A DNA stretch of 64,000 bases from Aptenodytes patagonicus (taxonomy: Eukaryota; Chordata; Aves; Sphenisciformes; Spheniscidae). This document shows, piece by piece, positions 1-64,000 of this stretch. The position numbers and the translations under genes were made by a program. The stretch spans positions 2,254,143 through 2,318,142 of the forward strand of contig NC_134974.1 of NCBI RefSeq assembly GCF_965638725.1. Reading direction: 5' to 3'. The notes under the pieces were generated by a model that saw nothing but the letters and a program-made list of their open reading frames with translations, ran no database searches and was not told where the DNA came from. The first letter of the stretch is position 1; every line of letters begins with the position of its first letter.

Positions 1-320
1 ACCCCAAGGATGGGGACCCCCCCCAAGGAGGGGACCCCAAGAATGGGGACTCCAAGGATGGAGACCCCAAAGATGGGAACCCCAAGGATGGGACCCAAAG
101 GAGGGGGCCCCAAGGTCGGGGACCCCATGGATGGGGCCTCAAAGATGGAACCCCATGGTTGGGGACCCCAAGGTTGGAGACCCCAAAGATGGGACCCCAA
201 CGATGGGGACCCCACAGATGGAGACCCCAAAGATGGAACTCCAAGGATGGGACCCCAACAATGGGACCCCCAACGCTGGGACCCCAAGAACGGGGACACC
301 CCCCCCCCCAAGGATGGGGA
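1..320. repeat. Minisatellite, G/A-rich unit
   Basis: Imperfect tandem repeats of roughly 16-20 bases built on GATGGGGACCCCAA run from the window edge to about 320. Units vary in length, and the array probably continues to the left. Several overlapping open frames arise only because the repeat lacks stops. I see no gene here. Confidence 0.8.
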
Positions 321-370
321 CCTGGGGATAGGGATGCTGCTGAGGGGGTGGATTCCCCCCCCCCCAATTT

Positions 371-845
371 AAGGGACAAAAGCAGGTTTTTGGGGGGGCT
401 AAACCGCGAGCGCCTGGGGGAGCAGCCCCCGGGCGGCGCCTCCCCCCGCGGGGCACAGGGTGGGGGCACTATTTATAAAGAGAAAATAAAATAAAAGCCT
501 ATATTGTATCCTCGCTCCCTCCCGTGGGCAAGGGAAACGTCTATTATTACGATTATTATTTCTTTTTTCTCCAACATCTTTTGTCCTCCCCAGCGGCCGC
601 TCCCTCCCTGCGGCGCGGGGCCGGGGGGGGCCGGGGGGGGCCGATTTTTTAATTTTTATTTCTCTCCTTAAAAAAACCGACTTTGACAAACTTCAAGGCT
701 TTTTTTTTTTTTTTTTAGCTTTTTTTGCCTGGAATCGGGGCTGGAAGGAAAAGCGACGGCGGCTCCGTCCCCTCCCAGTGTGGGCACGGGGGGGGGGGGG
801 GGGGGGGGTGTCCCAGGCTCATCCCGATTAAGCCCCATCCACCCC
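371..845. other. Unassigned; possible 3' end of a plus-strand gene
   Basis: After a CpG-rich stretch, an AT-rich run with overlapping AATAAA hexamers lies at about 484-495 (GAGAAAATAAAATAAAA). It is followed by T-rich sequence. This looks like a polyadenylation region of a plus-strand transcript ending here, but no coding exon is visible to the left within the window, so this is inference only. A poly-T run lies at 701-716 and a poly-G run at 790-808. Confidence 0.3.
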
Positions 846-849
846 CACT

Positions 850-1100
850 GAGGTCCCAGTCTGACCCCAGTACGCTCCCCAGTCTGATCCCAGTATGGTC
901 CCAGTGACACCCCAGTACACCCCCCAGTAGCCCCCCCCTCCCCCAAGTCTGATCCTGCTATTCCCCCAGTCTGATCCCAGTAGCCCCCCCAGTCTGACCC
1001 CAGTACGGTCCCACTGTCATCCCAGTATACCCCCCCAGTAGCGCCCCCCCCCCCCCCCCCAAGTCTGATCCCACCATTCCCCCCCCCAGTCTGGTCCCAG
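850..1100. repeat. Minisatellite, CCCAGTCTGAYCCCAGTA-like unit
   Basis: About a dozen degenerate copies of an 18-20 base unit with core CCCAGTCTGATCCCAGTA, interrupted by poly-C runs. No gene is supported. Confidence 0.75.
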
Positions 1101-2030
1101 TCTGGGCCCGACGGCAGGGGCTGCCCCCCCCACCGCAGCTCCCAGCCCGGGGGGGGCGGGGGGGGGGAGGGGCTGTTTTATTGCAGATTTTTAACAGCCC
1201 ATTAGAGAAAAGTCAGAAATGGCCTTTTCAAAGCGCCGGCACCGGCCCGGCCCCGCTTCACCCCCCTATAAATAACCTCCGCCGGGAATATTTTAAATAA
1301 ACACGGGGCCTTAATTCAAGGATGAGCTGGAAAAGGCCACGGGGAAAAGTTATTGTCCCGGGGGGGGGGGGGGGAGCGCTGACCCCCGCGGGGGGGTTTA
1401 ACGCCCCCGGAGGATGCAAAATCCTTATTAAAAAAAAAAAAAAATCCCAATTTTATCGATAAAGCGAGCGGGAGCTGCAAATCCAGCAGCGACTCCCGCA
1501 GAAAACGATGGGCAGAGCTGTCAGTCAAAGTCAATCAGAGCCAGGGAGCCAAGCTTGGGGGGGGGGGGGGGGAATTAAAAATAATAAAAAAATTTAAAAA
1601 AAAGCCATTTTTAAACCTTCGAGTGCTGTCGGAGCAGCGTGGGGGGTTGGCGCAGCCGACAAGCTGCAGCCTTTCCTTTTTATGTTATTCCTTCTTTTTT
1701 TTTTTTCCCCTTAATCGTGGCGAATATGTCCAGGGAAAATATAAAAAGCCGCCTCGCGTTCCTGTTTTAATTCCCTTTTCCCTGTCGAGTTGCAGCTAAA
1801 AGCAGCGAGTCCGACCCCTCCGCGTCAGCCCAGGGAAACTTTGGGTCCCTCCAGCCCCGGACTGTCACCTTTGGGGGTCACCCAGGGGTGTAAAATTAAA
1901 ATATCCATTTCAAGCACTTAAAAAGCCTTGATTTGATTTCGAGGAGGAAATGAATGAGGGGAAAAAATGACATTTTCCCCCCCCGCCTCAGGAGCTCCCA
2001 GGGTGTCCCCGCGGTGCCACCACTGCTTCT
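1101..2030. other. Intergenic, AT-rich islands
   Basis: Non-coding stretch with alternating poly-G/C and AT-rich islands (around 1270-1310, 1425-1460, 1575-1610 and 1690-1780). It contains AATAAA and TTAATTC words but no splice-bounded open frame. I see nothing definable beyond possible regulatory sequence. Confidence 0.4.
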
Positions 2031-2034
2031 GGTG

Positions 2035-2450
2035 CCTCCGACCCCACCCCTGGTCCATCCAACCCCACCCCTGGTGCCTCCGACCTCATCCCTGGTGCCT
2101 CCAACCCCCTGCTTGGTGCCTCCAACCCCACCCTGGTCCATCCAACCCCACCCCTGGTGCCTCCAACCCCACCCCTGGTCCATCCAACCCCATCCTGGTC
2201 CATCCAACCCCACCCCTGGTGACTCCAACCCCACCCCTGGTCCATCCAACCCCATCCCTGGTCCATCCAACCCCACCCCTGGTGCCTCCGACCCCACCCT
2301 GGTCCGTCCAACCCCACCCCTGGTGCCTCCAACCCCCTGCTTGGTGCCTCCAACCCCACCCTTGGTCCATCCAACCCCACCCTGGTCCATCCAACCCCAC
2401 CCCTGGTCCTTCCAACCCCACCCTTGGTCCATCCAACCCCGCCCCTGGTG
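2035..2450. repeat. Minisatellite, about 21-bp unit
   Basis: About twenty tandem copies of a roughly 21-base unit with core CCAACCCCACCCCTGGTCCA, alternating with a GGTGCCTCC variant. The arrangement of the two unit types suggests higher-order duplication. Long frames on both strands (for example minus 1896-3161) are repeat artefacts. Confidence 0.85.
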
Positions 2451-3000
2451 CAGCTGCTGCTGTCCCCATCCCTCCTGCATCCCTGTGCATGCACCTAACG
2501 TCGAGGTGCGCCCTCCGGCCCCGATCCCGCCACCCCACGCGGCCGGCCCCAACGCCCCTCGCACAAACACCCGCACCCACCTCCCCTTCCCGCCGCGCTC
2601 CCCGCCCCCAGCGCGGCCAGAGCCGCTCCAACAGCTTCTAATTTTAGCGACCTGGAGGCGATCCAGCGGCGATGGGGCGGGGGAGGCAGATAAATGTCTC
2701 GATCGATCGATTAAGTAGCTGCTTGGCTGCCGTGAGCTCAGCGCCCGACACTCGGGCGAGCGATGGCCCAAACATCCCGGCCCTGGGATGCACCGGGGCG
2801 ATGTGGGGGAAATCCTCACCCCCCCCCCCCCCCCCCCCGTCCTGCCCCGGGCTCCAGGGCTGGTTCCTCCCGGGGGAGGGCAAGGAGAGCCCGGAAAGAA
2901 GATGGGAAAGGTGAGGGGGTGCGCAGGATGCGGCCCCACCATGGCCACCCAGCACCCACTGGGGTGCTCGCCCCTCTCACAGCGGGATTTGCAGCGTGAG
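2451..3000. other. Intergenic, nothing recognised
   Basis: GC-rich non-coding sequence with a poly-C run at about 2819-2838 and a short GATCGATCGATTAA palindromic patch at 2699-2713. No gene or RNA is recognised. Confidence 0.4.
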
Positions 3001-3004
3001 CAAG

Positions 3005-3290
3005 GCCAGTGCAGCGTGTGCATGCGTGAGCGCGCGTGAACGCGTGTGCCTGAAGGCGCACGCCTGTGCGCGAATGCGTGTGCATGCACGTGCGTGCACG
3101 CGTGTGCGTGCGTGGATGCCGGCATACACCTAGGTGTGCACACGTGCGCACGCGTGTGCACTCATGAACGTGCGTATATGTGCGGGTGCGTGTGCGCGAC
3201 GCTCGTGGGTACCTGCGGGTGCGTGCGAGCACCTGCGTGCATGTGTGTACGCGCACGTGTGTGTGCGGGCGCGGGCGCGGGCGGCAGCGC
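3005..3290. repeat. Alternating purine-pyrimidine (GTGC/GCGT) tract
   Basis: Nearly 280 bases of degenerate alternating purine-pyrimidine sequence built from GTGCGTGC/GCACGTGC steps. Such composition is known to favour left-handed Z-DNA. It is not a perfect microsatellite: steps of GT, GC and AT are mixed. Open frames through it are very Cys/Ala/Val-rich and look artefactual. Confidence 0.75.
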
Positions 3291-4310
3291 CGGGGAGGGG
3301 ATCGATAATCGGGAGGTAAGTTTGCGGTCAGTAGGTAGATGCTATGCGGAGGCGCTGCCCCGGCTCCGTAACCCCTTGCAAGCCGGAGACGGGTCAGAGC
3401 GGAGATCCCCGCCAGGAGGGTTTGACCGTGGCCGTGACCCCTTCCCCGGCGGTGGGGCCGGCCGTGGGCCCTGGGCGAAGCCGCTCCCGGGGCGGGGGTA
3501 CGGGCCTCCTCCGGTCCCCACCTCCTCGGGATCCCAAAGGATGCTCGGGAGCTGCCGGGGTCAGGGCTCTTTTGGGGACCTGAGGGTTGGTGGCGGCCAC
3601 AGAGCTGTCACTCCTAACACGGAGGAGACGGTCCCCAGGGACTTTGAGGGGTGACGGGGGGCTCGGGCAGGACCCGGGGCCGCAGCGTCCCGCAGGTTCA
3701 GGTTCAGAGTGCAACAACCTCTGCCGGCACAGCAGCGTCCCTCCTTGCACTGGGGGAAACTGAGGCACGGCTGGGGACGGGGCACCCACATGTGTCGTCG
3801 TCTCTCCCCCCCCCCCGCCAGCTCCGCTCCCTCCCCGGCGTTAAACCCGGTGGAGAACTCGTCAAGGTGGAGAACTCGTCAAGGTCGCCTCAGTGCCGGG
3901 AGCTAATTTACAATCCTGACATTAAGGCACCAGACAAAATCTGGCAACCCGGCGCTGGGGTGGCTTATATACGGCGGGAGGATTTATCGGGCAGCACGCG
4001 GGCAGCAGCGCTCGCCGGGGCCGGCAGCGCCCGCCCGAGCATCGCCTGGGGCACCCGCACCCCTCGCCCGTGTCCCTCTGCCTGTCCCCTGCCCCGCTCT
4101 GTTCTCTGCAGCGGGGCCGGGGGGGGGCAGGGGGGGGATGCGGATCCAGCCCCGGTCTCCCTCCGGCCCTGCCAAGCTCTGGGAGAGGGTCCGTCCCCTC
4201 CGGGCTCTCACCGTGCCCTGGAAAACATCTCGGCCGGGAAAGGTCTGCGGTGGCCCCGCACGGCTCCCTCAGTCCCGCGGCCGCAGCATGGGGCTGCCCG
4301 GGCAGGCTGC
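3291..4310. other. Intergenic, GC-rich
   Basis: No gene recognised. A short direct duplication of GTGGAGAACTCGTCAAG lies at about 3850-3883. One copy of the dispersed GGGGAAACTGAGGCACGG motif is at 3753-3770. Confidence 0.4.
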
Positions 4311-4965
4311 TCCCACCCCCAATCCCATCCCATCCCCGTCCCTATCCCTATCCTCATCCTCGGCACTTCCCCATTCCGATTCCCATCCTTATCCTTATCC
4401 CCATCTCCACCATCATCCCTGTCCTCAACCCTGTCCCCATCCCCATCTTCAACTCCATCCCTGCCCCTCCCCATCCCCATCCCAATCCCATCCCCATCCC
4501 TGCCCCTCCCCATCCCAATCCCATCCCCATTCCTGGCCCTTTTCCCATCCCCATCCTCATCTTTATCACTTCCCCAATCTCATCCTCACCCCTATCCTCA
4601 CCCTCCTCCCCATCCCTAATCCTCATCTTTATCCTCAACACTCCCCCATCCCTTTTCCCGTCCCCATCCCCATCCCCATCCTCATCCCAAACCCATCCCC
4701 ATTCCTCGTCCCTTTTCCCATCCCCATCTCCATCCTCATCCTCATCCCTGTCCCCATCCCCATCCCAAACCCATCCCCATCTCCATCCTCATCCCTGTCC
4801 TCAGCCCTGTCCCCATCCTCATCCCAAACCCACCCCTTTTCCCGTCCTCATCCTCATCCTCATCCCTGTTCCCATCCCTATCCCCATCCCAAACCCATCC
4901 CTGTCCTCAACCCTGTCCCCATCCCAAACCCATCCCCATTCCCGTCCCTGTTCCTGTCCCTGTCT
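4311..4965. repeat. Minisatellite, CCCATC-type pyrimidine-rich array
   Basis: About 650 bases of degenerate CCCATCC/CTCATCC hexamer-heptamer repeats, almost free of G on the plus strand and so G-rich on the minus strand. It has higher-order units marked by CCCAAACCCATCCC. The 350-residue Pro/Ser/Ile-rich frames through it are repeat translations, not proteins. Confidence 0.85.
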
Positions 4966-6180
4966 CCACCCTCCGACACAGCGGTGCCGCGTCACCACCA
5001 GCCCCTCAGGGTGCAAGAGAGGGGGACCCCGTCCTCCCCCACCGGGGAAACCGAGGCACGCACCGCACCGAGGCCCGGTAAATCGCCGGCAGCTCCGAAC
5101 CCGCCCGGGCAAGGGAAGGTGACGGCCGCAAGCGAATCGCGCGGGGTTTTTCGCGATGGGCTCCGGCGCCGGCGGAGGATCTGGCGGGTGTAATTGCACG
5201 GGAGGTGTTCCCAGGCGGCAGGAGTCCGCCCGCCGCAGAACATGAAGACTTTGGGGAAAAAAAAAAAGAAAAATCATCTAATTGACAAGAGACTAACGCG
5301 GGTTTGCTGCCAAGCTGCGAGCGAGGGAGAAGCAGACCCGGGGAAGTCTCCGGCGAGGGAGACGCCGGCACAAAGGGAACAATCCCGCGCCGGTGGCCTG
5401 CCGGCAAGGCTCGGCTTGACAGCGGCGGAGGCGCGAGGGTCGCGGGGGGAAGCGGGGCCAGGGTGGGCTGCGGTCGGGGTCAGCGGGGAGGGGGGACGGT
5501 GGTGGAGGGCGGCTGGCTTTGGGACAGGCCATCGGGGTCGGGGGGGACACACACGACGACTCAACCCTTGTATTAGACAGTAGAGAATCCACCTGGACAC
5601 AACCCCATTGCCGCCAGACAACCCCCAGGGTGATAATCGCGACCCCCCCCGGTGCCGGCGACCCCCGCCCCCCCCCCTCAGCCGGGGTGAAGAACCCCCC
5701 TGGGGCCTCCTGCCCCGGGGTCTCTCCCCCCGCGGACCCCGCCGGGCCCCGGGCGGTTTCTAACGAGCTTAATTCCCTGTTGAGTCAACACCACGGTCCA
5801 GCACCCCCGGCCCCAAAGCACCCCCGGCCCCGGGCCCCCCCTCGCCGGGACAGCCCGTCTGCGGTGAAGGAATCACCCCCCTCCCACCTCCCTGCCCGTG
5901 TCGTGTGTCCGTCCCCCCCCCCCCCGTGCCTCAGTTTCCCCACCAGTCCCGCCCAGGAGAAGGGCGATACGGGGTGGGGGGTGGGGGGAGTGAAAATGAG
6001 AGGTCCCACAGCACCCACGTCCCCTCCCTCGGTAGCCGGGGCGCTTTGTTAGGCTCGACGTCCCCTCAGGACCCCGCTCCCCGCATGGGACGTCCCCCGG
6101 CGCAGCCGGCACCGGAGAGTCCCCCCAGACGCTCCAGAGGTAATCCATCTTCTGGAAAAGCGCAGCGCTAACTCCGGCAG
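4966..6180. other. Intergenic, GC-rich
   Basis: No coding gene recognised. One AT-rich patch (about 5255-5300) contains ATCTAATTGAC. Two copies of the dispersed GGGGAAACTGAGGCACG motif occur at 5044-5060 (plus, one mismatch) and 5925-5941 (minus). Confidence 0.4.
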
Positions 6181-6295
6181 CCGGCCCTTCCCGTAAGCGC
6201 TCGTTAATTAATGCCAAATCGCCGTGCGATTACAGGACACGGAAATCAAATGACTTCATCGTGATTAAGGTTTATTGCCGCCGGGGAGCGACAGG
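6181..6295. promoter_or_regulatory. Candidate enhancer-like AT island
   Basis: An AT-rich, CpG-poor island inside very GC-rich flanks carrying TTAATTAATG, GATTACA and ATCAAATGAC words (homeodomain and bZIP-like). The texture resembles vertebrate conserved non-coding elements. Conservation is inferred, not seen. Confidence 0.3.
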
Positions 6296-7059
6296 ACGAA
6301 GAATCATTTGCCGCTTATTGGAAAGGGCGGTGGGGAGCATTGGCCGGTGCCGTGCCGGCGTGCCGGAGGGATGGAGCCCCCCGCGCCGGCACCGAGGTAC
6401 CCACCAGGCGTCCGTCCCCTTCGTCCCGAGGCCACTGTCCCCCACCAGGCAGGTGGGACATCGGGGACACCGGTGCCGTGGATGGGACGGCGATGCCGGA
6501 AACATCCCCCGTGGGAGAAGGTGGTCTCCATCGCCAGGGGACGTGGGGACATCGAGCATCCTCGCCACGACGAAGTGCCCGTGTTTTGTGGCTGGGGGGG
6601 GGGGGGACACGGGACCTCAGGCACGTCTCCGTCACCTCCGCGGCATCGAGGACGGTGGGGTTTTTTTGTGGCAATCACCAAAAATCACTCCCTGGGACTC
6701 GGCGCTACCCGGGCAGGGACCGGGGTGGGTTTTGCCCCGGCGATGGGTGACATGGGGGCGGGGGGGTGGGATCCCCCTTCCCCAGCGCAGGGACGGGAAA
6801 CCGCCAGCCCCGTCCCCTCTCATTAAACCCCTTTTCCTCCCGCTTTGATCTCCCTCCCGCGCCCGCGGCCGGGGTCAGCGCAGGCGGCGGCGACGACGGC
6901 ACCCGGGGGGGGGACGATGGGGGGAACGGGGGGCACGGACACCCTTCTCCGAAACCGGTGGCCCCCCCCCCCCCCCCCAACCCTTCTCAGCTCAACGAAT
7001 CCCGCCTGAAAAGCCGGGACCTGGTCAGGTTAGGGGAGGAAAAAGGATACCGGGCCTTA

Positions 7060-7265
7060 CAGTACGGCGCACTATAGAGCCACTGTTTCGGCAGTGACCC
7101 CCCGGGTCAGAGGTGAAGGGTTTCCCAGGAGCGTCTTTGAAGAGAGCCATCTTTGATGAGAAAAGAGCCTCTATACAGATGTCTCATAATTACCATGAGA
7201 ATGCGGAGCACATGGCGGCCGCGCCGGCCCCAAAGGGAGCGTTAATGGAATGTCATTAAAACGCC
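7060..7265. promoter_or_regulatory. Candidate enhancer-like AT island
   Basis: A 200-base unique-sequence island with CATCTTTGATGAG (TCF/LEF-like CTTTGAT), CATAATTACCATG and TGTCATTAAAA. Flanks are GC-rich low-complexity DNA. It has no open frame and is proposed only as a conserved non-coding candidate. Confidence 0.3.
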
Positions 7266-9040
7266 CCGTTTGGGAGGTTTTTTCTCCCCCCACCCCCTCC
7301 CGCCGCGCCCCACTTTAACCTCTTTCAGGCTCAAATCCTCCCTCCCCGCCCCGCCGTGCCTCGTTGCATCGACGCCGGGCATCCCGGCATCCGCCTGAGC
7401 CCCCTTTCGGGGGCGGGTACCCCCGGGGACGCACCGGGGACGCTCGGGGTTTGAAGGGAGTCGGTTTGGGTCCAAGGAGGCGAATTCCTCCAGCCTGGGG
7501 GAGATTTGGTGTGGGATGGGGAGGGACGTGCCCGGTCGGGACACGACCAGCATCTCCCATCCCCTGCAGAAGCCACCTGAGTGGTTTTTTTTTGGGGGTG
7601 TGTGTGTTTTGAATCAAATCTCTCTAACCCAGCCCGGAGTGGCGCAGAGGGGCAGAAGGCTTCCCCTCTCCCTCGCCGTGGGCACCGCAGGCATCGCCCA
7701 GCGGCACCACAAATCTTGGGGAGCCAGGCTGTAGCGGGACCCAGGCAGAAAACACTGACCCCAGCCCGGGTCCCCTCCCCAAAAATTCACTTAAAGCCTC
7801 TCTGGTGACGCTCCGGGTTCCCAGAGGGTGGCCAGGCTCCTCCGTCCACTGCCCTTGGCCGTCCCCCCCCTCCATGTGATAAACCACGGCTAATAAAACC
7901 GGTGGCGGGGCTAATATATCTGTAATCCGCCTTTGATACACGGGGGACCCGGTGTCGAGGGCAGCGGCGGCCCCAGCGCTGCGCGCGAGGTTAATCTCCG
8001 TGAAATTGCCCCTTCAGCCCGGCTTTTATCGGCGTGTCAAGACGTCAGGGCGGAGAGGGCGAACGCGGCCAGGGGCGCGGCGCGGCACGGCCGGGGCGGC
8101 ACGCACCGAGACATCCATCCCCGACCCCATCCCCGGAGGATTTTACTCCCTTTTACCCTTAACTCTGGCCCACCGGCGCATCTCTCCGGCATCTCTCTGG
8201 GCTGCGGTGAGCCAGCGACGTCCTTCCCGGCCGGGGAAAACTTCGGATGCGGCGACACCAACACAGGCGTCTGAAACGGGACCCAAAAAACCAAACCTGC
8301 GTAAAGAGTCCCGACGGGAAAAATCTGGGCCGAGCAGTGAAACCTCAGCCTGGAGGTGGTCGGGGCCATTTCAGCGGCTGTGGGTTTTATTTAGGGCAAG
8401 AAAAGGAGGCAAAAGGTGTTTTGAAGCAGAAAAGCCCATTTTTGATCATTTCCAATACCCTCATCGTAGCTTGGCAGGGAGACAAGGGGCTGTTCCCCTC
8501 TGCGGCACGGGGGAGAGATGGGGATGACCGGTGAAAGAGGTGGAGGAGGAGAGAGAGGGATGGATTGACCCGGGGAAGGAGGGACGGATGGACAACGTGG
8601 CATCCCTGGAAAACCAGGACATTTCAGGCTTGAGGGCGCCTGCGCAGCCACCCCCCGGACCCCGTTCAGCTTGGCTACGGGTGAGATTTCCCACTGGAAA
8701 CGTATTTCAAGTCCTCCCCAGATAAAAAACCATCAGACCTACTGACTCCGGCCTTCCCGGTCCCGGCACCACGGGCTCGGGCACGCGGGTCCCTCCAGAG
8801 CCGTGGCACCCGGCCGCGACCGCGCCGATAAGAGCCGGGCGAGACGATGTGCGGCGAGGGCGAGACCCCGGGGTGCGGGGAGATGCGGCGTCCTGCGTCT
8901 TCTGTACGCGGGGCCGGCTGGGAAACCATTTCTGAAGGAGAGAAAAAAAAAAAAGAGCGATATTAAAAAAAAAAAGCGGTGTCTTGGCTGAAGAAACATC
9001 CCCATTAGACACCCCGCAGCAGCGTGGCTCCCGGCCCCCT
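7266..9040. other. Intergenic, mixed composition
   Basis: No gene recognised. A further AT island at about 7875-7945 (GCTAATAAAACC, CTAATATATC) resembles the candidate enhancers. A poly-A-rich patch lies at 8943-8977. Confidence 0.35.
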
Positions 9041-9290
9041 TCCATTGTCAGAGAAAGGTCAGCCCCTGACTAGTTAGTTATCATTAGCTAAGGCCAATTT
9101 AATCACGGCGATTGTGTATAAATCACTGTGGACAGACAGGGCACTTTCCTCCCTCCCCACCTCCCCGGCTCAAAGGTTGACAAATCTCCCGGCCGTCTCC
9201 CCCCCCGACCCAGCTCCGTCGGCTGGCCGGGCCTTTCGGCCACTTTGCCAAATATTAAAGGATGTCGTAAATCACCGGGGCGCTGCCCAT
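9041..9290. promoter_or_regulatory. Candidate enhancer-like AT island
   Basis: Two unique AT-rich blocks (about 9065-9130 and 9245-9310) contain CTAGTTAGTTATCATTAG, CCAATTTAATCAC and ATATTAAAGGATG. Dense TAAT-type homeodomain cores sit in a GC-rich background. No protein is encoded. Confidence 0.3.
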
Positions 9291-11080
9291 CCATCAGCCT
9301 GTCAGCCTGAAGATCAGGGTCACGGGTACGAAAGATCAAGGGCCGAGCGGGAATGGCAGCGGGGCAGGAGCGGGATGGACGGGCAGCGTCGGGGGCCGGG
9401 AGGTGTCGGGGCCAAGGGGGGACGCGGGGATGAGCCAGGAGGGATGGAGTGGCCCGAAAACGGCCCCTTTGTGCCCGGGTCCTGCTCGAGGTGGCTTTTC
9501 CCACCTCCCTCGTGTACCGGCAACCTGATGTGGCACACGGGAATCAAAGTCGGGGTTAGAAACCGGTGTCCGGGTGGGAAAAGACAGCTCCTGCCCGTCC
9601 CGGGGCTGCCTGGACCGCACCGGCAGGACGCTCGGGGCTCCAGGGTCTGCTTTCATCCCCGCCACCCCTAACAATGCCTCTTGCCCGGCTGCAGGGCTTG
9701 GTTTTGGTACCAACCCGGCGAGTCAGTGACCGCAGCCGGCCGCCCCGCCGCGTTTCACACCCCCGGCAGGGCCGAGGGGAACCCAGGCACGGAGAAAACC
9801 TCCCCCCGCCAGCAGCAGCCACACAAAGCAGGATGGAGCCAGCATCCCCCATCCGCAGGGACCAGGACCTGGCCCAGAAGGATAGAGCCGGACAAGGCGT
9901 CCAACTTTTTCTCGCCTCCCTCCCTCCCTCCCCACCTTCCTTTCCTTCCCTTTTTTCTTTTTTTTCCCCCCCTTTTCTTGCCTTTTTTTTTTTTTAATTA
10001 TTTTTTTTTATTTCAATCTAATTGAAGGGGGGGGGGGGGTGGAAGATAAGAGCTGCCAGGGCTAATTACACCTCATTATTCCAAAGGATCTCTCACGCCT
10101 CACTTCTCCTCAAACGCCCGCAAAAGCGAGGGGGAGGGGGACGGCTATTAAGGGAAAAGCCTTGGTGGAAAACAAAGTTGGTTAATTCACACGGTGCGGC
10201 CCCGCGGCGGCTGCGTGGGGGCTCCCCTCCGCCCCCCCGGGGCGCCGCCACCGGCTTGTCCCCACCACGGGGCTGCTGCCGGTGGGGCCGAGCGGGGCTG
10301 GGGGGCCCTGGAGCGGGATGGAGACCACCCCGGGGGGACGGGGCTGGTTTGGGGTGCTCCGAAGGCATCAAGGCCATGACCTTGGGTGTCCCCACGTCCT
10401 TGGGTGTCCCCACGTCCTTGGGTGTCCCCACCCAGAGGTGGTCTGCTCTGACGGGGCTTTGCACCAGGAGCTGAGGATGTCGCCGCCTCGCTCCGTGCCT
10501 CAGTTTCCCCTGCTGTACAAGCGGCTCCATGGGCAAAATTCCCCCTAACCCCCTAAAGATCCCGCAGAGAATCGTGCACAGCCCCAGGAGCCGGGACCCT
10601 GGCTGGGGCTGCAGCCTCCCCGTGATGCGGAGGGAAGGTTTTAACCCCCAGATTTTTTTCGGGGACCTGTCAGAGCAGGATGGATGCAGGGGCTGATTTT
10701 TTTAAGCATTCCCCTCTCCAGCCAGAAATTTCCCTGCCTATTTTCCAGCTCTTAACTTGCTTCCCAGGAGCACTTTGGGGAGAAATCCCACCTGCTCCAA
10801 GCCCCGGCACCCCAAAAAAAAGAGAAGGGGAAGCTTCAGCCCCCGGCAGACACGGGGATGGGAGCATCCCCCTCGCTGCCGATGCCGGGGCGAGAGCGCG
10901 GCTGATGCTGACCTTTCCCACTTGCATTAGGAAAAGTTACGGCGGCGACTGTTTTCCACAGACACCCGTCACGGGTCTGGACCAGCATCGCTGCAGCCTC
11001 TTCTGCAAACTCGGTTTGCTTTCTCTGCACCATAAAATATTACTTTTACTACCTCGAAGATGCGTTTCCTCCGTAAAAAC
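9291..11080. other. Intergenic; pyrimidine tract and AT islands
   Basis: A long poly-pyrimidine tract (about 9905-10015) is followed by an AT-rich island (10050-10200) with CTAATTAC and GTTGGTTAATTCAC. A short 19-base tandem unit (CTTGGGTGTCCCCACGTC) lies at 10380-10430. A minus-strand copy of the dispersed GTGCCTCAGTTTCCCC motif is at 10493-10510. No gene recognised. Confidence 0.35.
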
Positions 11081-12010
11081 CACATGCTGCAAATTCGCTC
11101 GGCTCTCCGGGACGGTTACTTATTTCTATTAAAAAGGAGGGATGTGATTATAAAGCAAGAAATTTCCTATTTTGCTTTGCCAGTGAAGGCTCCAGCCCGG
11201 CCCGCGCGAAGCAAACTGCAAATCTTTCCATGAGGATGAGGCTGGTCCTAAAAAGTTTTCGTACGTGGGGTGATTAATAGCGGTAATACCCGAAGGACGA
11301 GGCTGAGGGTGGTCAGACTCAGCTGATGGGGAGAAATAGGGATTGTAAGAGGCATTTTGGGAATACTGTCCCTCGGCAGCTCCCGGACGCGTCCCCAGCG
11401 CAGGCATTTCGGCGGGGAGACGTTGAGACCTTCCTCTGCCCAGACGCGCGCCGGATCCAGGAGACGGAGAGATAACTCCATCCCTGAGTGCCCGTCGGGT
11501 ACCACATCCCCGGAGGGGCACTAAAACAGCGATCGATAACATCCCTGTTTTCCATCGCTGAATCCTTACCCCATTTCTCCCATCGCTTGGGTTTCCTCTC
11601 CCCTCCCGGTGCTGGTTTGGTGGTCCCAGCTCAGCCTTTCTAGCCGGGTATCTTGTCCTGTGGGAGACGTAAGGATAATTCAGATAATTCAGGTAATTTA
11701 GATAATTGCGGCTGCAAACCCGCCTTCTCATTCCCCTGTTTTGTGCCCCAAAAGTCCTGACACCTTTCATTTAAATCCAGGAGGGCTAAATCCATTTCTT
11801 TCTTCTGTTTAAGAAGCAAAAAGTAACCTTTAGCAAAAGCCAGAGAAGTTGATTATAGTAAATCTATAAAATTTCTATAAAATAAGGACAGGAATACGTC
11901 ACTTCTTCAGGCTTGGAGGGACGGACTCTGAATTTACAACGAGGAGCGGCGGCTTAGAGCGGGCTGTTAGAGGATGCCACCGGGTGTAAGTCGCGGCTCT
12001 TCCCAGATAA
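11081..12010. promoter_or_regulatory. Candidate non-coding element cluster
   Basis: AT-rich unique sequence. Around 11115-11175 it has TATTAAAAAGG and GATTATAAAGC. At 11665-11710 there are four near-tandem ATAATTCAG-type units. At 11815-11900 a block reads TTGATTATAG and AAATCTATAAAATTTC. Composition changes sharply from the GC-rich flanks. No coding potential is seen. Confidence 0.3.
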
Positions 12011-12389
12011 CGACAGATGAAAAAACCAGGCAGGTATTTATCCGGAGCTTGCGCATCCCCAGCGAGCTGCAGGACCGCTGCTTCACCCTTATTTTTCTAA
12101 GCGCAAAAGCAGGGAGAAGGGGAAAAAGGAATTAAACCCGATAATCCCCCCCAGCAATGGGAACGAGTCCTTTTTTGCCCCCCCCCCCCCCCCCCCCTTG
12201 GAAAAGCCCCCAGATGAGCAGCTCCCTTCTCCGCTCTCCCTGGGGGAGCCCACCGATGCCGACGCATTTTTTCCCAGCGAAATGACGCGCTGGTAAGAAA
12301 TTATTTCAAACCCACCTTGCTGGAGCGTAACCTCTCCCCTTTGAGCCGGCGCAGAGCGAGGAGCCCTTGTCAGACCCAGCAAGCACTGA

Positions 12390-12740
12390 GCAGGAAAGCG
12401 AACGAACAAGTAAGCAAATTCAAAAGGGAAGATTACCGTCAATATTGCGTCGGTCTCAAGTTCATTAATTTGTGGTTTAAATGGCTCAGAGGAGTGTTAA
12501 ACAAATCTCATCTGTGCCGTGTTGCCGACACCTTTGTGCTTCTAATACCGCGGCGGAGAGCTGCTTTTATCCCAAGGAATTTATTTTTCCTCCGTGTTGC
12601 TCCCGCACAAGCCAGAAGCAAGCGCTGATTAAGCGAACGCGGGGCTGCCTTTTAAAAGAAAAAATAATTAAAAAAAATTTAAATCACCCCTCGTTGCTTT
12701 TAGCTTCCAAGCTTATTCCTAAAAAAATAAATGGAGGGTT
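12390..12740. promoter_or_regulatory. Candidate conserved non-coding element
   Basis: A 350-base stretch of non-repetitive AT-rich sequence with TTCATTAATTTGTGG, GGTTTAAATGG and a terminal AATAATTAAAAAAAATTTAA block. It is one of the most enhancer-like stretches of the left part of the window. Conservation was not tested. Confidence 0.35.
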
Positions 12741-13672
12741 GGCTCGGACTTTTTTTGCTAGTTTTTTTCCCCAAAATGCAGGGCATGGGATGGGGTAGCG
12801 CTAATAAAGCTGGGGTTTACGGCTTTATAGCTCACCGTGTCTAGCGGCAGCCGAAGTTTTGCAGGCTGCGTGTTCCCCGCTCGCTCCCAGCTCCCTCCAC
12901 CGCTCCCAGCCTTTAACTTTTCCCTTTGCACTAGTCAACAGCATTTTCTGCAAATATTGAGGCAAGTTTGCCCATTCCTTGAAGGAAAAAAGCGGCGGGT
13001 TCTCCAGCCCGGCGTGCCTGCGCGGCTATCTCGGAAAAAAGCAGAAAAGATACTTGCAGATTAATACTATTAAGTAGGATTTAAAAAAAAAAAAAAAAAA
13101 TAAAAGCAATTGAGGTTGGATAATGCCCTCCAGAACAAACCAGCTCTATTCTCCAGCGCCTGGCAGGTCCTTGTGTGCCAGGGGGTATTTAGCATGTCTT
13201 TAACGAAGCTGAAAGCTTTGTGTTGAAATTGCACTTTCGGACTCTCCACGCTGTGCGCGCTCATTGCCACCTGAGGAACAAGCAGAGGTGCAAAACCCAC
13301 CGCAATTGGCTTCGCAGGCAACGCAGACGGCCACACAGGCTGCAAATCAGCGCAGCACAAGGACAAAACCCTTGAAAAAGAGCCTTCGGCCAGCGCAGAA
13401 CGGGCCCGGGTTTCGGGCGAGCTCCTCCGCGGCGCCCGGGTCTCTTACCCGGCTCAAATCCAGCATAAAGTCACCCGCCGCGACCTGCTCCCGGGTCTCC
13501 TCCGCCCGCAGGAATGGGGGACCTGGGGGGGGACAGAAAGGGGATGGAGGCGGATTTAGTGGATCCAATATGCTCACCGAGCAGACAAGGCGATTTTCCT
13601 AATAGGAACATGCTTGCTAAATTTTCAAGTATCTTTTAAAATGCCTCCACTTTCCCTCCAGTAAATAGCTGA

Positions 13673-13737
13673 GGCTTTTATAATTTGTTAGAAAAGCTTT
13701 TATAATTTGTTAGAAAAGCTGAGGCTTGTATAATTGC
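13673..13737 (+). repeat. Short tandem duplication GCTTTTATAATTTGTTAGAA
   Basis: Two adjacent near-identical copies of about 23 bases (starting near 13674 and 13697), followed by a degenerate third partial copy ending in GAGGCTTGTATAATTG. It is a local slippage duplication of an AT-rich block. Confidence 0.8.
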
Positions 13738-16120
13738 TTCTTAAACTTCCCCGGGCCCTACGCAAGCAACGGATCAGTACTGCTGCAAATAAATTTAGTT
13801 AGAAACCCAGAAAGCTGCTGGACATAATCAGTGTAAAGGACATTTCAAGTCAGTGTCTTCTGCTGCGATATCCCTGGAATAAGGATCTTCCATGCCCACA
13901 GCATTTGCACCACCCTTACGAGCGACGCTGTAGCCATTGAACATCCAACCCCACCGCGCCGCTTGCTAAACGTGGGGTTTAATTCGGGTCCCCGAGCAGG
14001 CGGCACAAAAAGGGCTTTTTGGAAAAAAGAAAACAAAAAACCAAAAAAACAAAACAAGAATTTGAAGCTGAGGGAGGGTCTTTGTGGGGTGTAAAATAGC
14101 TCCTGGGAATGGCAAGCGAGGGATGCCAACGGAGAGAAACTGTCGTCCCCGGAGAGAGCAAGGACCTGCCGAGGGGGAGACAGAGGGAAGCGAGGGAGCA
14201 GGATCCCCCGGGGGAAGATGGCTCCTCTCCTGGGAAAAACAGCCAAGAGACCAAAAGCAGAGGAATTAAAAAGGCACACGGCAGCGTGAGCGGCCGTTGA
14301 ACGTATTTTGCAATACGTTTCGGGGGGGGAATTGAAGAGGTATTCATGTCCATCCCAAACTAAAACTCCTTTGTGTCTCTTCACGGTGACTTGGGACTCA
14401 ATTATTTGTATCAGTTAAGAAGGGGACTTTGCAAATATTTTCAGCGGCAAAAACTCCAGCCAGCAAAGCCAGCCCAAATCCCAACTTTTCGAGGGTTTGG
14501 GGAACTTCTCCTCTGCCCCCAAGCAGCCCTAAGCAAGACTCGCTTCCCTCGCTCTGCGAAAACAATGCCGGTTTTGATGCCAGCTCAATATTTCCTCCCG
14601 AAATCCCATTTTTCAAGCCTTCATTCCATTTTCCTGACAGCATTTGTTTTGTGGTCATCGGACAATATATTTACCGCGCTTTGTTATCGTCCGTTTTCTG
14701 GAAGACCCGATTGCGTTAAAAATCCCTCACAAAGACAAAACGCAAGGAGACGATGAATTCAAATCCAACGCGACCCATTTGGGGGTGTTTCTTTTACGAG
14801 ACACCTTGGCTCAGAGCAGCTGTTGCACGGCAAAGCTGGTTGAAACGCACGGCTAAGGACACTATGTGGCTCTATAAAATTGAACGTAGTTAATTAATTT
14901 ATTCCCCCCCCTCCACAGAAACGAAAAGCCAACAGGGTCTAACCTCAAGATTGGCGATAGCGGTGGATGCAGGAGAGGGGAGAGGGAAAATAAGCGGCGA
15001 TGCAACGGGAGGATGCTTTTCCAGGTTGGTTTCCCAACCTGACGCGGCGAATGCCGGGCGCAGCGGCGAAGCACCGTGCTCGTGGCCACAGGGTTGTCCT
15101 CGCTCTTTGCTTTTTTACCACGTTATTCTCATTTTAAAAAGGCAGAGGGACAACGCTAGCCGAAAAGCTTAGTTGAACAGCGTCAATCTGGGGCGGCTCC
15201 TCCGACGCCGGTGGGTTTGCCCCGGCTTCGGTGCAGCCGCGCGTCTGGGGAGCCCTGGGGATGTGTCGAGGCCGTGATCCCGGCAGAGGACGAACCCCCT
15301 GGGGCTCAAGAGGGTCCCCGTTTCCCTGCACCGCTGCAGGATCACCTTTGGGATTTGCCTAGAGGGTCTCGGAGGCGAAAAATAAAGCATCCCAAAGGCA
15401 GCTCCCAGGCCTTTCCCACCGTAACAGCGTCGGCACGCTTTTCTTTAATGTTTTTAATTCCTCCTCCAAACTAGCAAAGACCCGGGTGAAAAGATGCGTA
15501 GGAAGGGCAGGCCGGTGCCAGGTGCAGAGGAGGTTTTATAGGGTTGCCCCACACGCGTCCCGCGCTGGCCAGCATCCTCTGCCCAGGGAGCTGCATCCCA
15601 GTCCCGTGCCTTGGCCCCCGGGGTTTTACATCCCCGGGAGCATCGCAGGGGCCATGGGGGTGACCCGGGATGCTGCTGCTGCTGCCCAATCTCTGCCCGC
15701 ACCCAGCTCCGGCCGGCAGCATCCCAGCGCACCTCCCTTCCCCAGCCTGTTGCTTTTGTATCCGCAGCTCTCTTTTTCCAGAGTCCTCTTTCCGAGGGCT
15801 CCCGTTCCCGTCGGCGCCTGTTTCTATCCCAGCACTCGCAGCCTCTGGGACCCATTTTAATTCCTTTCACAAAGAGCCACATGGCTTTCCCCCCCGCCCC
15901 TCTTTCCCTTGTTTTCCTTTGTGGGGGGATCAACACAGCCTCCTCCAGCCTCCCAAGAGCTGACTTAAGCATCCCTTAAACCACTATTATTATTTTTTTC
16001 CTCTGGTTAGGAAAAGCCACACAAAACACGAGGCACGGGAAAGACGACCGACGGATGCAAACCGAGGGGTCGTCGTGCTCTCCCCACCTCTCCCCTGCTT
16101 GCACTTTTCCCTGCCAGTGA
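13738..16120. other. Intergenic, AT-richer unique sequence
   Basis: No splice-bounded coding exon recognised. Enhancer-like islands occur at about 14285-14450 (TATTTTGCAATACG palindrome-like, TCAATTATTTGTATC) and 14640-14720 (GACAATATATTTACCGCG). They are unassigned. Confidence 0.35.
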
Positions 16121-16123
16121 TCA

Positions 16124-16166
<43 letters not shown>

Positions 16167-16175
16167 ATTATTATC
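16124..16175. repeat. (ATT)n microsatellite
   Basis: About sixteen ATT triplets with one AATATT interruption near the 3' side. It is a plain trinucleotide microsatellite. Confidence 0.95.
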
Positions 16176-16179
16176 AGGG

Positions 16180-19100
16180 ATTTCTGGGCTGCGGTGGATT
16201 TTTGCTGCCTGCCAGCTGAGACTCAGCCTTGGCCAAAGTGAGACGCGGTGGGGCTGGCAGGCCAGCGAGCGGGCGCCAATTGACAAGTCTATTAAATTAA
16301 AAATAACCAACCAGCCCAAGGTCCACCAGGGTGGATCCTGACGGACGGGCCGCGTCTATTCGATCTTTTCCATATTAACCCCTCGCTGTCCCGCCTTAGG
16401 GAAGTACAAAGGAAAAGCGTCCTCGCGCAGGGACGCTTCCCCCCCCCCCAAAAAACCAGCAAGGATGTTTTCTCCAAAACAATAAATCGCCACAGTTCCC
16501 CTCCTCTTGATTTTTAAATGGAAAAATAAGAGAAACCAGAAAATTGCGGGCGAGGGTTTCCACCGAGGGGATGGATGAAAAGTTTGCAAGGCAGCTGGGA
16601 AGTCACGGCTACAGCCGTTTCCCGCTGCTGGCCGGGAGAGCAATTTGCCACCAGCACCGAATTTGCTGCTGGAGGTGGGATAGCTCCTGGCAGGATCCTG
16701 TTAGGATTTCTCCCGTGAAAGCAAAGCAGCCGTGCTCTGCCTCTCACACCGGAGCTGCACGGGTTCACCTGCCAGCGAACGCAACAGCATTTGAAGCTTT
16801 TCATTCCCACGCAGCTGGACTCACTCATTTCCCTCCCCAGGCTAAATAATCAGCTGGAGAGTAACGACTTTCTCGCTGGAAATATTCAGAGACAGAAAAA
16901 GAAACGTCCCGTCCCCCCCAAACACTGTTTAAAAATAAATAATTCCCGGCTGCAAAAACCAAGGAGAGTAAAACCAAGACCATTGCGCTGACAAACTCTT
17001 AGTTAATCGCAGAAATTAATCAACCATCCCTCCCTCGTTTTGCCTCGCTTAAAATAGCCCCGCAAGCCCCCAGCGGTGTCTTACCCGGGGGAGCTCCTGC
17101 TCATCCGAGTCCTAATGTCGCCTGCAAAAGCACTGACCGATTTGCATAGCCGTGCCGGAGAGCTGGACTGGGTCGAGGGGACAGGGACAGCCTTTCCAGG
17201 CCCTGAATGGCATTGTGGAAGGAAAAAAAAAAACCAACAACCCCACCACACCAAAACCCAACCCTCTAATCTCCGGGGATTCACGCCTTTCGGTGCTACG
17301 GGCCGGATTCGGAGCCCCGTTTGCTGCTGGCGAGCTCCGACGTCGCGAAGGAAGCTGCCCGAGACGCCCTGCCTGATTTTAGGGCAAATTGCAAACCCCT
17401 GCAAGGGTGAAGCAGGTTCAGCCCCGAGAAAGATTTTCCCTTTAGACGCGTCTGCAACAGAGATGGGGTTTTTAATCCGCTAACATGGAACAGAAACCTC
17501 GAGGGCTTTGGTTTGGACAACCCCCCTTCCGAAACGGCTGGGTGATGGATGCTGCAAGGTGATGGAGAGCAGCACCGGCGCCGCAGCCATGAGGTTAAAC
17601 CCACGTGCCGAGGGTCCGGCAGGAGCGAGGCCCGTGCCGCCGGCACCTGCAAAGCCCACGCGTGCCCTCCCGCTCCTCTGCTGCTGCATGCAGCAGGCCT
17701 GGCGACGCGGCACCTCTCCGTACACGCCTGCCTCCGCACAAGCCCACACGAGCACGCTATGCTCACGCTTACACACGCCGTGCCCACGCTTACACGTGCC
17801 AGCGAGCCGGGCGTTTCGCACATCGCTCACACTGGGTGTTTCTGAAACACCGATGCTTTCGTACGGGGATTTATGTATAACATCACGCAGGCAGCAGCAC
17901 GGCGAGGAAAGGTCACACCACACACAGACCACACGCACCGCACATGCGTGTGGGGCCGTGTTTTCCCCCCCCGTGGGCTTTGCTCCGCTCCCCACGTTAC
18001 CTGGGAGGGGAGAGGAGGAGGCGAAGGCTGCGAGAGCATCTCCCAGCGAGGCAGCCGTGCCGGATCGCTCCCGCCGGTGAGCCTGGCTGAGGGTTTCGGT
18101 CGCCTTGGCAGGAACCTGGTTTGCAAAGTGAAGTTCAACAGGTCAGTGGGGGCACCGGGAACCCCCCGATTTCTTCCTCCCTTCCCAGCCAACCCCCCCC
18201 CACGCCTCCTCGGAGAGGAAGCCCCCTCAAATCCTGTGTCACAGCCACACAATTACACCAAATTTGAAGTGTCTCTGGCTGATTTACTGCGTTTTCCGAT
18301 CCCCCACGTGTTGGGGGGGATATTTCTCTATTTCCCTGCCTAAACAAGCCCATAAATTGAAGATCTTTTTTTTTCCCCTTTCAAACCCAACCATTTCCAG
18401 GTATTCTTGGGCTGAGCTGGCACCGGCGGGAGCTCAGCTGGGAGTTCATTTCCTTCTCCTGTTCGGGAGCGAGGAAAAACCATTCCCTGAAGGTCCCCCC
18501 TCTCCAGCCCATCTTTTCTTCTCCCCAGACCTCTGCTAAAGACAACCAAAAGGTCATTCAAAATCCCTTGCCAGAGCATTTTGGAGGCCTGGAGACGGGC
18601 AGGGTGGCTCCTGGGAAAGGGGCATTATTCCCGTTTATGGGAGCAATCCCACAGAAGCGATTCCCCAGCTCTTCGCTAATCCATTCGTGGCGAGCCAAAG
18701 CCTCTCCATCAGCCGCCGGCTCACGGCTCTGAGGGCAGAGGAAGCCCAAATTTGGCACCAGCTCGGAGCCGGTGATGGAGCTCGGGGGACTCTGGGGCAG
18801 CGCGGGTGGCCCAGGATTTGGGGAGGGTGGGACAGCCCCCAAGGGACATCTAGGGTTGGCTTTTCCAAGTCCCTCGCCCTCATTTTACCCGTTAGTTGGG
18901 CCGCGGTGTGATGGAGCGAGCTCGGCCTCGGGGAGCCCGCGGGTGACGTGAAAGCAGGAGTGGGGAAACTGAGGCCCAGAGCGGAAACCCGGGGTCCTTT
19001 GGTGTCCTTTTGGACACCAAACCCGCTGGTCCCCGGACTGCTGCGATGCTGAGCTGGGACCTCTCCCTCCTGCAACCCCCGGGCTGCCTTTCCTCCCCTC

Positions 19101-22100
19101 CTTCCAGGCGGGTGGGCAGCGGGGCAGGCAGGGGAAGGGGGCCGGGGCAGGCAGGGGTGGCCTTGCCCAGGGGTCCGCTCCCGGGCCGGGCTGGCAGCCC
19201 CCTCCGCAAGCCCCGCTGCCACTCGCAAAGCGCTGCTGCCACCTCGTGGTGCCGTGTCCCCCCCGCTCGCCCGCTGTCCCCGCGTCCCCGAAGCCAGCTC
19301 CAGGCGCCCGGCCACATCCTGCACCCGGCAGGGCTGGGGGCGCGGGGGGGCTGGGGCTCGCACCGGTGCCCGGAGGGTCCGTAGGCACCCAGTGACATCC
19401 TCACACCGAAGCCACGCAGAGCCCAGACCTTCCTCTCCCACCGCGCTACGCGGACCCCAGGACGCCGCGTCTTAACTGATGGGGAAACTGAGGCACGGGG
19501 AGGCAGACCAGCGGCTGCATGAGCTTGCTGGTGGTCCCCAGCATCCCAGCTGCGTGCGCTGGGCACCACCGCCGCCACCACGCGCGGCATCAGTGCTCGG
19601 TGGTGACCAAACAGGGCAGGGGAGACCTCCCGGTCCCTCCGCAAAGAGGTGGCAAAGGGGCTGAGTCCGGTCCCATCTGCTCTCATCTTTTTTTAGCCCC
19701 GGTGCTTCCCTGCCCTGCAGCTGCCCAGCCCCGGAGCAGGTGCTTCGGGCTGGTGATTTATCTGCACGTCAGCATCCCGGGAGCGTCTCCGAGCAGTACG
19801 CAGGCAAGGGCAGGGGAGCGGGATGGATGGTTTTCCTCCGGAGGCGGCCGAGGGATGCCAGCCCCGCGTGGATGTGCCATCCCGTGGCTGGAGAGGGCCA
19901 TGGGGCTTGGGTCGCACCTTCAAGTAGGGCGGTTGAAGGACGCAGCTCCCTCATTCTCGAGATCTTCCCTCTCCAGATGTAGCACCAAGACTTCTGGTCC
20001 TCCCAGCATCTGCTCTTCTCCGGGACCTCCTGAGCCCCCCAAGCAGGGGATAGGGAAAGCTCTGGGCTGGAGAAACCTGGAGGAAGAGTTTAACTTGACT
20101 CCAGACTTGCATCTTCATCGGTTTTTCCATCTCCCTCCTTGCAGAGCCGGGAGAAGAGCAGCTGCCCGCAGGCACAGGCCCTTCGCTCCCAGCCCTGCGG
20201 TGCCAGGGGGAGGTGCCCAGGCCGGGTGCTCCCATGCTCGAGGAGGCAGGTACTGCTGAAAGAGGAGCCTGCCTTGAATTTCCAGCAGTGCTTTGCATTC
20301 CCAACCTGCTCGTTTTTTTCCCAGAGCCTGGAGAAACCCCCGAGATCGCTAGCTCTGAGTGGTCCGGCCGGGACCCCGCATCCATCTCACACACAGTTTG
20401 CTCTGCCCACAGATTGGAAGTGCGCAGTTGGGAAGCCTTCAGCTCTCCCTCCCTTTTCCCTTCCCCTCCCCACTGGAATCCGGCTTTCGGGATCAAAAAT
20501 ACTACTGGCTATTTTTAAAGCGTCGACTTAGCCCCCTCTCCTCCAGCTCGCGGTGACGGATCGGGCTGTCGTAAAGTTCAGCTGTTTTCTGCTCCCTCCG
20601 CACTGAGCCCAGGACGTTAACAGCCGTGATTCCCTCCTCGCTCCTGCCCGCAGCCAAACCCACACCGGGGACCAAGATTCGTGTCCAGAGCGTCTGGGGA
20701 CATTTGGTGGCCCGTCCTGTGGCTGGTCGGAGTGGCATTTGCTGGGGTAAGTGGAGCACTGGGACCCTCGGCAGAGGTTTGGGGAGGGAGGGATGGGGGC
20801 TTTATGCCAAGCATGGTGTGGAAAGAAGGGTGGATGCTTTGGGTTTGAGCAGGCACTGTGCAAACGGCCCGTCCGCTGCTGTGTCTGTACCTGGAGAGAA
20901 GCGAAATCCCTTCTTCCAGCTCTCCAGCAAATCCTGCCTTCCCCAGGCCCCTCTTCCGACTCCGATCCCAACCCTGCAGCTCGGCTCTCCCCTGCAGCAT
21001 CCCGGGGGGATGCTAGCCGCTGTGCCGTGGTCCGGGGAGCACAGGGATGACACTCGGGGCTCGGCTCATCCCCTGCCTCCAACCTCAAGAGCCTGGCTGA
21101 TCCCGCTCGCCCAGGGATGCTCGGGAAAGGCTGGCGGAGCTCTCCCTGACGGGGGCTTAACCGAGCCGCGTTCGGGAGCAATGCTGGTGGGTGGCAGAAG
21201 GGTTTGCTCGTGTCCTCAGCTTTGGTGGAGACAGATGAGCTCCTTGGAGACCTGATGCCTCTTCAGATACGTTGTGCTGAGTTTCCCCATCCACACAGGC
21301 CATTTTGGGTGCAAACCCACCTGGGTTCGGACCGGGGCTCCTGGCAGCAGTGGGTTTGCAGACAGGGCTGATGCCAGCTCAGAGCCAGGCTGGGGCCGGT
21401 CTCCCTGAGCAAATTAAATCTCCGAAGCACTAGGGTTAAACCAAACCCTCGCCAAACTCATTGCGTTAGTGATGGGGCTAGATGGGGGCTGGAGCCAAGC
21501 TGTGACCATGCTGTCCCAACCTTTAGAGGGATGACATTGCTCCAGATGACAATCCACGTGGGTGACGCTCACAGGCAGAGCTGCACCTTACCTGCTTTGC
21601 ACCAAAAATTACGCAGCTGCCACGGTCAGGGTCTCTTCCCCCCGCCTGGGGCATTGCAGTGCTTGGGAAAGCCTCGTCTTTTCGGGCAGGAGGGTCTGGG
21701 TAACGCCAGCTGCTCTGCAGCCCCCTCAGTGGCAGGATTTGGTGACCCAGCTGGCGGGATCCGGTGCTTTGTGCCTCCTAAACCTCCAGCTGATTTTGCT
21801 GGTGAGAAGCGGGGGGGGGAGTTGGCTTTCGGAAGCGGTTTGATCACAGATGCTTTTGTCTTGGTACCGTGACTCTCTGCCAGCTCGGGAGAAATTCCCA
21901 GCCTCCTCAGCCCAACATATGCCTGCAGCCCCCAGCTCAGAGAGCTGCTGCGCACTGACGGCATTAAAGCAATCGATGGCTCCATTTCACGGCACGGCCA
22001 GGATCCGGCACGTCGCCAGGGAGGTGAGCCCATAACACTGAGTCTCAGGGCCGCGAGGCAGGGGAAGGACCCCACGACCCCCTGGGCTGCAGCAACCTGG

Positions 22101-25100
22101 ATATCCCGGTTTGGTTTCTCCGTTCGAAGTTTCCCCTCCCTTGTCCAAACAAAGCGGGCGGGTGGGATGCCGAGAGGCCTCCGCTCTCGCCGAGCCCAGA
22201 TGGTACCGTCTGCTGTTCCAGAAGAATTCCCACCTGCCCGCCCTGCGTGTAACCGATTCCCTCGGTGGGTGTCTGCGCCTCCCCGCGCCGGGGGCTCGCT
22301 GCGGGGAAGCCTACGGCAGCAGATGGGGAGGATACCAAGCACCCGAGGCATGGCCAGGGCGGACCTTGGGAGGCTACACTAGGATATGGGTCTTATTTTT
22401 TAAACAACATTTTTTCCACTCCCTGGTTATCCCTCGTTACCAGGTAACAGAGGCCCGGAGCATAAATACTGGGCAGGGAAAAGAGCTGCAAAGCCTCCAT
22501 GCACCCCGGGAGCAAAAAACGGGCATCTAAAACCTTCCTCCTGCAGTAGCTGCTGATGTAAATCCCAGCTGGGATTTGAACCCAAGCTGGTATTTATTCT
22601 TTGTTTTCCTTTCTTCTATCCATTGGCCCCAAGGAAGATGTACTGTTACACTTAAAACAAGAGTCTGGCTGTAGATTTAAGCTGCCATAAGCAGCCGTGA
22701 TCCCTCCTTTTCTCCCCAGTTCCCTGGGTGAAGAGCAGTTCAGCGGCTGCCACGACCCACCCCAGCACTGGCTGCATGGTTCATGCAGCAGGAGAGCTCA
22801 CGTCGGGGTCAGAGCAGGAGAGGAGAGGGTCGGAGGGGGAAACCCTTTTCCCCCCCATCCCTAAACAACCCAAACTGGTCTAGAGGTGCAGTGCAGAAAT
22901 CGGGAGCGCTTCCCCCCGGGAGGGCCGTGGCGGTACCTGGAGGGGTTTGGTTAAGCCCTGCTGCTCCCTCTGCTCTCCTGGGCTCAGGTTGGCACGAGGC
23001 TCCGGGTGCGAAGGCATCGAGGGTGCTGCAGGTCTGCGAGGCTTCGCTCCCTACCATGAAGAGCAAGACCTGGAAAACAGCAGGAATTTGGCTTAGGAGG
23101 CAGGAGGCTTTTCTGAACGGGTTCCCAAAGGGGTTTGTGGGTGCTGGGGGCACTGAGGGACCCACTTTCAATCCCTGCCCTCCAGCCGTAACTGCCAGGG
23201 ATCCTAAAGGGACAGGCCACCCCTGGAAAAGCCCGATGTGGACATTTCCCCACCATTTCTCCTCCCTGCAGGAATGGGGGTTTGTGCAGCCGCTCTCTGC
23301 ACCCAAGCCCTTGCAGGTGGGCATTCGGGAACCCAGCCGGCGTGGCCTGGCGTTCGTCAACCCCTGGGGACACCGGCCACCTTTGGCCCGTGCCGTATTT
23401 GTGTTCAGGACTCAGCTTCCCCCTCCTGGGGCACAGCCACAAGAGACATGGCCGAAAAAGTATTCCCTGCAGGGATACATCCACGGGGAAAAGCACAGTG
23501 CTTTTCCCCAGGGACTCGCTCCACAGGGGTGCAGGTGGGGGGTTGCAGTATCACCCGAGGAAGGAAAACCAGGTAGCTCCAAGGAAGCCAGCTCCCGCAG
23601 CCCGTGCTGCACCCCACGAGTGACGTGTCCCCATACCACCGAGTAGAACCACCCAGCTAGGGTGGTCTGGGGGCTCCCACCTCCTCCTCGGGCTCCTCTG
23701 CCCTCCCCTTGCCACACACCATCTCCCTCTGCCCCCTCCGTTTGTTGTTCTTGGCTGGGGTTTAGCCTGTCTAAATTTAGGCGGATCTATTTCAACACCC
23801 ATCCTCTGCCCTGGGGGGGGAAGAGGACGGAGCAAAGGTAGCTGGGGAGGAAGAGCAGGGACCGCGGTGCCCTGCAGTGGGGTCCGCTCCCCGCACCCCC
23901 GGCCGGGCTTTCCGCACCAGCACCCTGGATTTTATCCGGCTGCGAGGCCATGGAGGTGCCCAGGACTGAGGTTGGCATTTTCCCAGCTGTCATCCCATGG
24001 ATCTCTCTGGCTGTCACCTGGGGTAGAGCTGGGTGACAAGGACAAGCCAGCCCGTCTGTCCACCAGGGAAGGAGCTCCCTGCGCTGGGAACCAGCTCGTC
24101 TCCGGAGGAGGCTGATGCAGGTGAGTGAGGCTGCAGCAAAGCAAGGGCAGGGACGAGGGTCCGAGGAGCAGGACATGGGCACTGGCACCCAGGGGTGCTC
24201 TAGGGTCCGGTCCCACGTGTAGGTGACCCCAAACAGGGAGGACTGGGGTGTCCGAGCCCCCCTCGCTGCCCTGCCTGGCACAGCCAAAAACCATCTATCT
24301 CCCCTCACAGGTGGCATCACCTTGGGCTTGCGGAGCATCTCTAACTGCTGCTACTGCCTTTCTCCTAATGCCATTGGGGTCAGGACGTCCCAAAGAAAGT
24401 CCTGCTGCCTGCAGGACCCACGGCAGGGCCTCTCCTTGCCCCGGCCAGAGCCACGCTTCTCCGCTACACATTAACCGGCTGTTTATCTGCCAAGCGTTGC
24501 GCCAGGTCCCCTCCATGTCACCACCTCCAGGGGATTTTGGGGGGTAGTGCTGAGGGGTCACTAGCTCCTGTGAGCCCCAAGAAAGGCGCTCAGCCTGGTC
24601 AAACAGGAGAGGGCGAGACATGACAGAGCAAGTGCCAGCCATCGGAGGAGGATCGGAGCGCACAGTCTGCTTGTTCCTCGCTCACCAGTACACACCAAAC
24701 AGGAGCCTAGTTCCCAGTTCCCAGCACCGGGGCTCGTGTCCCCGTGCCCCAGGGCTTCAGAGACCACTTTCACCCCTCTATCAGCTCAGCTTGTCCTCGC
24801 TGCCAAGAGCAGCTGGCAGCCAGAGCATCGCCAGCAGGTCTGAAGCATGTTTTTGCTCCAGACATCTGCCCCGTTAGCCATTAATCCAGCTGGCAGAGGA
24901 ACGCGGGGGGCCGCCAGCACTCAGCTACGTCACCGTGCCAGCCAGTACAACTAACGGCGGTTGTTTAACGGCTGTAGCCGTGACAAAGGGAGCTGAAAGG
25001 TGCTAGACGGAGCTGGTGGGACTGTGATTTCTCCTTTTTTTGAGAAAAAGGATGAGAATTCAGTCTCTCGTCCCCCCTGGTTGCAGCTTACACTTACTAG

Positions 25101-26090
25101 CAATCGCAGTGTCAGTAATATCAACTCCTTGGGCTGCCGAGGGTACCAGGCACAGACACATCACCGTTGAGCATCAGCCTCTGGCAACTGGCACCTCACA
25201 CAAGCTAAAGGGGAGAAAAAAAAAAAAAATACCGATTTCACATACAGCAGTGTCAAAAGGACCTTTGCAAAAGGCCCTTTGACTAACAAGTGACTAATAA
25301 CCGGCTGTTAAAATAAGCCACCAAGGACTCAAATCCCCAGCCCTGATGAAGCACAAGGGAAGTTAAATTTTCCCTGCGGCTGCACCTCCTCCTGCCGCAG
25401 CCCACTGCCTGGATGCATGCAGCTTCTTGCAGTCCCCTTCCAGCCAGCTCGAGCCCCCCCAGCACCCAGGGAGCAGCCAGAGCCAGCGCAAGCAAGGGGG
25501 AAAAGGTGGAACGTGGCTGAGAGCACGATTCCCAGTTTTGAGGGAACCTGGACGCAGGTTTTTGGTGGAGCAGGAGGTGCTGGTATCCCCCGGTGGTGCT
25601 GGCTGTGGACATCATGGCAGTCGCACTTATAATTTGGCTTTTCAACTCCTATCCCCTTGGATGCTGTGCTCCAAACCTTCGTTTTGGTGGGGACAGCAGC
25701 AGGCCAGAGGCAGCCCGTGCTGCACCCGACATGTAGGACAGTTTGGGTCCTCTCCGCACTCATCGGCTGCTCGCAGCCCTGCTGTGAAGTCTCTTCGAGC
25801 CCCTGGAGCTCACCGATCCTCTCCAAGGGCAGCTGGAAGCTTTAAATTTTTGACACACTGAGCTACACAGCACAGCTGCCTCGGGGTGGAAGATGAGAGC
25901 CGCAGTGATTGAAAACGGTTAAAAAAACCAAACCCTCTGGGATTTTGCTCAAAAGCTTGCCTCCCCCCGAGAGGCAGCAGTGCAGCCAAGCCCTGCAGGG
26001 CCACGTTTGGCAGCTGCCTGGATGCTGGCAGCTCCGTACCTGCAGCAGCTCACATTTGCTGGCACCTCTCAGATCCCACCTCCACTTTGC
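16180..26090. other. Intergenic upstream of HJV
   Basis: No confident gene. A CACG/CACAC-rich stretch at about 17715-17960 resembles the alternating tract at 3005-3290 on the opposite strand. Copies of the dispersed motif GGGGAAACTGAGGC lie at 18962-18979 and 19481-19498. From 19 to 26 kb the sequence is unique, moderately GC-rich and free of exon-like frames with family similarity. Untranslated first exon(s) of HJV may lie here but cannot be placed. Confidence 0.4.
19481..19498 (+). repeat. Dispersed motif GGGGAAACTGAGGCACGG (representative copy)
   Basis: The window holds about ten copies. Plus strand: 3753-3770, 5044-5060, 18962-18979, 19481-19498, 43478-43494 and 51666-51683. Minus strand: 5925-5941, 10493-10510, 43953-43970 and 44610-44622 (cut by the gap). 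Most match over 16-18 bases while their flanks do not align by eye. From memory the word matches the core of the MIR/CORE-SINE family (GTGCCTCAGTTTCC), so ancient SINE remnants are the first explanation. Confidence 0.7.
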
Positions 26091-26096
26091 TTCTAG

Positions 26097-26164
26097 GGGA
26101 CCTGCTGAATGAAGCAGAGACAAGCCAGAGGGTGAGCAACCCCCCAGGCTCTGCATGGATTGGA
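26097..26164 (+). other. HJV: Probable HJV 5' UTR part of the first coding exon
   Basis: A good acceptor (TTGCTTCTAG, ending 26096) precedes the HJV start codon by 68 bases, so the first coding exon probably begins at 26097 with 5' UTR. The upstream non-coding exon and promoter were not found. This is inferred from the splice signal only. Confidence 0.4.
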
Positions 26165-29057
26165 ATGGGGAAACCTGCCTGCAGTAAGAGCCCAGGGCAG
26201 CAGGAAAACCCCAGCTTCTTCCTTCGAGCTCTCTTCCTCCTCCTCTTCTGCAGGCATGGTAAGGATCTGCATGGGCAGAGCCGTATCCCTGGCAAGGATA
26301 CCCATGGGAGCTGCAGCCCCAGGGTGCAGGGAGGGTACAACCACGGCAGAGCTCCTGGGAGGTGCCTGGAGCAAGCAGAAGATCCTCTCGTCGCAGCCGT
26401 AAGGCTCAGGCAGTATCAGCGTGCCCTTGGCCCGCCACAGCCAGAGGGAAGGGCAGGCAGCATTCCCACCAGCATCGCCTGCCCTTACCAGGGTAGCCTC
26501 AGCAAGGAGAGCATCCCCCTGCTCTCCTGCAGCAGGCTGTTTCCCTTGGGAGAACCCTTAAAAGCTCTATTATCTCCCAAGATAAGACAGGGACAGCAGG
26601 GCACAGGGACCAGCCAAATTCCAAGGTCTTCCAGCGAAAGGCACCGGCCGCATCCATCACTCAGTCCCTCGCTTTCCTCCCTGCAACCCAGACAATCTAC
26701 TAGGAGGGCTGAGCCCCACATCCTGCAAAACCTAAATTCACACACACCCCCAGCAACACCCAGCCCATCCCTTATAACCCCTCTGCTTAATGAGCTAAAT
26801 GATCCCCGCTGGGGCCAGTTCCTTAGCTCTCCTGGAGCTGTGGCACATGGCACTGCCTTCCGTAGCACGGAGGAATCACATTTGAGGGGCAGGATGTCCT
26901 TGGTGCGGTCAAGCCTAGCACGAAAAAACGATTGCACGGCCCGGCCAAGGTTGAAATGGGAAGAAGGGGTTTCGCAGCTCAGGAGTTCCCGTTTGTCCCC
27001 GGCAAGCCCTGGGGCGAAGAATCTCCGTCTGAGCCACCTCCCAGGGCCACAGTCACAACTGCTGCCCTGGTTCTCGGCAGTGCTCGTGCCTGAGGTACAA
27101 TCTCACATCCCAGTTGCTTCAGGACCCCCCTTCGGCCCCGTGACGGCCCTCCGCGCCGGGCTCCAGCCTGTTTCTGCAGCAGGCAACCCTGGATTCGTTC
27201 CCCTCAGGCACGTAAGCAGCAGGTCATTTAAACTGGCCGCTGCGTTCATTAATATAGGGAGAGAAGTGCTTCCAAAAAGCGTCTCCATCATGAGATCTGG
27301 AGTGGGCCAGATGGTGGGAGGTGGTGGGAGGAGAAGGGGCTGCCCTTCCCCACTCCTACAGCTCTACTGGGATGCCTCGGGCCGTCCCGTCTCTCCCAGT
27401 TTCTTCCCAGTGCAAGATCCTGCGCTGCAACTCGGAGTACGTGGCTGCCACCCTCAACCTGCGCGGCTCCAACAGGAACGCGGCGTACTGCAACGCCCTC
27501 CGCTCCTACTCCCACTGCACCCGCAAGACGGCTCGCACATGCCGGGGCGACCTGGCCTACCACTCCGCCGTCCACGGCATCGAGGACCTCATGATCCAGA
27601 ACAACTGCTCCAAGGAGGGTCCCACATCGCCGCCCCGACCCCGGCCCCCGGCCCCCAACCATCAGGGCTTCGAGTCTCTCGATATCTGCAACTACGAGAA
27701 GAGTTTTCTCTACAAGCACGGCCAGCCCCCCAGCTACCAGCACTGCGCGGCTTTCGGGGACCCCCATATCCGCACTTTCCATGATGACTTCCACACTTGC
27801 CGAGTGGAGGGCTCCTGGCCTCTCTTGGACAATGACTACTTGTTTGTGCAAGCAACCAGCTCTCCGGTGGCGAAGGGGTCCAACGCTACGGTCACTAGCA
27901 AGGTAACGCTCGCGCATAGGGCTTGGCAGCAAACCCACGCACCTCCGGGATGCAGCGATGGCCTAGGGCACTCCCTACGCTCCCTAAAATGGCCGGGGAG
28001 GGCAGCAACAGCTTCAGCTAAACCCACATGGGATCAGGAATTAACGTCTGCAGGAACAAGTGGGATGAAGGTCCTTGAGGGGAACAGAGAGACCTGCAAA
28101 CGCTCCTGGGGGATGGGTTACTGCGTGGTCCGTAGGTTACCTGCATGCAGTCTATCCGGGCTTGGCCCCGTCTCAGTTTTCAGTTGCTTAAACGGTATTA
28201 AAGAAAGGAGGAAACAAAGGGAGGAAAGAAGGAAACATTGCTGTCTTCCCCGAAGGACTGCAGCAATGTGGGAGAGATGGTTTGGGGCAGAGGGGGATGG
28301 ATCGGTGAGGCAGACGTGCGCAGTCTGCTTTGCCCTCCCCTAGAGAGCTGATACCTGGGGTGGGGGAACACGGCCGCCACTCTCACACCCGGCAAGTCAG
28401 ATCAAACCCCCTCTGATCTGCTCTCTGCAGCTCACCATCATCTTCAAGAACATGAAGGAATGCATCGACCAGAAGGTCTACCAGGCTGAGATAGACAGCC
28501 TCCCGGCAGCCTTCGAGGACGGCTCGGTGAACGGGGGCGAGAGGCCGGGCGGGAGCAGCTTGGCTATCCGGGAGCGCAGCCCTGGGCGGCACGTGGAGAT
28601 CCGTGCGGAGTACATCGGCACCACCATCGCCGTCCGTCAGGCCGGCCGCCAGCTCTCCTTCTCCATCCGGGCAGCCGAGGAGGTGGCGCGCGCCTTCACG
28701 GAGGAGCAAGACCTGCAGCTTTGCGTGGGCGGCTGCCCCCGCAGCCAGCGCATCTCCCGCAGCGAGTGCTGCCGCGGCCGCGTGGCGGCAGAGACGGCTC
28801 GGGCGCTCTGCAAGGAGATGCTGCCCGTGGAGGACGTCTACTTCCAGTCGTGCGTCTTCGATGTGGTGACCTCGGGGGATGCCAACTTCACCATGGCGGC
28901 TCACGGCGCCCTGGAGGATGCCAGGGTCTTCCTTCCCAACGCTGAGAAACTGCACATCTTCCAGGCTGGGGCAGGCTGCCCGCGCATCTCTTCTTCCTTC
29001 CTCCTCCTCCTCCTCCTCCTCACCTCTGGTCTTCGGGTTGTTTTGTTGCACTTTTAA
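26165..29057 (+). CDS. HJV: Hemojuvelin (RGMc), BMP co-receptor
   Basis: Coding exons 26165-26258, 27400-27902 and 28431-29057 have GT/AG borders and phases 1 and 0. They sum to 1224 bases, or 407 residues (human about 426). Exon 1 gives a signal peptide (MGKPAC..., hydrophobic [14 protein letters not shown]), and the splice joins it to [11 protein letters not shown]. The middle exon carries RGD ([12 protein letters not shown]) and the [10 protein letters not shown] site where RGM proteins self-cleave at Asp-Pro. The last exon begins LTIIFKNM, has CVGGCP, and ends in a Leu-rich tail ([14 protein letters not shown]) fit for a GPI anchor. The family role is BMP co-receptor at the cell surface, driving hepatic iron sensing in mammals. 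FVQATSSP and the TXNIP neighbour favour HJV over RGMA/RGMB. The mammalian furin site RNRR is replaced by ECCRGR. No frame breaks are seen. Confidence 0.93.
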
Positions 29058-29181
29058 CTCTCGCTGGCATTGCATACAGCAGAGGGGACACATCCAGCCA
29101 GTCCAAGAGAACTGCTGACTCAAGACCCATGCCGTGCGGATCAAGAGGGATGCCTTACCTGGGATCACGTCTCTCTGCGGC

Positions 29182-29187
29182 AATAAA
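29182..29187 (+). terminator. HJV: Polyadenylation signal AATAAA, HJV
   Basis: AATAAA 125 bases after the HJV stop codon gives a short 3' UTR. A second AATAAA at 30173-30178 could serve a longer form. Confidence 0.6.
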
Positions 29188-29209
29188 GAATCGGAGACCC
29201 AGACCTTTG

Positions 29210-31585
29210 GAGAGGGGAGCACTGGAGCTGAAAGGCGGTGAGACGCTGGCTTGCATCCGCTGTTCTTGCACGTACGGCACCGGTTGAACCTGGTTCCTCT
29301 CCCGAAGGCAGATCACGGGTTTTTCTGTTGGATTGTGATGCAATTTTTTTTTTCTAAAGATGAGGACGTTGCAGCCCTATCAAAGAAAAAGAAACACACG
29401 GGGTGAAGACATGTTTAGAAAACCTCTCTGCCCCTCAAAGCCTTTCCATAAACTTGCTTCACACCTTTCTTCCAGTGTCACTACAGCAGAGTTTTACTCA
29501 GGAACCCTACAGATTCAGAAATAATGGGCCCAAAGCCCAGACCCCAATTTTTAGAAGTCAAAAATGTTGTCTGGTGGATTTGGGGCCCCTTCACCCAGCT
29601 GCTACCAAAGCAATGCGAGAGTGAAGCAAGGCAGTAAGTTGGTTATCGGAGTGCCGTGACGAAGGTTTGAGATTTTTGAGCTAGAAATCACCCATTTGAT
29701 ACTGTGTTCTCCTCGCTCTGGATTAGTAACGTGCTAATTTCCAGCGTCGGGAGCTGCAGAGCGTCAGGTCTCTGGCATTTCAGGCTACCGTTGCTATTTT
29801 TCCTTGTTGTCTTGGCACCTGTCTAGGACTCAATATAGCCAGTTCTGGACTTTGGACCAGCGTTGAGTTTCAGTGAGGAAAAATACCCCTTGGCATTCCC
29901 CTCCCTTGGGCCCAACTTTCTCCGTCGCTGCCACAACCCTGTTCAAATCCAACCCAGACTGTGGGTTTGACGTGCAAAAGAGAGTTAGTAATGGAGACGC
30001 GGAGCTGGCAAAAAGCCATGCGGCTGTATCGATGGGCAGGGGAACGACTAGCAGATGTACATACATCGAGAGGTGAGGCCAAATTAGATGTTTAATATAT
30101 TTAAGAGGTTTTAAGTAAAGCAGATAGAGTATATGATAAGAAATATTTTCCATATGCAAAGACTTTTTTTTTAATAAAGAGGGCTCACATTAAAAACTTT
30201 GCCGTTCCTGTCCCGTGGAGCCGTAAGAAGAGCCTTGCAAAGCCCTAGCCTTGTGGAGGCAAAGAATTAAGCTGGCAGACGCGGGCAGGATTTGGGCATG
30301 CCGCTCGGGGAAGGAATACTGCAGACCATCCAGGTACGGAGGATCTGTCAAGCTGTAAAGGGAGGTTTTACAATTCACGTTTCAGTATATCTGCAGTCTC
30401 TTTGGTCAGGTTTGGGTTTTTTTTTTCCCTCTGGTTCTTCTGCCGAGGGCACAAAGAGTAAATACAGAAATGTTTCTTCGATATCTCAGCATATTTCCTC
30501 CTCCGATACGCGCTCAAAGCACACGGTGACTAGCGTGAGAGTTTCTCTGTTTCTTGCATGGTGCTCTCGCTAATCCCAGAAGGTTTTGACATTAAAGGTG
30601 TCTATTTTTGAAGTCCTCATTTCCTGTCATCTGTCTCTTTATTTCGTTGGTCGGCAGCAGCAGGTGAAGATAATAATATCTCGCCTTCCACCCACTGCTC
30701 CTTTTACTCTGGAGCATTTTGTGGTCTATATATACGTGCACTGAATGAGGAGAGGAAGCCAGCCTGCCTCGCTGCTACGCTCCACCACTTTGCAGGAGCC
30801 TGCAGGTCCCCGTGGGAGCAACGTTCCCCGCAGGGATAAAATCCTCAGGAGCCCTTAAGAGGCTGCAGGGTTGATAGTGCTGGAGCTCCTTATAGAAACA
30901 GGATTGGCTTGATCCAGTAATAAAAGGTAGCCACCTCCAGGGCGCGAAACAGCAGCTCTTCAACAGCACCCAGCAATGCTACGCAACAGCCAGAAACAGT
31001 GGCACGGACACGCTGCAGGGACAGATTTTATGATGCAGAATATAATTATCCTTTAGATTTTGGCCAACGGAGCCAATCAACAAGAATGCCATGGGGAAAG
31101 CAGGGCTTTCCTCATGGAGAGATGAGGATCTCGCTGGCTGATGACCCTTGCAGGTGAGCGGGTCCACACTGGCCCCCCAGATCCAGCCTCTCGGTACCTC
31201 CGCGGTCATAAAATGGGGACAGAAGAGTCCCCAGGACCCGCCATCAATGTGAAGGCGGTGGAGGTGATCCTGCGCGAGCCCTGGGCACGTGGGCATGGCA
31301 GGGAAGTGGCGCAGCAGAGCCTGGCCCACCACGTGTCTCGTAGCATCACGCTAGCTCCGTCCCCACCGAGGAGCGTGGCGAGTGCTAACCCAGAGCTTTC
31401 CAGGAGGGTTGTTACACAGACTCACTCTTCCCAACCTGCTCGGGAACTTCCCACCCGGGAAGGGGGCAACGAGTGGGGCTCCACGGGCTTTGCTCCCACT
31501 GAAAAGAAGAGCAGAGTTTCCTGGATCTACCTGTGAAAGGCGGATTCAAGACCCCTCACACATCATCCACCTGACAAACCCCAAA
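29210..31585. other. Intergenic / possible long HJV 3' UTR
   Basis: AT-richer unique sequence without open frames of known family. If the AATAAA at 30173 is used, the first kilobase would be HJV 3' UTR. A TATATATA-like word occurs at 30727-30734. Nothing else is recognised. Confidence 0.35.
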
Positions 31586-31590
31586 GCCCG

Positions 31591-31720
31591 TGAGAATCGT
31601 GGAGTATCTCAAGTTGGAAGGGACCCATAAGGACCATCAAGTCCAACTCCCTGCTCCTCGCAGGACTACCTAAAACTAAACCATATGACTAAGAGCGTCG
31701 TCCAGATGCTCCTTGAAGAG
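31591..31720 (-). mobile_element. CR1 LINE 3' fragment (minus orientation)
   Basis: The sequence reads like the reverse complement of a CR1 3' end: GAATCGTGGAGTATCTCAAG, GTTGGAAGGGACCCATAAGG, then GTCCAACTCCCTGCTCC. About 130 bases are recognisable before similarity fades. It is a short, 5'-truncated, old copy that encodes nothing. Confidence 0.8.
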
Positions 31721-32100
31721 AGGACTTTGGCCAGCACTCTCTGGAAGAGGTGAGCCAGACCGCCCCGAGCAGCTCGCGGAGGTCCGAAGCTCTGGTTCTG
31801 GTTGGAGCAGGTATCGGGGAGTCACAGCACGTCAACAAGGCCACCACCTCCCTCACACGCGATGCAGATGCTTAAACGTGAGCTGCAGCCTGGCGGGGGT
31901 CCAGCAACGCAGAAGGAGCGTGCACAGCGTTGAATGGGTTTGCGCCTGTTCTCCAAATTGTTCTGTACTCTGCATCCTCAACTTAATGATTGCAGAGGAA
32001 GCAAGACCTTTCAAAGGCGTGCTAAAGTCTCTAAGTAGAAAAGAGACCTTTCCACCCCTGACAGATTGCAGTCTGAAATAAAGAAGTGGAACGTAGGCGT

Positions 32101-32161
32101 GGATCCAAGCCCCACTGATGTCAACAAGAGTATTTCCATTGACGTCAGTAGACTTTGGATC
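32101..32161. repeat. Imperfect 60-bp inverted repeat
   Basis: Arms GGATCCAAGCCCCACTGATG and the facing GTCAGTAGACTTTGGATC (reverse complement GATCCAAAGTCTACTGAC) pair imperfectly around a short loop near 32125-32137. This GATCAAGCCC / CATTGACGTCAGT type of sequence resembles old dispersed sauropsid repeats, but I cannot name the family. It could also form a hairpin. Confidence 0.55.
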
Positions 32162-32169
32162 AAGCCCTT

Positions 32170-35100
32170 AAATTTCCTAGCATATGTCACCTGCTAAAAA
32201 AGACACCGGCGACACCGGCCAGCATTTTCAAAAGCGAGCCCAGTTTGGGCCGTTCTGCATCCAGACGCCCAACCTGGGCGGTTGGAGCAAGGGAATTCCC
32301 AGTCTGGATCAGACCTGGGGTTCGCCTGCCCTGGTAGGCGGTTGTCAACAGCAGCCAGCACCGGGTCTCGCAGGAAGGTGTGAGAAGTCTGGGACAATCC
32401 GCTCCTCTTACAGCCCGTCTCGCTCTGATCTCTAGTAGTTAGAGAAATGCCAAGGCCTTGGGGCATGAGGTGTAGTAGCCAAACCTGAACCTTCATTAGC
32501 AGCTGCTTCTACGTGTCATAAACCAGCCTGATCATCAGAGGTGGCCACGTTTGCCAGCTCCCGGTGTTGCGGTGAGGGCACGCAGCTGTGTAAGTTGGAG
32601 CTGCCAAGCCTCTAACCTGCAAACCAGAGCCGTCCGAATCAGAAGCAGGTCTCCAAAACGGCAGCGCCGGTTTAAGAGCCGCCCAAACGTGCAGCTCTCC
32701 TCGGCGTGTTTCCTGCCAAATCCCGGCATGTTTTGTTAGCAAGATGTTAAGGCCAAGGCGAGAACTTCCTCCACCAAGTTCAGGGTTAGATTCGGCTTCC
32801 TCACGTTCGCAAGGGCCAACGCCTTCAGCAGCATCACCAGCAGGGAACGTGGCTGAAACGGGCACGTCTTGGTGCGGAATGCTTCCTCACGTTCCTCCTC
32901 ATCTGGCATGAAAAATAACCTCAAACCACAGAAAAAAGAAATAAATAAATAAGCTGCCAGCGGGCATTTGGGCAGCAGGTGGAGAGAAGCCAGATCTCAG
33001 GAGGTCCAACCTCCCCGTTGTCCTCGTGAAGTGGCAAATGCCACGGTTGTCAGCCTCTTACAGCCGTTCCTCCTTCTTCTTCTTGTAAATACACGAAGTA
33101 AAGATTAACGCTCATTCTCACTTCTACAAATACACAAGCAGCACGCTCAAAACGCGAGAAATTGGCCCAAAACGCGAGAAATCGGCCCACAACAGCCAAA
33201 TTTAAACGCAGCTCCACTTGCCCCCTCTTAAACTTTGTAGCTAGGACTGGGCAGGCCAAATACACCCGTACCATTAGCCTGTCGCGTGTGTAAGCCGAAC
33301 AACCAGCCCGCGTGGGTGGATGGAGGAAAACCACTGCCGTGTCGTTCCCGGCAAGGCCTCTAGATGTCTGCACAACCCAAAGTATGAGAAGGACTTCGGA
33401 GGAGTCGGCAGCTCCGCAGGCCAGGAGATGTCCATCCTCACCCCAAACACCGCGAAATGCCCCCCGGTAAAGGTTTCACCGTTTGGCCTCGTCGCCTGCG
33501 AGATCAGCGAAGGTGAAGGAGGTCTAGGAGGGGATTGACACCCCCCCCCCCCCAATTTTAGCCACCCAACCTGGTTCTCTCAATTCGGGATCTTGATGTT
33601 TGGGGTGGGCATCTCCGGCGAGGATCCCCTTGCCCCCAGGCACACCCACCCACACGCCGGCAGCCTCAGAGTAGCTCTGGTTTGCTGAAAAGTAAGAAAT
33701 CTTCCGTATTTCTTTGCTCTCTCCAGCATCTGCGGCCCCGGCTGGGGCCTTTCAAGGGACAATTGGATGGAGCAGGGAGGGAAGCTCAGGAAATCTTTTG
33801 CTTTGTGATACTTTCTCCTCCCTTCACAACAACGTATTTCAAACCCAGCTGACACCAAAGGCAAAGAGGACCTAGTTTGGCAAAGAGATGAGCTGGATTT
33901 GTTCTTTCAGAAGAGGGAAGCTCGGCCAACGGAGCCGAGAGCAGCAGGTTCAGCTGGCCCTGCTGCGTGCCGGGAGCCCAGGAGAGGTCACACTCTCCCA
34001 GCCGGAGGAAAGAGCTGCTGAGTCTTCCTGCCCAGAGCAGATGACAGACACGGGACTTCCCAAACCCTGAATTCAAATTCCTCCTTGCTTATGGATGACT
34101 GAGTTGAGTCTCTTGTCACAGGCTGTTGACACTTAGCTCCGGCTTTCCCCTTCCTCTGTTGCAAAAAGACAATCTGGCGGCCAGAAAAGCAGTGAAGAAA
34201 TCCCACCGCGGCAAAGAACCATCTGTCAGGGAGAGCTTTCGCATTGCGCTCCTTGGCAGGAGCTGGAGAGCTGGGGCTCTGGGGGAAAAGCCCTCACGCC
34301 CGAGCCCCGAGAGGACTTCTCTCCGTTCAGCGGGGATGGGGAAGGGGAAAAGGGGATCCCGATCTGTGCCACGAAGCATTTCAAAACGGTATGCAGCCCG
34401 CACAACGCTACGAAGCACAGGCAGCGGCGACACAAGCCATCGCTGTGGACGAAAGCAGCAAAAAAAGCTGCTTTTCGAAACCCCTACCGGGGATCCGCCC
34501 TGAGAGCTTTCCAACCTGTTTCTGGTAGATCCCTGGAAACACCTCTGTATTCCAGCACCCCGGCGGTGCTGTGCCCCCCCCTGCCACAAGCCAGGCACCA
34601 CAAACCTTAACAACCTCGCCAAAACTGTGGCTTTTATTCAGAAACTAAAACGGAGACACTCCCCTTGCTTCCCTGCCTGCTTTCAAACCTAGAAATCTTT
34701 TGCAGTTGAATCACGGCCGTGGCCACAGCCAAAGGTGAGGGGTGAGAAGCCGAGGACAGGCGGTGGCTTTCCAGGAGCCACCCAAGTCCCACAGTCCCTC
34801 GTTTTCCAGCTGCAGCGCCACGCACCCGATGCAATCAGCGTGGGATTTATTTATTATGTTCCCTGTACACAAACAACCTCGCCAAAGGAAATGCCTTCTC
34901 CGCCCCGGCTCCCGCTCTTGACCACACAACAGGCACACTCCGTCCCTTCGCTCGGGCCATTGTGAATCCCTTCACGTCCTTCTCTTCCCCCCCTGCCTGC
35001 CTCAAATTTGCTGGAAGCAACCATATATGGTGAAAAAAAGGAAGAAAACGGCACCGAGAAGCTCCAGGGCTGCAGCATCCGGCAGGCACCCGCCAGATCT

Positions 35101-37920
35101 CCCAGCGGTTCAGGGGTGGCAGCCGGTTGTCTGATAGACGGGGCAAAGGATAACCTGCCACGAGAGGAGCGTGGCTTCTCCAGGCAACGATGGGTAGCGG
35201 CTCCCGATAACCTAGACCAGGGAAAAAAAAAGGCTTTTATAAGCATCGGGATTTTATTACAAGCGGGATTCAGATAGATGGTGGGAACACGGGTAGTTTC
35301 CAGCAAGGCACGACGCGGCTGGCACGGAGCGCGGCGCTCAAGGCTCTTGCGCTGGCCAGTTTCTGTTTTACCTAATTCCTTCTCCATGACCCACGCAGCA
35401 GCCCCGGCTTTCTGTGAGTCACCTCAGGGCCTGGTTTGTTGCTCAGCCCAACCCTGCAGCTTTTGAACCGGGTTATCCCCAGCGTATAAGGTTAGTCATG
35501 CAGCTCTCCTCGCCGTCCCTCGCCACCGGCCAGGCACAGCGGGAGAGGGCAAGGCTGCGGCCACTCTCCCCATCCACCCTCAGCAGTAGCTTTGCTCTCA
35601 GTCAAGGTTGGAGGGATCCTCCGAGCACCACGATGCCAGTGGGAAATGAGCCGAGAGGGGGGGGCGAATGCCTTAACGCAATCGTTTAGCGGGAGCGAGG
35701 AAGCCCCCAAGAGCTGGTCTCTGCCCAGAAATCCAAGCGGCTTCTCTTCTGATGCCCTTGATTTTTTTGAAGGAGACGTGACATTTTGAAGCTTTTGTTT
35801 TTACAAGCGTTTCCGAAACCCTTGCTTGATCCGGGGTGCTGCTTGCGTGGGAAACCCTGTGAACCAAGTCTCAGCCCCGAGGAAATTACAGCTGCTCCTT
35901 CTCCTGCAGAAGGATCGGGGAGGCATTTCCAGCCGGATAGGGGTCAGGGGAACAAAGGGCAAAAGCTGGCTGAGAGATAAGGAGAAATCTGGAGAGGATT
36001 GGGGCCGTGGAACGTGCCTTGGACCATATCTTTGGCCAGCTCTTTGGCTCAGGACTCGATCGTCCTTTGACATTGCTGGAATGTGTTTTACCATCCAAGA
36101 GCGAGCAGCCGTGGGCTGGACACATCTTCCTTGGAAAGATGGGCACCGAAGGAAACCGGAGAGGGAGAGCGTAAACACGGCTCCTAAGGGAATGCTGGGC
36201 GCAGATCCAAGCTGGGGTCTTTGGGATCAAATATCCCGTAGCTGGCAAGGCTGGAAGGAGAGCTCTCCTCATTTTGCCAAATTAGAACAAATCCGCAATC
36301 CTTCGTTAATCCGGCACCTTTTTTCCTAGTGTGCCACAAGAAACAATGGGGCGAGCTTGCCGGGACCAGAGGCGGCAGGAAAAGGTGCAGTTCCTCCATT
36401 ATGTACCCAATTGTGAAATAATTCTCTCACAGCAAGGAAATTTGTCCTGCAGTTTGGCAGGCGAACAGTTTATGCCCTCCAGTTTATCTGGCCGGTTTAT
36501 CGGTTTATACTAACAGGTGTGAATTGACTCCGGGGGAAGGAGAGGATGGCAGAGAAAGAAAAGCACGGTGCGTGCCAGAAACACACAGACAAACAAGCTC
36601 CAAAGGACAACGGAGACAACTCCTAACAAAAACACATCTCTCTTCCTCATTCGGGGTGGGGACGCCTTGGGAGCCCCCGTTTTCCGTTCCTGCTTTGTTG
36701 GGTGGCTCCAGAAATATTGTTTTCCCATTTCCTCCACTCCCCATGTTTTCCTGAACGGTAAAAGCATTAACAGCTTTTAAAACCAAGGGCAAAATAGCCC
36801 CCGCCTGTCAGGGGGGGAATGTATGCTCAGCAAAAATGACCTAGGAAGGAAAATTCGAGGGTTTCTCCGAGTCGAAAGACTCCTGCTACGGGGACAACAC
36901 AACAGTCCCCGCTCCCCAAATCTGGGCTGGAAAAGAGGGACGAGGGCCCTGCCCCGGGCACAGTTTATAGGAAGGATGTGGTTGTTTGTCCTCCCTTAGA
37001 TCAAGATAGTCTTGCTGACGAAAAAAAGTTGCCTGTTTTCTGCGGCGAAGAGCAAGAACCATCTAGACATTGTGATCTTAAAAATAAACATTTGCCTCAG
37101 ATTTTCTCACCGGCTAACTTTCTGTGTGGGTGTCGTGTCCGTCCCCGTCCCCCCCCCCCCAAGACACTGGCTCGAAGGATCCCGAAGCGCGGGGGAGCGG
37201 GAGGGGGTGTCGCGCTTCCCTTTTAGCGATATGACGGCGCGCTGAGAGGGCTATTTCTGGGAAGGACGTGTGGGAAGGGTCCCCGAAACCCGGAGGGTGA
37301 GGAGGGGGCGCGGGTCCCCCATCGGGGGGTCGTGAGGGGGCTGCGGAAAGCCCCCCCCCCCCCCCCCATGACACCCCAGAAGGACGGAGAGAAGCCCACA
37401 GGGTCGGGCTTCGATCCCCTACCCTAAATCCGTCTTTTTTTTTTTACCTCAAATGATGTGGCGGGGGGGACAGGGGGCTGAGGAAACGCCTCAGGCACCG
37501 GCTGAGGGAAGGCCGGGGGGGGGGGGGGGGGGGGGCTGTGGAAATGCCCCCAGGCTGCCCTGGGCGGGGGGACTGAGGAAGGGGGAAGAAAGCCCCCCGA
37601 AGCGGGGGGGGTGTGGGGGGTGCGAGGGGAGCACCGGCGGTCCCGTCAAGCCGCTCCCAGTCCGCCCAGTACGGCGGGGCCCGGCCCGGCCCAGCAGACC
37701 CTAACCCGGGCACGGCACCCGCCCCGAGGGGGCTCTCCCCCTCCCTCCTGCCTGAGAACATTACATCCCCTTCGCCGCTCGCCATCGGCCGCCGCCGCCG
37801 CCCGCCCTCGCTCCCCATTGGCCTGCCGCGCTGTCACTCCGTCCCCCTCACCCTCCCCGTCCCCCCCCCCCCCCTCCTCTCCCTTGAACACGCTCGCCTC
37901 TCCTTCACACGCTGTCCACG
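32170..37920. other. Intergenic between HJV and TXNIP
   Basis: Unique, moderate-GC sequence with no exon of recognised family. A CTT-rich patch lies at 33069-33085 and a direct repeat AAAACGCGAGAAATYGGCCC is found twice at about 33151-33189. CpG content rises from 37100 towards the TXNIP promoter, with poly-C at 37150-37160 and 37349-37367 and poly-G at 37517-37534. Confidence 0.4.
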
Positions 37921-37939
37921 CTCCGCACCCGGCGCGCCG

Positions 37940-38088
37940 ATTGGTCGGCCGGGCTGTAAACAAGGTGGCGGCGGCCAATGGGGGCGCTGATCACGCGAGC
38001 AGCACGCCTGGCCACGCGCCCTCGGCGTGGCGCTGCTGGCATCAACAAGCGCGGGCGGGGGGAGGGCGGGGAGGCGGAGGCTATAAAA
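37940..38088 (+). promoter_or_regulatory. TXNIP: TXNIP core promoter with CCAAT, FOXO, ChoRE-like and TATA elements
   Basis: In order: an inverted CCAAT box ATTGGTCGG (37940-37948), a FOXO-type site GTAAACA (37956-37962), a direct CCAAT box (37975-37979), an E-box pair CACGCG-N5-CACGCC (37992-38008), a second E-box-like palindrome CACGCG/GCGTGG (38013-38030), and TATAAAA (38082-38088). From memory the human TXNIP promoter has the same order: ATTGGTCGG, GTAAACAAGG, CCAATGGG, a 5-bp-spaced ChoRE, then TATA. The ChoRE pair is where MondoA/ChREBP-Mlx bind in response to glucose. Transcription should start near 38110, giving a 5' UTR of about 270 bases. Confidence 0.85.
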
Positions 38089-38380
38089 GGGGGAGGCCGG
38101 CGGGGTCTCTCTCACAGCGTTGAGGGCAGCGAGCGGTGCCGGCCGGCCGTAGAGCGGAGCAGCCTTGCCTAACCCCCCCCCACCTCCTTCAGCTCTAGGA
38201 AGCGGAGGGTCGGATTGCTCCTTTTAACTACAATCGGGCTGTTTCAGGGTTTGGTTTTTTTTTTTTTTCTCTTCGGGGAAAAAAAAAAACGAACCCGCGC
38301 GGTTCCTGCCCTCCGCAGCCGCCCCCCCCCGCCCCCCCGCGCTGCTTTCTCAAGAGCGTTCCCCCGCGCTAGCCTCAGCC

Positions 38381-41300
38381 ATGGTGATGTTCAAGAAGGT
38401 GAAGACCTTCCTGATGGCCTTCAGCGAGCCTGAGAAGGTCTACTGCAGCGGGGAGAAGGTGGCCGGGCGCGTGTTGGTGGAGGTGGCCGAGGTCACTCGC
38501 GTCAGCGCCGTCAGGTTGCTGGCCTGCGGGGTGGCCAAAGTCAACTGGGCCAAGGGCCCCCAGCAGTGCCGGCAGGAGATGGAGTACCTGCGCTTCGAGG
38601 ACGTCCTCGCCCTGGAGGAGCAGCCCACGGGTGAGGATCTGGGGCTGGGAGGAGGGAGTTGGGGGGCAGAAGGTGGTGGGGAGGAAGGGCTTGAAGGCCG
38701 TCCGTTGACCAGCGGCTCTTCCTGCCGGCTGGACCCTTCGGGAGTCTCCGGTTGCGTCCCCTTGGGGCAGGCGTTGACTGGGTTGGTTCTACGGTGAGCA
38801 GTAGCGGTGTTTCGCTGGTGTCAGGGCTCGGCACCGAGACGGAAGTGGGACTGGACGTTGACCGAGTCTTGGGAGAAATAGGCAAATTCATGGAAACCTG
38901 GGGCAGAGGATGGCAGGGCTCGGCTAAGTCAAGTTCAAAGTTTGAAAGCCGAGGGCCGCTGAGCCCTAACCAGAGCCTGAAACAAAAGCTGGACGAGCTA
39001 CCCGCCGGAGCGTGCAGAAGCCGTTGGGTGTTGATGTGGCTGGCAGAGCAGGCAGCAATGCTGTATGTCCGCAGGGAGCGAGTACCGGAGTCGGCCTTGG
39101 CTGGGCGGCAGGAGGGTGCCGCTCGATCGGCACGGTGCACGGACAGGTGGTGGTCAGGGAGTGGCAAGCGCAGATCTCACCCGAGGCAAGGAGTCTCTTC
39201 TGGGCACGGAGAACTCCCTTCAGCAGCCTCCTAGTTAGGCTGGCTCCAGGGAAGGCGAGAGATAGGGACTTGGCAAAGCGTCCTGGGAGGTAACCGGGGT
39301 GACGTGAGTCTTGGAGATGGAGAGATAGCTGGGGAAAGAAGCGGGTGCTCGATAACTCCCACAAAGTGGAAGTAGGGTGTGGTGAGGAGAGGTAACAGGG
39401 ACCGAAGCGCAGCGGGACACAGTGTTCTGCCTTCAGATGGGGGTGTTGAAAGGAGAAGTGAGAGTAAACGAGCGGCGCTTCCCTGCTTCGAGAAGACGCC
39501 GGGTTCTCAGGCTGCTCTTGGGGGACAGGTGTAGGCGGCTCTTCCCAAACAGCTAACGCAGCTCAAGCCTGCGCAGCGCTTGTCTTGATCGCTGCCTGTG
39601 CAAGCAGAACAGAGGATAATGCTTAGGAACAAACCCCTGGAGCTTCAGCTGACGTTTCCCTTCCCCTTTTCTTTTCCCAGATGGGGACGGATCTGTAATC
39701 TTGAGACCCGGGGAACAAATACGAGTACAAATTCGGATTCGAGCTTCCCAGGGGTGAGTGTGAGAGGAACGCTGCCTCTTAAATTGAATTGGATTGCTAC
39801 GGGAAATTCTCCTGTTGCCTCGGTTGTGTCTGACAAGCGTCTCTTTCCCAGGCCTCTGGGTACCACCTTCAAGGGAAAGTACGGCTGCGTGGATTATTGG
39901 GTGAAGGCCTTCCTGGAGCGCCCGTCCTTTCCCACTCAGGAGATAAAGAAGCGCTTCGAGGTTATGGATCCTGTTGATGTGAACACTCCAGAATTGCTGG
40001 TAAGCGCCGCTTTACTACGAAAGCTTTGGGTGTCAACAGGCGTCACGAGAGAGAAAAGCCCTTGGGTAGGGTCAGTCCAACCTCCATCATTGAGATGCCC
40101 CTAATAGGCTTTATCGTTGAGCGTGGATTAAATGCTTAGTTCTTAAGAAGTCATAGTTACTCGTAGAAATCTACACCGAGACCGGTAAAATGAGGCGCTT
40201 GTTCTGCTTTCACTCCGCTGCGAGACACTCGAGCCTCACAGGGAGCTCGAAGCTCGCGTTGCAGAACGAGAGGAAGGAAGGAAGGAGGAGCGGGATGGGA
40301 GCGGCCCGGCGGGTTTCACCCGGGTAACAATCTCGTTTCTCTGCAGTCCCCGGTTGCTGCCAAGAAGGAGAAGAAGGTGTCCTGTATGTTCATTCCTGAT
40401 GGACGCGTGTCGGTCAGCGCTCAAATCGACAGGAAAGGCTTTTGTGAAGGTAAGAGCCTGCCCTCCGCTGCGGGAGGGAGGGGGGAAGGGGGGCGGGGGG
40501 GGGGGGGTGTTAATCAGCTAAAAGGGGCTTCCCGCAAGGAAAAAGTGCGGACCGTCCTAAAGGCCCAGGCGTGGTTCCCTCCCCAGGTGACGAGATCTGC
40601 ATCAACGCCGACTTCGAGAACACTTGCTCCCGCATTGTGGTGCCCAAAGCGGCCATCATCGCCAAGCACACCTACCTGGCCAACGGGCAGACCAAGGTCT
40701 TCACCCAAAAAACTCTCCTGCGTCCGAGGCAACCACATCATCTCGGGCATGTCCGAGTCCTGGCGGGGCAAAACCATCCGCGTCAAGAAGCTCAAACCGT
40801 CCATCTTGGGCTGCAACATCCTGCGCGTGGAGTATTTCCTGCAGGTGAGTGGCTTGGATTGCCGTTCCTCTTCCTCGCTTGGCCAGCGTACCGGCAGACT
40901 TTGTCCCCCTCTTGGTTCCCGACATCCCTTAAAGCTCCGGTTCTTGCCCTCGCAGATCTACGTCAGCGTCCCGGCTCCAAGAAGATCATCTTGGAGCTGC
41001 CCCTTGTCATCGGCAGCCGCTGGGGCATCGGCAGCCGCAGCTCCAGCATGGCCAGTCAGACCAGCTCCGAAATGAGCTGGGTGGACTTGAACCTCCCCGA
41101 TGCTCCGGAAGGTGAGTGGAGCGAAGGGGTCCTTGGCAGGCACCGCTGTGACACCCCCTGCCCCCCCCCCCAAGTTTGGGAGGGGGCTAAGAGGGGTTCC
41201 GGTGGGGTGTTGCGGGGGAGCACGGGCGATGGCGGAGAGCTCACCGGTCCCTCCGTCCCTCGCAGCACCCCCGTGCTACCTGGACATCGTTCCCGAAGAC

Positions 41301-41609
41301 CACCGCCTGGAGAGCCCCACCACTCCCCTCCTGGAGGATCCCGAAAGCTTTGACAGCCCCATCTTCATGTACGCTCCGGAGTTCAAGTTCATGCCACCAC
41401 CCACCTACACGGAGGTGAGAAGCGCTGCCGGCGCGGCTGGCTGCGGGAAGGCTTAACCCCTGGGTGAGGGCGGCAGGACAGAGGAGGCAGCTCGGGCAGA
41501 AACGTTCCGGTGGGGTTTAGCCTTGGGACGAAGGCTCCGAGCGTCTCAACGGCCTCTCGGCTTCCTCCCTCAGGTGGACCCCTGCATCGCTAACAACAAC
41601 ATGCAGTGA
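38381..41609 (+). CDS. TXNIP: Thioredoxin-interacting protein, alpha-arrestin
   Basis: Eight exons: 38381-38630, 39681-39753, 39852-39999, 40347-40449, 40587-40844, 40956-41111, 41266-41414, 41574-41609. Total 1173 bases, 390 codons plus stop (human 391). The family adaptor restrains glucose uptake and binds thioredoxin and ITCH-type ligases. Seen: start MVMFKKVKTF, arrestin N and C domains, Cys at the human C63 position (QQCRQ), and PPxY motifs PPCY and PPTY. Relative to the family the assembly has +G then -C in exon 2, so NKYEYKFGFELP is read in another frame. It also has +A in exon 5 and -G in exon 6, which shifts the stretch from LSCVRGNH to IYVSV. The pairs cancel, phases match the introns, and no stop is created. 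Short homopolymers suggest consensus errors. Human C247 is Ser here. Confidence 0.93.
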
Positions 41610-43050
41610 GCGCCGAGGAAAAAGTTACTCTCCCGCTTTTTCCGGACTCTTAATCCGCCGTGATGGACGCCTTGCGAGCAGCGCCCGGGCCTCGGGTCTA
41701 GGAGCCCTGCTGCAGGGAGGAGCGGCCGCTCGAAGGGCAACCCCGGCTCTGCTCGGCGAGCGTGGAAGAGGCGATGAGGTGTACGAGTCTTTTGCGTTCC
41801 CTCGCGTGCTGGCTGTACCGAGAAACCCTGCTGCGGCTCAGGGGTGGGTTTGGACCTCGCTCACAGCCAGTGTCTTCCAAAAAAAAAAAAAAAAAACCCA
41901 AAACCCCAAACTACCAAGGTGCTTACGTGGAAACCGCCAGGAGAATCTTGAGGTGGAGCAGGGGCGGTGTAAAGGCCTCGCCCGCCTCCTTTACAAACCC
42001 TGAGGGGAGGCAGATTCCAGCCTAAAAAGACTTTAAAAAAAAAAAAAAAAGACAGTTATGTCAAGAAACGGCCGTCGTGATGCCTTCAACCCGAAAACAC
42101 CCGTCCTGGGGGACGGGCGCGACCTGTTTGTTCGGTTCGGTGTCGAGAGCGCGCGTGCGGGGACTGTAACTAACCCCCTTCCTCCGACGGCGGGGTTGGC
42201 GTCGCTCTCGCCCCAAACGCCCTTTTCATTCGGAGCTGCCCGGCGGCGGGCCGTCCTGCCGCTGCTCCGGCGCTCCCTCTCTCCCCTCGCCCGAGGGCGA
42301 CGTGGAGACGGAGAGCGATGAGCAGCGGCTCCGTCCAGCCCCCCGGGAAAGAGCCGACCCCCCTCGGAGGAGCTTTGGCTAGGCCGAGGAGCACTGCCCC
42401 CCGTGCCAAGCCCGCTCTCCTTTGCTTGCCGGAATTCCGCTTGGAAGCTCGCCTCCGAGCCGGTTTGCGTTCCGCGGTTCGATCTCGCCGTGTTAATTCT
42501 CTCGGCTGGTGGAAGCCCGCGCTCCCGTGGGACGGGGAGAACGGCTGGAGCGCCCTGCGTGCTCTTGCTTTCCGTCACTAACCGCTGCTCCAGCCTCCCC
42601 CGGTCGCCGCTTCCCGGTTCCCGCCGGCCTTGGGTGGGGACCGCAGGGGCCGATGAGGATCCCGTGGGACGCCGGAGCCAGCGTTTTCCCCCCTGTGCTG
42701 GCAGAATTCCTCACCCGTTTCCCCCCCCCCCCCGCTGTCCGTCCTGACCCAAGCTGGCGCCGAACCCAGCCTTGCCGGCGGAACCGAACCCCATCCCGGC
42801 TTGGGGGGGGGCCTGGCTCTTCCCCAGTTCGCCTGAAGAGAGGGAAGCTCTTAAATCCCAGCGGCTGCCTCCGGCTGTTCCGGACACAAATCGAGACCAG
42901 CAATAGCTCCTTTTCTACTGTTTTGTATCCGGGTTTTGGGAAGGGGGGTGGGGGGTGGGGTGGGGAGAAAAAACCAGTGTCGTTCTTGGTGCTGCCGGTG
43001 TGCCGTAGGCCCCCGGAGGGGCCGTGGTTAATAAAAGAGGGAAACGAGAT
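41610..43050 (+). other. TXNIP: TXNIP 3' UTR
   Basis: About 1.4 kb from the stop codon to the AATAAA at 43030-43035 agrees with the usual length of TXNIP 3' UTRs. It includes poly-A runs at 41879-41895 and 42035-42050 and a poly-C run at 42721-42733. No other gene is seen. Confidence 0.6.
43030..43035 (+). terminator. TXNIP: Polyadenylation signal AATAAA, TXNIP
   Basis: First clear AATAAA downstream of the TXNIP stop codon (GGTTAATAAAAGAGG). Confidence 0.55.
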
Positions 43051-43054
43051 GGTT

Positions 43055-44622
43055 GTGGAGCCTCTTGGACTTGAGCTTGGGTGGGGGGGTGGAGGGTGGC
43101 CCAGTCCCAAATGGCGTCACCCTGCTGGGGGGGGGAGGGGTCTGCTTGTCCCCTTCCGCCGGCAGAAGCTGGGTGCGACGGCAGCACCCGCCTTCGGGCG
43201 CCGGCGCTCCTTGACCGGGACTGCAGCCGATTTGCCCAGAGCGGGGCAGCGCCTCTGCTCTGCGGCGCGGGGGGAACCCCGAAACCCACGCCGTGCTCTC
43301 CAGGCTTCGGAGGAGGGGGGGTTTCCCCCCGTTTTTTGGGACCTGGCCGGCAAAACACCTGCAGCCTGGCGCGAGCCGAGCTTTGCCGAGCCTTTTTTTC
43401 CCCTGACTAGCCCGCGGCATCCCCGGGAGCTGGCCGAGGTGGGAGCAGACATCCCGCGTCCCGGCTGACGGCTGGGAGGGGAAACTGAGGCACGCTGAGC
43501 GGGGCCCGGGGTAGGAAACTCCTGCCGGCCCCCGAGCCGCACGCGGGCGGCACCCGTGTCTTCCTCGGTCTCCGTCACTGCCGGAGGCCGGCGTAGCAGC
43601 GTCCCCCCTCCTCCGTAGCCCTTTTTTGGGGGATGTAGGTGAAAGTTAACGGAAAAAGGGCCGGGGCACCAGCAGCGCCGGTGCCCGCCGGCCGTATTGA
43701 GGAACTGAGCGAGGAAAACAGCCGCAAGCTCGGCAGCGGGCTCCGGTCCCTCACCCCTCCCCGACTTGGCAGCCGCCCCGGTTGCCCGTCGCCCGGTGGC
43801 TCGCTCCCGGTGAGGCCCCCACCGAAGCTTGACCCAACGCCCCGGGAGCCCGGGGGGGGGATATGGGGCCGGCCCCGGAACACCGAAGCAGCGGCGGGGG
43901 CTCCCATTCCTCTCCGGTCACCCCTGCGACGCCGCACCCGTACGCAAATCCACCGTGCCTCAGTTTCCCCATCCTGCCAGAGCCGCTGACGCCTCGTCCA
44001 ACCTCGCCGGGAGCCCCTTTCTCCCCCCGTTCCCCCCCTGCCTGCCCTTATCTCCCCGCTGCCGGTGCAGCGCGGCACCAGTTCGGCACGTAGGGGCCTT
44101 ATCGCCGGGAAGCCGGCTGTTCCAGCCGTGCCAGGCCAGCGCGGTTCGTCCAGCCGCACGCCTCGGCCCCGGCGAGCCCGACCCCGACCCCGCGGAGCGA
44201 GTGGAGTCCCTGTCCCCCGTCCGAGCCCTGCCCCGTCCGGTGACGCCGGCGAAGGGACGCGATGCCGCCGCGGCGGGTTTAGCCCCGCTCTCATCCGTTT
44301 ATTCCAACCACCACGTTTCCCACCCTGCCCTTATCCCAGCTCCGTCCCGGGAAAGTCACCGCGTTCCCAGCCCGGTGCCGCGAGGGGCTCCCGGGAATGT
44401 GTCCGTGTCGTGTCGTGTGTCCCCGTCCCCCCCCGCCCCATGACGCTGCGGACACCACGGCTCGGCCCGGCGATCCTCCGTCCCTCCCCTCGGAGCGGCC
44501 CACCCCAGACGCTCCCATGGGTGCGAAGCTCATGGGGGGACACCCCCCCACCCCCCCCACACCGCACCCGTGGGGAAACCCTCCGGGCACCGGTTGCTCC
44601 GGCTCCCCTCCGTGCCTCAGTT
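43055..44622. other. Intergenic GC-rich spacer
   Basis: No gene. Three copies of the dispersed 17-base motif lie here (43478, 43953, 44610), a local cluster. The segment ends at the scaffold gap. Confidence 0.4.
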
Positions 44623-44722
44623 NNNNNNNNNNNNNNNNNNNNNNNNNNNNNNNNNNNNNNNNNNNNNNNNNNNNNNNNNNNNNNNNNNNNNNNNNNNNNN
44701 NNNNNNNNNNNNNNNNNNNNNN
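44623..44722. other. Assembly gap, 100 N
   Basis: Exactly 100 N, the conventional size for a gap of unknown length. The left edge cuts a copy of the dispersed motif. The right side starts a zone of extreme poly-G runs. Confidence 0.98.
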
Positions 44723-46105
44723 CCCGACTCAGCCCGGCCGGAGGCTTTTCCAGCTGGTTTTATTCCTGGAGGTGGGGCCGGATCCTTTCTCGGGGGGGGG
44801 GGGGGGGGGTGTGTGGGGTGGGGTGGTGGGGTCCCCTCCGCTGCTGCCGCCCACCCTCTCGCCCCTGCGGGATTATTTCTTCGCTCTGTGGGAGCACCGG
44901 GGGCTGCAGCTGGGAAATCGCCACCTCCTGGAGTCCCGGGATGGCCCGGCCACCCTTGGGGACGCCTCCGCTTTCGGCCGGGGAGGAGGAGGGGGAAGGG
45001 GGGGGGGGGGGGGGCACCCGAAAGCAAACAAGCGTTGGGTTTGCTGAGCTGTTGCTTTTGTTTGGGTTGGGGTTTTTTTTTTTAATGTTTTGGTTTGTTT
45101 TGCTTACCCAGAGATTAAAAACCAGCCATAAACGGGAACCCTGCCCGGGGCGGGGGGGGGGGGACAGGGCGGCGCCTCCCCGTCACATGAGGTCACATGA
45201 GCGGCCCCCACCCCGGCTCTGCCTCCTCCCCTCCCTCTGCAGAAAACACCTTTGCCCCCCCCAAACCCCCCCCCCTTCCCCCCGCCCCCCAGCAGCTTTT
45301 CTCGCTGCCGGTGCATGCAACGAGTTTGGCGGGGCTCAGCCCAGCACCCTGAATCAGCCCCGTTTGGGGGGGGTTCGGGGGAACCCCGAGAGGTCCGGGG
45401 GGGGGTGTGTGTTCAAACCCCCCCCCCCCCCCCAAGAGGCACACACCTTCCCCTGCCACCCCTGCACCTGATGTTGCTGGAGCCCAGCACCACAGGGGTT
45501 AATCCAGGCCAGGGAAACCCGGGGGGGGGGGGGGCATGTTGGGGTCCCCCTGAACCTGCTCGGGCCCGCCCCCCCCCAAGAACTCAGAGCTGCTGCCGCA
45601 GCCCAGAGACAATGGGGGGACGGGGACATGGTGCCGCTGCATCCCCTGACTCCAGGAGCTGGGGATTTGCATGCACCCCCCCCCCCACCCCACCCCCCCC
45701 ACCCCCACCCAGCGGGTGCCACGTGCCCACCCCACACATAGCCGGGGCCGGGGGGGGGGGGAGGGGGGGTGCCCAAGCCTGAGCCGACACGGGTGCCGGG
45801 CACCCGTCCCGCCCAGGCGATGGCAGGAGCCGGCCCCACATGTGTGGGGTGAAAAGGGGGGGGGGGCACACCCCCAAACAGCTGCTCCCTGCGCCCATGG
45901 GTGCACCCAGACCCCCACCCCTAGGGCAGGTCTCTTCCCCCCCCCACCCCCTCCGGCGACCCTACAATAACAAGGCGCTGTTTACAATCAGCTCACGAGA
46001 CCCTGCAATAACGGGGGGGGGGGCTCAGCAGGAGGGGCAGCCTGGGACCCCCGTTATCCAGCCCCCCAAAATCCGGGGGGTGGGTGACGCCCCAGGACGA
46101 GACGA
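44723..46105. other. Intergenic poly-G/poly-C rich zone
   Basis: Strings of G runs (for example 44792-44808, 44998-45015 and 45529-45535) alternate with C runs (45418-45434). A short repeat of CCTGCAATAAC/CCTACAATAAC is at 45961-46013. There is a strong potential for G-quadruplexes. No exon is recognised. Confidence 0.4.
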
Positions 46106-46126
46106 GCTGGAAATACAGAAATCGGC

Positions 46127-46132
46127 TTTAAT
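46127..46132 (-). terminator. POLR3GL: Probable POLR3GL polyadenylation signal ATTAAA
   Basis: On the minus strand ATTAAA lies about 1.1 kb past the POLR3GL stop codon, in a short unique stretch just below the 3' UTR minisatellite. Confidence 0.45.
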
Positions 46133-46504
46133 CCACCCAAAACGATTAAAAACCCCCAAACGTTAAAAGCTGCCGCAAAAAGGGGGGTGGGGGGGGTGTG
46201 TGTGAGGCCGGGGGGGGGGGCAGGGGAATTTGGGGGGGACGACCCCCCCCGTCACCCCTAAAAACCGCCTCCAAAAGGGACAATCCCACCCACCGCTGGC
46301 TTGGGGACAAGGCTGGGGGTCCCTCCTTCCCCCAGCCCCCCCCCAGGGGTTCGGGACCCCCCCCCCAAGTCGGGGGGCAGGGGGTGTCCCCATGTGTGTG
46401 TCGTCCCCGTCCCCCCCCCCCCCCCCCGCAGGTGCCAGCACCCTGGGGTGCCCCAACCCTGGGGCGGTCCCACCCCTCCGTCCCTGGAGCACAAGTGCCA
46501 CCTG

Positions 46505-47245
46505 CAGGCTGGAGGGGCGGGTGACAGGGGACCCCGGTGCTCGGGGGGGGGGGGGGGGGGCTGGTGACAGGGACCCCGGTGCTCGGGGGGGGGGGGGCTG
46601 GTGACAGGGGACCCCGGTGCTCGGGGTGGGGGGGGCGGGTGACAGGAGGACCCTGGGGTCTGTGGGGGGGCTGGTGACAGGGGACCCCGGTGCTCTGGGG
46701 GGGGGGGGGGGGGGGGGGGGATGACAGGGGGACCCCGGTGCTCCGGGGTGGGGGGTGTGTGTGACAGGGGGACCCGGGGGGCTGGTGACAAGGGGACCCC
46801 AGTGTTCTGGAGGGGGAAACACAGGGGGGGGGGGACAGGGGACCCAGGTGCCGGGGGAGGGGGTGACAGGAGACCTCAGTGCTCTGGGGGGGTGGGGGTG
46901 GTGGTGACAGGGGACCCCAGGGTCTGTGGGGGGCTGGTGACAAGGGACCCTGCTGTTCTGGGTGGGGGGGTGACAGGGGACCCCGGTGCTCTAGGGAGGG
47001 TGACAGGGGACCCCGGGGTCTGTGGGGGGCTGGTGACAAGGGGACCCCAGTGTTTGGGGGGGGGGGGGGGGGGGAAGGGGGGGGACAGGGACCCAGGCAC
47101 CTGGGGAAGGGGTGACAGGAGACCCCAGTGCTCGGGGGGGGGACAGGGGACCCCAGGGTCTGTGGGGGGCTGGTGACAAGGGGGACCCCGGTGCTCTGGG
47201 CGGGGGGGGCTGGTGACAGGGGACCCCGGTGTCCCCGGGGGGGGG
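46505..47245. repeat. Minisatellite in the POLR3GL 3' flank/UTR
   Basis: About 17 degenerate units of 35-50 bases built on GGTGACAGGGGACCCC, then GGTGCTC or GGGTCTGTGG, then a poly-G spacer. It begins only some 15 bases below the POLR3GL stop codon. If the polyA site at 46127 is right, the whole array is transcribed as a C-rich 3' UTR. Confidence 0.85.
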
Positions 47246-47259
47246 GGGCGGGGGGGGGC

Positions 47260-49084
47260 TCAGTAGACCGCCTCGTCCATGTTGTCGTCGCTGTCGGCGC
47301 CGAAGTCCTCCCCGTTGTCGAAGTAGGACATGATGTAGTCGGTCTCCTGGGGACGGGGGGGGGGGGGGACGGGACATGGCGGGGGTCAGGGTGACACCCG
47401 TGTCCCCCCCCTGCCCCGCCAGGGCCACCCCACGGCCGGGACGGCTGTGCCCGTCACCCCGACTGGGGTCCCACTGGGATCCCCCCCCCCCCCCAGCCAC
47501 CATCTCACCTCTTCGTGCTCCTCCTCGTCGTACTCCTCTTCCTCCTCTTCCTTCCCTTCTTCTTCTTCCTCCTTCCTCCTCTTCCTCCTCCGACGTCACC
47601 TCCTCTTCCTTCTTCTCCAGGCTCTGGAGGTTCAGGGGAGCCCCCCGCAGCGTTAACCCGGGGGGGGGACCCCCAAAACCCAGCCGGGCCACCCTGGTGG
47701 GGACCCCCCCCCCCACCCCGCCACGGGGGATGGTGGCTGAGCCTTCGGCCTCGTTACCTCCAGTTTCTTAATGGTCTCCTCCTTGTCGAGCGCGACCCGC
47801 TGCTTGCACTTGGGGATGAGGATGGTGGTCCCTGGGGGGAGGGGGGGCAGAGGGGAGCATTACCCCCCCCCCCCCGGGTGTGGGGGGCAGAGTCCAGCCC
47901 ACGGTGGGGATGGGGGGGACATGGGGGGGGGGGGGGGACACACGGAGCAAGGGGGGGAAACACACACGACACTCACTGCCTTTCTGCAGCCGCCGCACCC
48001 GGATCTTCAGCTCCCGCGGCAGCCGCCTCCAGTCTGCGGGGCAGAGCGAGGGGCTGGATCGGGGCCCCCCCGCCAGCCCGTCCCCCCCCCCCCCCGGGTC
48101 CCCTGTCGTCCCCCCCCCCCCCACCTGGGTTCCAGTCGATGGCGCTGTCAACGGGGCTGGAGATCTGGTACTTGTCCGAGTAGCGCTCGATATCTGGGGG
48201 GGCCGAGCGGGGGGGGGGGGTGTATCAGTGGGGTGGGGGGGGTCTGGGTGGGGACACCCGTGGGACCCGTGCTGGGACAGCCGGGGCACCAGGCAGCCCA
48301 GCTGGAAGCAGCCACGATGGGGCCCGGTGCAGTGGGGCTGGGGGGGGGGGTCACAACAGCGGGGCTGGGGGCCGTGGGGGGGGTCACAACAGCGGGGCTG
48401 GGGGCTGTGGAGCTGGGGGGGGTCACAACAGTGGGCTGGGGCCATGGGGCTGGGGGGGTCACAACAGCGGGGCTGGGGGGGGTCATAACAGTGGGTCTGG
48501 GGGCCGTGGGGGGGCCAGAACACAGCGGGGCTGGGGGGGGGTCACAACAGTGGGGCTGGGGGCCGTAGGGCTGGGGGGGGGGGGGGGGTCAGAACACAGC
48601 GGAGCTGGGGGGGGTCACAACAGCGGGGCTGGGGGCCGTGGGGCAGGCACCCTCTCCCCCCACTCCCTTCCCACCCCTGCTAGATGGGGGAGGCAGGAGG
48701 ATCAGGGAGGGTGTCCCCCCCCCCGTACCTCTCCGGGGCGCCCCGGGCTTGACGAAGTAGGGGAGGTTCTTCATGGCCCCCCGCAGCTCCTGCTTGAGGG
48801 CCAGCATGTACTCGCCCTCCTCCCCCCCGGCAGCGGGGCCGCCCGGTGCTCCAGGGGCTGGGGGGGCCACACGTGCAGCGAGCGTGTCAGTGCTCAGCCA
48901 CGGGGACACCCCCCCCCCCCCCCCCAGGGACACCTCCCACCCCCCCCCTTTTCAAGGACTTACCGGGAAGAGGGGGGAAGGCTGGAGGGTGGGGGGGGGG
49001 CAGCGCGTCCCCCTTCCCGATGCCCACCGCCTCCACGTTGAAGGTCATCTGTCCGCGGCCCCGGCCCCGGCCTCGGCCCGCCAT
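47260..49084 (-). CDS. POLR3GL: RNA polymerase III subunit RPC7-like
   Basis: Minus-strand exons in order: 49084-48964, 48857-48729, 48193-48125, 48033-47977, 47831-47758, 47623-47509, 47346-47260. All have GT/AG borders and introns of 91-535 bases. The product starts MAGRGRGRGRGQMTFNVEAV and continues EGEYMLALKQELRGAMKNLP, IERYSDKYQISSPVDSAIDW and RRLPRELKIRVRRLQKGRTT. After an acidic stretch it ends MSYFDNGEDF...DDNMDEAVY. This matches POLR3GL, a peripheral Pol III subunit that pairs with RPC3/RPC6 and helps initiation. Expected length is 216 residues (human 218). Exon 6 is 115 bases although both its introns are phase 0. One extra base (or two missing) in its GAG-repeat shifts the frame before EYDEEEHEE, so the conceptual protein is broken there. 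A sequencing error is likely. Confidence 0.92.
48340..48645. repeat. Intronic minisatellite, about 30-bp unit
   Basis: About ten copies of a unit with core GGGGTCACAACAGCGGGGCT followed by GGGGGCCGTGG lie inside POLR3GL intron 2, making it by far the largest intron of the gene. Confidence 0.8.
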
Positions 49085-49669
49085 GGCTGGGGGGGGGCCG
49101 GGGGAGCGCTGGGGGGGGGGGGGGGGGGGGGGCAGGGGGGGGGGGGGATAAAGGGGAAGGGGGTGAGGCACGGGGCAGCCCCCTCTTGTTTGGAGGGGGG
49201 GCAGCCCCCCTGCGCTGGGGGGGGGGGGTTAGGGGGGTCGGGGATCCCCCAGGGGTGGGGGGTAGCCCCCCGGGGGAGGGGGCACAGGGAGCTGTGGGGC
49301 AGCCCCCCCCCGCCGGGACACGAGGGGGGGACACGACACGGGGCAGCCCCCCCCGGGACACGGGGGGACGTGGGGGTGGAGGGGACAAGGGGCAGCACCC
49401 CTGGCACACGGGGGGACACGACACGGGGCAGCCCCCCCCCCCCTCCGGGCCCCGGGGGACGTGGGGGGACACGGCTCAGCCCCCCCCCCCGGGACAGGGG
49501 GACACACACGGAGTGGCCCCACGGGACACGGGGGGACACAAGGCAGCCGCCCCGGGCCACGGCGGGACGTGGGGGGGGACGGGGGACACGGGGGGGGGGG
49601 GGGGGCACACGGGGCAGCCCACCCAGTCTCCGGTCCCGCCCCCCCGCAGCGGGCAGAGCTGAGCCCCCC

Positions 49670-49710
49670 GGTCCCGGTCCCGGTCCCGGTCCCGGTCCCG
49701 GTCCCGGTGC
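49670..49710. repeat. (GGTCCC)n hexamer array
   Basis: About seven perfect GGTCCC/CCGGTC hexamers just inside the POLR3GL first intron next to its promoter. Confidence 0.9.
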
Positions 49711-49753
49711 CCCCCCCGCCCCGGCGTCCCCCCTCCCCGGTCCCGGTACTCAC

Positions 49754-49900
49754 GCCGCGCATGCGCAGCCGCTCCACGTGCGTCCGGGGCCGCCGCGGCT
49801 ACGCAACGTTCGAAAGGGGCGGGGCGTGCGCGCCCAGCGCCGCGCTGATTTGCTCGCGGCGGAGCCAGTCAGAGGGGAGGGGACGGAGGAGGCGGGGCGA
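49754..49900 (-). promoter_or_regulatory. POLR3GL: POLR3GL promoter and non-coding first exon
   Basis: A strong minus-strand donor (GCGGC then GTGAGTACC, exon end at 49754) marks a non-coding first exon spliced to the ATG exon. It contains a perfect NRF1 palindrome GCGCATGCGC (49757-49766) and an E-box CACGTG (49775-49780) in a CpG island. ANKRD34A is transcribed away from it on the plus strand, so a shared bidirectional promoter is plausible. The transcription start is not defined. Confidence 0.6.
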
Positions 49901-49974
49901 GGGGCGGGGCGGAGGGAAGGAAGGAATGAATGAATGGGGCTGGGGCGGGAATGAATGGGGCGGGCGATCGGTAA

Positions 49975-50030
49975 CGGGGGGGAGCGGGGCCGGGAGCGGG
50001 GCCGGGAGCGGGGCCGGGGCCGGGAAGAGG
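49975..50030. repeat. GGGGCCGGGAGC short tandem repeats
   Basis: Three to four units of GGGGCCGGGAGC in the CpG island between POLR3GL and ANKRD34A. Confidence 0.8.
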
Positions 50031-50079
50031 ATGAGCGGGAAGGGAAACGGGGGGTGCGGAGGCTCCCTGCCCCATGGCC

Positions 50080-50665
50080 CCCGCCCCATGGCCCCCCAGC
50101 CCCTCTGCCCTGGGACATCTCAGGCCCCCGGCACTGTGGCCTGGCTGACCCACAGCCCCCCACCGCCCGCGGTCCCCTGCCCGCCTGCCCCGTGGTCCGC
50201 TGGGCTGTGGACCCCCGCCCCACCGCCCCGTGGCCCGCGACCTCGCTCTGGTGTGAGCCCCAACCCCACCGCCTTGTGACCCCCAGCCCCGCTGCCCCGT
50301 GGCCCCCAGCCCCACCGCCTTGTGACCCCCAGCCCCGATGTGTTGGGACCCCCAGCCCTGCTGCCCCGTGGCCCCCAGCTCCCCTGCGTTGTGACCCCCA
50401 GCCCCACTGTCCCATGGCCCCCAGCCCCGCTGCCTTGTGACCCCCCCCCAGCCCCGCTGCACTGTGACCCCCAGCCCTGCTGCGTTATGACCCCCAGCCC
50501 CGCCGTGCTGGGACCCCCCAGCCCCGCTGCCCCACGGCCCCTCCAATCTCCGACGCCCCATGGCCCCCAGCCTCACTCTGTTGGGACCCCCAGCCCTGCT
50601 GCCCCACGACCCCCAGCCTCGCCGCCCTGTGACCCCCCAGCCCCACCGCGCCGGGCCCCATGGCG
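50080..50665. repeat. Minisatellite between POLR3GL and ANKRD34A
   Basis: About 20 degenerate units with core CCCCCAGCCCCGCTGCC and GTGACCCCCAGCC, lengths about 24-33 bases, C-rich on the plus strand. Long open frames in it are artefacts. Confidence 0.8.
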
Positions 50666-50669
50666 GCTC

Positions 50670-51225
50670 TCTCCCTCGCACCCCCGCGCAGGCTGCTCGG
50701 CGCAGCGGGTTCCTTGCTGGCTGCGCCGCCGGGTGATTCATCCCGCTCCAGCCCTCCCCGCGCCAGCAGCTGCCAAAAATAGCGATGCAGGGGGGGGAAA
50801 AACCCTCCAAATAACCTCCCCTGCCTTCCCCCCCCGCTACGCCGGCGGCGGGCCGGGATGGCGGCCACCGGGCAACGTCCTTGGCACCTCCATCCCTGGG
50901 GCATCTGGGACCGGGACCCGTCACCAGGGGATACCACGCTCCGGTTACCATGGTAACAGAGGAAGGAATGGAGGGATGGGGGAGAGAGGGGCTGGGGTGG
51001 GGGGTCCCCTCTCTGGGGTGTCCCCCTTACCCGGGGGGGGGGGACGGTGCAGCCCCGAGCGCCAGGCCCAGGATCGGTGGCAGCCGGCGTCTTGCTTGGG
51101 GGGGGGGGGGGCAGCCGGGCGGGTGAACTGGGGGGGAATGGGAGGGTTGGTGGCTTCTCCCCCATTTTCCTGGCTGGTCGGAGAGCTGAGGAGCAGGATG
51201 AGCTGCGGTCACCATGGGAACCGTG
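50670..51225. other. Upstream region of ANKRD34A
   Basis: GC-rich non-repetitive sequence with short poly-G runs and a GGTTACCATGGTAACAG palindrome at 50943-50959 (an RFX/X-box-like GTTACCATGGTAAC). A 5' non-coding exon of ANKRD34A may lie here but has no clear donor. Confidence 0.4.
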
Positions 51226-51227
51226 CA

Positions 51228-51520
51228 GGCAGGGATGCAGGAGGGGATGGGGGGTACGGGCAGGGGGTGCAGGAGGGGGTGGGGGTACAGGCAGGGGTGC
51301 AGGAGGGGGTGGGGGGTACGGGCAGGGGGTGCAGGAGGGGGATACGGGCAGGGGGTACAGGCAGGGGGATGAGGAGGATGAGGAGGGGGTGCAGGAGGGG
51401 GATCTGGGGGAGCACGGGAGGGGATAGAGGCGGGGGGGCGGATGGGGTACGGGGGTACAGGCAGGGGATGCAGGAAGGGGAATGGGGATGCAGGAGGGGG
51501 TAACAGCCAGCGGGACAGGG
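51228..51520. repeat. Minisatellite upstream of ANKRD34A
   Basis: About 11 units of 21-30 bases with core GGGGTACGGGCAGGGGGTG and GCAGGAGGGGG, just upstream of the ANKRD34A coding exon, probably within its 5' intron. Confidence 0.85.
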
Positions 51521-51865
51521 GTTTGGAAGGGGGACACGGGCAGGGGACCATGCAGGCAGGTGGGCACAGCACAGAGGCAGAGAGGCCCGGGGGGAGCCGG
51601 TACCACGGGCTGCACCGCGACGGCTGGTGGCATCTGCGGGAACCGACCCCTCGTGGGACCCAGCTGGGGAAACTGAGGCAGGGAGCTGGGACCGCCCCAT
51701 CCCGGGGGGTTCGGGGAGGGCTTCAACGTGCGCCGTGTCCCGTTGCAGTGAGCGGGCGACGCTGCCGGACCAGCACACCCATCTGCCGTCCCCGCTGCCG
51801 TAAGCGCCGCGATGCCCAGCCCCGTCCGCCGCCCTCCCGGTGCTGCCGGGCCTCCCGGTTTAACC

Positions 51866-53173
51866 ATGTTACCGGCGGACGGTTCGGCGTTGCTGCGAGC
51901 CGTGGCGCAGGGCAAATTTCGTCTCACTCGGCTCTTGTTGGAAGGGGGAGCCTACATCAACGAGGGCAACGCCGCCGGGCAGACGCCGTTGATGGCCGCG
52001 TGTCGGGCCGGCTACGCCGACCCGCTGGAGCAGCCCCGTATGGTGCGGTACCTCCTGGAAAACGGCGCCGATCCCAACATCCCCGATAAGATGGGCAAGA
52101 CGGCGTTGATGCACGCCTGCGCCGAACGCGCCGGCCCGGCGGTAGCCGCCGTTTTGTTGGCTCACGGTGCCGATCCCAGCGCCCGCGATTACGCCGGAGC
52201 CTCCGCTTTGGTTTACGCCATTAACCGGGGGGACCGGGAGACGCTGCAGGTGCTGTTGGATGCCTGCAAAGCCCGAGGGAAGGAGGTGATCATCATCACC
52301 ACCGACACCTCGCCCTCGGGTACCAAAACCACCCGGCAATACCTAAACTCGCCCCCTTCGCCGGGGCTGGAGGAGAAACGCTCGCCGTCGCTTTGCATGT
52401 CGCCCTCCGACATCGAGGTGCGGACGGCGGCTTCGCCGGCCGGCAGCGAGAAGGAAGAGGAGAGGGACGTCTTCTGCTTCCCCCCGCCACCGCCGGCACC
52501 GGTCACCGCCGTACCGGAGCCGTCCCGCGCCCGGGGGCGGCCGCTGAAGCGTCTCAATTCGGAGCCCTGGGGGTTGGTGGCCCCGGGGATGGAGGGGACG
52601 CGGGGACCCCCCGAGCGTTTGGTGACGGGGATGGAGGGGCTGAGCCTGGGCGGGCGCCCGCGGCGGCACAGCGTGGAGGGCCGGGAGGCGGCAGGGCTGC
52701 CGGGGGCTGCCTGGGCCGAGCGGGTGCCCCCCGCTTGCCCGCAGCCGCTGGCACGCCGGAACACGGCCCCCGAAACGGCGCGGGTCAAACCGCCCCGCCG
52801 GGAACCCCCCGAAATGGAGGGGCGCCCCTGGGCCGGCTCACCGCCTCCGTCGCCGGGGCGAGGCCGGCGCTGTGCCGCGTCGGCCATGCCGCTGCCAGCC
52901 GCCGAGTCCCCCCCGGGCACCCGCCGGCGCCCGCCCGGTTTGCTGGAGCGTCGCGGCTCCGGCACCCTCTTGCTGGAGCCCTTGGCCCCGGGGAGGGCCG
53001 GCTTCTTGCCCCCCCTGCACCCCGGCCCGCACCCCCCCGGCCCCCGCGGCCCCCCGGCCCCCGGCTCGCCCAAGGGGCGCCGCAAGCTGCTGCGCCGGCA
53101 CTCCATGCAGACGGAGGAGATGCGGCAGTTGGCCAACTTCCAGAGCAGCGCGGCCCCGGAGCCGGGCAGTTAG
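51866..53173 (+). CDS. ANKRD34A: Ankyrin repeat domain-containing protein 34A
   Basis: A single coding exon of 435 codons (human about 496). The start at 51866 (MLPADGSALLRAVAQGKF) aligns with the human start; an in-frame ATG at 51812 would add 18 residues. The acceptor CCGTTGCAG ending at 51748 implies a spliced 5' UTR exon upstream. Ankyrin repeats span about residues 5-140 (LLLEGGAYINEGNAAGQTPL, YLLENGADPNIPDKMGKTAL, LLAHGADPSARDYAG). Then come the family signatures EVIIITTDTSPSGTK and RQYLNSPPSPG, a phospho-motif region with LKRLNSEPWGLVAP, ARRNTAPE and GLLERRGSGTLLLE, and the C-terminal LLRRHSMQTEEMRQL. Molecular role is poorly known; expression in mammals is mainly neural. No frame breaks. 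The linker is shorter and Pro/Gly/Arg-rich, as in other GC-rich bird genes. Confidence 0.94.
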   Translation: MLPADGSALLRAVAQGKFRLTRLLLEGGAYINEGNAAGQTPLMAACRAGYADPLEQPRMVRYLLENGADPNIPDKMGKTALMHACAERAGPAVAAVLLAHGADPSARDYAGASALVYAINRGDRETLQVLLDACKARGKEVIIITTDTSPSGTKTTRQYLNSPPSPGLEEKRSPSLCMSPSDIEVRTAASPAGSEKEEERDVFCFPPPPPAPVTAVPEPSRARGRPLKRLNSEPWGLVAPGMEGTRGPPERLVTGMEGLSLGGRPRRHSVEGREAAGLPGAAWAERVPPACPQPLARRNTAPETARVKPPRREPPEMEGRPWAGSPPPSPGRGRRCAASAMPLPAAESPPGTRRRPPGLLERRGSGTLLLEPLAPGRAGFLPPLHPGPHPPGPRGPPAPGSPKGRRKLLRRHSMQTEEMRQLANFQSSAAPEPGS

Positions 53174-53820
53174 GGACACCCTCCACGCCCCCCCCCCCCC
53201 CCCCCCCCCGCCCCCAGCCGTGTCCTCCCCAAACCCGGAGCGGCGCCCGGATGCCTGGGTCCCGCTCCCGGCGTCCTTGAGGACATCCCCCCCCCCCTCC
53301 CCGGTGAAGGGACCACCCCGGGTGGCTGCTCTGTCCCTGCCCGGCTGCTCTCGTGCCAGAGTGGGGCCTCCTCGTGCAGGCGGTGGCAACGTTCACTCTG
53401 AACCCTACTGATGACTGTGGGCACATGATAATGCTTCCATTGCTGCTGTCGGCAGAAACTTTGCACGACCCCAAATCCTTTCAGGAGCCAGCGTGTCGTC
53501 CCCCCCCGCTCCGTCTCCCCTGCATCTTCCTCCTGCTCCCTCCTCATCCTCCCAGCAGAGCTTTTCCCTACGGACTTTGGCAGCAGCCGCCAACTGCCCG
53601 ACCTGCCCCACGTTTGGGGGTGCCCATGTCCCCGCCGGTGCCAGGCGCTGCCGGGGGCTGGGTGCTGTGAGCAATAACAGCCGCCGGACCCCCGTGTCCC
53701 CCGACGGTCCCTCCCCAGGGGGGTTCTCCCCCCGTTTTGGGGCGCGGGGTCCCAGCGAGGGGGTGCCAGGGTGGGAGGAGGCGGGGGGGGGGGGGGGCAC
53801 ACTCTGTCGGCGTCCGGGTG

Positions 53821-53826
53821 AATAAA
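53821..53826 (+). terminator. ANKRD34A: Polyadenylation signal AATAAA, ANKRD34A
   Basis: AATAAA about 650 bases after the stop codon. The interval 53174-53820 is read as 3' UTR. Confidence 0.7.
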
Positions 53827-53899
53827 GGCCCCAGCACGGCTCAGCCCGTCTCCGAGTGTCGGGGGGCCTGGGGGGGGGCTGCTCGCCCTAGGCACGGGC

Positions 53900-54220
53900 A
53901 GGGCAGGGGCCAGCACAGCTGGGCACAGCTGGGTGCACGAGGACTGGCACAGCTGGGTGCCAGCACAGCTGGGTGCCAGGGTGCATGAGAATAGGCACAT
54001 CTGGGTGCTGGCACATCTGGGCGCCGGGGTGCATGAGGATTGGCACATCTGGACGCCAGCACATCTGTGTGCCAGCACATCTGGGTGCCAAGGTGCACAA
54101 GGATTGGCACATCTGGACGCCAGCACATCTGGGCACCAGGGTGCAACAAGGACTGGCACATCTGGGTGCCAGGGTGCATGAGGATTGGCACATCTGGGTG
54201 CCAGCACATCTGGGCGAGGG
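53900..54220. repeat. Minisatellite, GGCACATCTGGGTGCCAGCA unit
   Basis: About ten units of 17-36 bases mixing GGCACATCTGGGTGCCAGCA with GGTGCATGAGGATT, just past the ANKRD34A polyA signal. Confidence 0.85.
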
Positions 54221-54224
54221 GACC

Positions 54225-54620
54225 CTGATGAGTCCTGCTGGCAGAGTGGGGGGGGTCCCGAGCCGCAGTGTGGCCATGGGAGGGGGCGGCCCGGCCGCCA
54301 CAGGGCACCACGCTGTCCCCCCATGGGGACACAGCGGGGGGGGTCCCAGCGGGTGGGCACAGGCTCAGCCCTGGTGCCGGTGCCGGTGGGGGGCCCCGTC
54401 TCCAGGGGAGAGGTGAGGGTGCTGGCAGGGACCCCCACGGGGTGGGGGGCACCGCAGCCCCCGCAGCGCTGTGCCGGGGGGTGCGGGGAGCCCGTGGCCT
54501 GCCGGCGAGGCCGAGGCCGGCCCTGTGCCGCAGCGGGAGGTTGGGCTGTGCCGGGCGCTGGCGGCACCGGCTGCGGCAAGCGCGGCTGGGCAGCACTGCA
54601 GAGCGGTACCGCACCGGAGG
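54225..54620. other. Spacer between two minisatellites
   Basis: GC-rich unique sequence with no recognised gene. Confidence 0.4.
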
Positions 54621-54624
54621 GGCT

Positions 54625-56090
54625 GCTGGGGCTGGGGGACACCGCTGGGGCTGGGGACACCGCCGTGGGGCACTGCTGGGGCTGGGGACACTGCCAGGGC
54701 TGGGGACACTGCCATGGGGCACTGCTGGGGCTGGGGACACTGCCGTGGGGCACTGCTGCTGCTTGGGGACACTGCTGGGGCTGGGGACACTGTTGTGGCA
54801 CTACTGGGGCTGGGGACACTGCCAGGGCTGGGGACACTGCCGTGGGGCACTGCTGGGGCTGGGGACACTGCCGTGGGGCACTGCTGGGGATGGGGACACT
54901 GCCGTGGGGCACTGCTGCTGCTTGGGGACACTGCTGGGGCTGGGGACACTGTTGTGGCACTACTGGGGCTGGGGACACTGCCAGGGCAGGGGACACTGCC
55001 GTGGGGCACTGCTGGGGCTGGGGACACTGCCGTGGGGCACTGCTGGGGATGGGGACCCTGCTGGGGCTGGGGACACTGCCGTGGGGCACTGCTGCTGCTT
55101 GGGGACACTGCCGGGGCTGGGGGACACTGCTGTGGGGCACTGCTGGGGATGGGGACACTGCCAGGGCTGGGGACACTGCTATGGGACACTGCTGGGGCTG
55201 GAGACACTGCCGTGGGGCACTGCTGGGGCTGTGGGACACTGCTATGGGACACTGCTGGGGCTGGGGACACTGCCGTGGGGCACTGCTGGGGCTGGGGACA
55301 CTACTGGGGCTGGGGACACTGTGTGGGGCACTGCTGGGGCTGGGGACACTGCCGTGGGACACTGCTGGGGCTGGGGGACACTGCTGGGGCTGGGGGACAC
55401 TGCCAGGGCTGGGGACACTGCGTGGGGCACTGCTGGGGCTGGGGACACTGCCATGGGACACTGCTGGGGCTGGGGGACACTGCCAGGGCTGGGGACACTG
55501 TGTGGGGCACTGCTGGGGCTGGGGGACACTGTTGGGGGACGCTGCTGGGGCTCAGGACACTGCTGTGGGGCACTACTACTGACTGGGGACACCGCTGGGG
55601 CTGGGGGACACTGCCGTGGGGCACTGGTGGGGCTGGGGACAGTGGCATGGGGCAGTGCCGAGGCTGGGACGCCGCCACAGGGCACTGCTGGGGCTGGGGA
55701 CACTGCCAGGGCTGGGGACACTACTGTGGGGCACTGGTGGGGCTGGGGGCACTGGTGGGGCTGGGGACACTGCCAGGGCTGGGGACGCTGCCGTGGGGCA
55801 CTGCTGGGACTGGGGACACTGCCGTGGGGCACTGCTGCTGCTTCGGGACACTGCCAGGGCTGGGGACACTGCTATGGGACACCGCTGGGGCTGGAGGACA
55901 CTGTTGGGGGACACTGCCAGGGCTGGGGACACTGTTGGGGGACACTGCTGGGGCTCAGGACACTGCCATGGGGCACTGCTGCTGCTTGGGGACGCCACCG
56001 GGGCTGGGGACACTGTTGGGGGACGCTGCCAGGGCTGGGGACGCTGCCGTGGGGCACTGCTGCTGCTGCTGCTAGGGGACACCGCTGGGG
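54625..56090. repeat. Large minisatellite, about 31-bp unit
   Basis: Roughly 1.45 kb of tandem units, each joining GCTGGGGCTGGGGACACT with GCCGTGGGGCACT or GCCAGGG variants. Higher-order blocks, such as a TGCTGCTGCTTGG variant, recur at 54755, 54910, 55090, 55840 and 55980. It separates ANKRD34A from GNRHR2 and yields very long artefact frames on both strands. Confidence 0.92.
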
Positions 56091-56094
56091 ACGG

Positions 56095-56829
56095 CGGCCC
56101 TGGGACGGAGGACGCTGTCACAGGGCACGGCTGGGGACGGGGGGCAGCACCCATGGGACAGCCAGGCCCCCCCCCCCCCCCCCCCAAAGCTCTTCCTCAC
56201 CCTCCGCCGCCGAGAGCTCAGCCCAGCTAAGAACACCCCGAGGAGGGGACAGCCAGGGGGGGCCCAGGGGGCCGGGCACAAGGACGTGGCACCGCCACGG
56301 ACGCGAGGACCCCCCCGCCGTCCCCTTCCCCGCGGCCTCGGTGACAAAAGGGATTTTCTAACCCCCGCAGGGTTATTCCCCGGGAGAGGAGGAGGAGGAG
56401 GAGGAGGAAGGACAGCCCAGGCTGGCCAGGGGACACCGAGAGGGGGGGTGATGCCGGGGGACACGGGTGACCAGCCTCGTCCTGCTGGGTCCTGGGGGTG
56501 AGCTGCACCCCCCAGGTGCTCCCAGAGCCGGGGGGTCCTCGGGGAAGGGGGGGGACACGACGCACACGGACGAGGCCACTGTCCCCAGCCTGGGGCCGGG
56601 CTCCTTTATGCACCGCGCCCCGGCCTCGGAAACGAGAGGGGACCCGGGCCGGCGCCATCGCCCTGGGTCCCCCCCAGGCTGAGACCCGACCAAACTCGGG
56701 GCAGAGGAGCAGGACCCTGCCGGGAGAATCGGGGCAAACCCGAAAGATGCTCAGCGTCACCACGTCCTGCCGCGGGGACGAGCCCGAGCGGGTCCCCGGG
56801 CTCCCAGCCCCGCAGCGGCCACCGTCGGC
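56095..56829. other. GNRHR2 upstream region / 5' UTR
   Basis: GC-rich flank with a poly-C run (56167-56185) and a GAGGAG run (56387-56411). No TATA box or clear first exon is identified before the GNRHR2 start codon. Confidence 0.4.
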
Positions 56830-58376
56830 ATGAATGTCACCGGGACGGCGGGGAACCGGAGCCGCGCCGGCGAGGAGCCCGTCCTGCTGCCCACCTTCTC
56901 CACCGCGGCCAAGGTGCGGGTGGCCCTGACGTGCCTCCTCTTCCTCTCCTCGGCTTGCTGCAACGGCGCCGTGCTCTGGTCGGCCGCCCGGGCGTGGCGT
57001 CGGCAGCGGCGCCCGCCTCGCGTCCGCATCCTGATGGCCAACCTGGCGGCGGCCGATCTGCTGGTGACGGTGGTGGTGATGCCGTTGGACGCCGCCTGGA
57101 ACGTCACCGTGCAGTGGTACGGGGGGGACGCGGCGTGCCGGGCGCTCATGTTCCTCAAGCTGGCCGCCATGTACGCCTCGGCCTTCGTCACCGTCGTCAT
57201 CGCGTTGGACCGTCACGCCGCCATCGTCAACCCCTTGGCGGTGGGCTGCGCCGAGAGGAGGAACAAGGCGATGCTGTGCGCGGCGTGGGCGCTCAGCGCC
57301 GTGCTGGCCCTGCCGCAGGTGGGCGAACCCCAGCCCCGGGGTGGGGCGGGGAGACCTCGGAGGGGACGCCACCGCCTGGGGTGGGACGATGACGGTGACG
57401 GCGGGGTGGGGTGGGGGCGAGGAAGGCCGCCGACGGTCCCGCGGCCCCTTGCAGGCGTTCGTCTTCCGCACGGTGAGCCGGTCGCGGCCCCGCCGCTTCG
57501 TGCAGTGCGCGACGGTGGGCAGCTTCGGGGCGCACTGGCAGGAGACGCTCTACAACATGTTCACCTTCGCCTGCCTCTTCCTCCTGCCCCTGCTCGTCAT
57601 GGTGCTCTGCTACGGCCGCATCCTCGCCGCCATCTCGGGCAGGATGAAGGACGCCGGGGGTGAGAGCACGGGCCGGGGCCGCGCCGCTCCTCCACCCTTT
57701 CCTCCCATCACCGCTCGGTTCTTCTCTTCCTTTTTCACCTCCCGACGCTCCTGCTGGGGTCCAGCGCCCCGCTCGGGTCCCCGCTCCCCAGCTCGTTAAC
57801 CCAGCGCTCTTAATTAACCCCCGGGCACGGCGCTCCTCCTCCTCTCCTTCCGACCTCTCGCTCCGTTTCCACCCCGCAGCCTCCTCCCAGGAGATCCAGC
57901 TCCGTCGCTCCTGCAACAACATCCCCCGGGCCAGGATGCGCACGCTCAAGATGTCCATCGTCATCGTCCTGACCTTCATCGTCTGCTGGACGCCCTACTA
58001 CCTCCTGGGCCTCTGGTACTGGTTCTCCCCCGAGATGCTGACCCGGGAGAAGGTGCCGCCGTCTCTCAGCCACATCCTCTTCCTCTTCGGCCTCTTCAAC
58101 ACGTGCCTGGATCCGCTCATCTACGGGCTCTTCACGGCGCATTTCCGCAGGGAGACGTGGGGGGCTCGCCGCTGCAGCCGCCGCCGGCACGAGCAGGAGG
58201 TCGCCTCCGCCCTCACCGGTTCCTTCCGCGTCTCCGCCACGGCCGTGCCGGCCGGGAGAGCAGGCGACAGTCCGGGGGGATCGGGAAAGCACGAGCTGGA
58301 GGTGACGGCGGGGGCAGCTCCGCCGGGAGGGAGGTGCGAGCTGTGCCGGAAGAGGACGGTGGAGAGCTTCATGTGA
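56830..58376 (+). CDS. GNRHR2: Gonadotropin-releasing hormone receptor type 2, GPCR
   Basis: Three exons, 56830-57318, 57455-57659 and 57880-58376 (phases 0 and 1), give 396 residues, the usual three-exon GnRH receptor layout. It is a Gq-coupled seven-helix receptor for GnRH. Seen: N-glycosylation sites near the N-terminus, TM1 with CCNGAVL, TM2 NLAAADLLVTVVVMPLD, the TM3 end ALDRHAAIVNPLAV (DRH in place of DRY), TM6 CWTPYYLLGLWYW, and TM7 NTCLDPLIYGLF. Asp sits at both the TM2 and TM7 key positions, as in non-mammalian GnRH receptors; mammalian type I has Asn/Asp. A C-terminal tail of about 75 residues is present, which mammalian type I lacks. Position next to RBM8A, tail to tail as in human, supports GNRHR2. 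The human gene is disrupted; this copy has no break. Confidence 0.94.
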
Positions 58377-58469
58377 CGGGGAGACCCGCGGCAGAGCAAG
58401 GGGAACCCCCCAAAAGTGGGTTGTCGGGGGGAGACACAAGGGCTCCGTGCCACCACAAAGCCGCTCAAC

Positions 58470-58475
58470 AATAAA
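58470..58475 (+). terminator. GNRHR2: Polyadenylation signal AATAAA, GNRHR2
   Basis: AATAAA 94 bases after the stop codon implies a very short 3' UTR. Confidence 0.75.
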
Positions 58476-58479
58476 CTCA

Positions 58480-59503
58480 AGATTATTTTCTCAGCAGGAG
58501 CCCGTCTTTGGGCCAGGGGATGGTTTAACCGGAGCCGGCGCCGTGGCATCACCAGCGCATTTCCGCGCCGGGCAGGGTCTAACGGGCACCGGCAACGTGC
58601 AAGGAGCCGTAAGCCAGAAGCAAGGCGCCCCGCGTCAGGCAGAGAGCGAAACCTGGGGCAGAAATTCCTTTACAGGGTGCCGCCGGCGCTCCTTGGGGCG
58701 GGGGGGAAGAAAAAATACCCCATTTAAAATGTGCCCCTTCACCCGCGCCGGGGGCACGGGGAGAATTCACCACCGCCACGGAGAAAGCCCGCCGATCTGG
58801 TGGAGAACAGCGCACGGCTAAGTGAAGCCGTCTCTTCCAAACACTATTTTAAGGGAAAAAAAAAAAAAAAAAAAAGGCTTTTTCAACTAACAAGTTGTTT
58901 TACTGCCAGCCCCCGAGATCAACAGCCGTGACAGCGACATCGACCGATTTTAGGCAAATCTGAAGTTAGAAAGGGACCGGGGCTCGGTTACAGCTTCTCA
59001 GAATGTTTAATTAAGGACAAATAGCAAGAGGACGATTTTAGTCAAAATCAGAGTTATTTAAAAGGCCGAGTTCACTTTCAAACGTAAAGTCAACAGAATA
59101 AACCCCCTCGGGAGAATTAAGGAACATTTGCCTGGGGTCTAGAAAACACCTTCTCTCCAGAAGAAGAGCGGCCAAAGCGCCAGGTCGCTGGCAGGCGTAA
59201 TAAATCGCTTAAAAATGTCGCGGTTCGAGACGTAACCGGGCTCCGGGGCTGCGTTCACCACAAACGCGAGTGAAAACGACCCCCGGAAACCTCAGGCGTT
59301 GCTTCTTCACTCAAGTTTTCTCGTTTGAAGAACGAGAAAAATCTTGGAAGCAGCAAATCCGCCCAAGCGATGAACTGTTTTGCTCCTCCAGCTGTTCCTC
59401 AAACGCCCCGTCCCCAACGTACAAACCCCCCCCTCCCCGCCCCGCTTCCCCTCCCAGTTCCCCCGGTTTGGACTCGGAACGCACGGGTAGAAACGAGGCT
59501 CCA
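58480..59503 (-). other. RBM8A: RBM8A 3' UTR and spacer to GNRHR2
   Basis: The minus-strand 3' UTR of RBM8A runs down from 59503. A minus-strand ATTAAA at 59006-59011 is a candidate polyA signal, leaving about 0.5 kb to the GNRHR2 polyA site. The two genes converge here. A poly-A run lies at 58857-58875. Confidence 0.5.
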
Positions 59504-62759
<3,256 letters not shown>

Positions 62760-62766
<7 letters not shown>

Positions 62767-63016
62767 CTTGCCGCTCTCGCCGCCGCCGCCGCCGCGCTGC
62801 ACGCCGGGAAACGCGCCGGCAGCACCGCCGCGCCGCGCGCCGCCATCTTGGGGAGGGTGCGTGGCGGAAGGGCCCGCGCCGCCATCTTGGGGAGGTCGAC
62901 GCCTCTCGTCCCGCCCGCACCGCCATCTTGGGGAGGGTATGTGGCGGAAGGGCCCGCGTCGCCATCTTGGGGAGGTCGACGCCTCTCGTCCCGTCCGCAC
63001 CGCCATGCTGGGAAGG
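62760..63016 (-). promoter_or_regulatory. RBM8A: RBM8A promoter with YY1-site array and 80-bp duplication
   Basis: Minus-strand YY1-type words (CAAGATGGCG, seen on plus as CGCCATCTTG) occur at 62762 (overlapping the RBM8A ATG), 62841, 62880, 62921 and 62960, with a degenerate sixth at 63001. Bases 62841-62920 and 62921-63000 are an 80-bp tandem duplication with only four differences, all C/T or G/A. Each unit also carries an ETS/GABPA-like GCGGAAG. YY1 sites around the start codon are typical of housekeeping promoters. The number of copies here is unusual. Confidence 0.75.
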
Positions 63017-63210
63017 TTGGGCTCTCCCCCCCAAACTGGGGCCGTACCGGGGACCCCTGTCACCCCCCGGGGGTGGCGGGGCGGAGGGGGGGGGGGGGGT
63101 GACACCGGCCTGGCTGCTCCCGGGGTACAAGCCCCTGCACAGGGACGATTCGAAGGAGAGGCCGGGGACATGATCTGCCCCTTCTGGCCCAGAAGAAGAG
63201 AGAAGCCACC
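63017..63210. other. Spacer between RBM8A promoter and the next gene
   Basis: About 200 bases of GC-rich sequence with a poly-G run at 63088-63100. Nothing else recognised. Confidence 0.4.
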
Positions 63211-63214
63211 ACGG

Positions 63215-64000
63215 CAGCTACCCCAAAATCTATTGTTTTATTGTATAAAATCATACATACAAACCGCAGCGCCGTACGGCGATTTATCCTTTCAGCTTGG
63301 CATTTAATCACGTAGCCTGAACAAGGAGAACAACCCATTTTGGATGCCGAGAAAACCTGCATTTGTTCATTTTATCGCCCTCCGAGCGGGATCCGGAGAC
63401 TGAAAACCGGTGCCCAAGTTGCCAAAAACACAAGCCACGGAATATCGGGTTTTCCTTTTCCCTTCCGCCAGGGCGAATGGAAACATCTCAATCCCCCCCC
63501 CCCCCCCGATCCGTTTCAGAGCGGCTGCCGGCAGTAGCGAGGCATCCGAAACAGCTCGCGTACGACCGGGCGCCGCAGGACGGGAGAGCCGCAGCGAGTT
63601 TGGCTTAAAAAAGCATTAAAATCCCGACGCGCCAAACACTCGGAAGCGCGGCGAAAAGCAAAGAGCACCAGGCAGGGCACAAAAACCTGCCGGCGGAGGG
63701 GCTGGGAGGTTTCTCGGGAGTTCCCCTTCCTTGCGAGGTCAGGCCCTGGGATAAATCGCCGTCTCACGGGGCGGAACGCCACACGCCGGCGTGGAAGCGC
63801 TGGCAGGGAGACGTTCGACTCGGCGCTATTTCTAGGGCAAGTGATTAAATCCGAATACAAGGTCTAGATATTGCCAGCCGGGACAAAAAAAACCCAAAAC
63901 AAACCCAAAAACCAACTCCGCACCGTTTACAATCACATTTATAAACGCGTTAAACATTAATACTGTCGTGTAAAGAGGCTGCGTATAAAAAAATATATAA
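63215..64000 (-). other. 3' UTR of an unidentified minus-strand gene (LIX1L by synteny)
   Basis: On the minus strand an AATAAA (63237-63242) is preceded by about 750 bases of AT-richer unique sequence without a coding frame, typical of a 3' UTR entering from the right edge. In human, LIX1L lies directly upstream of RBM8A in the same orientation, so its 3' UTR is expected here. No coding residue is visible to prove it. Confidence 0.45.
63237..63242 (-). terminator. Polyadenylation signal AATAAA, right-edge minus-strand gene
   Basis: Minus-strand AATAAA in the stretch read on plus as TATTGTTTTATTGTATAAAA. It is followed downstream on the minus strand by GT/TG-rich sequence. Confidence 0.55.

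Follow-up and report, generated by a model that had tools for sequence, protein, structure and literature searches.

The frame-shifted stretches of the thioredoxin-interacting protein gene (TXNIP) in the analyzed DNA are almost certainly not a real feature, and nothing biologically new is shown by them. We have hardly any doubt that an ordinary TXNIP was misread in one contig, through uncorrected homopolymer errors in positions 38000-44610 of the window, before an assembly gap. The window, that is, the whole stretch of 64,000 nucleotides that was analyzed, comprises positions 2254143-2318142 of contig C26 in a genome of 1.35 Gb and 618 contigs. The evidence for error is that a second copy of the gene, on contig C318, has the normal run lengths and encodes a normal protein, and that the single-base differences between the two contigs are concentrated beside the gap. 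With C318 normal at all four places at issue and the burst of indels ending at the gap, consensus errors are, as the initial annotation had judged, likelier than a rewritten protein.

In the window, TXNIP was spliced from eight coding exons, ATG to stop (Table 1). GT/AG boundaries were found at 7/7 introns, and the frame encoded 390 residues with no internal stop; the human protein has 391 residues. Human thioredoxin-interacting protein was the top solved-structure match of the gene product. Compared with C318, the TXNIP coding sequence showed four 1-bp length differences, which form two cancelling pairs. The extra G and missing C that had been proposed for exon 2 were both seen at the named homopolymers in the alignment, as were the extra A of exon 5 and the lacking G of exon 6. 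The view that the pairs cancel without a stop over 390 residues also held, the spliced frame being open from end to end with all introns GT/AG.

Table 1. Coordinates of the features in the window, with strand where assigned and the basis or content of each entry.
Feature	Position in window	Strand	Basis or content
Match to C318, one piece	4458..44610		99.0% identity; match stops where C318 ends
RGM-domain gene, presumably hemojuvelin-like	27294-29057		Pfam
Error-rich tract	38000..44610		37 single-base indels versus C318 in 6.6 kb; 33 in runs of 2-6 bases
TXNIP gene	38381..41609	+	8 coding exons, ATG to stop; spliced translation, structure match, Pfam
TXNIP coding exons 1-4	38381-38630, 39681-39753, 39852-39999, 40347-40449	+	Spliced from window
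TXNIP coding exons 5-8	40587-40844, 40956-41111, 41266-41414, 41574-41609	+	Spliced from window
Exon 2, first cancelling pair	39681..39753	+	+1 G at ~39710, -1 C at ~39746; alignment with C318
Exon 5, opens second rewritten stretch	40587..40844	+	+1 A at ~40707; 258 bp in window versus 257 bp in C318
Exon 6, closes second rewritten stretch	40956..41111	+	-1 G at ~40972; 156 bp in window versus 157 bp in C318
Assembly gap, 100 N	44623-44722		Just past the error-rich tract
Ankyrin-repeat ORF	51752-53173		Pfam
7tm_1 receptor, at least 2 pieces	56683-58376		Pfam
RRM exon	61001-61768		Pfam

Between in-frame flanks, the window protein was rewritten at residues 95-106 (12 residues) and 234-282 (49 residues). 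The first shifted stretch was present and flanked as the initial annotation described, but it spans 12 residues and not 13, and the second, put earlier at about 50 residues, measured 49. At position 41022, the window has G where C318 has C, so that residue 300 is Trp in the window but Ser in both C318 and the human protein. This substitution is probably one more of the errors in the tract, but it could be a real polymorphism. The C/T difference between the window and C318 at position 39957 left the residue unchanged.

The gene search of the genome returned two matches among the best candidates scored, namely, the window itself and C318, at 99% identity. C318 is 45,834 bp long, and in the alignment it had the other length at 4/4 places, that is, it was without all four differences. 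When its exons were lifted over by alignment with nothing altered, an ordinary TXNIP of 390 residues was obtained, which carries the family motifs NKYEYKFGFELP and LSCVRGNHIISG...IYVSVPGSKK. This protein matched the N-terminal TXNIP chain 4gfx with 251 bits (residues 7-154), a longer TXNIP chain with 560 bits, and the ARRDC3 chain 4r7x with 108.2 bits (residues 17-166); among relatives with solved structures it is, by these sequence comparisons, closer to TXNIP than to ARRDC proteins. Like the human TXNIP/alpha-arrestin family (PDB 4ll1, 4ll4), the C318 copy has an Arrestin_N domain, an Arrestin_C domain, and 8 coding exons. An excerpt of PMC5501109 gives human ARRDC2-4 and TXNIP 8 exons, and the count of coding exons found here agrees with it.

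Over the whole match, the repeat-rich start included, 180 of the 239 substitutions were transitions, as two haplotypes would show. C318 is most likely the other haplotype retained as a separate contig, that is, a false duplication. This apparent second haplotype of 45.8 kb terminates close to the same gap as the error tract of the window, and because its end is also close to the gap, it could hold errors of its own. At the coding indels, judged from the sequence, the wrong contig is the window in 4/4 cases; outside coding DNA, we cannot say whether it is the window or C318.

The fit of the two proteins to human TXNIP was then compared by counting identities against the solved human structure PDB 4ll4, the human chains matching residues 3-317 only. 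Over these residues, C318 was identical at 249/315 positions and the window at 204/315. Three Cys residues of C318, at 170, 205, and 267, align with Ser in the human chain used; we take these Ser residues to be engineered changes, and therefore, the true identity of C318 may be three higher. In the first rewritten segment (95-106), 0/12 window residues agreed with the human protein versus 12/12 in C318, and in the second (234-282), the counts were 5/49 and 37/49, respectively. The phmmer score against human TXNIP was 560 bits for C318 and 423.8 bits for the window. For C318, Pfam assigned Arrestin_N with 80.2 bits (profile 3-148/148) and Arrestin_C with 78 bits (2-134/137), whereas the window scored 58.8 bits (3-148/148) and 36 bits (2-63/137). 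The Arrestin_C match covered residues 175-298 of the C318 protein versus 175-232 of the window protein. Both proteins nevertheless cleared the Pfam cut-offs for both arrestin domains, which for the window protein is a point against the reading as error.

The length differences in TXNIP belong to a burst of indels that lies against the assembly gap, only 12 bases separating the gap from the end of the C318 match at 44610. In the megablast alignment, which another alignment departs from in placing a few indels near 38268-38293 differently, the window and C318 differed by 4 single-base indels in the 30 kb from 6 to 36 kb and by 37 in 38.0-44.6 kb. The corresponding substitutions numbered 96 and 35. 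The repeat-rich segment 4458-5999 (100 substitutions, 24 one-base indels, and 5 longer ones) was omitted from these counts. Substitution density in the burst was 5.3 per kb versus 3.2 outside, and the rise in indels was far larger; since substitutions were also denser there, part of the difference in the burst may be real divergence. A Fisher test of indels versus substitutions, comparing 6-37.3 kb with 38-44.6 kb, gave P = 9e-14. Positions 37300-37999 were also omitted from this test; they contain three one-base indels, and two of these lie in runs of 17-18 bases. Longer indels (>1 base) numbered 4 in 6-36 kb and 7 in 38-44.6 kb; the latter include a 4-base indel in a TXNIP intron.

The affected runs in the burst were short, 30 of 37 being of 2-5 bases, and natural length polymorphism is uncommon in such short runs. 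Within the TXNIP span, 10 single-base indels were found, 4 in 1173 coding bases and 6 in 2056 intron bases, indicating that the coding sequence was not spared and that no selection against frameshifts is seen. The bins at 26-30 kb, which hold the RGM-domain gene that we take to be hemojuvelin-like, had zero single-base indels between the window and C318. The GC content was 0.60-0.67 to the left of the gap and 0.71-0.77 at 46-58 kb.

We propose that uncorrected homopolymer errors of the kind typical of raw long reads persisted in the final ~6.6 kb up to the gap, and that four of these errors landed in TXNIP exons and cancelled pairwise, which would yield an open but false frame. The cause may have been poor coverage and/or failed polishing at the contig end in GC-rich DNA, and polishing reads that mapped to the duplicate contig C318 instead may have contributed. 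A narrower form of this explanation holds that the errors persist because the polishing reads went to C318, and not because coverage was low at the contig end. Such attraction of reads is documented for one case in the legend of Extended Data Fig. 11a of PMC8081667, and C318 does exist as a separate contig with an intact TXNIP frame. However, the overlap extends over 40 kb, all of which would be expected to suffer, and only the 6.6 kb by the gap were hit. A contig-end effect is therefore favored over read attraction alone, which we regard as possible but rather unlikely.

An open frame is not what four random errors usually leave behind, and its likelihood under the consensus-error explanation was assessed by simulation. 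When four random 1-bp indels were placed in runs of >=3 bases of the C318 coding sequence, the frame was restored in 37% of 100,000 sets and a full-length open frame was obtained in 5.4%. With runs of >=2 included, the frame was open in 4.0% of 30,000 sets. A probability of only 4-5% for an open frame counts against the reading as error; at the same time, the simulation indicates that errors can yield the pattern without special pleading. The cancellation without a stop was modest luck, and the finding was selected for looking odd.

The open frame and intact splice sites would also fit a window haplotype that truly carries four compensating 1-bp indels, and thus a TXNIP with two rewritten segments in the arrestin fold, the normal allele lying on C318. 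The substitution rate, which suggests that each contig is a real haplotype, is in line with this as well. However, the burst to which the indels belong extends through introns and flanks as far as the assembly gap, it is improbable that one allele gained four independent indels while the other stayed untouched, and the second segment wrecks most of the Arrestin_C match. We consider such an allele extremely improbable. A diverged, functional paralogue on C318 paired with a decaying pseudogene in the window would account for the two copies in the assembly, but this is scarcely credible, given 40 kb of colinearity at 99.0% identity that includes the hemojuvelin-like gene, substitutions that are mostly transitions, few indels in 6-37 kb, and the fact that decay would neither spare 30 kb from indels and cluster single-base indels by an N gap nor preserve every splice site and the open frame. 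For these reasons, we rejected a real rewritten allele as well as a natural pseudogene and a paralogue pair.

Errors of the kind proposed here have parallels in other assemblies. PMC8081667 reports that, in its CLR contigs before polishing, consensus errors were most often short indels, and that these gave rise to frameshifts. The same paper describes a primary locus of TLK1 that was left unpolished, with false frameshifts, as reads were drawn to the alternate copy. TLK1 in Anna's hummingbird (PMC8081667, Extended Data Fig. 11a) likewise combines false frameshifts in the primary contig with a better alternate copy; unlike in that case, as the legend presents it, the affected DNA here is confined to the 6.6 kb next to the gap, the shifts cancel, and the frame stays open. 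For older assemblies of zebra finch and hummingbird, PMC9516821 reports a correlation of false indels with GC content, and in the cases described there, short false indels likewise led to false frameshifts in GC-rich coding DNA. That study compares older with newer assemblies, whereas our comparison is between two contigs of the same assembly. With regard to birds, part of the text of PMC5470226 lists TXNIP among the chicken proteins once assumed lost, with expression supported by mass spectrometry, and places the chicken genes earlier assumed lost in clusters within GC-rich, poorly covered regions.

The normal-frame copy on C318 was further compared with human TXNIP at the cysteines. At the position of human Cys247, C318 has Ser (TCC) and thus no Cys; the same bases are present in the window at 40749-40754 (exon 5), out of frame. 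Cys63 and Cys190 are kept in C318, and a Cys is found at 236, where the human protein has Ser. As far as the excerpts of PMC10852281 and PMC7464905 go, Cys247 of human TXNIP bonds thioredoxin, and the former reports that human C247S blocks this bond while control of glucose uptake is retained. The gene may encode a TXNIP that is naturally C247S, or Ser may simply be the non-mammalian state; a literature search on Cys247 outside mammals found nothing that settles the state of the residue. The assignment as TXNIP rests on the remaining sequence and not on Cys247.

The domains of the neighboring genes were assigned by Pfam (Table 1). We take the ankyrin-repeat ORF to be ANKRD34A-like, and, by eye, the 7tm_1 receptor to be GnRH-receptor-like and the RRM exon to be RBM8A-like. 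The gene order presumably resembles that of human 1q21. Long ORFs on both strands, with a short repeated unit, were observed at 53800-56100, and this segment resembles a GC-rich tandem repeat and not a gene.

These results carry a warning, namely, that a full-length open frame does not prove a gene model correct, since paired homopolymer errors by a gap can yield a plausible false protein that passes checks for stops and length. For TXNIP, the better source in this assembly is the C318 copy.
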